NCBI RefSeq assembly: GCF_027622855.1
Contig: NZ_JAPZVR010000004.1
Coordinates: 370,210-434,209, forward strand
DNA length: 64,000 bases
Reading direction: 5' to 3'
DNA from: Glycomyces algeriensis
GTDB taxonomy: Bacteria; Actinomycetota; Actinomycetes; Mycobacteriales; Micromonosporaceae
Shown: piece by piece, positions 1 through 64,000 of the stretch
Layout: each line of letters opens with the position of its first letter
How positions within the stretch are numbered: position 1 is the stretch's first letter
Program-made: the position numbers and the translations under genes
The notes under the pieces: generated by a model
What the model saw: the letters and a program-made list of their open reading frames with translations, nothing else
What the model was told of the DNA's origin: nothing
Databases searched by the model: none

Positions 1-92
1 TGGTTGGGTGGGGGGCCCGGGGCGCCCACCGCCGTCACCCGCCCCCGGGCGGGGCGGCGCAGGCCCCCCCCGGCCCGGTTCCTGAGAACTCT

Positions 93-1013
93 CTAAGACT
101 TCGTCCACAGTGACCGCGCGAAGACGGCCAGGTTCGCGGGGCGCTCGGCCATGCGGCGCATGAGGTACCCGTACCACTGGTCGCCGTACGGCACGTAGAC
201 GCGCATCCGGTACCCCTCGGCGGCCAGGCGCAGCTGCTCGGTGGGGCGGATGCCGTACAGCATCTGGAACTCGAACGACTCCTTGCCGCGGTCGTACCAG
301 CGGGCCCGGTCGATGCCGATCTCGATCAGGCGCGGGTCGTGGGTCGCGAGCATGGGGTAGCCCTCGCCGGCCATGAGCGCGTTGATGCAGCGCACATAGG
401 ACCGGTCGACGTCGAGGCTGCGCTGGTAGGCGACGGACTCGGGCTCCTTGTAGGCGCCCTTGCAGAGCCGGATGCGCGAGTCGGGCACGGCGTGGGTCTT
501 GCAGTCGTCCTCGGTGCGGCGCAGGTAGGCCTGGAGGACGGCGCCGGTGGCCGGGTGGTCCTCGCGGAGGCGCTGCACGATCTCCAGAGTGGAGTCGGTG
601 ACGGTGTGGTCCTCCATGTCGATGGTGACCGTGGTGCCGGCGTCGGCGGCGGCGGCGCAGATCTCGCGGGCCCGGTCGTAGGCGAGCTCGGGGTCGATGC
701 GCTGGCCGAGGGCGGAGAGCTTGACGCTGACCTCGGTGGAGCCGGCGAGGCCCTCGCCCTTGAGGGCGGCGAGGAGGCCGAGGTACTCGTCGCGGGTGGC
801 GTCGGCCTGCTCGACGACGACCGTGTCCTCGCCGAGGTAGTCGAGCGTGGCGAGCAGTCCGTCGGCCGCGAGGGTCCTCGTGGTGGCGACGGCGTGGGCC
901 GTGGTCTCGCCCGCGACGTAGCGTCGGACGAGCGATCGCGTCACCGGTGCGGTGCCGACGAGCCGCTCGATCTTCGATGACCTCGCGGCGGCGAGAATGA
1001 CAGAACGCAGCAT
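93..1013 (-). CDS. Proline dehydrogenase (monofunctional PRODH)
   Basis: Flavoenzyme that oxidises proline to pyrroline-5-carboxylate, the first step of proline catabolism, usually at the membrane. The 306-residue product has the PRODH TIM barrel: the C-terminal FAD/proline-binding signatures MLYGIRPTEQLRLAAEG and VYVPYGDQWYGYLMRR are clear, and length fits the single-domain actinobacterial enzyme rather than PutA. An in-frame ATG lies 66 bases further upstream, but I place the start at 1013 because MLRSVILAAARSSKIERLV is the usual beginning of the family. No clear ribosome site precedes either start. A weak GC inverted repeat (38-53) beyond the stop may terminate it. It is transcribed leftward, away from the polysaccharide genes, and is probably unrelated to them. 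No pyrroline-5-carboxylate dehydrogenase is visible, although the window edge is close. Confidence 0.92.
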   Translation of the reverse strand: MLRSVILAAARSSKIERLVGTAPVTRSLVRRYVAGETTAHAVATTRTLAADGLLATLDYLGEDTVVVEQADATRDEYLGLLAALKGEGLAGSTEVSVKLSALGQRIDPELAYDRAREICAAAADAGTTVTIDMEDHTVTDSTLEIVQRLREDHPATGAVLQAYLRRTEDDCKTHAVPDSRIRLCKGAYKEPESVAYQRSLDVDRSYVRCINALMAGEGYPMLATHDPRLIEIGIDRARWYDRGKESFEFQMLYGIRPTEQLRLAAEGYRMRVYVPYGDQWYGYLMRRMAERPANLAVFARSLWTKS

Positions 1014-1193
1014 GTCTGCAGCGTAGCCGCCCGCGTCCCGGCCGCAGGTCACGGTGGCATAACACGTGCGCCGCAACATTGGAAACAGCGCCTCAAGACG
1101 AGAAGGATCGTCTCATTCCAAGGTCAGGCGGGGCTGTGGCCTCTGTTCGCTCCGAATTGGTGGGCGATTTAGGCTGTTTAGCCGGGTTTCGCG

Positions 1194-1823
1194 TTACAGC
1201 GGGGTGTAGGGCTCTCGGTGCGGCGCCTCCGCCGCGTCAGGGTCCCAGGGCTCGATCGGGTTCACGACCGGGTAGGGCTTGTACGGGCCGTAGTGCAGCG
1301 CGCGGGTGACGACGGGGCGGGGGTGGCGCCTGGCGATCGACCAGGCCAGCGGAACGGCCGCCGGGTCGGGGCAGACCACGTGGTCGGCGGCGCCGAGATC
1401 GAGGCGCCCGAGGCGGCGCAGGGCGATCGCGCGGAGCGCCTGGTGGCGAAAGGGCCGGTAGACCTTCCAGAAGACGTTGCGGCGGCAGAAGCCCGCGGCC
1501 TTGCGGTGGGCGCGGCGGGCGAAGCCCGCGCCGGGGAGCCTGCCCTCGAGCCGGCGGAGCACAGCGGCGGGGGCGCGCTCGACGAGCGCCTCGTACAGCC
1601 ACAGGAGCGGCTGGCGGTTCTCGGGCTTCGCCAGCGAGTACACCTCGACGCTGGGATGGAGGAAGGGCGCGCGGCGCCAGCCCTGTCCGTCCGCGACGAC
1701 CGCTTGGACGCGCACGCCGCGGCGGGCCATCTGCCAGGCGTAGTCGTTGGTGCGCTTGATGGCGCCGTTGCCGAACAGGAGGATCACGACGCGTTCGGGC
1801 AGGGGCTGCAGATCGGCGGTCAT
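1194..1823 (-). CDS. Half-size GT-B glycosyltransferase-like protein
   Basis: A 209-residue protein that reads like only the N-terminal (acceptor-side) Rossmann half of a GT-B glycosyltransferase. It has an opening beta strand (VVILLFGNGAIKRTNDYA), then the GVRVQAVVADGQGW region, and a later DHVVCPDP strand. There is no C-terminal nucleotide-sugar domain and no EX7E-type motif. It resembles the other short protein at 3147-3689 around the strand-Gly-Trp-Val-Glu-Val region. Its start overlaps the end of the glycosyltransferase gene upstream by four bases (ATGA), so it is the last gene of a translationally coupled leftward operon (6396 to 1194). It could be a partner subunit of a split glycosyltransferase, an adaptor, or a decayed enzyme; the intact frame and coupling favour a functional subunit. 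Exact function unknown. Confidence 0.7.
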   Translation of the reverse strand: MTADLQPLPERVVILLFGNGAIKRTNDYAWQMARRGVRVQAVVADGQGWRRAPFLHPSVEVYSLAKPENRQPLLWLYEALVERAPAAVLRRLEGRLPGAGFARRAHRKAAGFCRRNVFWKVYRPFRHQALRAIALRRLGRLDLGAADHVVCPDPAAVPLAWSIARRHPRPVVTRALHYGPYKPYPVVNPIEPWDPDAAEAPHREPYTPL

Positions 1824-3157
1824 CGAGGGCTCCTGTCCGCTGCGATGGTGCGGGCGCGCCGCTCGAATGCCTCGAGGGCGCGGTACCGGGTGAAGCCCGC
1901 CCCGTAGGTGCGGGCGCTTTCGGCCAGTTCCGGGTCGGCTTTGCGGGCCGCATCCCCGGCGTCGGCCATCGCGGCGGCGACCGCGGCCGGCTCCAGGGCG
2001 CCGGGGTTGAACCAGAGCGGGTAGTCGCGGAGCAGTTCCTCCGCGGCCGAGCCGGGTTCGTGCACCGAGACGATGGGCTTGCCGGTGGCCATGTACTCGA
2101 AGATCTTTCCAGAGGTCACGTACTTGGAACCGCCGACAAGGAAGACCAGCACGTCACTGGCGGCATAGGCCTCGCCGATCTCGGACTTGGAGACCGGGCC
2201 GTGGTGGTGCACCTGCTCCTGCTCCTCTTCGAGGCCGAGCTCACCGCGCATGCGCGACTCGTACTTCGCGAAGAACCCGAGGTGCCCGTAAAGGTCGAGC
2301 CGCGCGCCGGGGTGCCGTCCCGTCTCCGCCATATGCCGGAAGCCGTCCAGCATGGCGCCGGCGGGCTGGTTCGCCGTGAGCGTCCCGATGTAAGCGAACG
2401 ACAGCGGTCGGCTCTCGTCCGCCGTGGAGGCGGGGATCTCGGGGAGGACGTCGGGGTCCCAGCCGTTGAGCACCACGTGCATCCGCTCGGCGGCCTTGGG
2501 GTAGCGCTCGGCGTGCCAGGACCGCAGCGCCTCGTTGACGAACAGCGCCTCGGCCGCGTTGTCGAGGATCCGCCGCTCCCACCGCCAGGCCTTGTCGCCC
2601 TTGGGGAACGCGTCCTCGTTGGTGAACAGGTCGAGCGTCCACGAGTCGCGGTAGTCCACGATGTACGGCACCCCGGTGCGCCGCCACAGCTCGTAAGCGG
2701 CCCCGAACGCCGAGAACGGGTTCCCGGTGGCGATCACCAGATCGAAGGGGCGTTCGACGTGAAGCCGCAGGCCCTCCTCGACTGCGGACTCCCCCCAGGA
2801 GGCGTACCGGTCGGGGAACTTGAAACGCTGGCGCCACCGGTGCCACCTCGAGGCGAGGAACGGGAAGTTCCCGCGGAAGCGCCCGAACTCCCGGATGTCG
2901 GTCTCCCAGGCGAAGTCGTCGAGCGCGGGGCTGACAGTGGCGATGCGCGGGTCGACGGTGGCGGCGAGGCCCTCGTCGGTGGAGCCGACGACGTCGGTGA
3001 GGAACCACTGCGGAACGCGGGCGACCGTGACGTCCCAGCCGGCCTCGGCGAAGTAGTTGGCGGTGGCGCGGGCGCGGAAGACGCCGCTGGCGCGCGAGGG
3101 CGGGAAGTAGAACGCCAGATACAGCACCCTCGGTCGGGCCGGGGCCTCATCGCGCAT
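1820..3157 (-). CDS. GT-B glycosyltransferase (GT4-like)
   Basis: Cytoplasmic retaining-type glycosyltransferase of 445 residues, expected to add a sugar from an NDP donor to a growing surface polymer. The N-terminal strand and glycine loop region LYLAFYFPPSRASGVFRA is typical of GT4 enzymes, and the C-terminal donor site is marked by SGKIFEYMATGKPIVS. It is a clear paralogue of the gene at 10434-11846: both share a VDPRIA segment, a VDxRD(S/G)W motif, VxNGxD and the YVTSGK(I/V)(F/Y)EYMATG block. The gene starts 11 bases inside the preceding half-size gene and overlaps the following one by four bases, so the three are one operon. Donor and acceptor cannot be read from sequence. Confidence 0.85.
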   Translation of the reverse strand: MRDEAPARPRVLYLAFYFPPSRASGVFRARATANYFAEAGWDVTVARVPQWFLTDVVGSTDEGLAATVDPRIATVSPALDDFAWETDIREFGRFRGNFPFLASRWHRWRQRFKFPDRYASWGESAVEEGLRLHVERPFDLVIATGNPFSAFGAAYELWRRTGVPYIVDYRDSWTLDLFTNEDAFPKGDKAWRWERRILDNAAEALFVNEALRSWHAERYPKAAERMHVVLNGWDPDVLPEIPASTADESRPLSFAYIGTLTANQPAGAMLDGFRHMAETGRHPGARLDLYGHLGFFAKYESRMRGELGLEEEQEQVHHHGPVSKSEIGEAYAASDVLVFLVGGSKYVTSGKIFEYMATGKPIVSVHEPGSAAEELLRDYPLWFNPGALEPAAVAAAMADAGDAARKADPELAESARTYGAGFTRYRALEAFERRARTIAADRSPR

Positions 3158-3689
3158 CGTCGCCTCCCCGGGCGGGCTCGTAGGCGTAGGTGGTGATGGT
3201 TCCGGGTCGCTCGGCGAGGAGGGCGGGCAGGAACTCGATGCCGAGTTCCAGGGCCTTGGGCTCGCAGACGACCAGCCAGTCAGGGGTCTCGTACTCGAGA
3301 CGGGCGCGGATGCGCTCGAGTTGGCGGGCTTCGCGCAGTGCGGTGGTGCCGGCGCGCAGTCGCCGGTCCAGGGGCTGCACGACCCACCGTTCCCAACGGC
3401 GGGCGACCTTGTCCGCGGGGCGGCGCAGCGGGCCGCGGCCGAGGCGGCGCAGGAGCCCGAGCGGGAGGCGGCGGGCGAGGACCGCGAGCGCGGGAGATTC
3501 GGTGGCGCTCAGGGTGTTGGCGTCGAGCCAGTCGACTTCGACGCGGGGGTCGAGGTCCTCCCAGCCTTGCCGGCGGATGCCGGCTTCGGCGATGAGGACG
3601 ACGCGGTGGCCGTCCTCGACGGCGCGGCGGGTCTCGACGGCGACGGCCCGTTTGCGGCTGGCCGCCGGGGCGAGGAACAGGAGGTTCAT
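3147..3689 (-). CDS. Half-size GT-B glycosyltransferase-like protein
   Basis: A 180-residue product starting at an ATG that overlaps the upstream stop (ATGA at 3686-3689). It begins with a Rossmann-type strand (MNLLFLAPAASRKRAVAVE), continues with GHRVVLIAEAG and a VEVDWLDAN strand, and ends shortly after a helix-rich basic middle with WLVVCEPKALELGIEF. That matches the first half of a GT-B fold; the donor-binding half is absent. It aligns by eye with the protein at 1194-1823, and the two bracket the full-length enzyme at 1820-3157. The gene is fully embedded in the leftward glycosyltransferase operon. Function unknown; a regulatory or acceptor-binding subunit is possible. A longer in-frame reading upstream exists but runs antisense to nothing sensible and lies over the coding frame of the next gene. 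Confidence 0.7.
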   Translation of the reverse strand: MNLLFLAPAASRKRAVAVETRRAVEDGHRVVLIAEAGIRRQGWEDLDPRVEVDWLDANTLSATESPALAVLARRLPLGLLRRLGRGPLRRPADKVARRWERWVVQPLDRRLRAGTTALREARQLERIRARLEYETPDWLVVCEPKALELGIEFLPALLAERPGTITTYAYEPARGGDDAR

Positions 3690-4882
3690 GCGGCGGCTCC
3701 GAACCAGATGCGGTGGTGGTGGTCCGCGACGGCCTCGTAGGAGTACTTGGCGCGCAGGTGCTCCCGGGCCCGGCCGAGGTCGGTCTTGCCGGGGTGGCGT
3801 TCGCGCAGGTCCCTGAAGGCGTCGGCGAACGCCCCGGGGTCGTCGACGACGTCGACGAGTCGTCCGGCGTCCTCTTCGATGCCGGCCAGGACCTGGTCGG
3901 AGCCGCCGGAGCGGGTGACGAGCACGGGGATGCCGGCGGCGATCGCCTCGACCACGACGACGCCGAAGGTCTCGTGGCGGCTGGTGTGGACGAGGAGGTC
4001 GTGGTCGGCCATGAGCGCGGGAATGTCGCCAGGGTCGACCGAGCCGATGAACGAGACCGCTTCGCTGATGCCGAGCTCCTCGGCGAGCTTGACGAGTGCT
4101 GCGCGGAGTACGCCTTCGCCCGCGAGCGTCAGAGTGAGCGTGCCGTCCTCGGCATGGCATTCGGCGAAGGCCTGGAGGAGGTAGTCGATGCGCTTGCGTT
4201 CGACGAGGCCTGCCACGGACAGCCAGCGGCGCAGGTCCCGAGGCGCCTGCTCGCGACCGGCGGTGAAGTCGATCGGATTGGCGATGTACTGGATCTTGGC
4301 CGCGTGATGCGGGAAGACCTCGGCGATCAGGTCGTGCAGCGGTGCGCCGACGACGAAGCTGCCCGCGCTGCGGTGCAGTATCTCGTCGTACAGCTCTCGG
4401 GAGGAGGCCTGCGACAGGACTTCCGGCAGGAACGAGGAGTGCTCGGTGGTGTAGACCTTCGCGCCGGAGCGGCAGTGCTCCAGCGCGGCGTAGCCGCCGA
4501 GCATGGGGACGTGCGCGTGGATGACGTCGGCCTCGATCCTCCTGCCGTCCAACGCGACCCCGAGCCATTCGGCGTACCGGCGGGCGTGCACGGCGTGGTC
4601 GCGGCTGCGTTCGACGATGGCCGGAAAGCGGTACAGGGACGCGCCGCCGACGGCCTCGGCGGCCTTCATCGCCCTCGGCAGCAACTGCGTGTGGAGGTCC
4701 CTGACGCGTCGGAGCCGTGCGGGTTCAGGACTGACCGCCCAGCCGTCGAGGTGGTAGATGTCGAGCCGGTCGAGCCCGGGGGCGACGGCCGCGGCCATGG
4801 CCTGCACGAACGAGCCGCGGTAGGGCCGCTGCGCGTCCGGGTACCAGGGGGTGACGACGGCGACGTTGCGTTCGATGCTCAC
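3686..4882 (-). CDS. Glycosyltransferase family 4
   Basis: A 398-residue canonical GT4 enzyme. The N-terminal acceptor domain opens VAVVTPWYPDAQRPYRGSFV and contains the IHAHVPMLGG segment. The donor domain has the expected VERKRIDYLL strand, LAGEG, a DLLVHTSRHETFG segment and the EX7E signature (E-TFGVVVV-E near residue 305) that contacts the nucleotide sugar. It overlaps its neighbours by four bases on both sides (ATGA), showing translational coupling within the 1194-6396 operon. Cytoplasmic, presumably acting on a lipid-linked oligosaccharide. No membrane segments. Substrate cannot be told. Confidence 0.9.
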   Translation of the reverse strand: MSIERNVAVVTPWYPDAQRPYRGSFVQAMAAAVAPGLDRLDIYHLDGWAVSPEPARLRRVRDLHTQLLPRAMKAAEAVGGASLYRFPAIVERSRDHAVHARRYAEWLGVALDGRRIEADVIHAHVPMLGGYAALEHCRSGAKVYTTEHSSFLPEVLSQASSRELYDEILHRSAGSFVVGAPLHDLIAEVFPHHAAKIQYIANPIDFTAGREQAPRDLRRWLSVAGLVERKRIDYLLQAFAECHAEDGTLTLTLAGEGVLRAALVKLAEELGISEAVSFIGSVDPGDIPALMADHDLLVHTSRHETFGVVVVEAIAAGIPVLVTRSGGSDQVLAGIEEDAGRLVDVVDDPGAFADAFRDLRERHPGKTDLGRAREHLRAKYSYEAVADHHHRIWFGAAA

Positions 4883-6396
4883 TGCGCGGTCCTCCTTGGC
4901 GGGCTTCCGATGAGGCTCTCATAGACCCCGGCGAGGTGCTCGGCCTGGCGCTGCCACGTCCACTCCTGGAGCGGCACCTGGTCCAGGTAGGCCCTGCGGT
5001 AGCGCTCGGGGTCGGCGAGCACCTGCCTGACGGCGCGCACGAAGTCGGCGGTGTCCTCCGCGCGGAAGACCTCGCCCTGACCGGTGCGGCGGACGGTCTC
5101 GGCGATGGTCTTCACGTCCGAGACGACCATCGGCAGCCGCGCGTGGGAGTAGTCGAAGAACTTGGTGTTCAAGGAGATCTCGTGATTCTGGTGGTGGTGG
5201 TTGGGGCTGACCCCGATGTCGGCGGCCGCGACGTGGCGGACCACCTGGTGGTGCTCGACGTGCGGGAGGATGTGGACGCGGTCGGCCACGCCGAGCTCCT
5301 CGGCGCGGGCGGCCAGTCCGCGGACGTACGCCCAGTGGTGCTTCGAGACCACGAATGCCGTGTGGACCTCCGGAAGCGAGGGCAGCGCGTCGACCATGAT
5401 CGTGAGCCCGCGCTGGACGAGCGGGACGCCGCTGTAGATCATCAACGGCGTGTCCTTCTCGATCCCGCACCGTTCACGCAGGTCGGGTACGTCATCGTCG
5501 GTATGGTCGCCGATGTCGGGGGTGTTCATGACGATCACCGGCCGTTCAGCGAGGCCGTGCTCGGCGACGAGGAGGTCGGCGAGGGGCTCGGAGACGGTGA
5601 CGACCGCGTCCGCATACGGAGCGAACTCGCGCTCGTGCCCGACCTGCGCCGCGTGCCACCACGGGTGGTCCTTCCAGGGCTTCATGCCCGGCAGGAACTC
5701 GTGCGCGTCCCACACCAGCTTCACGTCGCGGCCCTTCGCGGCGGCCCGCAGCTTCGCGCGGGCGCCGACGCCGAGCATCTGGAAGTCGTTGGCGTGGATC
5801 AGGTCAGGGGCCAGCTCGTCGATCACGGGGCCGAACGCGAGCTCCAGGTCCCACAGGGCCGGGTCGAGCCGGCGCCAGGCCCGGTCGCCGAGGACGCCCT
5901 TCCAGAAGCGGAACGCGGCCCGGTCGACCGCGCCGCCCGCGCGTTCGCGGCGCTCGCGCACCCGGCGGCTGAGGCGGGTGCGGCCGCGGATCCACAGGCT
6001 CGCGGCCTTGACCGCGGCGGTCCTGCAGCCGAGACCGAGCGAGGCGACCGCATTCGGTTTCGCCGCGAGGCGGGCCCGCTCGTACGCGAGGTCCGCATTC
6101 CACGCCTGCACCTGCTTGCGCCGGTACGACTCGAGCGGGCCGGGCGGGTACGCGAACGGGCTGCGCAGCCACGGGCGGCGCACCTCGTGGCGGCGCTTGT
6201 CGAAGTCCCGCCCGGTCGGCACCAGCCGCACCGTCGCGCCGCCGAGGTCCCAGGTCTCGGCGCGCTTGTCGGTACGGCCCAAGAGGAACACCTCCCAACC
6301 CGCGGCGGCGGCCGAAGCCGCCTCCTTCTGCACACGGGAATCGCCGACGACGCCGTTCTGGACCAGCATCACGATGCGACCTGGGCGCTGCGCCAT
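4879..6396 (-). CDS. Glycosyltransferase (GT4-like), first gene of the operon
   Basis: A 505-residue GT-B enzyme of the type opening with IVMLVQNGVVGDSRVQKEA. The middle carries a long basic helical insert (about residues 110-160), then APDLIHANDFQMLG and VWDAHEF, which are typical of this subgroup. The C-terminal donor site reads HEISLNTKFFDYSHARLPMVVSD. It is paralogous to the gene at 8524-10062, which shares DSRVQK, LIHA-D, DAHEF, VTVSEPLA and KFF(D/E)YSHARLP. It is the promoter-proximal gene of the leftward operon; its last four bases overlap the next start. A -35/-10 pair at 6449-6477 lies within a repeat shared with the paralogue, so the two are probably expressed together. Substrate unknown. 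Confidence 0.88.
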   Translation of the reverse strand: MAQRPGRIVMLVQNGVVGDSRVQKEAASAAAAGWEVFLLGRTDKRAETWDLGGATVRLVPTGRDFDKRRHEVRRPWLRSPFAYPPGPLESYRRKQVQAWNADLAYERARLAAKPNAVASLGLGCRTAAVKAASLWIRGRTRLSRRVRERRERAGGAVDRAAFRFWKGVLGDRAWRRLDPALWDLELAFGPVIDELAPDLIHANDFQMLGVGARAKLRAAAKGRDVKLVWDAHEFLPGMKPWKDHPWWHAAQVGHEREFAPYADAVVTVSEPLADLLVAEHGLAERPVIVMNTPDIGDHTDDDVPDLRERCGIEKDTPLMIYSGVPLVQRGLTIMVDALPSLPEVHTAFVVSKHHWAYVRGLAARAEELGVADRVHILPHVEHHQVVRHVAAADIGVSPNHHHQNHEISLNTKFFDYSHARLPMVVSDVKTIAETVRRTGQGEVFRAEDTADFVRAVRQVLADPERYRRAYLDQVPLQEWTWQRQAEHLAGVYESLIGSPPRRTAQ

Positions 6397-6448
6397 GTTT
6401 CCTCCGAGGGTTCCGGCCGGAGTCGATCCGTCCGTCGTTCAAGCGCAG

Positions 6449-6477
6449 ATGATACGGAGTCCCTTCCTTCACCTTTC
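6449..6477 (-). promoter_or_regulatory. Promoter of the 6396-1194 glycosyltransferase operon
   Basis: On the minus strand GAAAGG (6477-6472) is followed after exactly 17 bases by TATCAT (6454-6449), 52 bases before the start codon. The same arrangement (GAAAGG, 17 bases, TACTAT) stands in front of the paralogous gene at 8524-10062. The bases upstream of the -35 (AACTGCGGGA-AACGAAAGG) are also nearly identical. Confidence 0.6.
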
Positions 6478-6592
6478 GTTTTCCCGCAGTTGGCCGCCTA
6501 TGCAGTTGGCATCCGAACGGCGTTCTCCTTTCACCTTCGGTTTGCCCGCAGTTGGCCGCCCGGGCAGGCCGCGTCCCAGTGGCGTTCGCTCG
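6468..6592. repeat. Imperfect direct repeat, two copies of about 61 bases
   Basis: Copy A starts at 6468 and copy B at 6530. They share TTCACCTT-CG-TT-CCCGCAGT, then TGGCCGCC, and further matches through GGCGTTC near their ends, about 75 % by eye. Copy A contains the operon promoter's -35 region. Copy B has lost a recognisable -10 at the right distance. A third copy, better matched to A, begins at 10143. Confidence 0.75.
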
Positions 6593-6626
6593 AATTCGGT
6601 TGGGTCGAGTCCGAATCGGCGGCCCG

Positions 6627-6632
6627 TATAAT
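6627..6632 (+). promoter_or_regulatory. Consensus -10 box for the acetyltransferase/epimerase pair
   Basis: A perfect TATAAT at 6627-6632, 55 bases before the ATG at 6687, stands out in GC-rich sequence. No good -35 lies 16-18 bases upstream (GTCGAG at 17); the nearest TTG-type hexamer (TTGGGT at 6600) is 21 bases away. This may be an activator-dependent promoter. Confidence 0.5.
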
Positions 6633-6686
6633 TCGCCCAGCGGGCGCCGGCCGCCGGCCGCGCCATTTCTCTATCGAAAGCAGCAC

Positions 6687-7307
6687 ATGCCTTACAGGAT
6701 TCAGGAATCCGCTCAGGTCGACCCGACGGCGAGCGTCGGCGACGGCTCCGCGGTCTGGGAGCTGGCGCAGATCCGCGAGCGCGCGGTCCTCGGCGAATCG
6801 TGCGTCGTCGGCCGCGGCGCCTACATCGGTACCGGCGTGCGCATCGGCGACAACGTCAAGATCCAGAACTACGCCTTGGTGTACGAGCCGGCGACCCTTG
6901 CCGACGGCGTGTTCGTCGGACCCGCCGCGGTGTTCACCAACGACCACAACCCGCGGGCGGTCTCGGCGGACGGCAGTCAGAAGAAGGCCGCCGACTGGGA
7001 CGCGGTGGGCGTCGAGGTCGCCGAGGGCGCCTCGATCGGGGCGCGCGCCGTCTGCGTCGCGCCGGTGCGCATCGGCCGGTGGGCCATGGTCGCCGCCGGA
7101 GCCGTGGTGACCAAGGACGTGCCCGCTTTCGCGCTCGTCATGGGCGTGCCGGCCCGGCAGGCCGGATGGGTCGGGCGCGCCGGCGCCCGTTTGGAGAACG
7201 CCGGGGCCGGCCTGTGGCGCTGCCCCGAGACCGGTGAACAGTACGTGGAAGCGGACGGCGAACTGTCCGAGAGCAATCTGTCAGCAAGTAACGAGGAGTC
7301 CGCATGA
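6687..7307 (+). CDS. UDP-GlcNAc(3NH2)A N-acetyltransferase (WbpD-like)
   Basis: A 206-residue left-handed beta-helix acyltransferase. Hexapeptide repeats run from about residue 10 (PTASVGDGSAVWELAQI) to 150, followed by the family's GVPARQ-GW and a short tail CPETGEQYV. That tail and the N-terminal VDPTA layout are as I recall them in WbpD, which acetylates the 3-amino group of UDP-2-acetamido-3-amino-glucuronic acid. GAAAG at 6675-6679 is the ribosome site. The stop overlaps the next gene's ATG (ATGA), coupling it to a UDP-sugar 2-epimerase. The enzymes that would make its substrate are at 15769-19213. A relaxed-specificity sugar acetyltransferase is the alternative. Confidence 0.82.
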   Translation: MPYRIQESAQVDPTASVGDGSAVWELAQIRERAVLGESCVVGRGAYIGTGVRIGDNVKIQNYALVYEPATLADGVFVGPAAVFTNDHNPRAVSADGSQKKAADWDAVGVEVAEGASIGARAVCVAPVRIGRWAMVAAGAVVTKDVPAFALVMGVPARQAGWVGRAGARLENAGAGLWRCPETGEQYVEADGELSESNLSASNEESA

Positions 7308-8395
7308 AGGTCGTCAGCATCGTCGGCGCCCGCCCGCAACTGGTGAAGCTCGGAGCGGTCGCAAAGGCCTTCGCGGGCACCGATCACCGGCATGTGGTGG
7401 TCCACACTGGACAGCACTACGACCCGGAGCTGTCAGACGTGTTCTTCACCGAGTTCGGCATCCCCGAGCCCGACTTCCACCTCGGCATCGGTTCGGGCAG
7501 CCACGGGGCCCAGACGGGTGCGATGCTCGCCGCGATCGATCCGATCCTCGACGCCGAGCAGCCCGACTGGGTGCTGGTCTACGGCGACACGAACTCGACC
7601 ATCGCCGGCGCGCTCTCGGCCGTGAAGCAGCACCTCCCCGTCGCTCACCTGGAAGCCGGGTTGCGCTCCTTCAACCGGCGGATGCCCGAAGAGCACAACC
7701 GCGTCCTCACCGACCACTGCGCCGACCTGCTGCTCGCCCCGACCGAGGAAGCCTTGCGGCACTTGACGAACGAGGGCCTGGGCGCCCGCGCCGTCAATGT
7801 CGGCGACGTCATGGTCGACGTGTGCTTCCAGACCCGCGACAGCGTGCTCGCGGACGGGACCCGACCGCAGCTGCCGGCCGAGGTCGACCCGGCCGCGCCG
7901 TTCCTCGTCGCCACGCTCCACCGCGCCGAGAACACCGACGACCCCGAGCTGCTGGCCGCGCTCGTGGAGTCGATGACGGGCCTGCCGATCCCGGTGGTGC
8001 TGCTGGCGCACCCGCGCCTGCAGGCGAAGGCGGACCAGTACGGGCTCAAGCTGACCCAGGGCTCGCTGTTCGCGGCCAAGCCGCTGCCGTACCGCGACCT
8101 CGTGGCGGCCGTGCTGGCCTCGTCGGGAGTCGTGACCGACTCGGGCGGGCTCCAGAAGGAGGCGTACCTGCTCGGCCGCGTCTGCACCACGCTGCGTACG
8201 GAGACCGAGTGGGTCGAGACCATCGAGGAGGGCTGGAACGTCCTCGTGCCGCGCCCCGACCGACTCTCGGTCGAGGACTGGCACGCCACGGCGACCCGGC
8301 CCGCCCCGGCGCAGCGCCCCGGCGCCCCGTACGGCGACGGGAAGGCCGGCCAGGCGGTCGTCGCGACCCTTGAGGCGCACCTCCCCCGCCGGTAG
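7304..8395 (+). CDS. Non-hydrolysing UDP-N-acetylglucosamine-type 2-epimerase (WecB/WbpI-like)
   Basis: A 363-residue GT-B-fold epimerase that inverts C2 of a UDP-2-acetamido sugar (gluco to manno). Diagnostic segments are HTGQHYDPELSD, YGDTNSTIAGAL, the HLEAGLRSF-RRMPEEHNR block that holds catalytic acidic and basic residues, and DSGGLQKEAYLLG near the end. The gene is four-base coupled to a WbpD-like acetyltransferase. This argues that the substrate is UDP-GlcNAc(3NAc)A and the product UDP-ManNAc(3NAc)A (a WbpI role). Plain UDP-GlcNAc to UDP-ManNAc conversion (WecB role) remains possible, because sequence alone does not separate them. Transcription probably ends at the strong hairpin at 8482-8517. 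Confidence 0.88.
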   Translation: MKVVSIVGARPQLVKLGAVAKAFAGTDHRHVVVHTGQHYDPELSDVFFTEFGIPEPDFHLGIGSGSHGAQTGAMLAAIDPILDAEQPDWVLVYGDTNSTIAGALSAVKQHLPVAHLEAGLRSFNRRMPEEHNRVLTDHCADLLLAPTEEALRHLTNEGLGARAVNVGDVMVDVCFQTRDSVLADGTRPQLPAEVDPAAPFLVATLHRAENTDDPELLAALVESMTGLPIPVVLLAHPRLQAKADQYGLKLTQGSLFAAKPLPYRDLVAAVLASSGVVTDSGGLQKEAYLLGRVCTTLRTETEWVETIEEGWNVLVPRPDRLSVEDWHATATRPAPAQRPGAPYGDGKAGQAVVATLEAHLPRR

Positions 8396-8481
8396 CGACC
8401 GGTCGACCCGCCGCATCGGGCCGCGAGGTGGGACGGCGAACCCGCCGTCCCATGCGGCACTCCTCAGCACGAACGAACATC

Positions 8482-8517
8482 CGAACGCGGCGCCCGTCAA
8501 GACGGGCGCCGCGTTCG
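8482..8517. terminator. Bidirectional terminator hairpin
   Basis: Perfect 17-base inverted repeat (CGAACGCGGCGCCCGTC and its complement) separated by two bases. It lies between the ends of the convergent epimerase and glycosyltransferase genes, seven bases from the latter's stop. There is no T-tract, as is common in actinomycetes. Confidence 0.85.
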
Positions 8518-8523
8518 CGTGCG

Positions 8524-10062
8524 TCAGACGCCCAGGGCTCCTTCGGAAACCGGGACCGGGGCGGGGCCGATCAGCTCCTCGTACAGCTCCACGTAGGTGT
8601 GGACCTGGCGTTCCCACGTGTATTCGGCGAGGACGTCCGGGTCGCGGTAGGCGCTGCGGTAGGCGTCCGGATTCGCGAGGACCTTCTCGATCGCGACGAC
8701 GAGGCCGCCTATGTCGCCCGAGGCGAACACCTCGCCGTTGCCGATGCGCCGCACCTCCTCGGACAGGGTCTTCACGTCGGAGACGACGAGCGGCAGCCGT
8801 GCGTGGCTGTACTCGAAGAACTTGTTCGGCAGCGCGATCTCGTGGTTGATCGGACCGGACTGCATCGGGTGGATCCCGACGTCGGCGGTCGAGAGGAACC
8901 GCGGCAGGTCCGCGTAGTCGACGTACCCGCGAAAGTGCAGGCGGTCGGCGACGCCGAGCGCCGTTCCCAGGCTGATGAGCGACTTCACGTACGGATGGTT
9001 GGGGCGGTTGACCAGGAACGCGACATGGAAGCCGGGGATGCGGGCCGCGGCCTCGATGATCCATTCGATCTTGCGTTCCGGTGCGGCCCAGCCGGAGTAG
9101 ACGCCGAGCGGCGTGTCGGCACCGAGTCCGCAGGCGCTGCGGATGTCGCCGGGGTCCGGGCGCGAGTAGTCCGGGGTCAGCGGTGCGTTGAGCACGACCG
9201 CGGGCGTTCGGTCGAGGCCGTGGTGCTCGCGCAGCAGCTCCGCGAGCGGCTCGGACACCGTGACGATCGCGTCCGCGCCGGGCAGGTAGCGGCGTTCGTA
9301 GCGGACCAGGGACTCGAAGCGGTCGGCCGGGAGGGTGTCGCACCCGGGCACGAACTCGTGCGCGTCGTACAGCAGCTTGACGGTGCGGCCGGAGCGGCGG
9401 ATGCGGGCGGCGGCGCGGGCGCAGATCCCGATCGGGTGCATGTCGTGGGCGTGGATGAGGTCCGGCTCGAGCCGGATGATCTCCGGCTGCAGGGCGAGTT
9501 CGATGCGGACGGCGTCGATGTCGAGGCGGCGCCACACCCGGTCGCCGAGCAGCAGGGTCCACCAGCCGCGTTCGAAGCGGTCGATGCGGCCGTCGTCGCG
9601 GGCGGCATAGGAGTCGCGGGCCCTGGTCTGGCCGATGCGGCGGCCGATCCAGAACCGCTGGACCTTCCGGGCGAGGCGGCGCACGTGCCGGGGCGGGCGC
9701 AGCAGCCCGTCGCGGCCCTGGCCGCGCTCGTCGTCGATCGCCTCGAGTTCGATGCGCTCGGCCTTGATCCGGGTGTCGCCGTGCTTGATGCGGGCGGTGT
9801 CGCCGTAGGCGAGCGGGTAGCGGAGCGCGGCGAGGCGGCGGCGGAGGTTCTTGGGCGGGTCCATCTTGGGGACGGGGATCTTGTGATAAGTCGCGTCGCC
9901 GTGCCGGTAGTGCTCCTGCCTGCCGGACACGGAAAGGCCGACGAGGTGGACGTCCCAGCCGGCCTCGCTCATCGACTGGGCCGACTTCTGCACCCGGGAG
10001 TCGCCGTCGATGCGGTTGGCGACGACCATGACCACGCGCCCAGGGGCGGAGGCTGCGTTCAT
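8524..10062 (-). CDS. Glycosyltransferase (GT4-like)
   Basis: A 512-residue GT-B enzyme. I start it at 10062 (MNAASAPGRVVMVVANRID) because GGAAGGA precedes that ATG at a sensible distance; upstream in-frame ATGs exist to 10143 but lie over the promoter. Features match the paralogue at 4879-6396: DSRVQK near the N-terminus, a basic helical insert, LIHAHDMHPIG, LLYDAHEFVPG, VTVSEPLAELL and the donor block EIALPNKFFEYSHARLPLV. It is a single-gene unit facing the epimerase, with its own promoter at 10124-10152 inside the shared repeat. It is probably a sugar transferase for the same polymer as the 1194-6396 operon; substrate unknown. Confidence 0.87.
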   Translation of the reverse strand: MNAASAPGRVVMVVANRIDGDSRVQKSAQSMSEAGWDVHLVGLSVSGRQEHYRHGDATYHKIPVPKMDPPKNLRRRLAALRYPLAYGDTARIKHGDTRIKAERIELEAIDDERGQGRDGLLRPPRHVRRLARKVQRFWIGRRIGQTRARDSYAARDDGRIDRFERGWWTLLLGDRVWRRLDIDAVRIELALQPEIIRLEPDLIHAHDMHPIGICARAAARIRRSGRTVKLLYDAHEFVPGCDTLPADRFESLVRYERRYLPGADAIVTVSEPLAELLREHHGLDRTPAVVLNAPLTPDYSRPDPGDIRSACGLGADTPLGVYSGWAAPERKIEWIIEAAARIPGFHVAFLVNRPNHPYVKSLISLGTALGVADRLHFRGYVDYADLPRFLSTADVGIHPMQSGPINHEIALPNKFFEYSHARLPLVVSDVKTLSEEVRRIGNGEVFASGDIGGLVVAIEKVLANPDAYRSAYRDPDVLAEYTWERQVHTYVELYEELIGPAPVPVSEGALGV

Positions 10063-10123
10063 ATCGGGGACGGTCCTTCCAGATTCCCGTCGGCCGGCGA
10101 AAACGGCCGCTGCTCGAGACTGC

Positions 10124-10152
10124 ATAGTACGGAACGAGGTCATTCACCTTTC
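10124..10152 (-). promoter_or_regulatory. Promoter of the 8524-10062 glycosyltransferase
   Basis: Minus-strand GAAAGG (10152-10147), 17-base spacer ending in CCG, then TACTAT (10129-10124), 61 bases before the start. Same -35 hexamer, spacer length, CCG preceding the -10 and upstream bases as the promoter at 6449-6477. Confidence 0.6.
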
Positions 10153-10180
10153 GTTGTCCCGCAGTTGTCCTCGAATGCAG
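10143..10180. repeat. Third copy of the glycosyltransferase-promoter repeat
   Basis: TTCACCTTTCGTTGTCCCGC then AGTTG-CC, followed by a TGCAG match, is almost identical to copy A at 6468. It lies at the same distance from a paralogous gene, so it may be a conserved regulatory module or a relic of the gene duplication. Confidence 0.7.
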
Positions 10181-10219
10181 CATGGGGAAATTCGCGATTC
10201 ATTTCGATTCCCATTGAAG

Positions 10220-10237
10220 CCGCAATTGCAATTGCGG
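10220..10237. promoter_or_regulatory. 18-base perfect palindrome, candidate operator
   Basis: CCGCAATTG followed directly by CAATTGCGG. It sits 158 bases upstream of the leftward start and 197 bases upstream of the rightward start. The AT core in such GC-rich DNA suggests a dimeric regulator site; no regulator gene is adjacent. Confidence 0.4.
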
Positions 10238-10433
10238 ATCGCCCTATGCGGGGTCCGTCCGCATTCGACGCAGGCGTGGTCGTCCGAGACCCGGCCCGGT
10301 AGGCCCCGGCCCGAGCTCCTGCGGCACCGCCCGGACCGCATTCGCAGTCGTCAAGGCCGTCCCCCGGCGGCTTACCAGACCGGGAGGTCCACTTAACGTT
10401 CTTCATCCAGACAGCTCAGAGCCCTTTCGCACC

Positions 10434-11846
10434 ATGCTAACGTCCACTACCATGTCAGCCTTCGCAACATCCGGGCCCGCTCGGCACGACAGGGCACCCG
10501 GACCGGGGCGCGGTGAGCAGCGCCCCCATCTGATCTATCTCGCGATCGGGTTCCCCCCGGCCGCGAAGAGCTGCGCCTATCGGATGCGTGAGACCGCCAA
10601 CCAGTTCGCCGCCCAGGGCTGGGACGTCACGGTCGTCACCATCGAGGACGAGTCCTGGAAACTGGAGTCGGGCCTCGACCACACCCTCTCCGAGAAGGTC
10701 GACCCGAGAATCGCGATCGTCAAGCTCCCGCTGCGGCGCGAAGACCTGGAGACCGACATCCGCCGCTACGGCGAGCGGCGGGCCCTCACCCCCGCGAAGT
10801 GGGTCAGGTCGCTGCGCGACCGCCAGCAGGAGACCTTCCCCGAGATGAACTTCGGCGATTGGCGCGGCGCGCTCGAGGACGCGGTCCTGCGCATCCACAA
10901 GGACAAGCCGGCCGACCTGGTGCTCGCCACCTGCGTCCCGTACACCAACCTCGCCGCGGCCTGGCGGCTGTGGGAAGAGGCGCACGTCCCCTACGCCGTC
11001 GACTTCCGGGACGGCTGGTCGATCGACGTGATCGACGGTCGCGAAGCCTTCACCCGCGACTCCGAGAACGGCCGCTGGGAGGAGCGCGTCCTCGGCTCCG
11101 CGACCAGCCTGTGGGTGGTCAACGACCCGATCGCCGAGCACTACCGCGCCCGCTACCCGGAGCTGGCCGACCGCGTGCACGTCGTCCGCAACGGCTACGA
11201 CGTGGACAGCGCCCCCGGCCGGGCGCACAGCCCCGACCCCGAGTCGGGCCTGGTCTTCGGCTATCTCGGCACGGTCAACTTCTCCACCGAGCACCTGGGC
11301 GCCGTCCTCGACGGCTGGCGGGCGGCCCGCAAACGCGAACCGCTGCTGGCCAACGCCCGCTTCGAGGTCCGCGGCCACATCGGCCACGGCTCCGTCCGCG
11401 GCGCCAGCCCGCAGGTCGAACTGCTGCGCGACGCCGAGGCGGACGGGGTCACCTACGGCGGCCCGGTCGCCAAAGCCGACGTCGCCGCCACCTACGCCCG
11501 GTGGGACGCCCTGGTGCTCATCCTCATCGGCGGCCGCTACGTGACCTCCGGCAAGGTCTACGAGTACATGGCGACGGGCCTGCCGATCGTGTCCGCGCAC
11601 GCCATCGACCACGACGCTTCGAACGTCCTCAAGGGGCACCCGCTCTGGACCGGACCGCGCGGCATCGACTGGGAGGCCCTGGCCGACGCGTTCGTCGAGG
11701 CCGCTCACCTGGCCGTCGAGTCCACCCCTGAGCAGCACGCGAAGGCGATGACCCACGCCGACCGGTTCACGCGTGAGATCATCATGTCCGCGGCCGTGAA
11801 GAAGCTGGTCAGCGAGATGCCCGCCAGGAAAGGCGACTCCCAGTGA
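10434..11846 (+). CDS. GT-B glycosyltransferase (GT4-like)
   Basis: A 470-residue enzyme paralogous to the one at 1820-3157. Shared blocks are FPPA near the N-terminus, VDPRIAIV, YAVDFRDGWS, VRNGYDVD and the donor site YVTSGKVYEYMATGLPIVS. Either ATG 10434 or ATG 10452 (MSAFATSG) could be used; neither has a good ribosome site and the first 30 residues look disordered. The stop overlaps the next gene's GTG by four bases (GTGA), so the two glycosyltransferases are coupled. Expected to act in the cytoplasm on the polymer made by this locus; the sugar is unknown. Confidence 0.86.
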   Translation: MLTSTTMSAFATSGPARHDRAPGPGRGEQRPHLIYLAIGFPPAAKSCAYRMRETANQFAAQGWDVTVVTIEDESWKLESGLDHTLSEKVDPRIAIVKLPLRREDLETDIRRYGERRALTPAKWVRSLRDRQQETFPEMNFGDWRGALEDAVLRIHKDKPADLVLATCVPYTNLAAAWRLWEEAHVPYAVDFRDGWSIDVIDGREAFTRDSENGRWEERVLGSATSLWVVNDPIAEHYRARYPELADRVHVVRNGYDVDSAPGRAHSPDPESGLVFGYLGTVNFSTEHLGAVLDGWRAARKREPLLANARFEVRGHIGHGSVRGASPQVELLRDAEADGVTYGGPVAKADVAATYARWDALVLILIGGRYVTSGKVYEYMATGLPIVSAHAIDHDASNVLKGHPLWTGPRGIDWEALADAFVEAAHLAVESTPEQHAKAMTHADRFTREIIMSAAVKKLVSEMPARKGDSQ

Positions 11847-13954
11847 TCGACGTGCTGTTCATCAGCGGCAAGACCGCACCGATCAGCGTCCTCGCCGACG
11901 CGGTGCGGACGCTCGGCGCCGAAGGCGCCCGCGTCTCCTACGCCGCCTCGGTCCCGGCCGCCTGGATCTCCGGGCAGCTGGTCGACATCGACTTCACCGA
12001 CACGCACCGGCTCTCGACCTACAACCGGCGGCGCAACGTGGAACTCCCCTTCGGGGAGCGGGTCTGGCTGCGCAGCCGCAAGGACCCGTGGCTGCGCGAC
12101 CATGCCCGCCAAGCCCACGTCCTCGTCGCCCTCGACGAGGGTGCGGTCTACACCGTCTGGCAGCTCGCCCACCGCAACCGCGCCGCGAAGGCCGTCTACG
12201 GCCTGGCCCCCGCGATCGACGCCGTGCGCGACCTCAACCAGCGCGAGGACGGCCCCGCCCGCCCCCGCGGCGCCTTCGCGCCCCCGCCGTCCGTCATCGC
12301 GCGCGACTTCGCCAAGACCATGCAGCGGCTGCCGGCCTCCACGGCACGCACCCTCACCGCCAAGCCCATCATGCGCTCGTCCATCGGCGCGCGCCTGTGG
12401 CGCCTGCCGCTGCGCGTTCCGGGCGTGCCCGCCTCGATCCGCGTCAAGACCGGGCTCCGGGTGAACGAGGCCATGAACTGGGCCGGCCGCCACAGCGGCG
12501 GGGCCTACGCCCTCGCGTTGACCGCTTCCAAGATCAAGGACCCGGCGATCAAGGCTGAGCTCCTCGACAAGGCCGTGACGCAGGAGATCAACCGGGGCAC
12601 CAACCCCAAGCACATGGCAGCGGCGGTGCAGGCGCTCCTCGCGCACGCGGACGGCCTCCAGGCCGCCGAGCGGTACGAGGAGGCCGCCCAGGCACTCCAG
12701 CGCGCCCTCTTCCTCGGCTTCCACCGGGTCGTCCACATCGACCAGCTCACTTCGCCGCTCGCCGACGACCCCGAGGCCTTCGTCAAGCGCTTCCACGGGT
12801 CGAACGCGATGCGCACGGTCATGACACCGCGCGGACGCGTCCGCCCGGCCGCACCGGCCCCGACCGACCGGCCACTGCGGCTGCTGGTCGCGACCAGCGC
12901 GAACGACAACTTCCTGCACCACATCCTCGACCGCTACCGCAACCACCACGGCGTCGAGGTCCGCTACCTGGACGTGGCGACGCAGCCCTCGCTCAAACGG
13001 ATCTCGTGGGCCGACAAGCGGATGATCATGGAGCGCATGGGCGGCGACGACGAATACGCCGAGCTGGTCGAAGACCTGCTGCGCCCCCACCTCGACTGGG
13101 CCGACACCGTGTTCCTCGACTGGTGCGTGGGCCCCGCCGCCATGCTGACCACTGTCGACCCGGGCGACACCCGGATCGTCGTCCGGCTGCACAGCTACGA
13201 GGCGTTCACCCGCTGGCCGCACCTGGTCGACTTCTCCCGCGTCGACGACCTCGTCTTCGTCGGCGACCACGTCCTGGACCTGACCACCGCCCTGGTGCCG
13301 CAGCTGCGCGGTCCGCAGGCGCCGCGGACGCAGGTGCTGTACAACGCGGTCGAGCTCAGCGAGTTCCCCCGCGCTAAGACCGACGAGGCCCGCTTCAGCC
13401 TCGGCCTCATCGGCGTCGGGCAGGTCGTGAAGGACCCGCTCTGGGCCGTGGCGGTGCTGCGCCTGCTCCGCGAAGAGGACGAGCGCTACCGCCTCGTGCT
13501 GGTGGGAGGCGACATGGACCCCAAGTCCAGTCGCGCCACCGCGAAGTACCGGAGCAAGATGGAGAAGGAGCTGGCCCCGCTCGCCAAGGCCGGTGCGGTG
13601 CTGCGGCTCGGCCCGACCGACGACGTCGCGGGCAAGCTCACCGAGGTCGGGTTCATGCTCAGCTCGTCAGTGCGTGAAAGCGCGCACCTGGGCCTCATGG
13701 AGGGCGCCGCCAGCGGCGCCGTCCCGGTGGTGCGGGACTGGCCGTTCTTCGCCGGCAAGGTCCACAGCGCCCGCACGGTGTACCCGGACAGCTGGGTCGC
13801 GGACACGCCGGAGGCGGCCGCCGAACGGATCCTGCGGATCAACGCCACCGAGGAGAGCTGGCGCCACAGTGCCAAGCTCGCCGCAGAGCACGCCCTGTCC
13901 ACCTGGGACTGGTCGGTGGTCAGCGCCGACTACGACCGGTTCTTCCTGGGTTAG
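11843..13954 (+). CDS. Large GT-B glycosyltransferase with long N-terminal extension
   Basis: A 703-residue protein from a GTG start overlapping the upstream stop (GTGA). Residues from about 340 to the end form a GT-B enzyme: LLVATSANDNFLHHIL opens it, VRLHSYEAF and VLYNAVEL follow, and a perfect EX7E motif (E-SAHLGLM-E, near residue 611) marks the donor site. The first 330 residues start with a Rossmann-like strand (IDVLFISGKTAPISVLADAV), carry a VLVALDEGAVYTVW strand and continue into a helical, TPR-like stretch (RYEEAAQALQRALFLG). The extension may be a degenerate second GT-B half or an acceptor-binding region. Ends at the hairpin 13969-13997. No membrane segments; substrate unknown. Confidence 0.8.
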   Translation: MIDVLFISGKTAPISVLADAVRTLGAEGARVSYAASVPAAWISGQLVDIDFTDTHRLSTYNRRRNVELPFGERVWLRSRKDPWLRDHARQAHVLVALDEGAVYTVWQLAHRNRAAKAVYGLAPAIDAVRDLNQREDGPARPRGAFAPPPSVIARDFAKTMQRLPASTARTLTAKPIMRSSIGARLWRLPLRVPGVPASIRVKTGLRVNEAMNWAGRHSGGAYALALTASKIKDPAIKAELLDKAVTQEINRGTNPKHMAAAVQALLAHADGLQAAERYEEAAQALQRALFLGFHRVVHIDQLTSPLADDPEAFVKRFHGSNAMRTVMTPRGRVRPAAPAPTDRPLRLLVATSANDNFLHHILDRYRNHHGVEVRYLDVATQPSLKRISWADKRMIMERMGGDDEYAELVEDLLRPHLDWADTVFLDWCVGPAAMLTTVDPGDTRIVVRLHSYEAFTRWPHLVDFSRVDDLVFVGDHVLDLTTALVPQLRGPQAPRTQVLYNAVELSEFPRAKTDEARFSLGLIGVGQVVKDPLWAVAVLRLLREEDERYRLVLVGGDMDPKSSRATAKYRSKMEKELAPLAKAGAVLRLGPTDDVAGKLTEVGFMLSSSVRESAHLGLMEGAASGAVPVVRDWPFFAGKVHSARTVYPDSWVADTPEAAAERILRINATEESWRHSAKLAAEHALSTWDWSVVSADYDRFFLG

Positions 13955-13968
13955 AGCGACGGAAAGCG

Positions 13969-13997
13969 AGAGCCCTCGGACGGTGTCCGGGGGCTCT
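13969..13997. terminator. Terminator hairpin
   Basis: 13-base arms (AGAGCCCTCGGAC / GTCCGGGGGCTCT, one T-G wobble) around a three-base loop. It starts 15 bases after the stop at 13954, between convergent genes. Confidence 0.75.
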
Positions 13998-14050
13998 GCC
14001 CATGTACGGGCCGGGGTCGCGGTGGAGAGCGGCGCGCGGCGATCTCACTG

Positions 14051-14851
14051 CTATGGGCGGGAGTCGAGCGCGTCGCGTGCGAACTTCAAGGACTCGTGCA
14101 GGTCCTCGGCCCGGCGGATCCGGTTGCCGGACTTGCGGGTCGAGACCTCCACGGTGATCGACCCGTCCCAGTCGGACGAGCCCAGGGAACCCAGCAGCTC
14201 CGCGCACGGCTGGGTGCCGCGGCCTGGGACGAGGTGCTGGTCCGACCCCGGCTCGGTGCCGTCGCACAAATGGATGTGCCTGAGGCCCTTGCCCATGCGC
14301 TCGGCCATCGCGAGCGCGTCGGCCCCTGAGGCCGCGCAGTGCGACAGGTCGAGCGTGTACGAGTCGTAGCCGTGCCGGGTCGGGTCCCAATGGGGGCGGT
14401 AGGGCACGAGGTTCCGCTTGCCGAGCTTGAGGGGGAACATGTTCTCCACCGCGATGGTCACGTGCGGGTAGCGGGCCCGGAGCCCCTCCAGGACCGTCGA
14501 GAACTTCGACGCGTACTCCTTCTGCCAGGAGAAGGGCGGGTGGATGACCACGGTGGGCGACTCGAGGTACTCGGCGGCCTGCACCGAGCGGCGCAGCCGT
14601 GTCCACGGGTCGGCGCTCCACACCCGCTGGGTGACCAGCAGGCATGGGGCGTGGACGGCGCCGATCTTGACGCCGTAGTGCTTGGCGAGGCTGGCCGCGG
14701 CGGACGGGTCCTGGGAGACTCGGTCGGTGAAGACCATCAGCTCCACGCCGTCGTAGCCGAGTTCAGCGGCGAGCTCGAAGCCCACCGCGGTGGGCTCCGG
14801 ATACACGGAGGTGGTCGACAGCAGAACCGGGACGGACTGGGTCACGGACAC
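14051..14851 (-). CDS. Sugar phosphate isomerase/epimerase-like TIM barrel (AP endonuclease 2 family)
   Basis: A 266-residue TIM-barrel protein of the xylose isomerase/endonuclease IV superfamily. Metal-ligand candidates sit at barrel strand ends: GYDGVELMVF (Glu), VHAPC, VVIHPPF (His), VAVEN-type IAVENMF (Glu), LDLSHCA (Asp/His), HIHLCDG (His, Asp) and ITVEVS (Glu). That set fits a divalent-metal isomerase, but substrates in the family vary widely (sugars, inositols, hydroxypyruvate). It faces away from the 14911 gene across a 59-base gap and converges on the upstream glycosyltransferase pair. It is not obviously part of the polymer pathway and may be an older chromosomal gene flanking it. 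Confidence 0.75.
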   Translation of the reverse strand: MSVTQSVPVLLSTTSVYPEPTAVGFELAAELGYDGVELMVFTDRVSQDPSAAASLAKHYGVKIGAVHAPCLLVTQRVWSADPWTRLRRSVQAAEYLESPTVVIHPPFSWQKEYASKFSTVLEGLRARYPHVTIAVENMFPLKLGKRNLVPYRPHWDPTRHGYDSYTLDLSHCAASGADALAMAERMGKGLRHIHLCDGTEPGSDQHLVPGRGTQPCAELLGSLGSSDWDGSITVEVSTRKSGNRIRRAEDLHESLKFARDALDSRP

Positions 14852-14910
14852 CAGGATACGCCGGGCCGTCGGTGCCGGGCGGACCGTATGGGGGCGGGTA
14901 CCGTTGACGG

Positions 14911-15723
14911 ATGACCGACGAGGTGGCCGCGGGCTTCGACCGCGAATGGGTGGAGTTCCTCGATCCCGCCGACGCCGACACGATGGTGCGGGCCGATTTG
15001 ACCTGGCTGGTCTCCAGGTGGGGCTGCATCTTCGGAAAGCATCCGGACGAGGGCGGGTGCCCGGGGATCGATGCGGACCAGCCGGCCGACGGCTGCTGCC
15101 TGCACGGCGCGTTCTACACCGACGAGGCCGACATCGCCCGGACCAAGCGGATCGTCAAGAAGCTCACACCCGAGACCTGGCAGCTGCACCGGCGGTGGAA
15201 GGACACCATCGTCGACGACACCCTCGAGAACGACGAGGGCGAAGAGGAGCCGGCGAAGAAGACCGCGGTCGTCGACGGCGCGTGCGTCTTCCACAACCGC
15301 GAGGGCTTCCCCACCGGCGCGGGCTGCGCCCTCCACCAGCAGGCGATGCGCGACGGCGTCCACCCCATGGAGTACAAGCCCGAGGTGTGCTGGCAGCTGC
15401 CGGTGAAGCGCGACTTCAAGACCGAGCACCGCGCCGACGGCACCGAGGTGTCGGTCACGCTCATCACCGAGTTCGACCGGGCCTCGTGGGGCCCGGGCGG
15501 GCACGACTTCGACTGGTGGTGCACCGGGTCGCCCTTGGCGCACACCGCCGCCGAACCGGTGTACCTGTCGTACGCGGTCGAGCTGACCGAGCTGCTCGGC
15601 CCGTTGGCCTACGAGAAGCTCGCCGACCTGTGCGCCGAACGCCAGAAGCGCGGGATGATCGCCCCGCACCCGGCCACCGCCGCGGTGCCGCTGGGCCTGC
15701 CCGCCCGCCGCCAGCGCTCGTGA
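14911..15723 (+). CDS. Cysteine-rich protein, YkgJ/FliB-DUF3109-like metal-binding
   Basis: A 270-residue cytoplasmic protein with about ten cysteines in spaced clusters: GGCPG and DGCCLHG in the first third, GACVFH and GAGCALH in the middle, then KPEVCWQLP and WWCTG. The pattern Cys...Cys-x-Leu-His...Pro-x-x-Cys-x-x-x-Pro resembles the CxxxCxxCC (YkgJ/FliB) and DUF3109 families, which bind metal or an iron-sulphur cluster; biochemical role not known for this type. An acidic low-complexity patch (ENDEGEEEPAKK) lies near residue 110. It is a single-gene unit ended by a perfect hairpin at 15727-15761. Confidence 0.6.
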   Translation: MTDEVAAGFDREWVEFLDPADADTMVRADLTWLVSRWGCIFGKHPDEGGCPGIDADQPADGCCLHGAFYTDEADIARTKRIVKKLTPETWQLHRRWKDTIVDDTLENDEGEEEPAKKTAVVDGACVFHNREGFPTGAGCALHQQAMRDGVHPMEYKPEVCWQLPVKRDFKTEHRADGTEVSVTLITEFDRASWGPGGHDFDWWCTGSPLAHTAAEPVYLSYAVELTELLGPLAYEKLADLCAERQKRGMIAPHPATAAVPLGLPARRQRS

Positions 15724-15726
15724 ACG

Positions 15727-15761
15727 ACTGCGGACCCGGCCCGATGGGCCGGGTCCGCAGT
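15727..15761. terminator. Bidirectional terminator hairpin
   Basis: Perfect 16-base arms (ACTGCGGACCCGGCCC and complement) with loop GAT. It lies exactly between the convergent stops at 15723 and 15769. Confidence 0.88.
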
Positions 15762-15768
15762 GCAACGG

Positions 15769-17052
15769 CTATTCGCCGATCACGATGTGGCGCACGCCCG
15801 CCCAGCGCGCCGGGTCCGTGGTGCGCCGCCCGTCCAGGAACACCGTCACGTCAGGCAGGTCCGCCGACGACAGCTTCCGGTATTCGGCGTGGTCGGCCTG
15901 CAGGACGGCCGCGGTGACGGTCTCTCCCCGATGCGCCGGCAGACCCTCGTGCTCAAGCTCCTCGACGGTGTACATCGGGTCGGTCACGTACGGGACCGCG
16001 CCTTTCTCGCGCAGTGACGCCACGAGCGGGAACACACCGGAGAACGCGGTCTCCTTGACACCGCCGCGGTAGGCCGCGCCGAGGATCAGCACCGGTACGC
16101 CCGCGAGGTCGCCCGCGGCGGCCGCGAGGAGGTCGACCGCGTACGACGGCATCGCCGCGTTGGCCTCGCGGGCCGCGCGGACCACGGTGGCCTCGGGGTC
16201 GTTCCACAGGTACATCTGCGGGTAGATCGGAATGCAGTGGCCGCCGACGGCGATGCCGGGTCGGTGGATGTGGCTGTAGGGCTGGGAGTTGCAGGCCTCG
16301 ATGACCTTCATGACGTCCAGGCCCTGCTTGTCGGCGAAGCGCGCGAACTGGTTCGCGAGACCGATGTTGACGTCCCGGTAGGTCGTCTCGGCGAGCTTCG
16401 CCATCTCGGAGGCCTCGGCGGAACCCAGGTCCCACACCCCGTTGGGGCGCGGCAGGTCGTCGCGCTCGTCGAAGTCGAGGACCGACTCGTAGAACGCGAC
16501 CCCGGCCTTCGCGGAGGCCTCGTCGACGCCGCCGACGAGCTTGGGATAGCGGCGCAGGTCCTCGAAGACCCGGCCGGTCAGGACCCGCTCGGGGCTGAAC
16601 ACGAGGTGGAAGTCGTGGCCGGCGCGCAGGCCCGAACCGGCCTCCAGCATCGGCGCCCACCGCTCGCGGGTGGTGCCGACGGGCAGTGTCGTCTCGTACG
16701 AGACGAGCGTGCCGGGCTTGAGCCCTTTCGCGACCGCCTTCGTCGCCGAGTCCATCCAGCCGAAGTCGGGGGTGCCGTCGGCGTCTACGAACAGCGGCAC
16801 CACGATGACCACGGCCTCCGAGGCCGCGACTGCGGCGGCGGTGTCGGTGGTGGCCTCCAGGGTCCCGGCCGCGACGGCGGCCGCGAGCTTCTCGCCGAGC
16901 AGGTGCTCGCCGGGGAACGGCTCGGTCCCGGCGTTGACGAGGTCGACCGTGGCGGCGTTGACGTCCGCCCCGATGACCTTGTGGCCCTTGGACGAGAACT
17001 GGACGGCCAGCGGCAGCCCGATCTTCCCCAGGGCGACGACGCAGATGTTCAC
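15769..17052 (-). CDS. UDP-N-acetyl-hexosamine 6-dehydrogenase (WbpA/WecC-like)
   Basis: A 427-residue NAD-dependent dehydrogenase that oxidises C6 of a UDP-amino sugar to the uronic acid. It opens with the Rossmann motif VALGKIGLPLA. The UDP-sugar dehydrogenase middle domain contains AKLAETTYRDVNIGLANQF and the catalytic cysteine in AVGGHCIPIYP. The C-terminal domain ends with GAAYRGGVKE. The start is a GTG at 17052 (VNICVVALG) with GGGAG seven bases upstream; the frame stays open far upstream but over the neighbouring gene. It lies 20 bases downstream of the oxidoreductase gene. With WbpB-, WbpE-, WbpD- and WbpI-type neighbours the likely substrate is UDP-GlcNAc, although UDP-ManNAc (WecC) cannot be excluded. 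Confidence 0.87.
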   Translation of the reverse strand: MNICVVALGKIGLPLAVQFSSKGHKVIGADVNAATVDLVNAGTEPFPGEHLLGEKLAAAVAAGTLEATTDTAAAVAASEAVVIVVPLFVDADGTPDFGWMDSATKAVAKGLKPGTLVSYETTLPVGTTRERWAPMLEAGSGLRAGHDFHLVFSPERVLTGRVFEDLRRYPKLVGGVDEASAKAGVAFYESVLDFDERDDLPRPNGVWDLGSAEASEMAKLAETTYRDVNIGLANQFARFADKQGLDVMKVIEACNSQPYSHIHRPGIAVGGHCIPIYPQMYLWNDPEATVVRAAREANAAMPSYAVDLLAAAAGDLAGVPVLILGAAYRGGVKETAFSGVFPLVASLREKGAVPYVTDPMYTVEELEHEGLPAHRGETVTAAVLQADHAEYRKLSSADLPDVTVFLDGRRTTDPARWAGVRHIVIGE

Positions 17053-17072
17053 AGGTGTTCTCCCGAGGAGGT

Positions 17073-18113
17073 TCAGCGGCCGGTGGCCGGCACGTCGGCG
17101 GTTTCGGTGGCGGCAGGATCGAGGTCGACGGTGCGGCCGGTGGCGGCCGACCGCAGCATCTGCTCGGAGACGACCACGGTGGCGAGGCCCTGGCGCAGGT
17201 CCACGATGCCCGCGTCCTTGCCGAGGACGGCGTCGCGGAACTGCTCGTGCTCGACCAGGAGCGGCTCGCGCTTGCGGATGGCGTACCTGATCATGTCGCC
17301 TTCGGACACGCCGCGGAAGGCCCTGAGGGCCTCCCACTCGTTGTCCTGCACGCCGTTGGCGTAGAAGGTGAGGTCTCCGGTGAGGGTGTCCGCGATGAAG
17401 CAGCCGCGGTCGCCGGTGACGACGGCGGTGCGCTCCTTGAGCGGGCTCAGCCAGTTCACGGAGTGGTTGACGATCGCGCCGCCGGAGAGGCGGCCGACGG
17501 CGGAGAGCATGTCCTCGTGCTCGCGTCCCGAGCGGGACACGGTGTTCGCGGTGATCGACCGGTAGGACTGGCCGGTGACCCACGAGGTGAGGTCGATGTC
17601 GTGGGTGGCGAGGTCCTTGACCACGCCGACATCGGCGATGCGGTGCGGGAAGGGGCCCTGGCGGCGGGTGACGACCTGGAGGACCTCGCCGAGCTCGCCG
17701 GCTTCGAGGCGCTCGCGCAGGCTCATGATCGCGGGGTTGTAGCGCTCGATGTGGCCCACGCCGGCGACGAGGCCGCGGGAGCCGAAGGCCTCGGCGAGGA
17801 GGGACGCGGCCGCGGTGGTGTGCGCGAGCGGCTTCTCGATGAGCGCGTGGATCCCGGCTTCGGCGAGGGCCAGGCCGACGGGCTCGTGGTAGGCGGTGGG
17901 GCAGGCGACGACGGCGTAGTCGACGCCGACGGCGATCAGCTCCTCCACGGTGGCGACGAGCGCGGCCCCGGAGGGGACGGCGGAGGCGTCGGCGACCGGG
18001 TCGGCGACGGCGACGAGGGCGACGCCGTCGAGGGAGTTGAGGACGCGGGCGTGGTTGCGGCCCATGGCCCCGAGGCCGATGAGGCCGGCGCGCAGCAGGG
18101 GCTCGGTGGTCAC
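17073..18113 (-). CDS. Gfo/Idh/MocA oxidoreductase (WbpB-like)
   Basis: A 346-residue NAD(P)-dependent oxidoreductase. The N-terminal Rossmann domain has AGLIGLGAMGRNHARVLN, and the family's EKPLAHT motif (catalytic lysine) is near residue 100. The substrate domain includes RIADVGVVKDLATHDIDL with the expected D-x-x-x-H. It begins at a GTG that overlaps the aminotransferase stop by four bases (GTGA). In the WbpB role it oxidises the 3-OH of UDP-N-acetylglucosaminuronic acid to the 3-keto sugar, which the adjacent aminotransferase then aminates. The family is broad, so the assignment rests mainly on context. Confidence 0.83.
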   Translation of the reverse strand: MTTEPLLRAGLIGLGAMGRNHARVLNSLDGVALVAVADPVADASAVPSGAALVATVEELIAVGVDYAVVACPTAYHEPVGLALAEAGIHALIEKPLAHTTAAASLLAEAFGSRGLVAGVGHIERYNPAIMSLRERLEAGELGEVLQVVTRRQGPFPHRIADVGVVKDLATHDIDLTSWVTGQSYRSITANTVSRSGREHEDMLSAVGRLSGGAIVNHSVNWLSPLKERTAVVTGDRGCFIADTLTGDLTFYANGVQDNEWEALRAFRGVSEGDMIRYAIRKREPLLVEHEQFRDAVLGKDAGIVDLRQGLATVVVSEQMLRSAATGRTVDLDPAATETADVPATGR

Positions 18114-19213
18114 AGTCGTCCCTCCAGTCCGGTCACGGCCGCCGCGATGCGGTCGAGGTCCTCGCCCGAGAGCGAGGGGTGCACCGGGATCGAGAGGACC
18201 TCGGCGGCGGCCCGGTCGGTCTCCGGCAGATCGGCGCCGATGTCCTGGTAGGGCAGGAGGCGGTGGATCGGGGTCGGGTAGTAGACGGCCGAGCCGATGC
18301 CGTCCTCGGCGAGGAGCGCCTGGGCGCGGTCGCGGTCGCCGGCGACGCGGATCGTGTACTGGTGGTACACGTGGCGGGCTCCGGCGGCGACCGGCGGGGC
18401 GGTGACGGCGTCCAGGCCCTTGAAGGCGGCGTCGAAGCGGGAGGCGTTGGCGCGGCGGGTCTCGGTCCACTCCTCGAGGCGGCCGAGCTGGACCCGGCCG
18501 ATCGCGGCGGACACGTCCGTCATGCGCATGTTGGCGCCGACGATCTCGTTGGCGTACCGCTGCTCCATGCCCTGGTTGCGCAGCAGGCGCAGGGTGCGGG
18601 CGAGCTGCGGGTCGTCGGTGGTGACCATGCCGCCTTCGAGGGCGTGCATGTTCTTGGTGGGGTAGAAGCTGAAGGTGCCGGCCTTGCCGAAGGAGCCGAC
18701 GGGGGTGTCGTCCAGAGCGGCGGCGTGGGCCTGGCAGGCGTCCTCGAGGATGGCGAGGCCGTGGCGTTCGGCCAGCGCGGTGAGCGCCCGCATGTCGGCG
18801 GGGTTCCCGTAGAGGTGGACGGGCATGATCGCGGCGGTCCGGGGGCCGATCGCGGCCGCGGCGGCCTCGGGGTCGAGGTTGAACGAGCCGGGCTCGATGT
18901 CGGCGAAGACGGGGTCGGCGCCGACGAGGCGCACGGCGTTCGCGGTGGCGGCGAAGGAGAAGGAGGGCACGACCACCTCATCGCCGGGGCCGATGCCCAT
19001 GGCGAGGAGCGCCAGCTGGAGCGCGGAGGTGCCGGAGTTGACGGCGACGGCGTGGGCGGTCCCGGAGACCTTGGTGAACTCGTCTTCGAAGGCCGCCACT
19101 TCAGGGCCTTGGACGACCATGCCGCTGCGCAGGACCGCGACGGCCGCTTCGATCTCGGCTTCACCGATGACCGGTGCGGCGCCGGGGATCGGTTCGTGAC
19201 TCTGGCTGCTCAA
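18110..19213 (-). CDS. DegT/DnrJ/EryC1 sugar aminotransferase (WbpE-like)
   Basis: A PLP-dependent aminotransferase of 367 residues if read from the TTG at 19213, which has GGAG eight bases before it and begins SSQSHEPIPGAAPVIG. An in-frame ATG at 19246 lacks a ribosome site and is the alternative. Signatures are VNSGTSALQLALLAMGIG, VLEDA-type LAILEDACQAH, and the Schiff-base lysine in SFYPTKNMHALEGG. In the WbpE role it transfers an amino group from glutamate to the 3-keto carbon of the UDP-uronate. It is the first gene of the leftward trio, and its product pool would feed the acetyltransferase at 6687-7307. A TATATT on the minus strand about 45 bases upstream may be the -10. Confidence 0.86.
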   Translation of the reverse strand: MSSQSHEPIPGAAPVIGEAEIEAAVAVLRSGMVVQGPEVAAFEDEFTKVSGTAHAVAVNSGTSALQLALLAMGIGPGDEVVVPSFSFAATANAVRLVGADPVFADIEPGSFNLDPEAAAAAIGPRTAAIMPVHLYGNPADMRALTALAERHGLAILEDACQAHAAALDDTPVGSFGKAGTFSFYPTKNMHALEGGMVTTDDPQLARTLRLLRNQGMEQRYANEIVGANMRMTDVSAAIGRVQLGRLEEWTETRRANASRFDAAFKGLDAVTAPPVAAGARHVYHQYTIRVAGDRDRAQALLAEDGIGSAVYYPTPIHRLLPYQDIGADLPETDRAAAEVLSIPVHPSLSGEDLDRIAAAVTGLEGRL

Positions 19214-19466
19214 TTCCTCAGCTCCAATTGCTCTGCGACTCGGCATGAACGCGATGAATATAGGCCGATCTAGGGAGATGGCCTGCGACGGGGGTGTCGA
19301 ATTGTCTAAACCGCACACGTTCATCTGCTACCCGAGGGGCTGATCCCCGTTTTGCGGACTTTCCGGATAAGTGCCGGGAATCAACCGGTGAATGGCCTGT
19401 GAACATGACTTGAATTGCGGGACGGGATCGTGCGCATGATTCTCCGGGCGATCCGGGGCATGGCGG

Positions 19467-21098
19467 TCAGCGTCCGAGTACCCGCTTGAGGCGGCCCCGC
19501 ACCAGTCCGGCGGTGGAGACGCGCTGGACCTTGAGGACCGCGCGGCCGCGCTTGTCGGCCCGGACGTGGAGCTTCCAGCCGCGCAGGCCTCTGCGGACGC
19601 CGTGGGTCCAGGCACCGGCCGGGACGGCCAACGGCAGGTCGTACGTGTGGCCGCGAAGGTCGATGCGGAGGCGGAGCGTCCATTCGGCGCCGTCGACGGC
19701 TGCGGCGAGGGCGCGGTAATCGACGGTGACGCGGGCGGTCGAGCGTGTGCCGTCGAGCGGTTCGAACACGACGGAAGCGTGCTGCGGGGCCGCGGCTGCA
19801 TCGGCCGGATCGCAGGCGGGGCCGGGGACCGGGCCGGAGAGGCGGACCGCGGCGGCGGCGAATCCGGCGAAGGAGTCCGTGCCGGTGAAGGGAGCGGTGG
19901 CGCTGATCGGAAAGGTGAAGGTCAGCTCCCCTTCGGGCCTCAGCTTGACGGCGGCGGGTCTGAGCGCGGCGGCGAGGCGGCCGGTCACGGTCTCCTCGGT
20001 GATCTCGTAGTTCCGGTCGTCGAGTCCGGCGAGGCGGTCGCGGTAGCCGGGGTAGTCGCACCAGGCGCGGTCCGCATCGAAGTGGAACGAGGGCCGGTCG
20101 GGTCCGGCGATGAACCGCCGCAGCAGCGGCAGGCGCTCGGGTCGGGCGAGGACCACCCGGAGGCGCTTGGCGAGGGCGAGGCGGTCGCGGATCGCGTCGG
20201 TGAAGTAGGCGTCGGCGAGTTCGGCGAGGCCTTCGCACACCTTGGCCTGGTCGGCCTCGTCGAGATCGAGGAAGTCGGCCTGGAGCAGGTTGAACAGTTC
20301 GACGTGAAAGTGGCGCATGAGGACCGCGTCGCGCTTGGGTCCGGGCTCGAGGAGCCCGGCGGTGAAGTGCATGATGCGGGCCATGCAGGCGAGCCGCTGG
20401 AGGTGGTCGATGCTGTAGGTGATGTTGCTGTCGTCGTCGCGGCGGATCGCGTAGTAGTAGTCGTAGTCGCCGAGGACGGTGATGCGGCGGGCGCGGATCA
20501 TCGCCTCGATGGTGAACGGCTGGTCGGAGCCGAAGCGCATGTCGACGGGGTAGCGCAGCGAGTACTTCTCGACGAGCTCGCGGCGGAAGAGCTTGGTGTT
20601 GGAGACCGCCCAGGGGAGCTTCGAGTCGTAGAAGTCGATGTCGGGGCCGGTCTGCGCGAACGCCTGCTTGGAGACCCCCTTGCCGTTGACGCCGACCATC
20701 TTCCCGGCGACCACGTCCGCCTCGTTGGCGTCGGCGGCGGCGACCATCCGCTCCAGGGCCTCATGGCCGAGGCAGTCGTCGGCGCCGATGAAGAACACGT
20801 ACCGGCCGCGGGCGTGGTCCAGGCCGAGGTTGCTCGGGGCCGCGGGGCCGCCGGAGTTGGCCTGGTGGAGCACGCGCACGACGCCGGGGTGCCGCTCGGC
20901 GAAGCGGTCGAGCTCCTCGCCGCTGCCGTCCGTGGACCCGTCGTCGACCGCGACGACCTCGAGCCGGTCGGCCCCGATGCTCTGCGTCACGAGCGACTCC
21001 AGGCACTTCACCAGGTAAGGCATGGTGTTGTACACGGCCACGATGACGCTGACGTCGGGCACCGAAGCAGCGTCGTCGGCGGACGGTCCATGGGACAC
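19467..21098 (-). CDS. Glycosyltransferase family 2, TarS/TarP-like
   Basis: A 543-residue enzyme from a GTG at 21098 with GGAGG five bases upstream; an in-frame ATG at 21140 lies upstream. The N-terminal GT-A domain starts VSVIVAVYNTMPYLVKCLES and holds VDDGSTDGSG, the metal-binding region FFIGADDC, and GVNGKGV, which I recall from staphylococcal TarS. The usual catalytic ED pair reads SD here (GSDQPF); the aspartate is kept. The C-terminal 200 residues are beta-rich with a basic tail, as in the trimerisation or accessory region of TarS. By analogy it would decorate ribitol-phosphate teichoic acid with a sugar on the inner face of the membrane. It is divergent from the CDP-ribitol synthase gene, which supports that role. 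Confidence 0.8.
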   Translation of the reverse strand: MSHGPSADDAASVPDVSVIVAVYNTMPYLVKCLESLVTQSIGADRLEVVAVDDGSTDGSGEELDRFAERHPGVVRVLHQANSGGPAAPSNLGLDHARGRYVFFIGADDCLGHEALERMVAAADANEADVVAGKMVGVNGKGVSKQAFAQTGPDIDFYDSKLPWAVSNTKLFRRELVEKYSLRYPVDMRFGSDQPFTIEAMIRARRITVLGDYDYYYAIRRDDDSNITYSIDHLQRLACMARIMHFTAGLLEPGPKRDAVLMRHFHVELFNLLQADFLDLDEADQAKVCEGLAELADAYFTDAIRDRLALAKRLRVVLARPERLPLLRRFIAGPDRPSFHFDADRAWCDYPGYRDRLAGLDDRNYEITEETVTGRLAAALRPAAVKLRPEGELTFTFPISATAPFTGTDSFAGFAAAAVRLSGPVPGPACDPADAAAAPQHASVVFEPLDGTRSTARVTVDYRALAAAVDGAEWTLRLRIDLRGHTYDLPLAVPAGAWTHGVRRGLRGWKLHVRADKRGRAVLKVQRVSTAGLVRGRLKRVLGR

Positions 21099-21514
21099 TG
21101 CAGCCTCCAAGGGGGAACGTGAAGGAAATGAATGCGCCATAGCCGAGCCGAGAACATCGCGGTTTCAGCGGTGCGACACGAAGGTAAACAGCATACTCCC
21201 GGACGCCGCGGAGCCCGGATACGCGGGTCGGCAACGGTCCGGGCACGCCTGCGCGGGTGCAGGCGCGACGCCGAGCGCGACCGTCCGCACACCTGGCGGA
21301 GACCGGGATCATACGGATGAACGTGCGGCAACAGCCAGGGGGACGGAAGTGGGCCCGATGCTAAAATCCCTCCAGCGAGTCCGGCCATAGGCAGCAGGCG
21401 CACCGGCCGCCGCATCACGCCCACCGCCGCGGCCGACCGCACGGCGACCAATCCGAGCGCAGGGCGGGTCGTCCCCTTACTTTTACGGGCAACGAAAACG
21501 AGGAGGACCGGATC
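21099..21514. other. Divergent intergenic region of the teichoic-acid genes
   Basis: A 416-base gene-free stretch between the TarS-like gene and the CDP-ribitol synthase gene. A small hairpin (GCCTGC, loop of six, GCAGGC; 21247-21264) and a TAAAAT hexamer (21362-21367) without a good -35 are all I can see. AGGAGGA at 21501-21507 is the ribosome site of the rightward gene. Confidence 0.5.
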
Positions 21515-22996
21515 TTGTCGAACCACGGAGCCGAGTCGCGTCCGGGCATCACCGCGGTGGTCCTGGCGGGCGGCACCGGCCAGCGAGTCGGACTGAGCAT
21601 CCCCAAGCAGCTCATCAAGATCGCAGGCAAGCCAGTGATCCAGCACACCCTCGAAGCCTTCGAGGCCGCCGACGAGATCGACGACATCCTCGTCCTCATG
21701 GCCGAAGGCTACATCGACGACGTCAAAGCCATCGTCGCCAAGGCCGGTCTCACCAAGGTCACCGACGTCATCCCCGGCGGCGCCACCCGCTCCGACAGCA
21801 CCAAGGCCGCCATCAGCCACATCGAGGGCCGCGAACACGCCTCCGAAGAGCACCGGCTGATCTTCCACGACGCCGTCCGCCCCCTCATCTCCCGCCGCGT
21901 CATCACCGAGACCGTCGCGGCCCTGGAACGCTACGACGCCGTCGACGTCGCGATCCCCTCCGCCGACACCGTCATCGTCACGCGCACCCACGGCGAGGAC
22001 GGCGAGTTCATCACCGACGTGCCCGATCGCGCCCGCCTGCGTCGCGGCCAGACCCCCCAGGCGTTCAAGCTCCGCACCATCCGCGCCGCCTACGTCGAAG
22101 CCGACAAGGACCCCCACTTCGAGGCCACCGACGACTGCTCCGTCGTACTCAAGTACCTCCCCAGCGTCCCGATCCACGTCGTCGCCGGCGACGAATGGAA
22201 CATGAAGGTCACGCAGCCCGTCGACCTCTACATCGCCGACAAGCTGTTCCAGCTCGCCTCGACCGCGACCCCCACGCTCACCGACGAGCAGTACCGCGCC
22301 CGCCTCACCGGCAAGACCCTCGTGGTCTTCGGCGGCTCCTACGGCATCGGCGCCGACCTCGCCGACCTCGCCGAGTCCTACGGCGCCGACGTCTTCCGCT
22401 TCGGGCGCTCCACCACCGGCACCCACGTCGAGAACCCCGACGAGGTCGCCGCCGCGCTCACCGAGGCCCACGGCAAGACCGGCCGCGTCGACTACGTCGT
22501 CAACACCGCCGGCATCCTCCAGATCGGGAGGCTCAACGAGACCACCCAAGCCGACATCGACAACACCTTCAAGGTCAACTACCTCGCGCCCGTCCAGATC
22601 GCCCGCGCCGCCTACCCGTACCTGGCCCGGACCCAGGGACAGCTCCTGCTCTACACGTCCTCCAGCTACACCCGGGGCCGACGCGACTACAGCCTCTACT
22701 CCTCCACCAAGGCGGCCATGGTGAACCTCACCCAGGCCCTCGCCGAGGAATGGAGCGACGAAGGGGTGCAGGTCAACTGCGTCAACCCGGAACGCACCGC
22801 CACCCCCATGCGCACCAAGGCGTTCGGCTCGGAGAATCCCGAAACCCTCCTCGCCTCCGAGGCGGTGGCCCGGACCTCCCTGGACGTGCTGCTGTCCGCC
22901 CTCAACGGCGCGGTGATCGACGTGCGCCGGGACGACCCCACCACCGGGGGCTTCGAGCAGGCCATCGCCCGCGTCCTCGACACCGGCATCGAATAG
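21515..22996 (+). CDS. Bifunctional CDP-ribitol synthase: cytidylyltransferase-reductase fusion (Bcs1/Acs1-like)
   Basis: A 493-residue two-domain enzyme. Residues 10-245 are an IspD/TarI-type cytidylyltransferase: AVVLAGGTGQRVGLSIPKQL at the start, FHDAVRPLIS, and a TDDCSVV segment. Residues 265-490 are a short-chain dehydrogenase: the dinucleotide loop GGSYGIG at 273-279, NTAG, serines at 382-384 and the Y395-x3-K399 pair. This domain order is that of Haemophilus Bcs1/Acs1, which reduces ribulose 5-phosphate and activates the ribitol 5-phosphate to CDP-ribitol. In firmicutes the same two steps use separate TarI and TarJ (an alcohol dehydrogenase), so this is a different solution. The start is TTG, set by AGGAGGA. 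Two polymerase genes follow in the same direction. Confidence 0.86.
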   Translation: MSNHGAESRPGITAVVLAGGTGQRVGLSIPKQLIKIAGKPVIQHTLEAFEAADEIDDILVLMAEGYIDDVKAIVAKAGLTKVTDVIPGGATRSDSTKAAISHIEGREHASEEHRLIFHDAVRPLISRRVITETVAALERYDAVDVAIPSADTVIVTRTHGEDGEFITDVPDRARLRRGQTPQAFKLRTIRAAYVEADKDPHFEATDDCSVVLKYLPSVPIHVVAGDEWNMKVTQPVDLYIADKLFQLASTATPTLTDEQYRARLTGKTLVVFGGSYGIGADLADLAESYGADVFRFGRSTTGTHVENPDEVAAALTEAHGKTGRVDYVVNTAGILQIGRLNETTQADIDNTFKVNYLAPVQIARAAYPYLARTQGQLLLYTSSSYTRGRRDYSLYSSTKAAMVNLTQALAEEWSDEGVQVNCVNPERTATPMRTKAFGSENPETLLASEAVARTSLDVLLSALNGAVIDVRRDDPTTGGFEQAIARVLDTGIE

Positions 22997-23055
22997 GCCC
23001 GGACTCGCTCCACGACCGGTCCGGCCGCAACCAGACGAGATAGGAAACCGACGTC

Positions 23056-25308
23056 ATGTCCATGCGCGCTCTGCTGAGGAGCACGGCTATCCAGGAGGCC
23101 GGCCCCGCTGGGCTCGCGCTGACGGGGCTCATGCTGGCCACCTACCCGGCGATGCTGGTGGCCGCCCTCGTCCCCTCCCCCGCCGCCTTCACCGCCGCGC
23201 TCGTCGCCAGCTACGCGACCGACATCATCCTGCACGGGCGCTACCAGGACCTCATCGCCCGCCTCCGCCAGCTGCGCTTCGGCATCTCGAACCGGTTCCT
23301 CGTCCGCGAACTGCTCGTCATCCTGCTCGTCACGCGCTTGGTCGGGAGCCACGGCCTCAGCTACCGGGCGGTCCTGCTCGCCACGCTCGCCTTCGTGGCG
23401 CTCGTGGCCGTGCAGGTCCTCCACGGCGGCCTGACCGCGATGGTCCGCAAGTCCCGGACCCTTCCGTTCGCCTCCCGCAACATCGACCTCTCCCCTCTGG
23501 CCATCTCGGACGCGCCGCCGGCGTGGCTGGAGAACCGCGCGGGCGAGAAGATCCTCCACACCGACGTGCCGCTCGTCGCCGGCCTGCTGGTCTCCTCCTT
23601 CACGCTCACCAACACGCCCGGGTACATCGGCGTCACGGTCACGTTCGCGCTCGCCGTCGGCTACCTGCTGGTCCTCGGCGTGTGGTCCGGCCCGGGGCAC
23701 CGGGTGCCGAGCAACGGCAAAGCCCTCGCCTGGCTCAACCGATGGCTCGCCGCCCACCAGCCCACGGTCGTGCTGTCCTTCTCCGGCTCCAAAGAGGCCA
23801 CCTACCAGGTCAACATGTGGCTGGAGACCCTGGAGCGCATGGAGGGCGAACGACCGCTGGTGATCCTGCGCGAGATGCACTCGATGCCCGACCTGGCCCG
23901 CACCGACGTCCCGGTCCTGTGCGTGCCGAGCGCCGTCGACATCATGAACATGGACCTGTCCAGCGTGCGCGTGGCCGTCTACCCGGCGCACGTGGGCAAG
24001 AACCTGCACCTGCTGCGCGTGCCGACCATGAAGCACGCCTTCATCGGCCACGGCGACAGCGACAAGGTCGCCAGCATCAACCCCTTCGGCAAGGCCTACG
24101 ACGAACTGTGGACCGCCGGCAAAGCCGGGCGGGACCGCTGGGCCCGGGCCGACATCGGCGTCCGCGACGAGGACATCGTCGAGGTCGGCAGGCCCCAGCT
24201 CGACGTCATCGACACCGCGCCCGTCGGCGGTGAGATCCCCACCGTGCTGTACGCGCCCACGTGGGAGAACTGGACCGACGACCCGGGCACCACTTCGGTG
24301 ACCGTGCAGGGCGAGATCATCGTCAAGGCGCTCCTGGCGGCCGAGCCGCCGGTGCGGGTGGTCTACAAGCCGCACCCGTTCACCGGGACCCGCTCCGCCA
24401 AGGCGAAGGCCGCCGACCGCCGCATCCGCGCACTCATCGAGGACGCCAACCAGCGCTCGGGCGCGGCCCCGACCGCGGTCGTCCCTCCCCCGCCCGGGCT
24501 GGTCGACGACGAGACCGCGAAGCTCCAATGGGGCGACGCGGCCACGTCCCGCAACGCCGTCACCACGCGCGCCGAGGTCGCCGCCGAACGGCAGGCCGCC
24601 TCCGAATGGAACGCGGCGTTCTGGGCGGCGCAGCCCGCGAACCGGCACCTGGTGGTCACCGGCGCCCTTCCGAACGTCTACGACTGCTTCAACCGGGCCG
24701 ACGGCCTGGTCTCGGACATCTCCAGCGTCGTCTCCGACTTCATCGCCAGCGGCAAGCCGTACGCGGTCGTCGACTCGGCCGGCGTCGGCGAGGAGGCCTT
24801 CAAGGCCGCCAACACCGCCGTGCGCGCCGCGGTCATCCTCGACCCGAAGGCCCACGGGCTCCAGGACCTGCTCGCCGCCGTCCGCGACCCCGAGCACGAC
24901 CCGCTCAAAGCGGCCCGCAAAGAACTCAAGACCTACCTGCTCGGGCCCGACGAGCCTTCCGCGCAGAAGCGGTTCGACCAGGCCGTTCAGGAACTGGCCA
25001 AGCGGGCCGAGGAACGCAACCGGGCCCAGCTCAGCGCGGAAGCGGCGAACGACCTCGCCGAGACCGTCGCAGTCGACGGCACGGTCGGGAACGGCGCGAT
25101 CGAGTACGGCACAGTCGAGGCGGTGACCGTCGAGACGGCCACTGCGGATGACGGCACGGTCGAGGACGGGATCGAACCCGTCGAACCCACGGAGATCACC
25201 GCGCCGGACCCGGGCACCGTCGAGGCCTCGGAGACGAGCGTCCTGGAGGCCGGCACCGCCGAAGCCGAGGCTCCGGGCCCCCGGGCCGCCTCGAACAGCG
25301 TCGACTGA
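23056..25308 (+). CDS. Membrane-associated TagF/TarL-like polyol-phosphate polymerase
   Basis: A 750-residue protein. Residues 1-220 hold four to five hydrophobic segments (for example LMLATYPAMLVAALV and VLLATLAFVALVAVQVL, and a pair around residues 175-215). The catalytic domain (about 235-650) matches the CDP-glycerol/CDP-ribitol phosphotransferase superfamily: FIGHGDSDK, VEVGRPQLDV, VLYAPTWENW, VVYKPHPF and DGLVSDISSVVSDFIASGKP. It would transfer polyol phosphate from the CDP-polyol made by the preceding gene. The final 80 residues are an acidic, Thr-Val-Glu-rich low-complexity tail. The next gene starts eight bases after the stop and encodes a second polymerase-like enzyme. Primer, priming enzyme or main polymerase cannot be distinguished. 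Confidence 0.82.
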   Translation: MSMRALLRSTAIQEAGPAGLALTGLMLATYPAMLVAALVPSPAAFTAALVASYATDIILHGRYQDLIARLRQLRFGISNRFLVRELLVILLVTRLVGSHGLSYRAVLLATLAFVALVAVQVLHGGLTAMVRKSRTLPFASRNIDLSPLAISDAPPAWLENRAGEKILHTDVPLVAGLLVSSFTLTNTPGYIGVTVTFALAVGYLLVLGVWSGPGHRVPSNGKALAWLNRWLAAHQPTVVLSFSGSKEATYQVNMWLETLERMEGERPLVILREMHSMPDLARTDVPVLCVPSAVDIMNMDLSSVRVAVYPAHVGKNLHLLRVPTMKHAFIGHGDSDKVASINPFGKAYDELWTAGKAGRDRWARADIGVRDEDIVEVGRPQLDVIDTAPVGGEIPTVLYAPTWENWTDDPGTTSVTVQGEIIVKALLAAEPPVRVVYKPHPFTGTRSAKAKAADRRIRALIEDANQRSGAAPTAVVPPPPGLVDDETAKLQWGDAATSRNAVTTRAEVAAERQAASEWNAAFWAAQPANRHLVVTGALPNVYDCFNRADGLVSDISSVVSDFIASGKPYAVVDSAGVGEEAFKAANTAVRAAVILDPKAHGLQDLLAAVRDPEHDPLKAARKELKTYLLGPDEPSAQKRFDQAVQELAKRAEERNRAQLSAEAANDLAETVAVDGTVGNGAIEYGTVEAVTVETATADDGTVEDGIEPVEPTEITAPDPGTVEASETSVLEAGTAEAEAPGPRAASNSVD

Positions 25309-25316
25309 GGACGACC

Positions 25317-26963
25317 GTGCACCTGCTCCGCAAGCTCCTGTCCCGCACCGCGACCACTGGACTCGCCGCCGCCGCCCTGGCCTCCGCGGTCCTCCCGTGG
25401 ACCTGGTCCGCCTGGGCCGCATGGGCACTCGCCACCACGGCACTGCTCCTGGCCTGGCGGGCCCACCGCGAGCTCGGACCCGAACGGGACCGGTTCGCCC
25501 GAGGCGTCGCCATCGCGGCGATCAGCGTCGTCGCGGCGCAGCAGGGCCCGATCCCGGCCGCCCTGGCCGGAGGCGCGCTCATCGCGGTGGTCGGCTTCGA
25601 GCCGCTGCTCGCGGTCGCCGTCGCCACCGGGCACATGGACAGTGCGAACCTCGCGGTGACTCGGGAGCGCGCGTGGTTCACGCCGCGGGTCATGGGCGAG
25701 GCCCTCAGCGCCGGCGGCGGCGTGTTCGCCGCTGCGGGCGCGCTCGCGCTGACGGCGGACACGAGCCTGCCGCTGTGGATCGCCGCGGTCGCCGCGGCCG
25801 CCACGGTGGGCGCAGCAGCTGCCGGAGCGCTCGGGGCGCTGCTGCGGCGGCGCCGTTCGGCCCACGCCGGCGACGCGGCCGTCATCCAGGCGCTGGAAGC
25901 GCTCGAACCCGTCTTCATCGTGCATTTCTCGGGCCCGCCGGCCTCGGCGTACCAGCTGGAGATGTGGCTGCCCTACCTCGACCGGCTCGGCGACCCCTAT
26001 GTGGTGGTCGCCCGTGAGAAGGTCCACCTGGACGAGCTGCGCGGCTCCACCGGCGCGCCGATCGTGGTGGCCCCGTCGATGTCGGAGCTGGAGCGGCTGC
26101 TCGTCCCGAGCGTCAAGGCCGCCTTCTACGTCAACGGGTCCGCGCTGAACACGCACCTGGTGCGGTTCGGGCAGCTGAAGCACCTGCAGCTGTTCCACGG
26201 CGAATCCGACAAGGCCTCGAGCTTCAACAAGGTCACCGCGATATACGACACCGTGTTCGTGGCCGGGCAGGCCGCCGTCGACCGCTACCGGGCGCACGGC
26301 CTGGACCTGGACTTCCGGGAGGTCGGCCGACCGCAGCTCGCTTCGATCGCGGCCGGTCCGCGCACCGCCTCGGGCCCCAGGCCGGTGCTGCTGTACGCGC
26401 CGACGTGGACCGGCCTGACGAGCGAGTTCGACTACTCGTCGCTGGCGATCGGGCGGCTGATCGTGGAGGAGGCGCTGCGGCGCGACCTCGCGGTCATCAT
26501 GCGGGCGCACCCGTACACGCGGTTCAACCTGGCCGCCGCAAGGCGGCTCGACGAGATCGAGCGGATCCTCGCCGAGGACGCCGAGAAGTCCGGACGGGCG
26601 CACCTGTGGGGCGCGCAGGCGACCGGCTCGGTGTCGCTCGTCGACTGCGTCAACGCGGCCGACATCGCGGTGTGCGACGTCAGCGGCGTCGCCACCGACT
26701 GGATCGCCGCCGACCGCCCGTTCGCGGTCACCGACATGGGCGGCCTCGGCGAGCACTTCGCCGACGAGGCCTGGATCGCCAAGGGCGCGTATCGGATCGA
26801 TCGGGACGGCTCCAACCTGGAGTCGGTCTTCCGCGAACTGCTCGACACCGATTCGAAAGCGGCGCAGCGCAAGGAGACCCGCGAATACTTCCTCGGCACC
26901 GCTTCGGGCGAGGAGAGCGTGGAAGTGTTCGTGCACGCGGCTCGCGCGGCATATCGCGACTGA
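25317..26963 (+). CDS. Second TagF/TarL-like polyol-phosphate transferase
   Basis: A 548-residue paralogue of the preceding enzyme, from a GTG with GAGGA just upstream. Residues 1-180 contain about five hydrophobic segments (LAAAALASAVLPWTWSAWAA, then ALAGGALIAVVGFEPLLAVA and others). The catalytic part has LQLFHGESDKASS, VGRPQLASI, VLLYAPTWTGL, VIMRAHPYTRF and ADIAVCDVSGVATDWIA, the same order as its neighbour. It lacks the long acidic tail. Two such enzymes in tandem suggest one adds the first unit(s) and the other extends the chain, as TarF and TarL do, but which is which cannot be read here. Both are probably at the inner membrane surface. Confidence 0.82.
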   Translation: MHLLRKLLSRTATTGLAAAALASAVLPWTWSAWAAWALATTALLLAWRAHRELGPERDRFARGVAIAAISVVAAQQGPIPAALAGGALIAVVGFEPLLAVAVATGHMDSANLAVTRERAWFTPRVMGEALSAGGGVFAAAGALALTADTSLPLWIAAVAAAATVGAAAAGALGALLRRRRSAHAGDAAVIQALEALEPVFIVHFSGPPASAYQLEMWLPYLDRLGDPYVVVAREKVHLDELRGSTGAPIVVAPSMSELERLLVPSVKAAFYVNGSALNTHLVRFGQLKHLQLFHGESDKASSFNKVTAIYDTVFVAGQAAVDRYRAHGLDLDFREVGRPQLASIAAGPRTASGPRPVLLYAPTWTGLTSEFDYSSLAIGRLIVEEALRRDLAVIMRAHPYTRFNLAAARRLDEIERILAEDAEKSGRAHLWGAQATGSVSLVDCVNAADIAVCDVSGVATDWIAADRPFAVTDMGGLGEHFADEAWIAKGAYRIDRDGSNLESVFRELLDTDSKAAQRKETREYFLGTASGEESVEVFVHAARAAYRD

Positions 26964-27179
26964 CAATGCCCGACTGCACTGTGGAGACCTGAATCATCAC
27001 TTGATGGAAACGCATTCTTAATGATGTCCGTGAGGGTTGTCACTCCTCATTGCCCAATGGCGAAAACGCCAGTGAAACGGCACATGAATGCAACTTTTCC
27101 GATTGCCGCGGCGTACCTTCAGTAGGCCTGCCCGCCAGGGGGCCTCGAGCCGTGCTCACAATCAGGATCAGGATTCAGA

Positions 27180-28817
27180 ATGACAACGCCTCTCGTGTCG
27201 GTCGTCATCCCCGTCCACAATGCCATGCCCTACCTGCTCAAGGGCCTGCAGTCCGTCGTGGACCAGACGATCGGGGTCGAGAACCTCGAGATCATCGCGG
27301 TCGACGACGGGTCGACCGACGGCAGCGGCGAGGCCCTCGACAAGTTCGCCCTCGACCACCGCGACCTCCTCAGGGTCGTGCACCAGGAGGCCTCCGGGAC
27401 GCCGAGCGCCCCGCGCAACCTGGCGATGGACATGGCCCGCGGCCGCTACATCCAGTTCCTCGACGCCGACGACTACCTCGGCGCGGAGGCCCTGGAGCGG
27501 ATGGTCGCCGTTGCCGAGGCCCAGGGCTCGGACGTCGTCCTGGGGAAGCTCGTCAGCGTCGGCGGCCGCCGCGTCGCGGGTTCGATGTTCGACCGCGACC
27601 AGCCGCGCGCCGACCTCTACTCCTCCCGCGTGTACTGGTCATTGGGCGCTTGGAAGCTGTATCGCCGCGAGCTGCTCGACCGGCACGGCCTGCGCTTCCG
27701 AACGGACCGCCGGACCGGTGAGGACCGCCCGTTCGTGTTCCTGTCGTACTTCCACGCCCGCAACATCTCCGTGGTCGCCGAATACGACTGCTACTACATG
27801 GTGCAGCGCGACGACGGCGGCAACCTCACCCTCGGCGGGATGGGCGCCCCCAAGGACCGCAGCTTCAACAACGAGAGCCCTCTGGAGATGATGGTCCCGC
27901 TCGTCGGCGCCACCGTCCCCGCCGGACTCGGCCGCGACCACCTCCTGTTCCGGCACTGGGAGGTCGAAGGCGAGATCGAGTTCCGCATCATCGCGAACGA
28001 CCGCTCCCGCGAACGACAGGAGGCCCGCCTGCAGCAACTGCGGGCCCTGCTGGAGGAGTGGTACTCGCCGCGCGGCACGAAGCACCTCAAGGCCCATATG
28101 CACCTGCTCTACCACCTGGTGCGGACCGCGACGCTCGACGAGGTCCTGCTCGCCCATCGGCACCGCGACAGCGTCCCGCTCGTCGGACGTGCCGGCCGCC
28201 TCTACGCGGTCCTGCCCGGCCACGAGGACCAGGCCGGACCGGGCCCGGGCCCCTGGGTCGACGTCACCGACATCTCCCGGCCCGAGCACTGGCTCGACGG
28301 CGTGGAGGCCGAAGGCACCGCGCTGCGCCTCAACGGCAGCTGCTGGTTCCGGAAGATCCCCAACGACCGGGTGGAGCTGCGCCTGGAACTGCGCCATCGC
28401 CGCAACGGCCAGGTCAAGCCGTTTCCGCTCGAGCACGAGAACGGGCGGTTCGGCACCGAACTGGACCTGTGCCGCGACCTCGGCCCGATCGACCGGGCCA
28501 AGGGCACGTGGGACATCGAGCTGGTCGCCGCCGTGGGCGACTTCGAGCGGCGCGTCCCGTTCGGCAGTTCCCTGGGCGCCCCGATGCGCGGCAAGCCGGT
28601 GCCCCTGCACCGGCTCGACATCCCCCACCAGCCGCCGCGCACGATCCCGGCCACGCAGTACTTCACCGCGGTGAAGAGCCACCTGGCCCTGCAGGTGGGC
28701 GGGAAGCGGGTGCGGCAGGGCGCCGGCGGGCACTCACGGCTGCGGCAGGAGATCGGCGCCCGCCTGAAGCTGCGCCAGCGCCTCGGCAAGGTCAAACGGC
28801 GGCTCCTGCGCCGCTGA
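27180..28817 (+). CDS. Glycosyltransferase family 2, TarS/TarP-like
   Basis: A 545-residue enzyme with AGGA-type ribosome site before the ATG. The GT-A domain runs to about residue 230: VSVVIPVHNAMPYLLKGLQS, VDDGSTDGSG, QFLDADDYLG (metal site), and the catalytic GEDRPFVF. It continues with a VAEYDCYYMVQRDDGGN segment, and a beta-rich C-terminal domain with a strongly basic tail ending KVKRRLLRR. Closest relative in the window is the next gene (28952-30535); the N-terminal 60 residues are nearly the same. By analogy with TarS it would glycosylate ribitol-phosphate chains. It lies 216 bases after the polymerase genes, so it may have its own promoter. Confidence 0.8.
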   Translation: MTTPLVSVVIPVHNAMPYLLKGLQSVVDQTIGVENLEIIAVDDGSTDGSGEALDKFALDHRDLLRVVHQEASGTPSAPRNLAMDMARGRYIQFLDADDYLGAEALERMVAVAEAQGSDVVLGKLVSVGGRRVAGSMFDRDQPRADLYSSRVYWSLGAWKLYRRELLDRHGLRFRTDRRTGEDRPFVFLSYFHARNISVVAEYDCYYMVQRDDGGNLTLGGMGAPKDRSFNNESPLEMMVPLVGATVPAGLGRDHLLFRHWEVEGEIEFRIIANDRSRERQEARLQQLRALLEEWYSPRGTKHLKAHMHLLYHLVRTATLDEVLLAHRHRDSVPLVGRAGRLYAVLPGHEDQAGPGPGPWVDVTDISRPEHWLDGVEAEGTALRLNGSCWFRKIPNDRVELRLELRHRRNGQVKPFPLEHENGRFGTELDLCRDLGPIDRAKGTWDIELVAAVGDFERRVPFGSSLGAPMRGKPVPLHRLDIPHQPPRTIPATQYFTAVKSHLALQVGGKRVRQGAGGHSRLRQEIGARLKLRQRLGKVKRRLLRR

Positions 28818-28879
28818 ACCCGCGTTCCGCCCGAGGCGGCGGGGCCTTGCGGCGGGCGGGATGCAAGCGGTGAGCAGAA

Positions 28880-28907
28880 TTGCGGCACCTACCGGACGGG
28901 TTACGAT
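28880..28907 (+). promoter_or_regulatory. Putative promoter of the 28952 glycosyltransferase
   Basis: TTGCGG (28880-28885), 16-base spacer, TACGAT (28902-28907), 44 bases before the ATG. Both hexamers fit the housekeeping sigma consensus of actinomycetes moderately well. Confidence 0.5.
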
Positions 28908-28951
28908 AGTGGACCTTCCGTATATCCAACACATGAACTTCTCGAGGGCCG

Positions 28952-30535
28952 ATGTCCGCACCTGCACCCACCGTCAGCGTCGTCATTCCCGTGCACAACG
29001 CGATGCCGTACCTGCTCAAGACCGTCAACTCCGTGCTGGAGCAGACGATCGGCAAGGACCGGCTCGAGGTCATCGCGATCGACGACGGGTCGACCGACGG
29101 GAGCGGTGAGGCGCTCGACGAGTTCGCCGCCGCGGAGCCCGGCATCGTGCGGGTCGTGCACCAGGAGGCTTCCGGCGGCCCCAGCGCCCCGCGCAACCGC
29201 GGCATGGACCTGGCCCGCGGTGAGTTCGTGTTCTTCCTCGACGCCGACGACTACTTCGGCCCCGAGGCCCTGGAACGCCTCGTGAAGGCCGCGAACGAGA
29301 ACGACTCCGATGTGGTGCTGGGCAAGGGCGTGGGCGAGGGCGGGCGGGTCCCGCCCATGTCGATGTTCAAGGCGAACCAGCCGCGCGCGGACCTGTACTC
29401 GTCCCGCGTGTACTGGACGCTGGCCCCGTGGAAGCTGTACCGGCGCTCCCTCATCGAGCGGCACCAGCTGCGCTTCCCCACGGGAGTGCGGATCGGCGAG
29501 GACCAGCCGTTCGGGTTCTGGGCGTATTTCCACGCGTCGAACATCTCGGTGGTCGCCGACTACGACTGCGTGCACGTGATCCGCCGCGAGGACGGCGGCA
29601 ACATCACCTCCGGGGCCGGGCTGGACCCGCGCCGCTGGGAGCACTCGGACACCCGGACCTTGACGACGATGGTGGACCTGGTCGGCAAGAACGTCCCGGC
29701 AGGCCCGAAGCAGGACCACCTCATGCACCGCCACTGGGAGGTCGAGGGCGTGGGCGTCCTCAACCGGGTGATGCGGATTCCGACTGCGGAGGTCCGCGAC
29801 GAGCAGGTCGCGCTGACGAGGGCGCTGCTGGACCGCTGGTACACGCCGGAGACGGCGCGGCGCCTGCGACCCGACCTGCGGCTGTCCTACCACCTCGTGC
29901 AGCACGGCACCACCGATGAGGTGCTGCAGTCGCGCAAGCAGAAGGACAACATCAGCCTGGCCGGGCGCGGCGACCGTGTGTACGCGGTCCTGCCCGGCAG
30001 CGAAGCGACGGCGGGGATCGCCCCGGGCCCGTGGGTCGACATCACGGACGCGGTGTCGCTCAAGCACTGGCTCGACGGCGTGGCCGTGGACGGCACGGTG
30101 CTGCGCGTGTCCGGGACGGGGCGGCTCTCGCGGGTCCCTGCCGAGCGGCTGGGGCTGCGGCTGGCATTGCGCCGGCGCGGCACCAAGGAGGTCCGCGAGT
30201 TCCCGCTCGAGCACGAGGACGGGGTGTTCACCGCCGTGATCGACGTGGCCCGCGACCTGGGCGAGCCGAAGGCGGCGGCCGGGGTGTGGGACTTCGAGAT
30301 CGTCGCCTCGATCGACGAGTTCGAGCGCCGGGCCAAGTTCGGGTCCTCGCTGGGCAAGCCGATGCAGGCTCGCGGGCGCTTGGTGCACACGCTGCGCGAG
30401 CACGGGCGGCTGCGGGCTCCGGCGGTCGCGAAGCAGTACTTCACGGAGGGCGCGAAGCGGCTCGCGGTGCGGGTCTACGGCCCGCCGTCCCTGCGGCGCA
30501 CCCTGGGCGCGATGAAACGGCGCATCCTCGGTTAA
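28952..30535 (+). CDS. Glycosyltransferase family 2, TarS/TarP-like
   Basis: A 527-residue GT-A enzyme very like the product of 27180-28817: VSVVIPVHNAMPYLLKTVNS, IDDGSTDGSGEALDEF, FFLDADDYFG, and catalytic GEDQPFGF. The C-terminal domain repeats the same blocks as its neighbour (PGPWVDITD, HWLDGV, FPLEHEDG, KFGSSLGKPM) and ends in a basic helix. This is a tandem duplication followed by divergence, so the two enzymes may add different sugars or anomers to the same polymer. It converges on the gene at 30697-32643 across a G-tract/C-tract hairpin. Confidence 0.8.
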   Translation: MSAPAPTVSVVIPVHNAMPYLLKTVNSVLEQTIGKDRLEVIAIDDGSTDGSGEALDEFAAAEPGIVRVVHQEASGGPSAPRNRGMDLARGEFVFFLDADDYFGPEALERLVKAANENDSDVVLGKGVGEGGRVPPMSMFKANQPRADLYSSRVYWTLAPWKLYRRSLIERHQLRFPTGVRIGEDQPFGFWAYFHASNISVVADYDCVHVIRREDGGNITSGAGLDPRRWEHSDTRTLTTMVDLVGKNVPAGPKQDHLMHRHWEVEGVGVLNRVMRIPTAEVRDEQVALTRALLDRWYTPETARRLRPDLRLSYHLVQHGTTDEVLQSRKQKDNISLAGRGDRVYAVLPGSEATAGIAPGPWVDITDAVSLKHWLDGVAVDGTVLRVSGTGRLSRVPAERLGLRLALRRRGTKEVREFPLEHEDGVFTAVIDVARDLGEPKAAAGVWDFEIVASIDEFERRAKFGSSLGKPMQARGRLVHTLREHGRLRAPAVAKQYFTEGAKRLAVRVYGPPSLRRTLGAMKRRILG

Positions 30536-30542
30536 CGCATGA

Positions 30543-30675
30543 GACGGGAACGGGCGCGGGGGAATGCGGGGGCGGTGGCGGGGTGGGGGGGGGGGGGGGG
30601 TGGCAACACCCGCCCCTCCCGCTCCCCCCCTGGCCCCGGCCCCGGCCCGCCGCCCCCCCCCCCCCCGTTCCCGTC
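30543..30675. terminator. Long G-tract/C-tract hairpin between convergent genes
   Basis: 12-base inverted arms (GACGGGAACGGG at 30543-30554; CCCGTTCCCGTC at 30664-30675) enclose a G-rich strand half with 16 consecutive G (30585-30600) and a C-rich half ending in 14 consecutive C (30653-30666). The whole 133 bases can fold into one GC hairpin. Position between the stops at 30535 and 30697 suits a bidirectional terminator. The homopolymers may be miscounted in the assembly. Confidence 0.6.
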
Positions 30676-30696
30676 TTCGTCGACGGTGTCGTTTCG

Positions 30697-32643
30697 CTAG
30701 CGGCGCTTGAGCATCCGCTTGGCCTTGCGCGCGGCCCGGCGCGCGAGCGAGGGCCGGCGGGGTTCGGCGGTCTCGTCCTTCCCGAAGTCCGACTTCGCGT
30801 GGACGACGGCCGGCTCCCGGCCGTGACGCTGCTCCAGGGCGAGCGGGAGGGGGATCTCGGGGCCCCCGGCGAAGCCGGCGGCGACCTTCCACCGGCCCGG
30901 TTCGAGGCCGTCCGTGGGGAGTTTCACCTGCAGTTCGCCGATGCCTCTGACGGGCTGCACGAGTGCTGGGGATTCGACGCGGCGCCCGTCGGTGTCGTGC
31001 GTGAACGCGACGACGGCTTCGCTGGGCCCGGACGCGTAGCTGGGGAGACCGATGTGGAGGGCGCCGGACTCGATGCGGGCCGCTTCGGGCCGCAGTTTCG
31101 CGAAGTACCTGGCGGGCTGGGAGGTGGCGGCGGCGACGTCGAGGGAGAGGTTCCCGTACGGGTGGGTCCAGTAGGGCACGGCCAGGCGCCCGGCGACGAC
31201 GCCGGCGGCGCGGTGGCCTTCGACGGCGGTGGCCCGCAGGGAGCCGAGCCGGACCTCCTTGGTCCACCCGGAGAGGCTGAGGCGCACGAGGAGGTCCCAG
31301 AGGCCCCGACCCAGGGGTTTGCCGCCCGCGGCCGTCTCGGGGTCGATGGGGGCGTTGCAGCGCAGCACCAACCGGGTCTCAGTGCCGTCGGCGACGGCTT
31401 CGCGCTGAATCTCGACTTTCTGGAAGAAGTCGGCGCCGGTGGATCGTTCGCGGACGACGAGGTCGACTTTGGCGGTGTCGAATCCGGCGTCGACGAGGCC
31501 GAGGTCGTCGAGGGCCTGGCGGGCTTCGGGCGAGAGTGGCAGGTCGGGGCGGGGCCCGGAGGGGCCGTCGCGGAAGACCAGGGGTTTGCCGTTGGCTTCG
31601 TACCAGGCTTGGAAGTCGAGCCAGAGGGAGCCGTTGTGCCAGGCGAGTCCTTCGAGGGACGCGGCCGGTTTGAGTCTGGGCTCCCAGGCGGCGAGGGCTT
31701 CGAGGTCGGCCAGCCGGTCGGCGAGGGTCAGGCCGGCGACGATCCGCTGGATGGGTTGGAGGCCGGCGGCGACGCCGGGGCCGAGGCGGGCGGAGGTGCG
31801 GCGGACGGCGGCGAACATCTGGGCCCGGTAGTCGGCGGGCTGGTCGAGGAAGCGGCGCCCGCGCAGGGGTTCGACCATCTCGACGCGCAGCCAGCGGCGC
31901 AGGACCTTGTCGCGGGCGGGGCCGGGCTCGGTGTACTTCTCGACGACGTCGATGGACTTGCCGAGTTTGGCGAAGTAGTCGTCGGGGTCGAGGCGCTGCT
32001 GGCTGATGTTGACGCCGTCGTCGCGGCGGACGTGGTAGTAGCAGGTGTAGTCGGCGAGGACGGCGACGCTGCGGGCGCGGAGGTACACCTCGGAGACGAA
32101 GAGGTGGTCCTCGAGGCGGTGCTTTCCGACGGGGAAGCGGATGCTGGTCTCATTGAGGAATGCGCGACGGATCATCTTGTGGCAGGTGAGGCTGTCCATC
32201 AAAGGAGCATTGTGGACGGTGCATTTGGGTCGGTTGCGGCGGAACAGCTCCTTGGGGACCGCGCGGCCCCTGCCGGCCATCCTGCCGATGACGACGTCGG
32301 CGCCGTTGGCGGTCCCGTAGCGGTGCATCCGCTCCAGGGCCTCGTCGCCGAGGTAGTCGTCGTCGTCGACGAACATGACGTATTCGCCGCGGGCCCGCTC
32401 GATGCCGGTGTTGCGCGGCTTGCCGGGCCAGCCGGAGTTCTCCTGGTGGACCACGTGGAAATGGGGGTGCTCGGCGGCGAGGCGGTCGAGGACCTCGCCG
32501 GTGCCGTCGGTGGAGCCGTCGTCGACGAACACGGCCTCGAACTCGTCCGGCGCGAGGCTCTGCCGCAGCAGCGCGTCGACGTTGTCCTGGAGGTTCGCGC
32601 CCGTGTTGTAGACGGGGACGATTACGGAGACTTTGATCGTCAT
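30697..32643 (-). CDS. Glycosyltransferase family 2, TarS-like, longest paralogue
   Basis: A 648-residue enzyme. The GT-A domain begins VSVIVPVYNTGANLQDNVDA and contains VDDGSTDGTG, the metal site FVDDDDYLG and catalytic LEDHLFV. GRAVPKELFRRN corresponds to the GRGVPQSMF region I recall in TarS. The region after residue 330 is longer than in the other three paralogues and appears to contain two consecutive beta-sandwich-like domains before a basic tail (RRAARKAKRMLKRR). It is transcribed towards the other two and is preceded by a nucleotidyltransferase gene in the same direction (155-base gap). Likely another decorating enzyme of the teichoic-acid-like polymer. Confidence 0.78.
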   Translation of the reverse strand: MTIKVSVIVPVYNTGANLQDNVDALLRQSLAPDEFEAVFVDDGSTDGTGEVLDRLAAEHPHFHVVHQENSGWPGKPRNTGIERARGEYVMFVDDDDYLGDEALERMHRYGTANGADVVIGRMAGRGRAVPKELFRRNRPKCTVHNAPLMDSLTCHKMIRRAFLNETSIRFPVGKHRLEDHLFVSEVYLRARSVAVLADYTCYYHVRRDDGVNISQQRLDPDDYFAKLGKSIDVVEKYTEPGPARDKVLRRWLRVEMVEPLRGRRFLDQPADYRAQMFAAVRRTSARLGPGVAAGLQPIQRIVAGLTLADRLADLEALAAWEPRLKPAASLEGLAWHNGSLWLDFQAWYEANGKPLVFRDGPSGPRPDLPLSPEARQALDDLGLVDAGFDTAKVDLVVRERSTGADFFQKVEIQREAVADGTETRLVLRCNAPIDPETAAGGKPLGRGLWDLLVRLSLSGWTKEVRLGSLRATAVEGHRAAGVVAGRLAVPYWTHPYGNLSLDVAAATSQPARYFAKLRPEAARIESGALHIGLPSYASGPSEAVVAFTHDTDGRRVESPALVQPVRGIGELQVKLPTDGLEPGRWKVAAGFAGGPEIPLPLALEQRHGREPAVVHAKSDFGKDETAEPRRPSLARRAARKAKRMLKRR

Positions 32644-32798
32644 GTCGAGGTTGACCTCGCGTCAGGATCAGGGCCGCGGGGGCCGACGGTTCCAGGCGGA
32701 CTGCTCTGGGGCCTCGCTCCAGTGCGAGCGAGCAGTCGACCGGCTGCGACGATGATATTCGGTCACGGCCCGCGGGACGGACCGGTGGCACCGGTTGT

Positions 32799-33536
32799 TC
32801 ACCTGAAGCGGCGGTTGGCCTCGGTGAGGTCCTCGGCGAAGTCGATCTCGATGACGTCGTGCGCGGAGATGTCGATGGCCTCGAAGTGGACGCCGTCCTT
32901 CTCGATGGCCAGCTCGATGCCGCGCTCGAAGTAGTCCTGGTCGCCGACCTCGGCGAGGCGCTTGGCGAGGATCGCCCGGTCGCCGGAGGAGACGTAGTTG
33001 ACGCCGACGGCCTCGCCGAGCGCGCCGTCGCTGACCTCTTTGGACAGGCGGCGGATGTAGCCGTCGGGGCCGAGGGTGTACTTGATCTCCTCTTCGGCGA
33101 CCGAGGCGGTGTTCACGGAGATGAAGGACCGGTCCATCGCGATGTGCGGCAGGAGCGCGTCGAGGACCCGCGGGTCGAACACGACGTCGCCGTTGAGCCA
33201 GAGCACGCCGCCGGGGCCGAGGATCGTGAGGGCCTTGAGGAGGCTCTTGGAGGTGTTGGTGTCGCCGTAGGCCTGGTTGTAGATGAAGCCGACGTCGGGC
33301 ACCTCCTCCATGATGACCTCTTTCTTGAAGCCGACCACGAGGTGGATCGAGTGGCGGCTGAAGCGGGAGGTGAGCAGGCGCAGCGACCGGCCGAGGATGG
33401 TCTCGCCGGAGGCCAGGGGCGTCAGCGGCTTCGGGTGCGGCTTGCCCAGGCGGGAGCCGACGCCGGCCGCCAGGATCACGATGTTGGTCGACACGCCGTC
33501 CTCATCCGTTGCAGTCACTTGGGCCTCAATGGTCAC
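32799..33536 (-). CDS. Sugar/choline-phosphate-type nucleotidyltransferase
   Basis: A 245-residue nucleotidyltransferase. IVILAAGVGSRLGKPHPKPL is the NTP-binding signature with its conserved lysine; LNGDVVFDPRVL supplies the metal-binding aspartate, and VIEIDFAEDLTEA near the C-terminus is a typical metal-site strand. Size and motifs fit the LicC/alcohol-phosphate or hexose-1-phosphate nucleotidyltransferases that make CDP- or NDP-activated building blocks. Since CDP-ribitol is provided by the fusion enzyme, this could activate a second polyol, choline or a sugar for side chains. No partner gene (kinase, transferase) is adjacent to settle it. Confidence 0.72.
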   Translation of the reverse strand: MTIEAQVTATDEDGVSTNIVILAAGVGSRLGKPHPKPLTPLASGETILGRSLRLLTSRFSRHSIHLVVGFKKEVIMEEVPDVGFIYNQAYGDTNTSKSLLKALTILGPGGVLWLNGDVVFDPRVLDALLPHIAMDRSFISVNTASVAEEEIKYTLGPDGYIRRLSKEVSDGALGEAVGVNYVSSGDRAILAKRLAEVGDQDYFERGIELAIEKDGVHFEAIDISAHDVIEIDFAEDLTEANRRFR

Positions 33537-33641
33537 GAATCGCCCTCACGCTACCAGGGGCGTCCCGCCCGGCCCACTGTACGGGCCCGCCGTCGCCGGG
33601 CGCACCGCCTGGTGCGGTCCGCCGGGCGCGGGGCGCGAGCC

Positions 33642-36416
33642 TCAGGCCTCGTCGGCGGAGGGCTTCGCCGCGGTCTTCTTGGCGGCCTTCGCGGTGGTCT
33701 TCTTCGCGGTGGTCTTCTTCGCGGTGGTCTTCTTCGCGGCGGTCTTCTTCACCGCTTTCTTGGCCGTGGTCTTCTTGGCGGCCTTCTTCGCCGTCTTCTT
33801 GGCGGGCGCGGCGCCCGAGGAGACCTTCTCGCGGCGCTCGGCGAGGAGCTCGGCGGCGCGGTCGATGGTGAGGTCCTCGATCGAGTCGGTCTTGCGGATC
33901 GACGCGTTCGTCTCGCCGTCGGTCACGTACGGGCCGAACCGGCCGTCCTTGAGCGTGACCTCCTTGCCCGTCACCGGGTCGGGGCCGAGCTCCTTGAGGA
34001 GGGTCTGGGCGCGCTGCTGGCGGCCGCGGGTCTTCGGCTGCGCGAGCAGCTTCTCCGCCTCGTCGAGCGTGAGCGTGAAGAGCTGCTCCTCGTTCTCGAG
34101 CGAGCGGAAGTCGCGGTTCTTCTTGACGTAGGGGCCGTGCGGGCCCAGGCCGGTGCGGATCTCCTCGCCCTCGGCGTCTTTGCCGACCAGGCGGGGCAGC
34201 GTCAGGAGCTTCACCGCCTCGTCGAGGGTGATCTCGGAGAGCTTCTGCCCGGTGAGCAGCGACGAGGACTTCTCACCGCTGGTCACGTACGGCCCGTAGC
34301 GGCCGGTCTTGGCGAGCACCGGCTCCCCGGTCTCGGGGTGCGTGCCCAGCTCGCCCTCGTTCTCGGCCAGCTCGAACAGCTCCTGGCCCTTCTCGGGGGT
34401 GAGCTCGTCGGGCGCCATCGACTCGGGGATCGAGGGGCGCTTGCCCGGCTCGGCCCCCTCGTCCGGCCCGGTGCTCGTGCGCTCCAGGTACGGCCCATAG
34501 CGGCCGACGCGGGCGACGACCTTGCGCCCCTGGTCGTCGGTGTACAGGGGGATCGAGTTGACCTCGCGGGCGTCGATCTTCGCGAGCTCCTCCTCGATCA
34601 TGTGCCGCAGGCCGCCCGAGGCGGCGACGGTGCCCTCTTTGTCCTTGCCGCCGAAGTAGAACTTGCGGAGGAACTCCTCGCGCGACTCCTGCCCGGCGGC
34701 GACCTCGTCGAGCTCGTTCTCCATGCCCGCGGTGAAGTCGTAGTCGACCAGGCGCGGGAAGTGCCGCTCCATGAGGCCGATGACGGCGAACGCGCGGAAG
34801 GCCGGCACGAGCGCCTGGCCCTTCTTGAACACGTACTCGCGGTCCTGGATGGTCTGCATGATCGACGCGTACGTCGACGGGCGCCCGATCCCCCGCTCCT
34901 CCAGGGCCTTCACGAGGCTCGCCTCGGTATAGCGCGCCGGCGGCTGCGTGGTGTGCCCGGCGGCCTCGAGGCCGCGCTCGGAGAGGTGCTGGCGCTCGGC
35001 CAGCTCGGGGAGGCGCTTCTCGGCGTCGTCCGCGTCGCCGTCCTCGATGGACTCGACGTAGGCGAGGAGGAAGCCCGGGTTCGTGATGGTCTTGCCGGAG
35101 GCCCCGAAGTCGGCCTGCTCGCCGTCGGCCGTGGTGGCGCGGGTGCGCACCGACGTGGAGTTCCCGGTGGCGTCGACCATCTGGGACGCGAGCGTGCGCC
35201 GCCAGATCAGCTCGTACAGCCGGTACTCCTCGGCCGAGAGCTGGCCCTTGAGCTGGTTCGGGGTCTTGAAGCGGTCGCCCGAGGGCCTGATGGCCTCGTG
35301 CGCCTCCTGCGCGTTCTTCACCTTCCGGGCGTACCGGCGCGGCTCCGAGGGCACGTACTGGGCGCCGTAGAGCTCGGCGGCCTGGGCGCGCGCGGCGTTG
35401 ATCGCGGTGTTCGACAGGTTCGTCGAGTCCGTTCGCATATAGGTGATGTGGCCGTTCTCGTAGAGCCGCTGGGCGACCCGCATGACCTGCGCGCTCGAGA
35501 GGCGGAGCTTGCGCCCGGCCTCCTGCTGCAGCGTCGAGGTGATGAACGGCGCGTACGGCTTGCGCCGGTACGGCTTCTTCTCCACTTTGAGGACGGTGAA
35601 GTCGCGGCCCTCGAGGCGGCGGGCGAGCCCGCGCGCCCCGGCCTCGTCGAGGTGGACGACGTTGCCCTTGACGCGCCCGGTGGCGGCGTCGAAGTCCTTG
35701 CCGGTGGCGACCCGGTCGCCGTCGACGGCGATCAGGGTGGCCTTGAACTGCTGATCGTCGTCGGTGGCGAGGTTGGCGCTGACGTCCCAGTAGTCGGCGG
35801 TGCGGAACGCCATGCGGGCCCGCTCGCGCTCGACGACCAGCCGCGTCGCGACCGACTGGACGCGCCCGGCGGACAGGCGCGGCATCACTTTCTTCCACAG
35901 GACCGGGCTGACCTCGTACCCGTACAGCCGGTCGAGGATGCGCCGGCCCTCCTGGGCGTCAACGAGGTCCTGGTTGAGCTCACGCGGGTTCGCGGCGGCC
36001 TCGGCGATGGCCTGCGGCGTGATCTCGTGGAAGACCATCCGCTTGACCGGGACCTTGGGCTTCAGGGTCTCGAGCAGGTGCCAGGCGATGGCCTCCCCCT
36101 CGCGGTCCTCATCGGTGGCGAGGAAGAGCTCGTCGACCTCCGCGAGGTAGGCCTTCAGCTTCTTCACGTGCGCGGACCGGTCCGGGTTCACGATGTACAG
36201 CGGCGCGAAGTCGTTGTCGACGTCCACCCCTAGTCGCGACCAGGCCTTGTCCTTGTATTTGGCCGGGATCTCCTTCGCGCTGCGCGGAAGGTCCCGGATG
36301 TGCCCGAGCGAGGAGTCGACGATGTAGCCGGGGCCGAGATAGGAGGCGATCGTCTTGGCCTTCGCCGGGGACTCCACGATGACCAGGCGCTTAAGATCGG
36401 CCACTGCTCCCACCAT
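33642..36416 (-). CDS. topA: DNA topoisomerase I
   Basis: A 924-residue type IA topoisomerase that relaxes negative supercoils. The TOPRIM domain has VIVESPAKAKTI (Glu15) and TDEDREGEA (Asp102, Asp104). The active tyrosine is Y326 in HITYMRTDSTN. Actinobacterial features are present: no zinc-finger cysteines, four C-terminal topoisomerase repeats marked by GRYGPY, GPHGPYV and GRFGPYV, and a Lys/Ala/Thr tail of about 50 residues that binds DNA and aids processivity. ATG 36416 has GAGGGA immediately before it; a GTG 12 bases downstream (VADLKRLVIVE) is also possible. A TnpB element has inserted about 30 bases upstream of the start. Confidence 0.96.
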   Translation of the reverse strand: MVGAVADLKRLVIVESPAKAKTIASYLGPGYIVDSSLGHIRDLPRSAKEIPAKYKDKAWSRLGVDVDNDFAPLYIVNPDRSAHVKKLKAYLAEVDELFLATDEDREGEAIAWHLLETLKPKVPVKRMVFHEITPQAIAEAAANPRELNQDLVDAQEGRRILDRLYGYEVSPVLWKKVMPRLSAGRVQSVATRLVVERERARMAFRTADYWDVSANLATDDDQQFKATLIAVDGDRVATGKDFDAATGRVKGNVVHLDEAGARGLARRLEGRDFTVLKVEKKPYRRKPYAPFITSTLQQEAGRKLRLSSAQVMRVAQRLYENGHITYMRTDSTNLSNTAINAARAQAAELYGAQYVPSEPRRYARKVKNAQEAHEAIRPSGDRFKTPNQLKGQLSAEEYRLYELIWRRTLASQMVDATGNSTSVRTRATTADGEQADFGASGKTITNPGFLLAYVESIEDGDADDAEKRLPELAERQHLSERGLEAAGHTTQPPARYTEASLVKALEERGIGRPSTYASIMQTIQDREYVFKKGQALVPAFRAFAVIGLMERHFPRLVDYDFTAGMENELDEVAAGQESREEFLRKFYFGGKDKEGTVAASGGLRHMIEEELAKIDAREVNSIPLYTDDQGRKVVARVGRYGPYLERTSTGPDEGAEPGKRPSIPESMAPDELTPEKGQELFELAENEGELGTHPETGEPVLAKTGRYGPYVTSGEKSSSLLTGQKLSEITLDEAVKLLTLPRLVGKDAEGEEIRTGLGPHGPYVKKNRDFRSLENEEQLFTLTLDEAEKLLAQPKTRGRQQRAQTLLKELGPDPVTGKEVTLKDGRFGPYVTDGETNASIRKTDSIEDLTIDRAAELLAERREKVSSGAAPAKKTAKKAAKKTTAKKAVKKTAAKKTTAKKTTAKKTTAKAAKKTAAKPSADEA

Positions 36417-36446
36417 TCCCTCGGAATTCGCACTCGATTCGTTACG

Positions 36447-36559
36447 TTGACCTTCTCCGCCCCTCTACAGAGCGGATTCCACCATACTGTGGCCGCTTGC
36501 CTCACGGCAGCGGTGATTCCTGCTTCATTCCAGTCCCCGGCCGGATGCCGGGCTTGGGT
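36447..36559 (-). ncRNA. Candidate omega RNA 3' scaffold of the TnpB element
   Basis: The segment from the tnpB stop to the element's right end has the expected place and orientation for the TnpB guide RNA scaffold. That scaffold normally begins inside the 3' part of tnpB. A small hairpin (minus strand, about 36476-36457) precedes GGTCAA. The host bases beyond (36446 down to about 36427) would be the guide and fall between the element and topA. Confidence 0.45.
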
Positions 36560-37738
36560 TTACGCGGATGCCTGTGCACGCGGGTGCGCGACCAGGTCTT
36601 CTACCGCTCCACAGGCGTTTTTCCTCTCGGCGAGCCCCGCCGCGAGAATGACCTTGGCTGCATTGACGTCCCGGTCATGGAGAACGCCGCAATGTTGGCA
36701 CGTCCACGAGCGGACCTGCAACGGTTTAGGAGCTCCGACCACCCAGCAGGACGAGCATGTCCGCGTCGAAGGCAGGAACCGGTCGATCTTGACGACTTCC
36801 CGACCATAGAGGGCCGCTTTGTATTCGAGCATCCGGGTGAACCTGTTCCACGCGGCGTCATGGACGCTCTTCGCCAGTCGGGTTCGCGCCAGCCCTTTCA
36901 CGCACAGGTCCTCGATGACCACCACTTGGTTCTCGCTGATGATCCGGGAGGACAACTTGTGCAGGAAATCGGCGCGCCGGTCCGCGACTGCGGCATGCAA
37001 GGCCGCGACTGCCGATCGCGCCTTCTCCCTGTTGGCGGACCCGGGACGCTTGCGGGCCAGCGCCCGGTGCGCCCGCTCCAGCCTCCGCGCCGCGGCGCGG
37101 AGCAGCCGCGGCGCCTCGACCTTGGCACCGTCGGAATCGGCCACGAACGAGTCGAGGCCTAGGTCAAGTCCGACGGCCTTGCCGTTGTCCGGCGTCGGCC
37201 GCACGGCGACCTCGCACACGAACGACGCGAAGTACCGCCCAGCCGCGTCGCGGATGACCGTGACGCTCGACGGCTCGCCAGGCAGGTCGCGAGACCAGGT
37301 GACCGCCATTTCGCCGATGCTCGGCAGGTGCAGGCGACCATCAGGGGTGATCTTGAACCTCGCGTTGCGGGTGAATCGCACCGCCTGCCGCCGGTCGCGC
37401 CGGGATTTGAACCGCGGCTTGCCCACGGGCCCCCCGCGCCTGCGTCCGCTCCGCGAGTCGAAATAGTGCTTGTAGGCGCGATTGGCGTCGCGGACCGCCT
37501 GCTGCAGTGCGACCGCCGAAGCGTCGGCCAGCCACGCTCGCTCGGGCCGCCGCTTCGCCTCGGTGACCACCACACGCGATACCTCGGCGTCCGACACCCA
37601 GGGCCTGCCTTCGGCGAGGGCCGCATCCCGCAGTGCGATCACATCGTTGAACACCACCCGGCAGCAGCCGAACGCCCTTGCGAGCGAGTTCGCCTGTGCA
37701 GGTGTGGGGTAAATCCGATAACGATGCCGCAACCGCAT
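36560..37738 (-). CDS. tnpB: TnpB RNA-guided nuclease (IS605 OrfB family)
   Basis: A 392-residue TnpB. The N-terminal helix-turn-helix region starts MRLRHRYRIYPTPAQ, the family's usual beginning, so I prefer ATG 37738 to the ATG at 37816. RuvC residues are complete: Asp192 (GLDLGLDSF), Glu276 (VVVIEDL) and Asp357 (HDRDVNAAK). The zinc finger has C328, C331, C347 and C350 (TCSSC ... CQHC). All catalytic residues are intact, so the nuclease could be active. It lies downstream of the pyrophosphatase gene and upstream of topA, an interruption of an otherwise conserved gene order. No ribosome site is evident. Confidence 0.93.
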   Translation of the reverse strand: MRLRHRYRIYPTPAQANSLARAFGCCRVVFNDVIALRDAALAEGRPWVSDAEVSRVVVTEAKRRPERAWLADASAVALQQAVRDANRAYKHYFDSRSGRRRGGPVGKPRFKSRRDRRQAVRFTRNARFKITPDGRLHLPSIGEMAVTWSRDLPGEPSSVTVIRDAAGRYFASFVCEVAVRPTPDNGKAVGLDLGLDSFVADSDGAKVEAPRLLRAAARRLERAHRALARKRPGSANREKARSAVAALHAAVADRRADFLHKLSSRIISENQVVVIEDLCVKGLARTRLAKSVHDAAWNRFTRMLEYKAALYGREVVKIDRFLPSTRTCSSCWVVGAPKPLQVRSWTCQHCGVLHDRDVNAAKVILAAGLAERKNACGAVEDLVAHPRAQASA

Positions 37739-37786
37739 GAACACACCGTAGCCGACAGATATGACGATTCCACGGAACTGGCACAA

Positions 37787-37818
37787 GTGTGCCCCCGGCC
37801 TGTCGACCGGGGGCACAC
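37787..37818. terminator. Terminator hairpin of the pyrophosphatase gene
   Basis: Perfect 12-base arms (GTGTGCCCCCGG / CCGGGGGCACAC) with an eight-base loop, 55 bases past the hppA stop on its transcribed strand. It could instead be a subterminal hairpin at the left end of the TnpB element. Confidence 0.7.
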
Positions 37819-37872
37819 GCGGAACTCGTCCCGAATTAAGTGAAGCCTGCGAGCCGGCAATGAGCGCAGTGG

Positions 37873-40197
37873 CTAGCCGACCTTGACCGACTCACGCTGC
37901 TCCGGGGCGCGGGCTTCCCCCGCCTCCACCACCGCGGAACGGCGCTTGGAGATGAGGATCGCGCCGACGAGGATCGCGACGGCGATGCCCGTGATGATCC
38001 AGCGGACGGGGCCGTCGGCGTGCTCGCCGACACCCTCGACCGTGTAGACCACCACGACCGGCGCGATGATGAGGCTCACCAGGTTCATGACCTTGAGGAG
38101 CGGGTTGATGGCCGGGCCGGCGGTGTCCTTGAACGGGTCGCCGACGGTGTCGCCGATCACGGCCGCGGCGTGAGCCTCGGAGCCCTTGCCGCCGTGCGAG
38201 CCGTCCTCGACGTCCTTCTTCGCGTTGTCCCAGGCGCCGCCCGAGTTCGCGAGCATGACGGCCATGAGGACGCCCGTCGCGATCGCGCCCGCGAGGTACG
38301 CGGCGAGCGGGCCGACGCCGAGGCCGAAGCCGACGGCGATGGGCGCGGTGATGGCGAGCAGGCCCGGGGTGACCAGCTCGCGCTGGGCGTCCCGGGTGCA
38401 GATGTCGACGACGCGGCCGTACTCGGGCCGCTGCGTGCCCTCCATGATCCCGGGGAAGCGCGCGAACTGGTCGCGGACCTCGTTGACGACGGCACCCGCG
38501 GAGCGGGCGACGGCGTTGATGGCGAGGCCGGAGAAGAGGAACACGACGGAGGCGCCGATGATGAAGCCGACGATGTTCGCCGGGTCGGCGATGTTGAGCG
38601 CGCCCAGGAGCGCCTCGCCCATGAGCCCTTCGGCGGCCACGGCGTCGGTGTAGGAGCCGAACAGGGCGGTCGCGGCCAGGACGGCGGTCGCGATCGCGAT
38701 GCCCTTGGTGATGGCCTTGGTGGTGTTGCCGACCGCGTCGAGGTCGGTGAGGGTGCGCGCGGCGTCCCCTTCGACGTCGCCGGACATCTCGGCGATGCCC
38801 TGGGCGTTGTCGCTGATGGGCCCGAAGGTGTCCATGGCGACGATGACGCCGACGGTGGTGAGCAGGCCGCAGCCGGCGAGCGCGACCGCGAAGAGGCTGA
38901 CGAGGATCTCGCCGCCGCCGAGCAGGTACGCGCCGAGGACGGCGGCCGCGATGCACAGCGCGGTGTAGACGGCCGACTCCAGGCCGAGCGAGAAGCCCGA
39001 CAGGATGTTGGTGGCCGCGCCGGTGCGCGTCGAGGCCGAGACGGCCTTGGTGGGCTTGTAGCGGGTGTCGGTGTAGTAGCCCGTGAGCGCCATGATGACC
39101 GCGGCCAGCGCGATGCCGATGACGACCGCGACGATCGCGAAGACCTGCGGGTTCACGGGGACGTCGGCGGTGTCGACGGTGGTGCTCAGCTCGGACCACG
39201 AGGAGGGCACGTACCAGAGGACCGCGACGACGGTGAGGAGCGCGGAGATGAGCGCGGAGAGGTAGAACGCCCGGTTGATGGCGGTGAGGCCGGAGGCGTC
39301 GGAGGCCCGCATGCGGGTGATGATGACGCCGATGATCGCGCAGACGATGCCGACCGAGGCGACCAGGAGCGGCAGGACCAGGCCGGTCTCGCCGAAGGCG
39401 GCGCGGCCGAGGATGAGGCTCGCGACGAGGACGACGGCGTAGGACTCGAAGAGGTCGGCGGCCATGCCGGCGCAGTCGCCGACGTTGTCGCCCACGTTGT
39501 CGGCGATGGTCGCCGGGTTGCGGGGGTCGTCTTCGGGGATGCCCTGCTCGACCTTGCCGACGAGGTCGGCGCCGACGTCGGCGGCCTTGGTGAAGATGCC
39601 GCCGCCGACGCGCATGAACATCGCGAGCAGCGCGGCGCCGAAGCCGAAGCCCTCCAGGACCACGGGCGCGTCGCCGTTGTAGACGAACACGACGACCGAG
39701 GCGCCGAGGAGGCCGAGGCCGACGGTGAGGAACCCGACCACGCCGCCGGTGCGGAAGGCCAGGTGCATCGCGGTGGTGGGCTGTCCGTCGCGGGCGGCGG
39801 CGGCCACGCGCACGTTCGCGCGGGTGGCCATGTTCATGCCGGCCCAGCCGATGAACGAGCTGAACAGCGCGCCGACGATGAAGAACACGCTGCGTCCGAC
39901 GCGGACGTCCGTGCCTCCTTCGGCGGGGAGCAGGAACAGCAGGACCACGGCGATGACGACGAAGATCCCGAGCGCGCGGAACTGGCGGCGCAGGTAGGCC
40001 GAGGCGCCCTCTTGGACCGCCCCGGAGATCTCGCGCATCTTGTCAGTGCCGGTGCCTGCCGCGAGGATGCTCTTGACGAGCGCGGCGGCACCGCCGAGGG
40101 CCACCAGCGCGAGCGCGGCGGCGACCACGACGAGACTCAGGTTCGAGCCCGTGAGCTGACCTACGCCCTCGTCGCCGTTGGCGAGCAACGTATGCAT
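37873..40197 (-). CDS. hppA: Proton-translocating membrane pyrophosphatase, K+-independent type
   Basis: A 774-residue integral membrane pump with about 16 membrane helices that couples pyrophosphate hydrolysis to proton export. Start 40197 is chosen because GGAGG lies six bases before that ATG; in-frame ATGs further upstream have none. Substrate-binding loops are clear: DVGADLVGKVEQGIPEDDPR, NVGDNVGDCAGMAADLFES, and ASTRTGAATN. The subclass motif reads GNTTKAITKG; lysine after GNTT and threonine three residues later are the mark of K+-independent enzymes (K+-dependent ones have alanine). It is flanked by topA and the bldG pair in the order seen in Streptomyces. Confidence 0.95.
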   Translation of the reverse strand: MHTLLANGDEGVGQLTGSNLSLVVVAAALALVALGGAAALVKSILAAGTGTDKMREISGAVQEGASAYLRRQFRALGIFVVIAVVLLFLLPAEGGTDVRVGRSVFFIVGALFSSFIGWAGMNMATRANVRVAAAARDGQPTTAMHLAFRTGGVVGFLTVGLGLLGASVVVFVYNGDAPVVLEGFGFGAALLAMFMRVGGGIFTKAADVGADLVGKVEQGIPEDDPRNPATIADNVGDNVGDCAGMAADLFESYAVVLVASLILGRAAFGETGLVLPLLVASVGIVCAIIGVIITRMRASDASGLTAINRAFYLSALISALLTVVAVLWYVPSSWSELSTTVDTADVPVNPQVFAIVAVVIGIALAAVIMALTGYYTDTRYKPTKAVSASTRTGAATNILSGFSLGLESAVYTALCIAAAVLGAYLLGGGEILVSLFAVALAGCGLLTTVGVIVAMDTFGPISDNAQGIAEMSGDVEGDAARTLTDLDAVGNTTKAITKGIAIATAVLAATALFGSYTDAVAAEGLMGEALLGALNIADPANIVGFIIGASVVFLFSGLAINAVARSAGAVVNEVRDQFARFPGIMEGTQRPEYGRVVDICTRDAQRELVTPGLLAITAPIAVGFGLGVGPLAAYLAGAIATGVLMAVMLANSGGAWDNAKKDVEDGSHGGKGSEAHAAAVIGDTVGDPFKDTAGPAINPLLKVMNLVSLIIAPVVVVYTVEGVGEHADGPVRWIITGIAVAILVGAILISKRRSAVVEAGEARAPEQRESVKVG

Positions 40198-40322
40198 GTA
40201 GTTCCTCCATATGCTGTGCAGATCCATGGCTCGCAAGCTTCGCCATGCGGCCCGCGGGGCACCGCGGGACCGGTGTCGCAATCACGTCGGGGGCCGCGTG
40301 ACGGGTAGGACGGCGCGGCCGT

Positions 40323-40343
40323 GGCCGGGCCTGCGGCCCGGCC
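40323..40343. terminator. Hairpin between the anti-sigma and pyrophosphatase genes
   Basis: Arms GGCCGGGC / GCCCGGCC with loop CTGCG, about 80 bases past the stop of the anti-sigma gene on its strand. Likely the terminator of the bldG operon; the pyrophosphatase promoter must lie close by. Confidence 0.5.
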
Positions 40344-40424
40344 GGACTTAACGTGCGGAGTGTAACGATGTGAGGGCTTTGCGAGTGGGGATGGTCACGC
40401 CGCCCGGGCGGGGTGGCCCATCAC

Positions 40425-40943
40425 TCAGTGATCGGCCGCGGAACCGGAGCCGGGGAGGGGCCAGGACATGCTGACGGTGGTCCCGCCGTTCGCGTCGGGA
40501 CCGGTCACGACCAGGTCTTCGACCAGTCCGCCCAGGACGATGAGGGTGATCTCCTCGGAGAGGGTGTCCTCTTCCAGGGTGTCGCGGTCACCGGTGCGCG
40601 ACTCGCCGCCGCCGATGCTCGCGCCGATCCGGCCGCTCGGGCGCGCGCGCAGATCTTGCGCATTGTCGGTGATTTTCGCAACAAAACGATCACCGATCGA
40701 AAATTCTACGCGCACGAGGTCGTCGATGCCGCGGTCGCGGTGGCGCAGGACGGCGCGCGTGCACGCTTCGCCGACCGCTTGGCGCACCTCGTCGAGGAGG
40801 CCCGTGGCGACGCCCGCGTGCGCGGCCACGTCGGCGGCCACGAGCCGGGCGGCGCGGACGTAGGCGGCGGCGGGGGTGAACGCGAACTGGACGGTCACCG
40901 CCTCGGTCCGTCCCCCAGTGCGGTCGTGCCTGGAGCCGTTCAC
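40425..40943 (-). CDS. Anti-sigma-factor-like ATP-binding protein (RsbW/SpoIIAB superfamily)
   Basis: A 172-residue GHKL-fold regulator encoded directly after the BldG-type antagonist; its GTG start overlaps the bldG stop (GTGA). The N-box region reads DEVRQAVGEACTRAV, where the usual Mg-binding asparagine is arginine, and the next motif is ITDNAQD rather than a DxGxG loop, so ATP binding may be weak or altered. In Streptomyces the equivalent protein (SCO3548, ApgA, as I recall) interacts with BldG. Expected role: partner-switching control of a sigma factor or other target for development or stress. A sigma gene is not adjacent. Confidence 0.8.
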   Translation of the reverse strand: MNGSRHDRTGGRTEAVTVQFAFTPAAAYVRAARLVAADVAAHAGVATGLLDEVRQAVGEACTRAVLRHRDRGIDDLVRVEFSIGDRFVAKITDNAQDLRARPSGRIGASIGGGESRTGDRDTLEEDTLSEEITLIVLGGLVEDLVVTGPDANGGTTVSMSWPLPGSGSAADH

Positions 40944-41299
40944 TCGCCGGGCACCGTTTCCCGGACATCGAGCACCTTGTCGAGGCCGGTGAGGTCCAGG
41001 AGCTTCCGGATGCGCGGGTTGGCACAGACCACGACGAGGCTGCCGCCGGAGTCGGAGAGGCGGCGGCGGGCCCCGATGAGCACGCCGAGGCCGGTCGAGT
41101 CGCAGAACTCGGTGGGCGTCAGGTCGATGGCGACACGCATGCGCCCCTCGGAGGAGAGTTGGCGGACGGCCTCGCGCAGCTTCGGCGCGGTGTACATGTC
41201 GATCTCGCCGGTCACGCTGATGACCGCGTACTCGCCGACATCGGAGAGGCTGAGCCCCAGTTCGGGCTCGGCCGCGCCGTCGCCTGATGTTCCCCTCAC
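40940..41299 (-). CDS. bldG: Anti-sigma factor antagonist, BldG-like STAS protein
   Basis: A 119-residue STAS-domain protein starting at GTG 41299, with GGGGAG seven bases upstream; the long open frame before it is not coding. Family blocks are GEIDMYTAPKLREAVRQL and FCDSTGLGVLIG, the latter with the serine that the partner kinase phosphorylates. These are nearly the same as in Streptomyces BldG, which is needed for aerial growth and antibiotic production. Coupled by four bases to the anti-sigma partner and divergent from the helicase gene, the same layout as in Streptomyces. It may have two promoters in the 298-base gap; none is obvious by eye. Confidence 0.9.
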   Translation of the reverse strand: MRGTSGDGAAEPELGLSLSDVGEYAVISVTGEIDMYTAPKLREAVRQLSSEGRMRVAIDLTPTEFCDSTGLGVLIGARRRLSDSGGSLVVVCANPRIRKLLDLTGLDKVLDVRETVPGE

Positions 41300-41597
41300 G
41301 CCGTCTCTCCCCTCGTTCGTGCTGCGAGCCGATCGATGCCCTGCCGACCTTCCAGGACCGCGGGGCGGGGCCCGCGGGCCTCGATGGGCCGCCCGCGCGC
41401 CTCGACCTGTGGGCCAGGCACGGCGCGCGATGTGCGGATGGGCCCGCAGCGGTGCAGCCGTGCCTGTGAACACTGTGTCTTGGCCCATAAGCGTACTGCG
41501 TTCCCAGTGGAGTGGAGCCGGGAGCGTATGACCGAATTGCGGGCGCGCCACTTCATCGCCGCGGGGTGGTGTCGGTGGGCTGCGGCATCATTGGACG

Positions 41598-43952
41598 GTG
41601 TCCGTCGACCAGCTCATCGCCGCCCTCGATCCGGAGTTCGCGCGCGCGTCCGCCTCAGGGGCCCCGCCGGGCGGCGGCCTGCGCCACCTGCGCCGGCTCC
41701 CGCCGCGCGCCTCGGTGCGCACCGAGTGGCCCGAGTGGGTGCCCGAAGCGGTGCGAGACGCCTTGGGGGACATCGGGATCACCCGTCCCTGGCCGCACCA
41801 GGCCGAGGCCGCCACGCACGCGTTCGAGGGCCGGGACGTGGTGATCTCGACCGGCACCGCCTCGGGCAAGAGCCTCGCGTACCTGCTCCCCCTGCTGACC
41901 GAGTCCGCCGCTGACGGCGAAGGCCGCACGCTCTACCTCGCGCCCACGAAGGCGCTGGCCGCCGACCAGGCGCGGGCCGTGGGCGAGTTCGAGGTGCCGG
42001 GGCTCATACCGGCGATCGTCGACGGCGACACGCCATTCGAGCACCGCCAGTGGGCGCAGCGGTTCGCGAACCTGGTCCTCTCGAACCCGGACCTGCTGCA
42101 CCACTCGCTGCTCCCCCGCCACCGCATGTGGCGCTCGCTGCTCAAGAACCTGAAGTACGTCGTGGTCGACGAGTGCCACGTCTACCGGGGCGTCTTCGGC
42201 GCCCACGTCGCCCTCACGCTGCGGCGGCTCCTGCGCCTCGCCGAGCACTACGGGGCGAGCCCGACGGTGATCGCGGCCAGCGCGACGGCGGCGGACCCGG
42301 CCGCGTCCCTGTCGGTCCTCACCGGGCGCCCGGCGGTGGCGGTGACGCAGGACCTCTCGCCGCACCCGGGGGCGACGGTGGCGCTGTGGGAGCCGGTGAC
42401 GTACGAGTTCAACGGCGAGCCGCAGCAGGCGTCGACGCTGAGCGAGACGGCGCGGATGCTGGCGCTGCTGACGCGCCGGGGGGTGCGCACGCTGGCGTTC
42501 GTCCCGTCTCGGCGGGGCGCGGAGATCGTTGCGGCGGAAGCGAAGTCGCGGCTGGGCGCGGATCCGGCGGCGGACCGCATCGCGGCGTACCGGGCCGGCT
42601 ACCTGCGGGAGCACCGCCGGGAGCTCGAGGCGGACCTGCGGGACGGGAAGCTGCTGGGCGTGGCGACGACGAACGCGCTGGAGCTCGGCATCGACGTGAC
42701 GGGCCTGGACGCGGTGCTCCTGTGCGGGTACCCCGGGCGGCTGGCGAGCTTCTGGCAGCAGATCGGCAGGGCGGGCCGGGGCGACACGGAGGCGCTCGCG
42801 GTGATGCTCGCGAAGGACGATCCGCTGGACACGTTCCTGGTGCACCATCCGGAGGCGATCTTCGAGCGGCCGGTGGAGGCGAGCGTCTGCGACCCGTCCA
42901 ACCCGTACGTCCTGGCCGGGCACCTGTGCCTGGCGGCTGAGGAGCTGCCGCTCAAGGACGCGGACCTGGACGCGATCCCGGGGAGCCGGGAGGTGGCGCA
43001 GCAGCTCTGCGAGCAGAAGCTGCTGCGCCGGCGGCCGGGCGGCCGGTACTACTGGATCGGCTCGGAGCGGCCCGAGGTGACGCTGCGCGGTTCGGGCCCG
43101 ATGGGCGTGGACATCGCGGAGACGACGACGGGGCGGCTGATCGGCACGATCGACGCGGCGGCCTCGCACCGGCTGGTGCACAACGGCGCCCTGTACCTGC
43201 ACCAGGGCGAGTCGTTCATTGTGGACGACCTCGACCTGGAGGACGGCCTGGCCCTGGTGCACGCGGCGAAGCCGCCGTGGACGACGACCGCGCAGGAGAT
43301 CACGCACCTGGAGGTCCTGTCGGAGCGCGAGCGGCTGGAGATGGGCGACGTGACCCTGTGCCTCGGGGAGGTGGAGGTGACGTCGAACGTGATCTCCTAC
43401 CAGCGCCGCAGGCTGCCTTCGGGCGAGGTGATCGACACGCAACCGCTCGACCTGCCGCCGCAGACGCTGCGGACCGTCGCGGTGTGGTGGACGGTGGAAC
43501 CCGAAGCGCTGGAAGGCGTCCCGGACCTGGCGGGTTCGCTGCACGCGGCCGAGCACGCCTCGATCGGCCTGCTGCCGCTGATCGCGACGTGCGACCGGTG
43601 GGACATCGGCGGGCTCTCGACGCCGGCGCACATGGACACGGAGCTGCCGACGGTGTTCGTCTACGACGGCCACCCGGGCGGCGCGGGCTTCGCCGAGCAG
43701 GCCTTCCGGAAGTGGACGGACTGGCTGGGCGCCACGAAGGAGGCGATCGCGAGCTGCGAGTGCCGCTACGGGTGCCCGAGCTGCATCCAGAGCCCCAAGT
43801 GCGGCAACGGCAATGAGCCGCTGCATAAGAAGGGCTCGATCGCGGTCCTGGAGCTCCTCCTCAAAGCGGGCGGGGGGCCGGTCACCGCCACGGTCCATGC
43901 CGCGACGCCCGCTCCGAGTCCGGAAGCGGACCTCTGGCCCGGGGACTTCTAG
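41598..43952 (+). CDS. DEAD/DEAH-box helicase with DUF1998 (MrfA/YprA-like)
   Basis: A 784-residue superfamily 2 helicase from a GTG. Motif I is STGTASGKS (about 84-92), motif II DECH (191-194), motif III ASAT, and motif VI QQIGRAGRGD. The C-terminal DUF1998 zinc region holds four cysteines in C-E-C-RYGCPSC and SPKC. This architecture is that of Bacillus MrfA, a helicase in mitomycin-type DNA damage repair, and of the Streptomyces gene divergent from bldG. The stop codon TAG lies within the left end of the palindromic repeat at 43949-44116, so the native C-terminus may have been changed by a few residues. Confidence 0.9.
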   Translation: MSVDQLIAALDPEFARASASGAPPGGGLRHLRRLPPRASVRTEWPEWVPEAVRDALGDIGITRPWPHQAEAATHAFEGRDVVISTGTASGKSLAYLLPLLTESAADGEGRTLYLAPTKALAADQARAVGEFEVPGLIPAIVDGDTPFEHRQWAQRFANLVLSNPDLLHHSLLPRHRMWRSLLKNLKYVVVDECHVYRGVFGAHVALTLRRLLRLAEHYGASPTVIAASATAADPAASLSVLTGRPAVAVTQDLSPHPGATVALWEPVTYEFNGEPQQASTLSETARMLALLTRRGVRTLAFVPSRRGAEIVAAEAKSRLGADPAADRIAAYRAGYLREHRRELEADLRDGKLLGVATTNALELGIDVTGLDAVLLCGYPGRLASFWQQIGRAGRGDTEALAVMLAKDDPLDTFLVHHPEAIFERPVEASVCDPSNPYVLAGHLCLAAEELPLKDADLDAIPGSREVAQQLCEQKLLRRRPGGRYYWIGSERPEVTLRGSGPMGVDIAETTTGRLIGTIDAAASHRLVHNGALYLHQGESFIVDDLDLEDGLALVHAAKPPWTTTAQEITHLEVLSERERLEMGDVTLCLGEVEVTSNVISYQRRRLPSGEVIDTQPLDLPPQTLRTVAVWWTVEPEALEGVPDLAGSLHAAEHASIGLLPLIATCDRWDIGGLSTPAHMDTELPTVFVYDGHPGGAGFAEQAFRKWTDWLGATKEAIASCECRYGCPSCIQSPKCGNGNEPLHKKGSIAVLELLLKAGGGPVTATVHAATPAPSPEADLWPGDF

Positions 43953-44116
43953 GGGGTGTTTGAGAAGTCCCGGTGAGTCGGTATCCGAGTCCATTCGTTC
44001 GGTCGCAAGGCGGAGGGGTCTTCGCATACCGGTGTTGTATGCGAAGGCCCCGACAACGCAGCGAGCGGGCGAATGGGCCGGATAGCGGCCAGCGGGGCTT
44101 CTCAAGCACCCCCTAG
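43949..44116. repeat. 168-bp imperfect palindrome, MITE-like
   Basis: The two ends are CTAGGGGGTG(T/C)TTGAGAAG and continue as inverted copies for about 80 bases each with roughly 75 % identity. A GTATGCGAAGAC/TATGCGAAGGCCCC core lies at the centre. CTAG stands at both boundaries. Such small elements with complete inverted symmetry and no coding capacity are typical of miniature transposable elements. It fills the gap between the convergent helicase and nitrobindin genes and could also terminate transcription. Confidence 0.7.
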
Positions 44117-44139
44117 CCGCCCCGGGGCCTCTCGGCGGG

Positions 44140-44730
44140 TCAGCCGGCGACGCGGCTGAGGCTGGCGCTCAGGTGGGGGCTCAGGGGCTTGCCTTCGGCG
44201 GCCAGCTCCTGGGCGTACATGAGGGCGCCTTCGACGAGGCCGTACAGGCGCTTGCCCGCGGTGACCTCCTTGGCCTGCGGGCTGCGCACGACCGCGTCCG
44301 TGGCGATCTCGATCCGCGTGCCGTCCACGTGCCCGTAGTACAGGTCGAGGATGCCGGTGGGGTGCGAGAGGAGCACCTCGATCTCGGGGCGCTTGGGGTC
44401 GTTCCCCTGGACGACGCGCCACCAGCCGGTCTCCTGGGCGGCGGGGCGCACGGGCTTGCCGTCGGCGTCGATGATCCAGGAGCGGGCGTGGTAGCGCAGG
44501 AACGGCCGGCCGTCGTGGAGGAAGCTGATCTCCTGGGCGTACAGGAAGTCCTCGGTGCCGGGGTAGCCGCCCTGGCCGCGGCCGCGCCAGCGGCCGACGA
44601 GGGGCAGCAGGGGCAGGAGGTCGTCGTGCAGGTTGGGTCCGCGACGCAGGTCGTCGGTCTCCTCGAAGGGGTAGGGCTCGACCTTCTGGAAGGTCGAGGC
44701 GAACTCCTCGGGTACTTCGCGCTCGCTCAT
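44140..44730 (-). CDS. Nitrobindin-like heme-binding beta-barrel protein
   Basis: A 196-residue protein of the nitrobindin/THAP4 (DUF1794) family, a ten-strand barrel that binds ferric heme and handles nitric oxide or peroxynitrite. The GRWRGRGQGGYPG motif near residue 45 and the FLRYHARSWI strand are characteristic. The heme-ligating histidine is expected in the C-terminal LSPHLSASLSRV. The ATG overlaps the stop of a tiny membrane ORF (ATGA), so the two are coupled. Cytoplasmic, no signal peptide. Confidence 0.88.
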   Translation of the reverse strand: MSEREVPEEFASTFQKVEPYPFEETDDLRRGPNLHDDLLPLLPLVGRWRGRGQGGYPGTEDFLYAQEISFLHDGRPFLRYHARSWIIDADGKPVRPAAQETGWWRVVQGNDPKRPEIEVLLSHPTGILDLYYGHVDGTRIEIATDAVVRSPQAKEVTAGKRLYGLVEGALMYAQELAAEGKPLSPHLSASLSRVAG

Positions 44731-44822
44731 TTGTTCCTCGCGGTTCGAATGGTCCAGTAGCCGATTGCGCCCGCCATGGCGCCTGCGGCGATGACGAGCA
44801 CGGCCGTCAATGCCGTCTCCAC
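44727..44822 (-). CDS. Small membrane protein, 31 residues
   Basis: GTG-initiated 31-codon frame encoding one hydrophobic helix (LTAVLVIAAGAMAGAIGYW) followed by a short basic tail (TIRTARNK). Its TGA overlaps the nitrobindin ATG (ATGA). The combination of a clean transmembrane segment, positive-inside tail and translational coupling makes it a likely real microprotein. No strong ribosome site (GGTGCCC only). Possible function: membrane tether or partner of nitrobindin; unproven. Confidence 0.5.
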   Translation of the reverse strand: METALTAVLVIAAGAMAGAIGYWTIRTARNK

Positions 44823-44881
44823 GGGCACCACTTTACGTCCGGTCCTCGTCGTTTTCCCGATGCGATGGCAAGATGTTGAGC

Positions 44882-45667
44882 ATGACTACACCTGGACCCT
44901 TCGACAGCTGGCTCTCGGACATGGACGGCGTGCTCGTCCACGAGGGCGTGCCGGTCCCCGGCGCCAACAAGCTCATCGAGAAGCTGCAGACGGCGGGGAA
45001 GCGGTTCCTCGTCCTCACGAACAACTCGATCTACACCCCGCGCGACCTGCATGTGCGGCTGAAGAACTCCGGGTTGCAGGTGCCGGTCGAGTCGATCTAC
45101 ACCTCGGCGATGGCGACCGCGGACTTCCTGCAGTCGCAGCGGCCCAAGGGCTCGGCCTACGTCATCGGCGAGGCGGGCCTGACCACGGCACTGCACGAGA
45201 TCGGGTACGTCCTCACCGATTACCGCCCGGACTACGTGGTACTCGGAGAGACCCGGCGGTACGACTTCGGGGCGCTCACCACGGCGGTGCGGCTGGTCAA
45301 GTCCGGCTCGCGGTTGATCTGCACCAACCCGGACACGACCGGTCCGAGCCCGGAAGGGCTCATGCTCGGCGTGGGCGCGGTTGCGGCGATGATCACTGCG
45401 GCGACGGGTTCGGAGGCGTACTTCCCGGGGAAGCCGAACCCCCTGATGATGCGGAACGCGTTGCGCCGCATCGGGGCCCACTCGGAGACGACGGTGATGA
45501 TCGGCGACCGCATGGACACCGACGTGCTGTCGGGCCTGGAGGCCGGGCTCGAGACGGTCCTCGTTCTGTCGGGGGTCACTGACACTATGGAAGAAGTCGA
45601 GCGCTACCCCTTCCGGCCGAACCACGTCAAGGACTCGGTGGCGGACCTCATCGACTGGATCGAGTAG
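44882..45667 (+). CDS. HAD-IIA family phosphatase (NagD-like)
   Basis: A 261-residue HAD hydrolase from ATG 44882; an ATG nine bases upstream is possible. Motif I is SDMDGVLV with the nucleophile Asp, motif II LTNNS, and the C-terminal part has GKPNPLMM with the motif III lysine and GDRMDTD for Mg. The C2-type cap between about residues 85 and 180 identifies subclass IIA, which contains NagD, pyridoxal phosphatase and phosphoglycolate-type enzymes that clear sugar or cofactor phosphates. Substrate unknown. Divergent from the nitrobindin pair; followed by a DUF3263 gene in the same direction. Confidence 0.87.
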   Translation: MTTPGPFDSWLSDMDGVLVHEGVPVPGANKLIEKLQTAGKRFLVLTNNSIYTPRDLHVRLKNSGLQVPVESIYTSAMATADFLQSQRPKGSAYVIGEAGLTTALHEIGYVLTDYRPDYVVLGETRRYDFGALTTAVRLVKSGSRLICTNPDTTGPSPEGLMLGVGAVAAMITAATGSEAYFPGKPNPLMMRNALRRIGAHSETTVMIGDRMDTDVLSGLEAGLETVLVLSGVTDTMEEVERYPFRPNHVKDSVADLIDWIE

Positions 45668-45750
45668 CAGCGGCGACCGCTTCGCGGGAGCCGAGACCGC
45701 AGTCACGGCGTTCGCCCTCGCGGCGCCGTCAAGCGAGAAGGAGTCGCCCC

Positions 45751-46218
45751 ATGCCTCCCGGCCAACGCCCCGCCAAGCCCGCTTCGCGTGCGCGCCAAGG
45801 CGGTGACGAGGAATTCGTCCCCTCACCGCGGCCCGGGCGAGGTCCGCAGGAGGCCTCCCGTCAGGCACGGGAGGCGCCCCCGAAGCAGCTCACGCCGCAG
45901 CGGGAACCGCTTCGTCCAGGGCCGCAGGCGGAACCGATGTCGCAGTCGACGCCGGGGAAGCTGGCGGCACCGAAGCCAGGGTCGCGGGATGCGTCGAAGC
46001 TGAGTTCGGCGGACTCCCGCCTCCTGGCGTTCGAGGCCCGCTGGTGGCGGGCGTCGGGTGCGAAGACGCAGGCCATCAGCGACGAGCTGGAGCTCACCCC
46101 CGAGCGGTACTACCAGCACCTGGCACGGCTCATCGACCACCCGGAGGCGGCCGCCGAGCAGCCCGCGGTCGTGCGGCGGCTCAGGGCCGCCCGGGACCAG
46201 CGCCGCGCGGAGCGGTGA
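45751..46218 (+). CDS. DUF3263 protein with disordered N-terminus
   Basis: A 155-residue protein with AAGGAG before the ATG. Residues 1-80 are Pro/Arg/Gln-rich and look disordered. Residues 82-150 form a DUF3263 domain (LLAFEARWWRASGAKTQAIS, RYYQHLARLIDHPEAA), a small helical, probably DNA-binding fold conserved in actinobacteria whose function is not known. Strong basic charge at the C-terminus (RAARDQRRAER) fits nucleic acid binding. It stands 83 bases after the HAD gene and may be cotranscribed. Confidence 0.8.
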   Translation: MPPGQRPAKPASRARQGGDEEFVPSPRPGRGPQEASRQAREAPPKQLTPQREPLRPGPQAEPMSQSTPGKLAAPKPGSRDASKLSSADSRLLAFEARWWRASGAKTQAISDELELTPERYYQHLARLIDHPEAAAEQPAVVRRLRAARDQRRAER

Positions 46219-46580
46219 CAGGTCCGTGAGGCCGAAGGCGGCAGCGGCAGCGGCAGCGATCCTCGACGGTCGAGTTCGCCGACGCTGCGCGCCCGGGCCG
46301 ATGCCGGCACGCAGCGGGCGGCACTTGATGAGCGAGCGGCCCAGACCGAATCAAGGCGTGCGACCGGCCTGCGGCGCAGGCAGGTCAGGGTGCATGCGGC
46401 CGGGTCTGCGGCCCGGCCGGTCAGGCCGTCGGTGCGACAGCGATGCAACTGCGGCCCAGACCGAATCAAGGCGTGCGACCGGCCTGCGGCCCAGCCGGTC
46501 AGGGCATGCATGCGGCCGGGTCTGCGGCCCAGCCGGTCAGGCCGCGGGTGCGACAGCGATGCAACTGCAGCCCAGACGGA
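46219..46580. other. Gene-free stretch with tandem repeats
   Basis: 362 bases between convergent genes. A GGCAGC triplet run (about 46240-46257) is followed by the 115-base tandem repeat from 46336. A GGCCGGG...CCCGGCC hairpin (46398-46418) lies within the first unit and may serve as terminator. No coding frame with normal codon use was seen. Confidence 0.6.
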
Positions 46581-46585
46581 TCAGG
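46336..46585. repeat. Tandem repeat, about 115-bp unit, 2.2 copies
   Basis: Units begin at 46336, 46451 and 46567 with GC(G/A)GCCCAGAC. Each contains ATCAAGGCGTGCGACCGGCC, GCATGCGGCCGGGTCTGCGG and GTGCGACAGCGATGCAACTG in the same order. The third unit is cut off by the permease gene's end after about 19 bases. Identity between units 1 and 2 is about 90 % by eye. Confidence 0.85.
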
Positions 46586-47825
46586 GGTTCGCGCGCCGCG
46601 CCCTAGATGCGGTGAAGGCGTACCAGCCCGCGCCGACCGCGAACACGGCCAGGCCGCCGAGCACCGATGACAGCGGGAGGCTCGCGGCCACGAGCAGGCA
46701 GCCGGCGAGCCCCAGCCACGGGAGCGGGGCGCGCCGGTCGAGGGTGACCGCGGCGGCGTTCGCGACCCCGTAGTAGACCAGCACGCAGAAGCTCGAGAAC
46801 CCGATCGCACCCGCCAAGTCCAGTGTGGACACAAGAATGAGCACGAGGCCGCTCGCGGCGAGCTCGGCCGCCCACGGCACCCCGAACCGCTCCGACACCG
46901 CCGCCAGGCCGCCCGGGAGCCGCCGGTCGCGCGCCATCGCGAGCGCGGTCCGCCCGATCCCCGCGAGCAGGCTGAGCAGGACCCCCGCGACGGCGATGCC
47001 GGCACCGATCGCGACGACCGGCTTCAACGCCGGTGCGCTCGCCCCGGCGAGATCGGCGAGCGGCGCGGTCGAGTCCGCGAGCGTGCCCGCGCCGAGCACC
47101 TTGAGCACCGTGAGCGCGACGAGCAGGTACACGGCGAAGGTGATCCCGAGGGCGATCGGGATCGCGCGGGGGATCGTCCATTCGGGCCGCTTGACCTCCT
47201 CGCCGAGCGTCGCGATCCGGGCGTAGCCGGCGAAGGCGAAGAACAGGAACCCGGCCGCGGTGAGCACGCCCCAGGGGTGCGTGCCGTCGAGCGGTTGGGC
47301 CGCAACAGGACCCGTGGCACCCGCGATGACGACCGCCGCGAGCACGGCGAGCGTGACGGCGGCGAACACCGCCGAGGCCAGCGCCGTGCGCTTCACGCCA
47401 AGGAGGTTGACGGCGCAGAACGCGACGACCGCCGCCGCCGCGAGCGCCCGCGGATGGTCGGGCAGGAGGTAGGCCCCGAGCGTCAGCGCCATCGCGGCGG
47501 CCGAAGCGGTCTTGCCGACGAGGAAGGCCCAGCCGGCGGCGAACCCGGCGGCGGGATGCAGGCGGCGCGTCCCGTAGACGTACGCCCCGCCGGCCTGCGG
47601 GTGGAGGGCGGCGAGGCGGGCACTGGAACGGGCGTTGCAGTACGCGATGAACCCCGCGATGGCGAGGGCGGCGAGGAGTCCGGGACCGGATCCGGCGGCC
47701 CCGGCCGCGGGGGCCCAGACGGCGAAGACGCCGGCGCCGAGCATGGAGGCGAGTCCGATGGCGATCGCCGAGGGGAGCCCCAGGCGGCGCTCGAGGTGCG
47801 GCCGCTCGCGCGGCGGTGCGGGCAT
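46581..47825 (-). CDS. APC-superfamily amino acid permease
   Basis: A 414-residue permease with about 12 membrane helices. The N-terminal motif SAIAIGLASMLGAGVFAVWA matches the substrate-binding first helix of APC transporters (GxGIF type, here GAGVF), and FFAFAGYARIATLGEEVKRP is the conserved helix 6 and following loop. It likely imports an amino acid or polyamine with protons. ATG 47825 is chosen because the family begins with a short basic stretch before the first helix; the frame stays open upstream over the PAP2 gene. It runs on from the PAP2 gene with a 35-base gap, so they may be cotranscribed. Specificity unknown. Confidence 0.87.
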   Translation of the reverse strand: MPAPPRERPHLERRLGLPSAIAIGLASMLGAGVFAVWAPAAGAAGSGPGLLAALAIAGFIAYCNARSSARLAALHPQAGGAYVYGTRRLHPAAGFAAGWAFLVGKTASAAAMALTLGAYLLPDHPRALAAAAVVAFCAVNLLGVKRTALASAVFAAVTLAVLAAVVIAGATGPVAAQPLDGTHPWGVLTAAGFLFFAFAGYARIATLGEEVKRPEWTIPRAIPIALGITFAVYLLVALTVLKVLGAGTLADSTAPLADLAGASAPALKPVVAIGAGIAVAGVLLSLLAGIGRTALAMARDRRLPGGLAAVSERFGVPWAAELAASGLVLILVSTLDLAGAIGFSSFCVLVYYGVANAAAVTLDRRAPLPWLGLAGCLLVAASLPLSSVLGGLAVFAVGAGWYAFTASRARRANP

Positions 47826-47860
47826 GCCTCGAAGATACCGTGCGGGCCTTGCGGATCCGG

Positions 47861-48607
47861 CTAGCGGAAGCGCCGGTCGGGCTCGAGCCAGAGCGGGAGC
47901 GCGACCGTGTCCCACGGGACGCGCTGCGCCGTGCGGAGGATGACCGCCGCGATGGGCAGGGCCGCGAGGGCGTCGGTGGCCCAGTGGAAGCCGATGTACG
48001 TGGTGGAGAACGCCACGATCACCGGCGGCAGGACCAGGAACAGCCGCCGCAGCAGCGGGTTCCAGCGCGCGCCGACGAGCACCACGATGAAGCCGTACCA
48101 GACGATCGTGTTGAGGACGTGCCCCGACGGATACGCGCCGAACGGCTCGAGCCCGGTGTACAGGACCGCCTGCGCGGCATCGGCGTACGGGCCCGGCTCG
48201 GGCCGCGGCCAGTGCGGGTAGACCCGCGGCAGCGCGTACTTGAGGACCAGGACCGCCCCGGCCATCCCGTAGGCCGCGAGGAACGCGATGAGCGGCCGGA
48301 CGTTGCGCCCCCGCCACGCGATGATCGCCGCGATGCCGAGGGCGATGCCGCCGAGGAGGCCGCCCTGGCCGAGCCGGTTGGTCTGGATCGCGATGAAGTT
48401 CGCCCACTCCGGACGGTTCGCGTCGGCCACGTCCCGGATCCAGATGTCGAGGTCAACGAGGGGACTGGCCCAGGTGAGGGGAATGGTGATGGCCGCGAAC
48501 GCGACGGCCATGGCGATCTCCGGCAGCCATGAGCGCGGTCGTCTCGGGACGTAGGGCCGCCAGGCCTGGATGTCGGCTTTGGTGCGGCGCTGGTCTGCGG
48601 CGGTCAC
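47861..48607 (-). CDS. PAP2-family membrane phosphatase
   Basis: A 248-residue integral membrane protein with about six helices and the PAP2 core: KYALPRVYP (motif 1), YPSGHV (motif 2, catalytic His) and STTYIGFHWATD (motif 3). In motif 3 the usual Ser-Arg pair reads Ser-Thr, so one phosphate-binding arginine is missing while the nucleophilic histidine and aspartate are present. Relatives dephosphorylate phosphatidate or undecaprenyl pyrophosphate on the outer face of the membrane; the latter would help recycle carrier lipid for wall polymers. GTG start. Preceded by mdh and its terminator, so it needs its own promoter. Confidence 0.85.
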   Translation of the reverse strand: MTAADQRRTKADIQAWRPYVPRRPRSWLPEIAMAVAFAAITIPLTWASPLVDLDIWIRDVADANRPEWANFIAIQTNRLGQGGLLGGIALGIAAIIAWRGRNVRPLIAFLAAYGMAGAVLVLKYALPRVYPHWPRPEPGPYADAAQAVLYTGLEPFGAYPSGHVLNTIVWYGFIVVLVGARWNPLLRRLFLVLPPVIVAFSTTYIGFHWATDALAALPIAAVILRTAQRVPWDTVALPLWLEPDRRFR

Positions 48608-48673
48608 GGGCGTAAGCCTAGCGACCGGGGTCCGCTCCGCGAATCCGATACGGGACTGCGGGCGCAGACGCCG

Positions 48674-48701
48674 CAGGGGCGCCCGCGGACGGGCGCCCCT
48701 G
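48674..48701. terminator. Terminator of mdh
   Basis: Perfect 12-base arms (CAGGGGCGCCCG / CGGGCGCCCCTG), loop CGGA, 20 bases past the mdh stop on its strand. Confidence 0.85.
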
Positions 48702-48721
48702 AACGGTGTCGTGATCGCGGG

Positions 48722-49672
48722 CTACAGGCCGGCGACGTCGGCCTGCTTCGCGCGGACGGCCTCGGCGGCCTCCTTGAGGTTCGCGAGCTCGTCGTCGTGG
48801 AGCGGGGTCTCGACGACCTTCTTGACGCCCTCGGCGCCGATCTGGGCGTTCACGCCCAGGTAGACGCCGGAGATGCCGTACTCGCCGTCGACCCAGGCGC
48901 AGACGGGCATGACCGCGCCGGAGTCCTCCGCGACGGCCTTGGCCATGCGCGCGGCGGCGGCGGACGGCGCGTAGTACGCCGAGCCGGTCTTGAGGAGCGC
49001 CACGATCTCGGCGCCGCCGTTGCGGGTCTTGGTGACGAGCTCCTCGACCTTGTCGGCGGGCAGGAGGTCCGCGAGCGGCTTGCCGTCGACCGAGGACTGG
49101 CTGGGGACGGGCACCATGGTGTCGCCGTGCGAGCCGAGCGTCAGCGTGGTCACGGACTTGACCGGGACCTGGAGCTCCTCGGCCACGAAGTTCGTGAAGC
49201 GCGCGGTGTCGAGCATGCCCGCCTGGCCGAGGACCCGGTTCTTGGGGAAGCCCGAGGCGAGCTGCGCGAGCGCGGTCATCTCGTCGAGGGGGTTGGAGAC
49301 GACGATGATGACGGCGTTCGGGGAGTGCTTGACCAGGTTCTCGGTGACGCCGCGGACGATCTTGGCGTTGACCTCGAGCAGGTCCATGCGGCTCATGCCG
49401 GGCTTGCGCGGGAGGCCGGCGGTGATGACGATGACGTCGGAGCCGGCGGTCTTCTCGTACCCGTTGCCGTCGTTGTCGGTGGTGGCGCCGACGACCTTGG
49501 TCTCGAAGCCCTCGATGGTGCGGGACTGGTTCATGTCGAGGGCGATGCCCTCGGGCTTGCCCTCGACGATGTCGGTGAGGACGACCTCTTCGAAGACGTC
49601 GTACTCGGCCAGGCGCTGGGCGGTGGTGGAGCCGTAGAATCCGGCGCCGACGACCGTGACTTTCTTACCCAT
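48722..49672 (-). CDS. mdh: Malate dehydrogenase (LDH-like type)
   Basis: A 316-residue NAD-dependent dehydrogenase that interconverts malate and oxaloacetate in the citric acid cycle. VTVVGAGFYGSTTAQRLAE is the NAD fold. Substrate residues are AGLPRKPGMSR, with arginine where lactate dehydrogenases have glutamine, plus the catalytic aspartate/histidine pair in LDTARF and GSHGDTMVP. GAGGAG precedes ATG 49672 at a good distance, which rules out the longer upstream frame. Single-gene unit ended by the hairpin 48674-48701. Confidence 0.94.
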   Translation of the reverse strand: MGKKVTVVGAGFYGSTTAQRLAEYDVFEEVVLTDIVEGKPEGIALDMNQSRTIEGFETKVVGATTDNDGNGYEKTAGSDVIVITAGLPRKPGMSRMDLLEVNAKIVRGVTENLVKHSPNAVIIVVSNPLDEMTALAQLASGFPKNRVLGQAGMLDTARFTNFVAEELQVPVKSVTTLTLGSHGDTMVPVPSQSSVDGKPLADLLPADKVEELVTKTRNGGAEIVALLKTGSAYYAPSAAAARMAKAVAEDSGAVMPVCAWVDGEYGISGVYLGVNAQIGAEGVKKVVETPLHDDELANLKEAAEAVRAKQADVAGL

Positions 49673-50083
49673 CGAATGCTCCTCTGCATTGAGACTGCCT
49701 GTGCGGTTCGCAGGCCCTCGGGTGGTGCGGCGGCGCGTGCGTCGCCGTATGCGCCAGGTGAATGGCGGGCTACACGAGAGTAACCAGGCTTGTACGTCCA
49801 CGCTATGACGCTCGTCTCGAGGGGCGCATCCGGCCCCTGACCGGGTGGCGGAGGCCTCCAAATGCGATCGCCGCGGGTGTGAGCGGCTCCCGCATCCGGG
49901 CCGCTCCGCTCCCGCGGCGGGTGTCGCGGTGGACGCGACGGGGGATGATGTGGGGACGGATCGGCGTCAGCGGGGTGTCGCGCATCCGTCCCGCTTCGAC
50001 GTCCCGAAGCGTGGGCACCCGTTGACTTGTCCTACTGATTTAGTGGACTATTCAGAAGCCATCCGTACCCGAGGGAGCCGCGC
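49673..50083. other. Divergent intergenic region between mdh and the TauE exporter
   Basis: 411 bases without a gene. The mdh promoter must lie here but no confident hexamers were found. The right end holds a promoter/operator-like stretch (50022-50051); the middle is GC-rich without obvious structure. Confidence 0.5.
50022..50051 (+). promoter_or_regulatory. Promoter with overlapping operator-like inverted repeat
   Basis: TTGACT (50022-50027), 18 bases, GACTAT (50046-50051), 33 bases before the GTG of the exporter gene. Between and over the boxes lies TCCTACT-GATTT-AGTGGA (50030-50047), an imperfect inverted repeat with AT centre. It is well placed for a repressor. Confidence 0.45.
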
Positions 50084-50983
50084 GTGCTGTTCGCGACCAC
50101 CATCCTCTCCTCCGTCGCCGCGGGCTTCGTAGCCCAGCTCGTCGACGGCAGCCTCGGCATGGGCTTCGGCACCATAACGATGACGTTCCTGCTCGGCCTG
50201 GGCATCGCCCCGGCCGTCGCGTCCGCGTCCGTGAACGTCGCGACGATCGCCACCGGCGCGGTGAGCGCGGCCTCGCACCACCGGCTCCAGAACGTCCACT
50301 GGCCCACCACCTTGAAGCTCGGCATCCCCGGGGCCGTCGGCGGCTTCGCCGGGGCCTGGGCGCTGGCGTCGCTGACGCGGCTCGACGCGGCCACGCCGGT
50401 GACGAGCGCGATCCTCATCGCGCTCGGCGTGGTCATCGTGTGGCGCTTCGTGAAAGGCCGCGGTGCGGGCCACGGCCCGGTCCGGTCGGGGTTCGCGATC
50501 CCCACGGGCCTGGTGGGCGGCTTCCTCGCCGCGGTCGGCGGGGGCGGCTGGGGGCCGGTGACGATGCCGATCACCTTGACGACGTCGCGGCTGGAGCCGC
50601 ACCGGGTCGTCGGCTCGGTGTCGACGGCGCAGGTGTTCGCGTCGGCGGCGGCCGTGCTCGGCTTCTGGATGGCGGTGCCGGACACGCTGACGGTGCTGTG
50701 GCCGGTCGTGGTCGGCATGGCGGTGGGCGGCATGGCCGCGGCGCCGCTGGCGGCGTGGCTGACGCGCAAGATCCCCACGGCGAAACTGGGCTCGACGATC
50801 GGGATGCTCGTGGTGGCCCTGAACCTGCGCACCCTGCTCGCGGGCTTCGCGGTGCCGTGGCCTGTCGTGACGGGCCTGTACCTGGCGCTCGCGGCGGTCT
50901 GGGCGCTCGTGCTGGTGGCGCCGAAGCGGCGCGCGACCCGCGAGGCGGCGGCCGAGCCGGCCCCGGTCGAGGCCGAGGCGTAG
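50084..50983 (+). CDS. TauE/SafE-family membrane exporter
   Basis: A 299-residue membrane protein with about eight helices in two repeats, each with the family's glycine/proline pattern: QLVDGSLGMGFGTI at the start and GGFLAAVGGGGWGPVTMPI in the middle. Relatives move sulphite, sulphoacetate or other organic anions out of the cell and are often linked to sulphur assimilation. The GTG start follows GAGGGAG. A likely promoter and operator precede it, so it is probably induced by a sulphur signal, but no sulphur genes are adjacent. Ended by hairpin 51006-51035. Confidence 0.85.
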   Translation: MLFATTILSSVAAGFVAQLVDGSLGMGFGTITMTFLLGLGIAPAVASASVNVATIATGAVSAASHHRLQNVHWPTTLKLGIPGAVGGFAGAWALASLTRLDAATPVTSAILIALGVVIVWRFVKGRGAGHGPVRSGFAIPTGLVGGFLAAVGGGGWGPVTMPITLTTSRLEPHRVVGSVSTAQVFASAAAVLGFWMAVPDTLTVLWPVVVGMAVGGMAAAPLAAWLTRKIPTAKLGSTIGMLVVALNLRTLLAGFAVPWPVVTGLYLALAAVWALVLVAPKRRATREAAAEPAPVEAEA

Positions 50984-51005
50984 CGCCCGGCGCAATGACA
51001 TGGCG

Positions 51006-51035
51006 AGGGCCCGGACCGGCGACGGTCCGGGCCCT
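51006..51035. terminator. Bidirectional terminator hairpin
   Basis: Perfect 13-base arms (AGGGCCCGGACCG / CGGTCCGGGCCCT), loop GCGA, between the convergent stops at 50983 and 51044. Confidence 0.88.
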
Positions 51036-51043
51036 GCCGCGTC

Positions 51044-51577
51044 CTAGCTGATCTGGTAGGAGCCGGCGCGGTTGCTCCAGCCGATGGTGCCGAGGTTGGC
51101 GAGGTTGTCGATCCAGGTGGAGGAGGCCCCGGAGAGGGTCACCGAGTCCCAGAGCTTGATGTCGCACGAGCGGTACGTGTGGACGGAGCTGGCGCGGTTG
51201 CTCCAGCCGGCCGCGTCGAGGTAGTCGACGCTGAACTCGACGGGCGAGTACGCGGCGGAGCAGGTGTAGCTGCCGTCGCCCACGAAGGAGCGGGTGCCGC
51301 CGGCGGGGTCGTAGTTGGTGCGGTCGTACAGCGTGATGAGGGTGACCGACTGGATGCCGACCTCCTCGGCGGCGGCCGCGTCGGCGGCGAAGGCGGCGTC
51401 CTGGGTGGCGGCGCACGTCGTCTCGTGGGTGCTGAGGTTGACGACGCAGTGGTCGGCGGCGGGCGCGGCCTGGGCGGTGCCGGGCGCGAACGCGACGATG
51501 GCGGCGAGGGCCATGAGCGCCGATGATGCGGCGGCCAGCGCGCGCTTGCGGGGGGCGTGGTGCAGAGGTTCACTCAT
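51044..51577 (-). CDS. Secreted beta/gamma-crystallin-like protein
   Basis: A 177-residue exported protein. The N-terminus is a signal peptide: basic RKR then LAAASSALMALAAIVAF and a cleavage region near GTAQAAPA. The mature part has a double Greek-key pattern: ITLYDRTNYDPAGGTRSF is a crystallin strand pair and GWSNRASSV plus the later GWSNRAGSY are the characteristic Trp-Ser-Asn-Arg turns seen in crystallin-type folds, including peptidase inhibitor family I36. Four cysteines in the mature part could form two disulphides. Function could be protease inhibition or a calcium-binding wall protein. Single gene between two hairpins. Confidence 0.72.
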   Translation of the reverse strand: MSEPLHHAPRKRALAAASSALMALAAIVAFAPGTAQAAPAADHCVVNLSTHETTCAATQDAAFAADAAAAEEVGIQSVTLITLYDRTNYDPAGGTRSFVGDGSYTCSAAYSPVEFSVDYLDAAGWSNRASSVHTYRSCDIKLWDSVTLSGASSTWIDNLANLGTIGWSNRAGSYQIS

Positions 51578-51633
51578 GACCGGATCTTAGCGAGTGAGCG
51601 TCGAGTTCGTAAGTCCCCCAAGGCGACAGCAAA

Positions 51634-51659
51634 GGCCCGGACCGGTGAGGGTCCGGGCC
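51634..51659. terminator. Terminator of the acyl-CoA dehydrogenase gene
   Basis: Ten-base perfect arms (GGCCCGGACC / GGTCCGGGCC) around GGTGAG, 17 bases past the stop at 51676 on the minus strand. Stem sequence is nearly the same as the hairpin at 51006. Confidence 0.8.
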
Positions 51660-51675
51660 GAGCACTCGCGGCCGG

Positions 51676-52842
51676 CTAGAACGCCTTGCCGCGCTGGAGC
51701 TCCCGGGCGATGACGATGCGCTGCACCTGGTTGGTGCCCTCGTAGATCTGGGTGATCTTGGCGTCGCGCATCATGCGCTCGAGCGGGAAGTCCTGGGTGT
51801 AGCCGTAGCCGCCGAGGATCTGGACCATGTCGACGGTGATCTGCATGGCCGCGTCGGAGGCGAAGCACTTGGCGGCGGCGCCGAAGTAGGTGAGGTCGGC
51901 GTCGCCCCTCTCGGAGCGGGCGGCGGCCGCGTAGGTGAGTTCGCGGGCGGCGCTGATCTTCATGGCCGCGTCGGCGAGGAGGAACTGGACGCCCTGGAAC
52001 GCGGCGATCGGCTTGCCGAACTGCTCGCGTTCGGCGGCGTAGGCGGTCGCGGCGTCGAGCGCGCCCTGGGCGATGCCGAGGGCCTGCGCGGCGATGGTGA
52101 CGCGGGTGTGGTCGAGGGTGCGCATGGCGAGCGAGAATCCTTGGCCCGCTTCGCCGATGAGGCGGTCGGCGGGGAGGCGCACCGAGTCGAGGTAGACCTC
52201 GGCGGTCGGGGAGCCCTTGATGCCGAGCTTCTTCTCGGGCTTGCCGAAGGAGACGCCGGCGTCGCCCTTCTCGACGACGAACGCGGAGATGCCCTTGGAG
52301 CCGGCGCCGGGGTCGGTGACGGCGAAGACGGTGTAGAACTCGCTCACGCCCGCGTTGGTGATCCAGCGCTTGACGCCGTCGAGGACCCAGTGGTCGCCGT
52401 CGCGGACGGCGCGGGTGGTCATCGACGCGGCGTCCGAGCCGGCTTCGGGCTCGGAGAGGCAGTAGGAGAACATCGCGTCGCCGGCGGCCACGGGCGGCAG
52501 GTAGCGGCGCTTGAGCTCCTCGGAGGCGTCGAGGAGGAGCGGCAGCGAGCCGAGCTTGTTGACCGCGGGGATGAGCGAGGAGGAGGCGCAGGCGCGGGCG
52601 ACCTCTTCGATGACGATGGCGGTGCCGAGCGCGTCGATGCCCGCCCCGCCGTACTCGGCCGGGATGTGCGGGGCGTGGAGGTCGGCGGACTTGAGCGCCT
52701 CGTAGGAGCGCTTCGGGAAGGACGCGGTCGCGTCGGCCTCGGCGGCGTGCGGGGCGACCCCGGCGTCGCAGACTCCCCGGGTCGCCGCCCGGATGTCGGC
52801 GTACTCTTCTGGCAGCTGGTAGGGGGTGAACCCGGTGGACAT
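51676..52842 (-). CDS. Acyl-CoA dehydrogenase
   Basis: A 388-residue FAD enzyme that introduces the alpha-beta double bond into an acyl-CoA. Signatures: FSYCLSEPEAGSDAASM (FAD/substrate loop), WITNAG, and the C-terminal AKITQIYEGTNQVQR with the catalytic glutamate. QILGGYGYTQDFPLERMMRD is also typical. Start ATG 52842 has GGGAG upstream. Length and motifs fit short/branched-chain enzymes, but chain length cannot be determined. It stands alone, without electron-transfer flavoprotein or other beta-oxidation genes nearby. Confidence 0.92.
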   Translation of the reverse strand: MSTGFTPYQLPEEYADIRAATRGVCDAGVAPHAAEADATASFPKRSYEALKSADLHAPHIPAEYGGAGIDALGTAIVIEEVARACASSSLIPAVNKLGSLPLLLDASEELKRRYLPPVAAGDAMFSYCLSEPEAGSDAASMTTRAVRDGDHWVLDGVKRWITNAGVSEFYTVFAVTDPGAGSKGISAFVVEKGDAGVSFGKPEKKLGIKGSPTAEVYLDSVRLPADRLIGEAGQGFSLAMRTLDHTRVTIAAQALGIAQGALDAATAYAAEREQFGKPIAAFQGVQFLLADAAMKISAARELTYAAAARSERGDADLTYFGAAAKCFASDAAMQITVDMVQILGGYGYTQDFPLERMMRDAKITQIYEGTNQVQRIVIARELQRGKAF

Positions 52843-53013
52843 CAGTGGCTCCCGCGTTTGTTACTCGTCAGTACGTCAGGCCGAGTGTAACCCACCGCGA
52901 CCGAGGCCGGTGATGCCCGCCACGGTGAGTTTTCCACTGCTTCGCCGCAACTTGGGGCGAAGTTCATGCGTGAAGCTGAATATACGACTGCGCAGGCCAT
53001 AGTCGCATTCACG

Positions 53014-53019
53014 TACAAT
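53014..53019 (+). promoter_or_regulatory. -10 box upstream of UDP-glucose dehydrogenase
   Basis: TACAAT in an AT-enriched patch 90 bases before the ATG at 53109. No convincing -35 at 17 bases. Confidence 0.35.
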
Positions 53020-53108
53020 TCGAGGTCGCCGCGCACGATTCCAACGCACGTACGCACGGGCGCCGCCCCCACCGGGCGCGCCCGCCGAACGAACAGACAG
53101 GGCACCAG

Positions 53109-54503
53109 ATGGCCAACGCGATCCAGACTCCCTCGCCGAACACCACGACCCGGCCCCGCATCTCCTTCATCGGATGCGGCTACCTCGGGACGACCTACGC
53201 GGTCTGCTTCGCGGAGCTCGGCTACGAGGTGATCGGATACGACGTCGACGCCGGCAAGATCGAATCCCTCAACACCGGGGTGCTCCCCATCCACGAGCCG
53301 GGCCTGCCCGAACTGCTCAAGAAGAACCTCGACACCGGGCGCCTGCGGTTCACCACCGACGTCCAGGCCGTGGCCGACTTCGCCGACGTCCACTTCATCT
53401 GCGTCGGCACCCCGCAGCGCAAGGGCGAGCACGGCGCGGACCTCTCCTACATCGAGGAGTCGGTCGTCGACCTCTCGAAGCACTTGAGCCGCAAGGTCCT
53501 CATCGTCGGCAAGTCCACGGTGCCCGTGGGCACCGCCACCTGGGTCCAGGAGCTCGTCGACCGCCACGCCCCCGCGGGGCTCGGCGTGGAGGTCGGCTGG
53601 AGCCCGGAGTTCCTCCAGGAGTCGAACGCGATGCACGACGTCCTGCGCCCCAACAGGATCGTGTACGCGGCCCAGTCCGAGTGGGCCTCCCAGCTGCTCA
53701 AGGACGTGCACCGCGGCATCCTCGAGCTCGCCGCGGTCGAGGACCGCGAGGTCCCCGTCGTCGAGACCGACCTGGCGACGGCCGAGCTGGTGAAGGTCGC
53801 GGCGAACGCGTTCCTGGCCACCAAGATCTCCTTCATCAACGCCATGGCCGACCTGAGCGAGGCCGCCGGGGCCGACGTGGTCGACCTGGCCCGCGCGATC
53901 GGCTACGACCAGCGCATCGGCAACAAGTTCCTGCGCGCCGGCATCGGCTTCGGCGGGGGCTGCCTGCCCAAGGACATCCGGGCGCTCTCGGCTCGCGCCG
54001 GTGAGCTCGGCGTGGGCGAGTCGTTCCGGTTCCTCGACGAGGTCGACGCCGTCAACACGCGCCGCCGCACGCACACCGTGCGCGCCGTCGCGGCCCTGGC
54101 CGGGCGGCCCTCGGGGCCGAACGGTCCGGACCTGTCGGGCGTGCGCATCGCCTACCTGGGCGCGACGTTCAAGCCCGACACCGACGACATCCGCGACTCG
54201 CCCGCGCTCGACATCGCGCGGCGGCTGCGGTCCGCGCGCGCCGACGTGGTCGTGTACGACCCGGAGGGGCTGGAGAACGCGAAGGCGTACGCGCCGGAGC
54301 TGAGCTTCGTGAAGACGCTCCCCGAGGCGGTGGCGGGCGCCGACGTGGTGTGCGCGATGGTGCCGTGGGAGGAGTTCCGCACGCTCGACCCGGAGGCGCT
54401 GGGCCAGCAGGTCGCCGAGCGGCGCATCCTGGACGGCATGAACGCGTTCGACCCGGTGCAGTGGCGCAAGCACGGCTGGTCGTACCAGGGCATCGGCCGC
54501 TAG
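53109..54503 (+). CDS. ugd: UDP-glucose 6-dehydrogenase
   Basis: A 464-residue NAD-dependent enzyme that makes UDP-glucuronic acid from UDP-glucose. The Rossmann start is SFIGCGYLGTTYAVCFAELG, the catalytic cysteine lies in GFGGGCLPKD, and the C-terminal domain has GATFKPDTDDIRDSPAL, the usual UDP-binding and NAD-contact block. The GFGGGCLPKD form separates it from the UDP-acetamido-sugar dehydrogenase at 15769-17052 (GGHCIP). Glucuronate would be available to the surface polymers encoded on either side. Ends with a perfect hairpin at 54525-54559. Confidence 0.92.
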   Translation: MANAIQTPSPNTTTRPRISFIGCGYLGTTYAVCFAELGYEVIGYDVDAGKIESLNTGVLPIHEPGLPELLKKNLDTGRLRFTTDVQAVADFADVHFICVGTPQRKGEHGADLSYIEESVVDLSKHLSRKVLIVGKSTVPVGTATWVQELVDRHAPAGLGVEVGWSPEFLQESNAMHDVLRPNRIVYAAQSEWASQLLKDVHRGILELAAVEDREVPVVETDLATAELVKVAANAFLATKISFINAMADLSEAAGADVVDLARAIGYDQRIGNKFLRAGIGFGGGCLPKDIRALSARAGELGVGESFRFLDEVDAVNTRRRTHTVRAVAALAGRPSGPNGPDLSGVRIAYLGATFKPDTDDIRDSPALDIARRLRSARADVVVYDPEGLENAKAYAPELSFVKTLPEAVAGADVVCAMVPWEEFRTLDPEALGQQVAERRILDGMNAFDPVQWRKHGWSYQGIGR

Positions 54504-54524
54504 ACTCGAAGACGCGAAATCCCC

Positions 54525-54559
54525 GAACCGCCCGGCGCGCACGACGCGCCGGGCGGTTC
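54525..54559. terminator. Terminator of UDP-glucose dehydrogenase gene
   Basis: Perfect 15-base arms (GAACCGCCCGGCGCG and complement) with a five-base loop, 22 bases past the stop. Confidence 0.88.
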
Positions 54560-54697
54560 GCTCGTCTGCAGGGTTTTCAGGCGGCGTTGTTGGGCGGAAC
54601 TGCTAGGCGGCGCTGCTACGGCGTTTCCAGGCATCAGCCTTCAAAACGGACATTCGCAGGACCCCCGACAACAACCCTGCCGCAGGGGCGTGACATC

Positions 54698-54727
54698 GAC
54701 GCCTCGATCGGAGCGTCGCGAGGCGTC
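54698..54727. terminator. Putative terminator of the ubiX operon
   Basis: Nine-base arms GACGCCTCG / CGAGGCGTC with a 12-base loop, seven bases beyond the stop at 54734 on the minus strand. Confidence 0.5.
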
Positions 54728-54733
54728 CCAGGG

Positions 54734-54985
54734 TCAGGGCGCGAGGTTCACTCGCGTGAACGGCCAGGCGTGCGGGGCGCGGTCGACGAGCGCTTCGGGC
54801 GGGTCGGGGAGGCGGCGCGGCGGCTGCGGGCCGACGGCGATCACGACGACCCGGTCGCCGGCGATGAACACCTCGGTGCGCACCTCGGGGTCGGCGACGG
54901 CGTGCACGCCCTCGTCGAGCACCCAGCGGAGCAGCTCGGCCCCGCGCCCTTCGGCGGCCTTGGCCTCCCACATCAGCGTGTCCAC
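54734..54985 (-). CDS. Conserved-looking small protein of unknown function
   Basis: An 83-residue soluble protein (MDTLMWEAKAAEGRGAELLR...), probably a ferredoxin-like alpha/beta fold: a helix around AELLRWVLDEG and a strand pair around TEVFIAGDRVVVIAVG. It starts two bases after the stop of ubiX, so the two are one operon. That position suggests a link to the flavin prenyltransferase or its decarboxylase partner, but no motif supports a function. It also resembles the size and layout of ABM/DUF1330-like small domains; not certain. Confidence 0.6.
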   Translation of the reverse strand: MDTLMWEAKAAEGRGAELLRWVLDEGVHAVADPEVRTEVFIAGDRVVVIAVGPQPPRRLPDPPEALVDRAPHAWPFTRVNLAP

Positions 54986-54987
54986 CG

Positions 54988-55572
54988 CTACTCCTCTACT
55001 GCCTCAGTGCCTTTCAGGCCGTCCCAGCGGCGGGCGCGGGGGTGCTCGAGTCCGAACTGGTCGAGCGTCCGCGCCACCACGTGGTCCACGATGTCGTCGA
55101 TCGTCTCAGGCCGGTTGTAGAAGGCCGGCACCGGCGGCAGCACGACCGCGCCCATGCGCGAGAGCACCAGCAGGTTCTCCAGGTGGATCTCCGAGAGCGG
55201 GCTCTCGCGGGCCAGCAGCACGAGCCGGCGCCGCTCCTTGAGCGTCACGTCGGCGGCCCGCCCGATCAGCCCCTCGGTGTAGCCGGTGCGGACCGCGGCG
55301 ACGGTCTTCATCGAGCACGGCGCGATGATCATCCCGTCGGTGCGGAACGACCCCGAGGAGATCGGCGCGGCCTGCTCCCCCGGGCCCCAGGCGTGGTCGG
55401 CGAGCGCGACGACCTCGGCGGGCGTGTACGGGGTCTCGAGGCGGAGCGTGGTGCGGGCCCAGCGGCTCATGACGAGGTGGGTCTCGACGCCGTCGAGATC
55501 GCGGAGCGCTTCGAGGAGCCGGACGCCGAAGATCGCGCCGGTCGCTCCGGTGATGCCGACGACGAGTCGCAT
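54988..55572 (-). CDS. ubiX: Flavin prenyltransferase UbiX
   Basis: A 194-residue flavoprotein that prenylates FMN to make the cofactor of UbiD-type decarboxylases. Motifs are VVGITGATGAIFG (FMN loop), APCSMKTVAAVRTGY and RESPLSEIHLENL (the phosphate- and prenyl-binding region). ATG 55572 is chosen because GGAGGGG precedes it and the family starts with the first strand; an ATG 63 bases upstream would add an unrelated segment. No ubiD is in the window, so the consumer decarboxylase must be elsewhere or the cofactor serves several enzymes. Confidence 0.92.
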   Translation of the reverse strand: MRLVVGITGATGAIFGVRLLEALRDLDGVETHLVMSRWARTTLRLETPYTPAEVVALADHAWGPGEQAAPISSGSFRTDGMIIAPCSMKTVAAVRTGYTEGLIGRAADVTLKERRRLVLLARESPLSEIHLENLLVLSRMGAVVLPPVPAFYNRPETIDDIVDHVVARTLDQFGLEHPRARRWDGLKGTEAVEE

Positions 55573-55623
55573 GTCCCCTCCAGCTTTCCTCGAAATGTGG
55601 CCCACGGCACTTACAATCACGAC

Positions 55624-56532
55624 ATGGTTCGTCACAAACTGGGCATTGCAGCCGCGGCCGCCGCGCTGCTGCTCGCGCTCGCCTGGGTCTGGCCCGAGGG
55701 CGGTGAACCGCCCGCGAGCGCGACGACCGCGACCGAGCCTACTGCGTCGGCCTCCTCTTCGACTGCGAGCGAGGGCGAGAGCGAGGCCGAGGACACCGGT
55801 TCGCCCGAGGCGCCCGCCTCGTCAGAGCAGGAACCGGCGCCGAGCGGTACGCCCGCGCCGGGTACAGAGCCCGCGTCGTCCTCGCCGCCCGCCGCACCGT
55901 CGCCGCCGGCGGCCGAGCCCGCCGCGAACATGTACGACGGGCCGCTGGGGACGCGCAACCACACCGGGGACGACCGGGTGGCGCTGACCTTCGACGACGG
56001 GCCGTCGCCGGAGTGGACGCCGAAAGTGCTCGACATGCTGCGCGAGCAGGGCGTCAAGGCGACGTTCTGCCTGATCGGGGCCTACGCGGAGGCGTACCCG
56101 GAGCTGGTCGCGGACATCGTCCGCGAGGGCCACACGCTGTGCAACCACTCGTGGTTCCACGAGTTCGACCTGGGCAAGTGGAGCGAAGCGGAGATCCGGG
56201 CCAACCTGCAGCGCACCAACGACGCGATCACGAAGGCCGCGCCGGGCGCCGAGGTGCGGTACTTCCGGCACGCGGGCGGGCAGTGGACGGACCGGGCCAT
56301 CGCCATCGCCGCGGACCTGGGCATGGAGTCGCTCCACTGGACGGTGGACCCCTCCGACTGGGACAACGCGGTGACCGAGACGCAGATCCGCGAGCACGTG
56401 CTCGACCGCAGCGCCCCGGGCGCCATCGTGCTCCTGCACGACGGCGCCTCGAACCAGGCGGACATGTGCGGCGCCTTGACCGCGATCTTCAAGGAGTTCT
56501 CACGGCGCGGCTACGTGTACACCGCGCTGTAG
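55624..56532 (+). CDS. Membrane-anchored polysaccharide deacetylase (NodB/CE4)
   Basis: A 302-residue extracellular enzyme. Residues 7-24 are an uncleaved or signal-type membrane helix, residues 28-100 a Ser/Pro/Ala/Glu linker that can cross the wall, and residues 115-302 a CE4 domain. CE4 motifs: TFDDGPSPEWTP (catalytic Asp, metal Asp), CNHSWFH (two metal His), YFRHAGGQW, DPSDW and IVLLHDG. It would remove N-acetyl groups from wall glycan or a surface polymer, which fits a window rich in acetamido-sugar polymers. The arginine motif reads RHAGG rather than RxPxG, a modest deviation. Divergent from ubiX. Confidence 0.88.
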   Translation: MVRHKLGIAAAAAALLLALAWVWPEGGEPPASATTATEPTASASSSTASEGESEAEDTGSPEAPASSEQEPAPSGTPAPGTEPASSSPPAAPSPPAAEPAANMYDGPLGTRNHTGDDRVALTFDDGPSPEWTPKVLDMLREQGVKATFCLIGAYAEAYPELVADIVREGHTLCNHSWFHEFDLGKWSEAEIRANLQRTNDAITKAAPGAEVRYFRHAGGQWTDRAIAIAADLGMESLHWTVDPSDWDNAVTETQIREHVLDRSAPGAIVLLHDGASNQADMCGALTAIFKEFSRRGYVYTAL

Positions 56533-56558
56533 GCCGATCCCGCGCAACGATCTCGGTA

Positions 56559-56619
56559 CGGGACTGCGGTCCCGCCCGCACGCCTCGCGGACGCGGATGG
56601 CGATGCGATGCGCATCGCC
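56559..56619. terminator. Two hairpins between convergent genes
   Basis: CGGGAC-TGCG-GTCCCG (56559-56574) and the perfect GGCGATGCG-ATG-CGCATCGCC (56599-56619) lie between the stops at 56532 and 56754. Confidence 0.65.
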
Positions 56620-56753
56620 GGCCCGGGCTCGTGGATCCAGTGGACCTCGGTGGTCCCACGCCTGCGTGCGATCGCCCAGCACGCATGGAACGGCATCGCA
56701 GCCGGCATCAGCGGCAGCGCGAGACGCGCGGTCGTTTACGGGTCGGCCGAAGA

Positions 56754-57200
56754 TCAGCGCAGGTCGGCGGGCATCTTGCGGCCCGGCAGGAGCGCGAGGA
56801 ACGCGAGGGCGAGCAGGCCGACGCTCATGGCCGCCTGGACCGGAAGGTCGAGCCCGAGGAGCCCGCCGCCGCTTCCCGAGCTGCCGCCGTCGATCGGCCG
56901 GGTCTCAGGTGAGGCGCCGCCGTCGGTGGGCGGGTCGGGGGTGCCGTCCCCGTCCGCGTCCCCGCCGTCGGTGTCCGAGGTGCCGTCGCCGTCGTAGCTG
57001 GGGCCGGGGGTCGGCGTGCCGGACGGGAACGGGTAGGTCTCGTCGACGTTCGACCAGTCCACATGGGAAATAGCGGAATGGCTTTCAGTGGCCGCCCCGG
57101 TCGCGGTCAGGCTCCCGAGAATCGCGGGCAGCGAGAAGAGGCCCGCCACCCCGATCACGGTCGCGGCGAGCACCAGACGCGAGAGCCGGAACTTGCGCAC
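56754..57200 (-). CDS. Small wall/membrane-anchored surface protein
   Basis: A 148-residue protein with a signal peptide or N-terminal anchor (basic RKFRLSRL then VLAATVIGVAGLFSLPAIL), a disordered Gly/Asp/Pro/Thr middle (about residues 58-105, with repeated acidic DGDG and DTDG units) and a C-terminal hydrophobic helix (QAAMSVGLLALAFLALLPG) followed by a basic KMPADLR. That is the layout of surface proteins held by a C-terminal membrane helix; no LPxTG sortase motif is present. The acidic repeats could bind calcium. No recognised family. Confidence 0.7.
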   Translation of the reverse strand: MRKFRLSRLVLAATVIGVAGLFSLPAILGSLTATGAATESHSAISHVDWSNVDETYPFPSGTPTPGPSYDGDGTSDTDGGDADGDGTPDPPTDGGASPETRPIDGGSSGSGGGLLGLDLPVQAAMSVGLLALAFLALLPGRKMPADLR

Positions 57201-57332
57201 AGGTACACCTTAGTCGTGGGAGACCAGCGATGCGCGCCTGTCGGGGCATGTAACCCGAACGAGTTCGCTTGGCGGTCAAGCATGACGGCACGAACGGACC
57301 CGATCTCGCTGCGGCGGCGCAGGTTTCGGGGG

Positions 57333-59360
57333 TCAGGCGGCGGCTTCGCGCGACGCGCGGAGCGTGCCCGCGACGACCGCGCCGACGAAGACCGCGGCGA
57401 CGTACACCGCGAGCGCCCCGTAGACCACAGTGGCCACTGCCGGAACGGTCGCCACAGCGATGGCGGCGGCCGCGATCGCGATGAGGCTCCGCGCGGGCCA
57501 GCCGAGACCGAGGTCGCGGCGGGCCACCGGCGAGGCGGCCTTGTCGAGCCCCGCGGCGAGGTCGTAGAAGTACAGCGCGATCACCGTGAGCAGCACGTAG
57601 AGCACCGGCCAGGCGACGCCGGCAGCCATCCCGGCCGCGCAGATCGCGCCGAGCTCGACCGCCCGGAGCCCCGCGGGGATGAACCAGTCGAGCAGGCCCT
57701 CGTGGTCGGTGCGGGCCACGGAGGCCGCGAGGACCAGCGCCAGTGCGGCGAGCCCGAACGTCGCCCACGGCGGCGCGTCGAACGCGGCGGCGAGCACGGC
57801 GGCGCCGGAGGCGGCGACGGCGGCGGCGGTCGCCGCGAACGGCGTCATGTCGCCGCCGACGGGGCTGCGGGGCACGAGCTTGCCGAGGGGCCCGTCGTCG
57901 CGGTGGGCGGACCGGTCGGGGCGGCGCAGTGCGGCGGTGCGGGCGGCGAGGGAGCGGAGGGTGCGTCCGGCGGTCGTGTAGCCGAGGGCGAAGAGCTGCC
58001 AGACGAGGAGCGCGGCGAGCGCGGTCTGCGGCCCGAAGGCGACGGCCGCGACGGCGAGGAGGAGCCAGCGTTCGCCGACGGGGGCGACGATGGTCCGCTT
58101 GATCCAGTACAGGGGGGTGCGGTGGGCGCCCATGACCTGCTCGGAGGCGGAGCCGAGGCGCTGGCCGAGGTGGGCGGCGCGGCCGACGGGCGGCGCGGAT
58201 TCGCGCTTCCGGGCCTGGCGGACGACGGCGGTGTCGAGGAGGACGGCGTACCAGGTGTCGGCGGTGTGCCGGATGGTCTGGGTGGCCATGGCGGCGATGG
58301 CGAGGCCCCACGCGGCGGGCGCGTCGACGCCGCTCGCGGTGGCGCCGGCGGCGAGGCCGGCGTAGATGAGGAACTCCTTGGAGCGGTCGGCCATCATGTC
58401 GAGCCAGCCGCCGAAGGAGGAGAAGTTCTGGGTGTAGCGGGCGAGCTGGCCGTCGACGCAGTCGAAGACGAAGCTGAAGTACATGAGGGCGGCCGCGGCG
58501 AGGTACCACAGCCGTTCGTCGACGCCGGGGGTCTGCGTCCAGCCGGTGGCGAAGATCGCGGCGGCGCCGACGGCGAGGGCGATGGACACCCAGGTGATGG
58601 GGGTGGGGGTCCAGCCGAGGCGGGCGGAGAGCCTGACGAGGCGGGGCGTCCAGGTGGAGACGGCGTAGGTGGCGAAGAAGTCGTCGTCGTGCTTGATGGC
58701 GTTCTTCATCCGCCAGGCGTCCATGTCGACCGCTTCGAACGCGGCGATGGTCGCGAGGGCCTCGTCGGTGTTGCCGACCTGGCGGTGCTCGAGGCCGCCG
58801 GTGCGGTAGGCGTTGACGGGGACGGCGCGGGCGTGGAGGGCGGCGAGGACCGTGGCGAACGCGTCGCCGGCGTCGTTCGGGGCGCCGGCCCGGCGGGGCC
58901 AGTGCCGTCTGAGGCGGGCCAGGTGGGGGGCGGAGACCTTGGCGAGGCCGCCGAGGCGGTTCGGCCCGGGGCCGGGGCCGGTGACCAGGCCGCGTTCGCA
59001 GGTGACGGGGGCGGCGGCGGGGTCGTCGCCGCCGACGAGCACGCCGGAGCGGCGCGAGGAGTCGGACAGGACGGCGGCGACGGTGGTCTGGGAGGCCACG
59101 AGGTCGGCGCAGGCGAGGTAGAGCGCGCCGCCGTTCTCGGGGCCGAACGCGAGTTCGGCGAGGTGGCGCAGGTCCGCGTCCGCGTCGGCCGACTCGATCT
59201 GGGCGGCCTTCACGGGCCGGTCCGTCCCGGGCCGGGTGAGCACGGTGATGTCGTCGCATCCGGCTTCGCGGATCTGCGCGATGAGCCGGTCCAGGACCGT
59301 CGTGTCGTCGGTGATGTCGGCGTGGCCGCCCGGAGCCGGCAGGATGACGGCTCGGCTCAC
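57333..59360 (-). CDS. CDP-alcohol phosphotransferase fusion protein (DUF5941-like)
   Basis: A 675-residue protein from a GTG overlapping the TagH-like gene's stop (GTGA). Residues 1-220 resemble a nucleotidyltransferase fold but lack the usual AAGxGxR loop (it reads VILPAPGGHAD). Residues 235-440 are a CDP-alcohol phosphotransferase with the complete signature: DGQLARYTQNFSSFGGWLD then MMAD (D-G-x2-A-R-x8-G-x3-D-x3-D). Residues 450-670 add about six more membrane helices. It would condense a CDP-alcohol (inositol or another polyol) with a phosphorylated acceptor at the membrane. The arrangement recalls archaeal IPCT-DIPPS fusions. Last gene of the leftward operon 63260-57333. Confidence 0.75.
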   Translation of the reverse strand: MSRAVILPAPGGHADITDDTTVLDRLIAQIREAGCDDITVLTRPGTDRPVKAAQIESADADADLRHLAELAFGPENGGALYLACADLVASQTTVAAVLSDSSRRSGVLVGGDDPAAAPVTCERGLVTGPGPGPNRLGGLAKVSAPHLARLRRHWPRRAGAPNDAGDAFATVLAALHARAVPVNAYRTGGLEHRQVGNTDEALATIAAFEAVDMDAWRMKNAIKHDDDFFATYAVSTWTPRLVRLSARLGWTPTPITWVSIALAVGAAAIFATGWTQTPGVDERLWYLAAAALMYFSFVFDCVDGQLARYTQNFSSFGGWLDMMADRSKEFLIYAGLAAGATASGVDAPAAWGLAIAAMATQTIRHTADTWYAVLLDTAVVRQARKRESAPPVGRAAHLGQRLGSASEQVMGAHRTPLYWIKRTIVAPVGERWLLLAVAAVAFGPQTALAALLVWQLFALGYTTAGRTLRSLAARTAALRRPDRSAHRDDGPLGKLVPRSPVGGDMTPFAATAAAVAASGAAVLAAAFDAPPWATFGLAALALVLAASVARTDHEGLLDWFIPAGLRAVELGAICAAGMAAGVAWPVLYVLLTVIALYFYDLAAGLDKAASPVARRDLGLGWPARSLIAIAAAAIAVATVPAVATVVYGALAVYVAAVFVGAVVAGTLRASREAAA

Positions 59361-60211
59361 CTGGCGGCCTCGACCGCTCCCGGGACGAGGGCCGGAGCGG
59401 CGGCCTGTGCTGCGGCGGCCTTCGCCGCCTCCTCGCGCTTCTTCTTCTCGGCCTTGGCGTCGGCGTCGCGCTTCTCGGCGGCCTTGTAGGCGTCGAGGGC
59501 CTCTTCGACGGTGCCGTCGGTCTCGAGGGTGCCGGCGTCGAGGAAGATGCCGCGCTTGCAGTACTTCTTCAGGTCGCCTTCGGAGTGGGAGACGAACACG
59601 AGGGTGCGCCCCTGCTCGAGGAGGCCGGCGATGACGGCCTGGCACTTGCGCTTGAACGCGGCGTCGCCGACGGCGAGCGCCTCGTCGACCAGGAGGATCG
59701 GGTGCGGCAGCTGGGTGATGACGCCGAAGCCGAGGCGCACCTTCATGCCCGAGGAGTAGTGCTTCAGGGGCGTGTCCATGAAGTCCTCGAGCTCGGAGAA
59801 GTCGACGATCTCGTCGTACTTGGCCTTGATCTCCTTGTTGGTCATGCCGTGGAGCGCGCCCACGAGGTTGACGTTCTCGCGGCCGGTGAGGTCGCCCGAG
59901 AAGCCGGCGGAGAGCGCGATGAGCGGGGCCACGCGGCCTTCGCGGCGCACGTACCCCTCGTCGGGGATGAGGACGCCGGTGATCAGGCGCAGCAGCGTGG
60001 ACTTGCCGGTGCCGTTGCGGCCGATGATGCCGACGGCGTCGCCGGGGAAGATGTCGAAGTTGACGTGGCGCAGGGGCCAGAAGTCCTGCGCCGAGGCGCC
60101 CTTCTGGTTGGCCGAGCGCCTGACGAACAGGTCTTTGACCCGGCCTTTCTTCTGCTTGCCTTTCGCGAAGCAGATCCCGAGGTCACGAGCCTGAATGATC
60201 GGCTCTTCCAT
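59357..60211 (-). CDS. tagH: TagH/Wzt-type polysaccharide-export ABC ATPase
   Basis: A 284-residue ATPase subunit of an ABC-2 exporter for teichoic acid or polysaccharide. Walker A is GRNGTGKSTLL, the signature HYSSGMKVRLGFGV, Walker B ILLVDEALAVGD, followed by the H-loop VSHSEGD. An insertion before Walker A (KGKQKKGRVKDLFVRR, about residues 17-32) is typical of TagH/Wzt. The C-terminus is a Lys/Ala/Glu-rich helix instead of a carbohydrate-binding domain, so substrate selection is probably not through this subunit. ATG 60211 starts the family's MEEPIIQARDLG. The permease partner (TagG/Wzm) is not adjacent within the window. Confidence 0.88.
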   Translation of the reverse strand: MEEPIIQARDLGICFAKGKQKKGRVKDLFVRRSANQKGASAQDFWPLRHVNFDIFPGDAVGIIGRNGTGKSTLLRLITGVLIPDEGYVRREGRVAPLIALSAGFSGDLTGRENVNLVGALHGMTNKEIKAKYDEIVDFSELEDFMDTPLKHYSSGMKVRLGFGVITQLPHPILLVDEALAVGDAAFKRKCQAVIAGLLEQGRTLVFVSHSEGDLKKYCKRGIFLDAGTLETDGTVEEALDAYKAAEKRDADAKAEKKKREEAAKAAAAQAAAPALVPGAVEAAR

Positions 60212-60327
60212 GGGGGCGGCCCTCCCGGACAGGTGGTTGACACAGCGCGCCAATAGTACCGCCCGGTCGTTTTCGGCAGCTCGCGGCAGATCCGAGAGCT
60301 TCCTCATGCCCGCCGCGCGGGGCGCGG

Positions 60328-60675
60328 TCAGGCCGCGCGGTCGCCGTCGAGGGCGCGGCGACGCTCCGCTGCCAGGCGTTCGACCTCGAACGCGGCGAGG
60401 ATGCGGCGGAGGGTGACCTCGGCGCGCTCGGCTGACGCGCGCGCCTCCAGGCGCGTCTGGCGGCTCTCGTTCCACACCAGGCCCAGCGCCCCCAGGGTGA
60501 CCAGGCTCATCAGCGATGAGACGACCCACACCAGGCGCTGATCGCCGAAGACGGCGACGGCGAGCAGGCCGAGGACCGCGAGGACGCCGGCGACGGCGGC
60601 GACCCGCAGGGGCGAGGGCCGGCCGACCCGGTTGTAGACGGCTTTGAGCTGCTGCTTCATCGGAGGCACTCTCAT
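60328..60675 (-). CDS. Small two-helix membrane protein
   Basis: A 115-residue protein with two membrane helices (VAAVAGVLAVLGLLAVAVFG and VSSLMSLVTLGALGLVW) and a C-terminal amphipathic, coiled-coil-like helix rich in Glu/Arg (SAERAEVTLRRILAAFEVER). The ATG at 60675 overlaps the upstream stop by four bases (ATGA); ATG 60660 is the alternative. Its place between a large glycosyltransferase and the export ATPase suggests an accessory of polymer synthesis or export. No family recognised. Confidence 0.65.
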   Translation of the reverse strand: MRVPPMKQQLKAVYNRVGRPSPLRVAAVAGVLAVLGLLAVAVFGDQRLVWVVSSLMSLVTLGALGLVWNESRQTRLEARASAERAEVTLRRILAAFEVERLAAERRRALDGDRAA

Positions 60676-63260
60676 GTGGCGACGGGACTGGGGACGGCCG
60701 GGGTCTCGGGCCGGTCTTCGGGGGCGGGGCGCGGGCGCGCCGGGGCGCTGGTGGTCGCACTGGCCGCGTGCGGGCCGTCGAGGAGGCCTGCGACGAGGCG
60801 GCGGTAGGCGTCGTGGCTGAACCGCTCGCGGACCCGCTGCTGGGCGAGGGCGCTGCGGGCGAGGAACCGCTCGGGGTCGGCGTACAGCCCGTCCACCAGA
60901 CCGACCACTTCGGACGGTTCGCAGTAGAGCGCGGCGTCGCCGAAGGTCGGTTCGAACCGGGGCGGGAGGATCGCGACGCATCCGGCGGCGAGCGCTTCGA
61001 GGACGGCCCTGCCGAAGGCCTCGTACTGCTGCGGGTGCGGGAAGTAGATCCAGAAGTCGAGTTGGTACAGGAACGATTCGACGTCGGTCTCGTTGAAGCC
61101 GTAGCAGGTCCAGGCCGCGGGCGGGTCCTCGCCGGTGATCGCCGCGACGGACCCGGCGCCGCCCATGATCCGCACGTCCCAGCGCCCGTCCCCGGGGTAG
61201 ATCAAGGGCAGGTCGGCGGCGGCGGGCCACTTCGTGCGGTCGTCGCGGGAGTGCCGCCCGACCACCGGCAGCACCGAGCGGAAGCCGGTGCGGGCCGGGG
61301 CGATGCCGGCGGTGTCGAGGATGCCGGGCATGTCGAAGTCGGCCAGGACGGTCGCGGTCAGGCCCTCGTGGGACGGTCCGGCGGGGGTGAGCGCCTCGCG
61401 GACCTGCGGGCCCTGCGGGACCCAGAGGGGTTCGACGCCGAACATGTCGACCGCGTTGGCGTGGCAGGCGTCCGGGACGTACCGGGTGTCGGAGCCGTCG
61501 CGCTCGTGCGGGGCCTGGTTGGCGAGCACCACCATCCGCCGGGGGCGCACGTTCGAGCGCTCCCCCGACCGGAACTGGAGGATCGGCGGGTAGCGCAGCA
61601 CCAGCAGGTCGCACACGACGTCGTCGGTGACCAGGACCTGCTCGGCGAACCCGTCGTTGACGAGCCGCTGGAACGGCGCGCACATCGGCCGGTCCTCGAC
61701 GGTCATGTGCCGCCACGACTCCAGGTGCATGAGGGCGACGCTCTTGCCTGCGGCGGTAAGGGCCTTGACCTCTTCGATCATGGACTTCTGCGGGCCGCCG
61801 AAGGGCCGCCAGTCGAGGCAGAACACGACGTCGAAGCGGCGCTGCCGCTGCTCACCGCGGGCCACTGCGGCGTGCCGGGGCGCCCAGAACGGGCGCCGGG
61901 CCGGGGCCCGCGGCAGGTACGGGTCGGCGCCGGCCCGGATCTCGTCGTGCCACAGCGGGTACGCGGACTGGTAGGCGCGGCGCGCCGGGTGCTTCCAGCC
62001 CGGCCCGAACTCCTCGCGCGAGAGCGAGCCCGGCGCCTGGCGCATGACCGTGTCCCGCACGCCGTGGAGGCGGCGCACCGCGCCGTCGCCGAACGCGGCC
62101 GAGACCCGGTGCAGGAACTCCGTGTCGGCCCCCTTGCGGACCTCGTCGTAGTAGCCGATCCGGTCGAGCACGCTGCGGCGGAACATCATCGAAGCGGTCG
62201 AGACCGTGGTGAGGACCCGCCCCGGGCGGGTCACGGTGAGGTCCTCGTTGCACAGGAACGCCTCCCCATACGTCAACTGCAGGGCCGGGTCGGCCAGCAG
62301 CGGCGCGACCGACCGCGCCAGCCGCCCGGGCGCGGCCCAGTCGTCCGAGTCCAGGCCCGTCACGAAGTCGCCGGTGAGCGCGTCGAACGCGGTGTTGCGG
62401 GCCGCGAACGTGCCGCCGTTCGACTCGCGGCGGATCACCCGCACCCGGTCGTCCAGCGCCGCGACCGCGTCCAGGACCGCGTCGAACTCCGGCCCCGAGG
62501 CGTCGTCGACGACGAGCACCTCCAGGTTCGTCCACGCCCCGTCCAGCAGCGACCGGACCGCGGTGAGCAGGGCCCGGCCGGGCCGGTACGCCGTCATCAC
62601 CACCGAGATCCGCGGCCCGGCCTGGACCTTCGCCATCGGCACGGCGCGCAGCCGGTCGAACCACGGCAACAGCTCCCCGTCGACCGAGGCCGGGCCCAGC
62701 CGCAGCTCACGGCGGCCCGCGAGCGCGCCGAGCCGCTTGATCCACGCCGGCTCGTCGCCACCCGCGTCCGGATGCGCGAGGTCCGCGACCAGCGCGCCCC
62801 GCTCCAGCGCCGGCAGGTGCCTCCCGTAGCGGCGCAGCAGGACCCGGGTCTTCCCCAGGTCCCCGAGGACGTACGCGAGCTGCACATGGACGGCGGCCTC
62901 ACGGGGGCTCACCCGGCGGACCCCGCCGGCGTCGAGCGCGAGATCGAACAGCGCCAACGCATCCCGCCGGTCCTGCCCGCCCCCCGTCTGGAGGCCCACG
63001 ACCCGCGCGAGCGACGCCAGCGCCGACGCGTCCACCTCCAGATCCCGCACCGCGGCAGCGTCGCGGCGGTGGGCGGCGGCAATGAGCCCGGGGAGGTCGA
63101 CCCGGCGTGTCGCGGCACGCGCGAGCAGGTGCTGGGCCCCGGGCGAGCGGGTCCGCAGCGCGGTCGCACTCAGCGTCCCGGGAGCCCGCTCCCCGGCGCG
63201 CACCAGGAGGTCGTCGAGGAGTCGCCCCGGATAACGCGCGGTCTCATCAGCTCTGTGCAT
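60672..63260 (-). CDS. Bifunctional GT2-GT4 glycosyltransferase
   Basis: An 862-residue protein. Residues 1-205 are a helical region without a recognised domain. Residues 215-470 are a GT2 GT-A domain: ISVVMTAYRPGRALLTAVRS, VVDDASG, VTGLDSDDW (metal site) and KGADTEFLHRV. Residues 490-830 are a GT-B domain opening VVFCLDWRPFGGPQKSMIEE and holding the donor motif EX7E in QQYEAFGRAVLEALAAG (near 750). The tail is Pro/Ala-rich. Two transferases in one chain would add two sugars in succession, as in some capsule and teichoic acid side-chain enzymes. First gene of the leftward operon; divergent from the GT2 gene at 63424. A TATTGC about 60 bases upstream with TTGTTC 16 bases before may be its promoter. 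Confidence 0.82.
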   Translation of the reverse strand: MHRADETARYPGRLLDDLLVRAGERAPGTLSATALRTRSPGAQHLLARAATRRVDLPGLIAAAHRRDAAAVRDLEVDASALASLARVVGLQTGGGQDRRDALALFDLALDAGGVRRVSPREAAVHVQLAYVLGDLGKTRVLLRRYGRHLPALERGALVADLAHPDAGGDEPAWIKRLGALAGRRELRLGPASVDGELLPWFDRLRAVPMAKVQAGPRISVVMTAYRPGRALLTAVRSLLDGAWTNLEVLVVDDASGPEFDAVLDAVAALDDRVRVIRRESNGGTFAARNTAFDALTGDFVTGLDSDDWAAPGRLARSVAPLLADPALQLTYGEAFLCNEDLTVTRPGRVLTTVSTASMMFRRSVLDRIGYYDEVRKGADTEFLHRVSAAFGDGAVRRLHGVRDTVMRQAPGSLSREEFGPGWKHPARRAYQSAYPLWHDEIRAGADPYLPRAPARRPFWAPRHAAVARGEQRQRRFDVVFCLDWRPFGGPQKSMIEEVKALTAAGKSVALMHLESWRHMTVEDRPMCAPFQRLVNDGFAEQVLVTDDVVCDLLVLRYPPILQFRSGERSNVRPRRMVVLANQAPHERDGSDTRYVPDACHANAVDMFGVEPLWVPQGPQVREALTPAGPSHEGLTATVLADFDMPGILDTAGIAPARTGFRSVLPVVGRHSRDDRTKWPAAADLPLIYPGDGRWDVRIMGGAGSVAAITGEDPPAAWTCYGFNETDVESFLYQLDFWIYFPHPQQYEAFGRAVLEALAAGCVAILPPRFEPTFGDAALYCEPSEVVGLVDGLYADPERFLARSALAQQRVRERFSHDAYRRLVAGLLDGPHAASATTSAPARPRPAPEDRPETPAVPSPVAT

Positions 63261-63423
63261 CTCGTCCGTTCATCTCCAGGTTGCATTCCGCCCAGATCTT
63301 CGCGTGTCCAATGGCAATAATGCTGAATTGAATGCGAACAATTGTCCTCAGTCGCGTAAACAGATGCTGAACTGGGAAGCCGGTCAATCCTCATGAATGG
63401 TGGCGGGATATCGTGGGCGCGAA

Positions 63424-64000
63424 ATGAGCGACTCACCGAAACGCCCGCGCATCGTCCGCAACGACTATAGGGCTCTGCACCCGCCGACCCAGGGTGATCG
63501 GCAGCCGAGTCTCGCGGTGAGCGTCGTCGTCCCGGCCTATGGGGGCCAGGCCGAACTGGACCTGGTATTGGCGGCCCTCGCCGCCCAGTCCTATCCGTCG
63601 GACCTCATGGAAGTGGTCGTCGTCGACGACAATTCCTCACCTCCGCTGCGACTGCCCCAGCTGCGCCCCGAGCACACCCGCCTCGTCGTCACCACCGGCG
63701 AGTCGTGGGGTTCGGCACACGCGGTCAACACCGGCGTGAACCACGCGGACGGGCAGGTCGTCCTCCGCCTGGACGCCGACATGGTCGCCTACCGCGACCA
63801 CGTCGAAGCGCAGATGCGCTGGCACCACGCCGCCGACTACCTGGCGGTCCTGGGCCACAAGCGGTTCGTCGAATGGGAACCGGGCCGGTACACGCCCGAG
63901 CAGGTCCACGAGAAGGTCCTCGCGGGCGAGGCCGGGGCGCTGTTCGCCGTCGAGGACGCCAAACCCCACTGGATCGAGAACGTCATCGCCGACACCGCCG
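63424..64000 (+). CDS. Glycosyltransferase family 2 (partial, runs off the window)
   Basis: The first 192 codons of a family-2 enzyme, starting at ATG 63424 (MSDSPKRPRIVRNDY). The GT-A fold is evident: VSVVVPAYGGQAELDLVLAA, VVVVDDNSS, and LRLDADMVAYRDHVEA as the metal-binding DxD region. The ribosome site is weak (GCGCGAA). It is divergent from the GT2-GT4 fusion gene, across a 163-base gap that is AT-rich for this genome and should hold both promoters. It probably belongs to the same polymer locus that continues beyond the window. Confidence 0.85.
   Translation, partial: MSDSPKRPRIVRNDYRALHPPTQGDRQPSLAVSVVVPAYGGQAELDLVLAALAAQSYPSDLMEVVVVDDNSSPPLRLPQLRPEHTRLVVTTGESWGSAHAVNTGVNHADGQVVLRLDADMVAYRDHVEAQMRWHHAADYLAVLGHKRFVEWEPGRYTPEQVHEKVLAGEAGALFAVEDAKPHWIENVIADTA

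Follow-up and report, generated by a model that had tools for sequence, protein, structure and literature searches.

The stretch of the Glycomyces algeriensis genome analyzed here (64,000 nucleotides; hereafter the window) carries a gene in which a TarI-type cytidylyltransferase is fused to a short-chain dehydrogenase (SDR). The reading of its product as a predicted CDP-ribitol synthase is well supported by family scores, a conserved neighborhood, and the published work on Streptomyces griseus and S. antibioticus. Together with the surrounding genes (Table 1), it likely makes a wall teichoic acid (WTA) whose main chain of ribitol phosphate bears sugar residues and a side polymer of teichuronic acid. 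The umbrella toxins of Streptomyces use such a teichoic/teichuronic hybrid as their receptor, and the locus suggests that this polymer is also made outside Streptomyces, with the CDP-ribitol enzyme and the polymerases encoded together. We infer the polymer of G. algeriensis from sequence, which does not fix the polyol.

Table 1. Features of the putative wall-polymer locus in the window.
Feature	Coordinates	Strand	Basis
Three further GT4-type glycosyltransferases	1820..3157, 3686..4882, 4879..6396	-	
Hexapeptide N-acetyltransferase (UtrJ-like)	6552..7307	+	Best solved match 3mqg, E 8.8e-43
UDP-GlcNAc-type 2-epimerase (UtrH-like)	7304..8395	+	Pfam
GT4-type glycosyltransferase of the teichuronic part	8524..10143	-	Pfam, neighborhood comparison
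GT4-type glycosyltransferase, counterpart in L043	10434..11846	+	
GT4-type glycosyltransferase, counterparts in L041 and L043	11843..13954	+	Pfam match under cut-off
UDP-sugar dehydrogenase (UtrD-like)	15769..17055	-	Pfam
Gfo/Idh/MocA oxidoreductase (UtrB-like by family and neighborhood)	17073..18113	-	
DegT-type sugar aminotransferase (UtrA/WbpE-like)	18110..19324	-	Pfam, solved match
TarS-like GT2, UtrC candidate	19467..21140	-	Pfam, best-match comparison
Predicted fused ribitol-5-phosphate cytidylyltransferase (TarI-type, residues ~12-246) and SDR reductase (~260-470)	21515..22996	+	Family scores, residues, fold search
TagF/TarL-family (PF04464) polyol-phosphate transferase 1, N-terminal hydrophobic segments	23056..25308	+	Pfam, profiles
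TagF/TarL-family (PF04464) polyol-phosphate transferase 2, N-terminal hydrophobic segments	25317..26963	+	Pfam, profiles
TarS-like GT2 glycosyltransferase, linker domain under cut-off	27180..28817	+	Pfam
TarS-like GT2 glycosyltransferase	28952..30535	+	Pfam, solved match
TarS-like GT2 glycosyltransferase	30697..32643	-	Pfam
NTP transferase (MobA-like/GlmU-like)	32799..33536	-	Pfam, NCBIfam

The cytidylyltransferase-reductase fusion and the polymerase pair

The fusion gene starts with TTG and encodes 493 aa, of which residues 12-243 and 303-436 were matched by Pfam IspD (153.6 bits) and adh_short (107.1 bits), respectively. The frames and Pfam domains agree with the preliminary description of this DNA, in which a rightward IspD-type cytidylyltransferase-SDR fusion was followed by two TagF/TarL-like genes. 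The NCBIfam model of D-ribitol-5-phosphate cytidylyltransferase (TarI; NF001183) gave 182.9 bits for the whole protein and 185.6 bits for the N-terminal half (cut-off 166), while the IspD model of the MEP pathway (TIGR00453) gave 170.6 and 173.2 bits, below the cut-off of 181.3. We favor CDP-ribitol as the product because the former model was passed and the latter was missed. Among the pieces scored in the same way, those from L167, L197, L196, and L098 were excised by coordinates and their scores may be underestimates; the L098 piece (the fusion of the genome G554, cut at the end) fell under both cut-offs (IspD, 171.8; TarI, 160.0), and the two models thus separate the groups without a clean boundary.

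The solved structures that matched the cytidylyltransferase half best were TarI of Staphylococcus aureus and Bacillus subtilis (4jis, 6xhp). When a structure model of the fusion (modest quality; pLDDT 64) was used for a fold search, human ISPD (4cvh) was the nearest over both domains, followed by TarI of S. aureus and B. subtilis. We examined 23 positions across 68 fusions, and all 9 positions in the cytidylyltransferase half were invariant. In the reductase half, only N330 (kept in 58/68) and G333 (66/68) varied, barring a single row (L128) that is cut by the contig end and lacks the last six positions; the S-Y-K residues of SDR were kept in 67 of the 67 complete rows. The cytidylyltransferase and the SDR half with its active-site residues lie in this order in one chain, which we take to be the defining trait of the Bcs1/Acs1-type CDP-ribitol synthase. 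A chance overlap of frames was rejected, as matches at E up to 1e-100 were found in 65 of the 394 sampled genomes of the class to which the host belongs. A TarJ-type reductase half was rejected likewise, as Pfam assigned this half to SDR.

The gene order also recurs elsewhere, as the preliminary description had proposed to check. The 68 fusions with surroundings read comprise those of 64 class genomes (G704 has two) and three from a separate contig search; G406, a contig-end fragment, was left out. In 51 of the 68, the same strand carries a TagF-family gene no more than 500 bp away, under a GPT score limit of 90 bits that we chose. Twelve fusions have no gene of this TagF subtype in the stretch, of which five are accompanied by a canonical PF04464-type gene and two by a LicD-type gene, and no polymerase relative was found near four of the 68 (L107, L108, L111, and L114). 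Since the arrangement is widespread in the class and its Streptomyces version has published names (TarIJ and TagF), it represents a known kind. Our literature search, of partial coverage and thin for subscription journals, returned no paper joining Glycomyces, ribitol, and teichoic acid, nor one joining Bcs1, ribitol, cytidylyltransferase, and bifunctional.

The two genes downstream of the fusion encode proteins of 750 and 548 aa, which matched PF04464 weakly but above the cut-off of 22.1 (24.3 and 33.1 bits, respectively). The former has three hydrophobic segments and the latter two, in line with the earlier claim that both enzymes are membrane-anchored. PF04464 was matched at E up to 0.001 in 20 of the 20 members of an alignment comprising these two proteins and 18 relatives. 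Against solved structures, the profile of the pair and relatives retrieved solely the TagF-like Cps3D, TarL, and TagF, with Cps3D and TarL within E 0.01. The family assignment of the polymerases rests on profiles because the structure model of the 750-aa protein (pLDDT 49) was too poor for a fold search.

Sugar and teichuronic-acid genes, and the proposed polymer

The preliminary description counted four TarS-like transferases. All four are GT2 proteins and the TarS_linker domain was above the cut-off in three (22.3 against 27 in 27180-28817), but one of them, 19467-21140, looks like UtrC in sequence: it was the best match in the window (49-53%) of the transferase at the UtrC position in L040, L043, and L076. 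Within the 21 kb of Glycomyces niveus read, a stretch that ends inside the cluster, no GT2 had 19467-21140 as its best match, leaving the UtrC part unconfirmed for that species. The best solved match of 28952-30535 was 5tze (E 1.4e-38), titled only 'Glycosyl transferase', which we take to be S. aureus TarS. In L038, the counterpart of 30697-32643 adjoins dTDP-sugar-like genes, as judged from the first residues only.

Five kinds of sugar-nucleotide enzymes are named for the utr route to teichuronic acid; all were found at 6.5-21 kb at the family level, and likewise in G. niveus. This half of the locus had been missed when its extent was first described, while the fusion/TagF/TarS block stands. 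The aminotransferase, oxidase, dehydrogenase, N-acetyltransferase, 2-epimerase, and UtrC candidate occur together, by family rather than by comparison with the S. griseus sequences. Among solved structures, the oxidoreductase was matched best by general Gfo/Idh proteins, and five other chains outscored WbpE for the aminotransferase; the open frame of the dehydrogenase extends to 17583, with the domain starting near 17050. For the TarM-like UtrF, the window offers several GT4 candidates. A Pfam scan of 28 window proteins revealed no recognizable UtrE- or UtrI-type gene, exporter, LCP ligase, linkage-unit gene, 4-epimerase, or second acetyltransferase; two TagA/WecG-family proteins are encoded elsewhere in the genome. 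The fusion and an UtrB relative were both detected in 14 of the 394 class genomes (12.7 expected), no more than by chance, but in 12 of the 14 they share a contig and are no more than 40 kb apart (0.18 expected); in the remaining two they are on different contigs. We regard the neighboring genes as probably an utr-type teichuronic-acid cluster, with decoration going beyond simple sugars. Of the polymer proposed earlier, poly(ribitol phosphate) with sugars, CDP-ribitol and the main chain are supported by the family scores, the neighborhood, and the Streptomyces papers; the decoration is probably more elaborate.

According to the family scores and conserved residues, the SDR half would reduce ribulose 5-phosphate to ribitol 5-phosphate, from which the TarI half would form CDP-ribitol with CTP. 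One of the tandem TagF/TarL-family enzymes may prime, and the other extend, the ribitol-phosphate chain at the membrane, and three TarS-like transferases may decorate it. By comparison with S. griseus and S. antibioticus, the utr-like genes would convert UDP-GlcNAc to UDP-2,3-diacetamido uronic acids; the UtrC-like transferase would start the side chain by joining a uronic acid to ribitol phosphate, and the GT4 enzymes would lengthen it.

SDR enzymes readily change substrate, and the wall polymers of other actinobacteria contain arabitol, mannitol, or glycerol phosphates. It is nevertheless improbable that the fusion makes another CDP-polyol (e.g., CDP-arabitol or CDP-mannitol) for a polymer other than ribitol phosphate: the TarI half scores above the cut-off of the ribitol-specific NCBIfam model, and relatives 71-73% identical to the fusion occur in a genus that we identify as probably Streptomyces, two species of which, S. 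griseus and S. antibioticus, have ribitol phosphate in their wall polymers according to the available portions of the published accounts.

A possible second role of the fusion in isoprenoid synthesis

In the G. algeriensis genome, PF01128 matched four proteins at E up to 0.001, namely the fusion (155.8 bits), a GlmU-like (43.1 bits) and a MocA-like protein (28.0 bits), and 32799-33536 (21.5 bits). The fusion is the sole convincing IspD-family enzyme by this search, the reach of which ends at related enzymes. Two of the matches were rejected as the MEP enzyme: that on C30 reads as GlmU (520 aa; from sequence without a family search), and that on C29 (201 aa) reads as MocA-like, a match absent from G810 and G761 at the limit of E 0.001. 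The MEP genes searched, ispF and ispG, were both present, and HMG-CoA reductase was not found in the same genome. The ispF gene adjoins carD, with 77 bp between the matched parts and no ispD between them. G. niveus is alike in PF01128 matches (without the MocA-like one), IspF, and IspG, and its carD-ispF gap is 88 bp. In two other Glycomyces genomes, G761 and G798, ispD is likewise missing at carD-ispF (103 and 82 bp), and a stand-alone enzyme in the wall locus is all that is left. A loss of ispD in an assembly gap was rejected, as carD and ispF are contiguous in the four Glycomyces assemblies. The order carD-ispD-ispF is kept in the relatives G204, G554, and Mangrovactinospora.

In eight of the 61 genomes of the family, no IspD reached the usual score (190 bits), with G780, G781, and G794 (split matches) taken as having the canonical enzyme; in all eight, the remaining IspD-family enzymes lie in stretches with TagF-family genes. 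Fisher tests of the lack of the usual IspD against the other kind (p 1.5e-5; 0.0012 by genus) are weak evidence: kinship was not corrected for, the second enzyme in ten both-kind genomes was classified solely from its score and frame length, and, as every genome has some IspD-family enzyme, the lack of the usual one partly implies the presence of the other.

These observations favor a reading that we hold tentatively, below even chances: the fusion may serve also, or mainly, as IspD of the MEP pathway in place of the lost ispD, producing CDP-methylerythritol besides CDP-ribitol. Against it, the fusion stays under the IspD equivalog cut-off and has the TarI-type residues V, G, and C at the positions of A108, A163, and A192 of Escherichia coli IspD, as do 66 of 66 other fusion sequences, whereas the canonical IspDs have A at the outer two positions in 32 of 32 (V, A, or I at the central one). 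We infer that these positions matter for the substrate. The comparison covered 128 different domain sequences of 190-300 residues scoring >55 bits, with eight of interest shown apart; 'canonical' means >190 bits to the IspD of G554, and 'fusion' was assigned by score and a C-terminal tail of >200 residues (L128 by hand). Mouse ISPD, a CDP-ribitol synthase, was inactive with methylerythritol phosphate, as far as the available portion of the source goes (PMC4873967). The stand-alone wall-locus enzymes of G761, G798, and G763 have partly IspD-like residues. The IspD-family tree of 46 sequences (G763, G795, and G776 left out) contains several long branches.

We consider it unlikely, if less so than another CDP-polyol, that the fusion is solely a CDP-ribitol synthase and the MEP step is taken by the neighbor 32799-33536 or an unrecognized enzyme. 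Besides its PF01128 score, that neighbor has relatives 80-84% identical in the wall loci of G761, G798, and G763, being about as conserved as IspF in these genomes (74-92%). Its best family matches are, however, GlmU- and MobA-type rather than IspD, and it has no relative in the wall-locus stretches read from G754 and G795, two genomes that also have no IspD at the usual score. No solved relative was found in a structure search, and we suspect that it may be a LicC-type cytidylyltransferase.

Returning to the double role of the fusion, we tentatively propose that Glycomyces lost ispD from carD-ispD-ispF and that a wall-locus cytidylyltransferase may now feed both the wall polymer and its undecaprenyl carrier. 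In the wider family this would have begun with a stand-alone enzyme beside polymerase genes, which in G. algeriensis and G. niveus would have disappeared as well, leaving the TarI-SDR fusion alone. If so, isoprenoid synthesis would now require a secondary wall-polymer enzyme, and this clean natural enzyme replacement would tie polymer supply directly to carrier-lipid supply and offer a ready test of whether TarI-type enzymes act on methylerythritol phosphate. If not, the third MEP step in these genomes would depend on an unrecognized enzyme, an outcome of equal interest. Among the literature titles and abstract openings searched, with partial coverage, nothing was found on replacement of ispD by a TarI-type enzyme, and such a report may be in print.

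Comparison with known systems

TarJ, the partner of TarI in S. aureus and B. subtilis, is an MDR-type reductase. The cytidylyltransferase half of the Glycomyces fusion is of the TarI type as in these bacteria, whereas its reductase half is an SDR and is fused. Human ISPD/CRPPA likewise consists of a cytidylyltransferase followed by a second Rossmann-type domain. As the top fold match, 4cvh was superposed loosely on the fusion over 472 columns. The fusion differs in keeping the S-Y-K residues of SDR. The domain order is presumably the same as in Haemophilus Bcs1/Acs1. The polymerase pair shares the PF04464 family with TagF and TarL (3l7i, 8va1), the sole solved relatives by profile besides Cps3D, but the similarity is weak and the pair has N-terminal hydrophobic segments.

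The closest comparison is the utr locus of S. griseus, for which the available part of the source reports NMR evidence for a teichuronic polymer that is carried on ribitol phosphate and depends on UtrC, and names SGR_4956 ('TarIJ') and SGR_4957 (TagF) as WTA genes near utr (PMC13274773). As far as that part goes, the two loci share a TarI-reductase gene next to TagF and a transferase of the UtrC type, with the five kinds of sugar-nucleotide enzymes for the teichuronic part close by. On the other hand, in the Glycomyces locus the fusion is followed by two TagF-family genes in tandem, the TarS-like transferases number four, the gene order is different, no Obg/L21 genes were seen by the fusion, and the host has no ordinary ispD.

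The fusion gene and its polymerase-like neighbours

The window corresponds to bases 370210-434209 of contig C29 in a genome of 5.59 Mb, and the three rightward reading frames and their neighbours claimed in the preliminary description were present as described. Both the IspD-type cytidylyltransferase and the short-chain dehydrogenase, which had been read as fused, were matched by Pfam in a single protein (153.6 and 107.1 bits, respectively). Its first half passes the NCBIfam model of ribitol-5-phosphate cytidylyltransferase (182.9 bits; cut-off 166) and stays under the cut-off of the NCBIfam model of MEP IspD (170.6 bits vs 181.3). TarI enzymes were the best solved relatives of the fusion, and a structure model of modest quality (pLDDT 64) matched firstly human ISPD (4cvh) over both domains, although the two superpose poorly as a whole (rmsd 18), and then S. 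aureus TarI. Across 68 fusions, the reductase half was invariant in the three glycines of its glycine-rich motif and the cytidylyltransferase half in nine checked positions, N330 and G333 occurred in 58 and 66 sequences, respectively, and the triad S, Y, K was present in all of the 67 rows reaching these positions; we take the checked positions to be functional sites. The closest named relative was found in Glycomyces niveus (89% identity across all 493 residues).

The claim of two membrane-anchored TagF/TarL-like enzymes was supported by weak Pfam matches to PF04464 in both proteins, together with hydrophobic segments near the N end (three in the first protein and two in the second). The pair and 18 relatives all matched PF04464 (20/20; E up to 0.001), and the solved proteins matched by a profile of these sequences were Cps3D (E 1e-5), TarL (0.0059), and TagF (0.03) only. 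When the whole genome was searched with PF04464, the second protein was the sole match listed, so weak members like the first may exist elsewhere.

Relatives of the fusion were detected in 65 of the 394 genomes and 24 of the 138 genera of the class (E up to 1e-100), while nine genomes in a phylum-wide sample of 396, including that of G. algeriensis, had a match reaching residue 473 or further. The gene order that the preliminary description proposed to look for in other actinobacteria recurs: a polymerase relative of the window subtype was present in the stretch for 56 of the 68 fusions and lay on the same strand within 500 bp for 51. The remaining 12 fusions comprised five with a canonical PF04464-type gene (stretches L121-L125), two with a LicD-type gene (identified by Pfam in L127 and by similarity to L127 in L045), four with none, and one that was cut. 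The LicD-type genes beside the fusion bear a likeness to the use of CDP-ribitol by fukutin/FKRP. No polymerase relative was found within ~9 kb of the fusion in four genomes of one genus (stretches L107, L108, L111, and L114). Genome G757 possesses a fusion besides an unfused pair. As the fusion travels with transferases of CDP-polyol-using families, the gene neighbourhood supports a CDP-polyol as its product.

Features in the window and in compared stretches (L, stretch of DNA read around a locus; G, compared genome)
Position	Feature	Remark
21515-22996	Fusion	
23056-25308; 25317-26963	Polymerase-like pair	
14051-14851	Xylose-isomerase-like TIM-barrel gene	Inside utr-like cluster; kept in G. 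niveus
14911-15723	No Pfam match	Inside utr-like cluster; kept in G. niveus
32799-33536	Small NTP transferase of wall locus	Relatives: L166 8820-9512; L167 7818-7126; L197 7553-8239
36560-37816	Resembles IS200/IS605-type TnpB (read from sequence)	Right border of wall locus, just beyond topA
53109-54503	Further UDP-sugar dehydrogenase (Pfam)	
L130 2288-5083	GT2 and another dehydrogenase (first residues)	Just past right window edge
L134 1489-2543	carD then ispF, no ispD between (own genome, C10)	Likewise L184, L185, L190, L183; four Glycomyces genomes and G754 in all
L127 10580-12112; L045 12535-14511	LicD-type genes	Replace TagF-family gene beside fusion
L168 12856-14338; L198 6374-9460	Unfused TarI-like gene and separate SDR gene	Adjoin polymerase gene in G757, G776

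Absence of an ordinary ispD from four Glycomyces genomes

It is the loss of ispD that merits experimental work; the wall-locus arrangement is already described for Streptomyces. A PF01128 search of the G. algeriensis genome (E up to 0.001) found no ordinary IspD; its sole matches were the fusion, the small NTP transferase, and two proteins resembling GlmU and MocA, respectively. IspF and IspG were present, HMG-CoA reductase was searched for in this genome and absent, and the matched parts of carD and ispF are separated by 77 bp, which hold no ispD. In G. niveus, the fusion gave the only convincing PF01128 score, IspF and IspG were found, and the carD-ispF gap is 88 bp. In two genomes of the same genus without the fusion, G761 and G798 (gaps of 103 and 82 bp), the sole convincing IspD-family enzyme is a stand-alone protein encoded within the wall locus, where topA, a polymerase gene, and a relative of the small NTP transferase are close by. 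Within 10 kb, G763 carries carD, ispF, a TarI-like gene, a pair of polymerase genes, and a relative of the small NTP transferase. The ispD gene is also absent at carD-ispF in G754 (gap of 311 bp), while both carD-ispD-ispF and the fusion are kept in G204, G554, and Mangrovactinospora.

Among 61 genomes of the family, IspD above 190 bits was found in 50, a split IspD in three, and neither in eight, namely G000, G761, G798, G763, G754, G795, G757, and G776, which represent five genera. In all of the eight, the remaining IspD-family enzymes reside in stretches with TagF-family genes. A second IspD-family enzyme occurred in 10 of the 53 other genomes, and association tests on these counts are weak, as kinship is ignored, the second enzyme was typed by score and frame length only, and a genome lacking the usual IspD is in part bound to have another member of the family.

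That the fusion also, or mainly, acts as IspD of the MEP pathway is possible, albeit somewhat doubtful to us. In two species, no convincing PF01128 member other than the fusion turned up, and IspF and IspG, the MEP genes looked for, are kept there; on the other hand, the fusion has TarI-type residues at all three discriminating positions, is under the cut-off of the IspD model, and, according to PMC4873967, mouse ISPD did not use methylerythritol phosphate. The main rival is that the small NTP transferase would perform the MEP step instead of the fusion; it is conserved (80-84% identical in G761, G798, and G763), and no solved relative was found by sequence.

With the IspD model, five stand-alone wall-locus enzymes reached 177-192 bits, two of them passing the cut-off; with the TarI model, they reached 136-163 bits and none passed. 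Two of the three discriminating positions are IspD-type in the enzymes of G761, G798, and G763. Thus, as far as sequence can tell, these enzymes lean towards IspD. In the tree, by contrast, a split with support of 94/95 put the enzymes of G761, G798, and G754 on the TarI side, and the stand-alone protein of G757, with a very long branch, on the side opposite TarI. The fusions of G. algeriensis and G. niveus grouped with that of G246, a g8 genome (95/81); their wider group with the named Streptomyces stretch L005 was weak (87/45), and so was their parting from the fusions of G204 and G554. These data fit a history in which the canonical ispD was lost in an ancestor, a wall-locus enzyme would have taken over its role, and, in G. 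algeriensis, a fusion acquired from a donor akin to Streptomyces would have replaced that enzyme.

The probable teichuronic-acid part and a possible second cluster

The preliminary description interpreted the core of the locus correctly but drew its extent too narrowly, missing a probable teichuronic-acid part at 6.5-21 kb. Pfam found a UDP-sugar dehydrogenase, a Gfo/Idh oxidoreductase, a DegT aminotransferase, a hexapeptide acetyltransferase, and a 2-epimerase in this part. The nearest solved relative of the acetyltransferase is the lipopolysaccharide acetyltransferase 3mqg (E 8.8e-43), presumably Bordetella WlbB; the aminotransferase matched WbpE at E 1.5e-71, with five other chains scoring higher, and the solved matches of the oxidoreductase were general Gfo/Idh proteins only. 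The GT2 at 19467-21140 is the top window match (49-53%) of the GT2 adjoining a dehydrogenase in L040, L043, and L076, and shares 44% identity with the corresponding GT2 of L124. The 21 kb read in G. niveus contains counterparts from the acetyltransferase through the last GT2 (41-89% identity), none of its GT2s having 19467-21140 as the best match.

The fusion and an oxidoreductase relative were both present in 14 of the 394 class genomes, vs 12.7 by chance. In 12 of the 14, one contig holds both at a distance of 3-38 kb, against an expected number of 0.18 within 40 kb, and in the other two they are on different contigs. As the genome-level co-occurrence is not above chance, other polymers probably also draw on the uronic-acid route. 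The dehydrogenase gene at 53109-54503 and the genes of L130 suggest a second polysaccharide cluster.

Comparison with Streptomyces

As anchors, the methods of PMC13274773 give SGR_4957 (TagF), SGR_4956 (TarIJ), SGR_4943 (UtrC), and ribosomal proteins L21 and L27; the main text of the paper makes no mention of Glycomyces. With SGR_4956 and SGR_4957 in print, the Glycomyces locus is another instance of an arrangement described before. The g8 stretches read have Obg-like and L21-like neighbours, judged by first residues, and partly from these and the fusion, genus g8 of family f4 is probably Streptomyces. According to PMC13274773, the utr product of S. griseus is a GalNAc-ManNAc3NAcA polymer joined via GlcNAc3NAcA to the ribitol 5-phosphate of teichoic acid. 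The five named enzyme kinds of the utr cluster were all found in the window at the family level. In contrast to S. griseus, the G. algeriensis locus has tandem polymerase genes, four TarS-like transferases, and a different chromosomal place.
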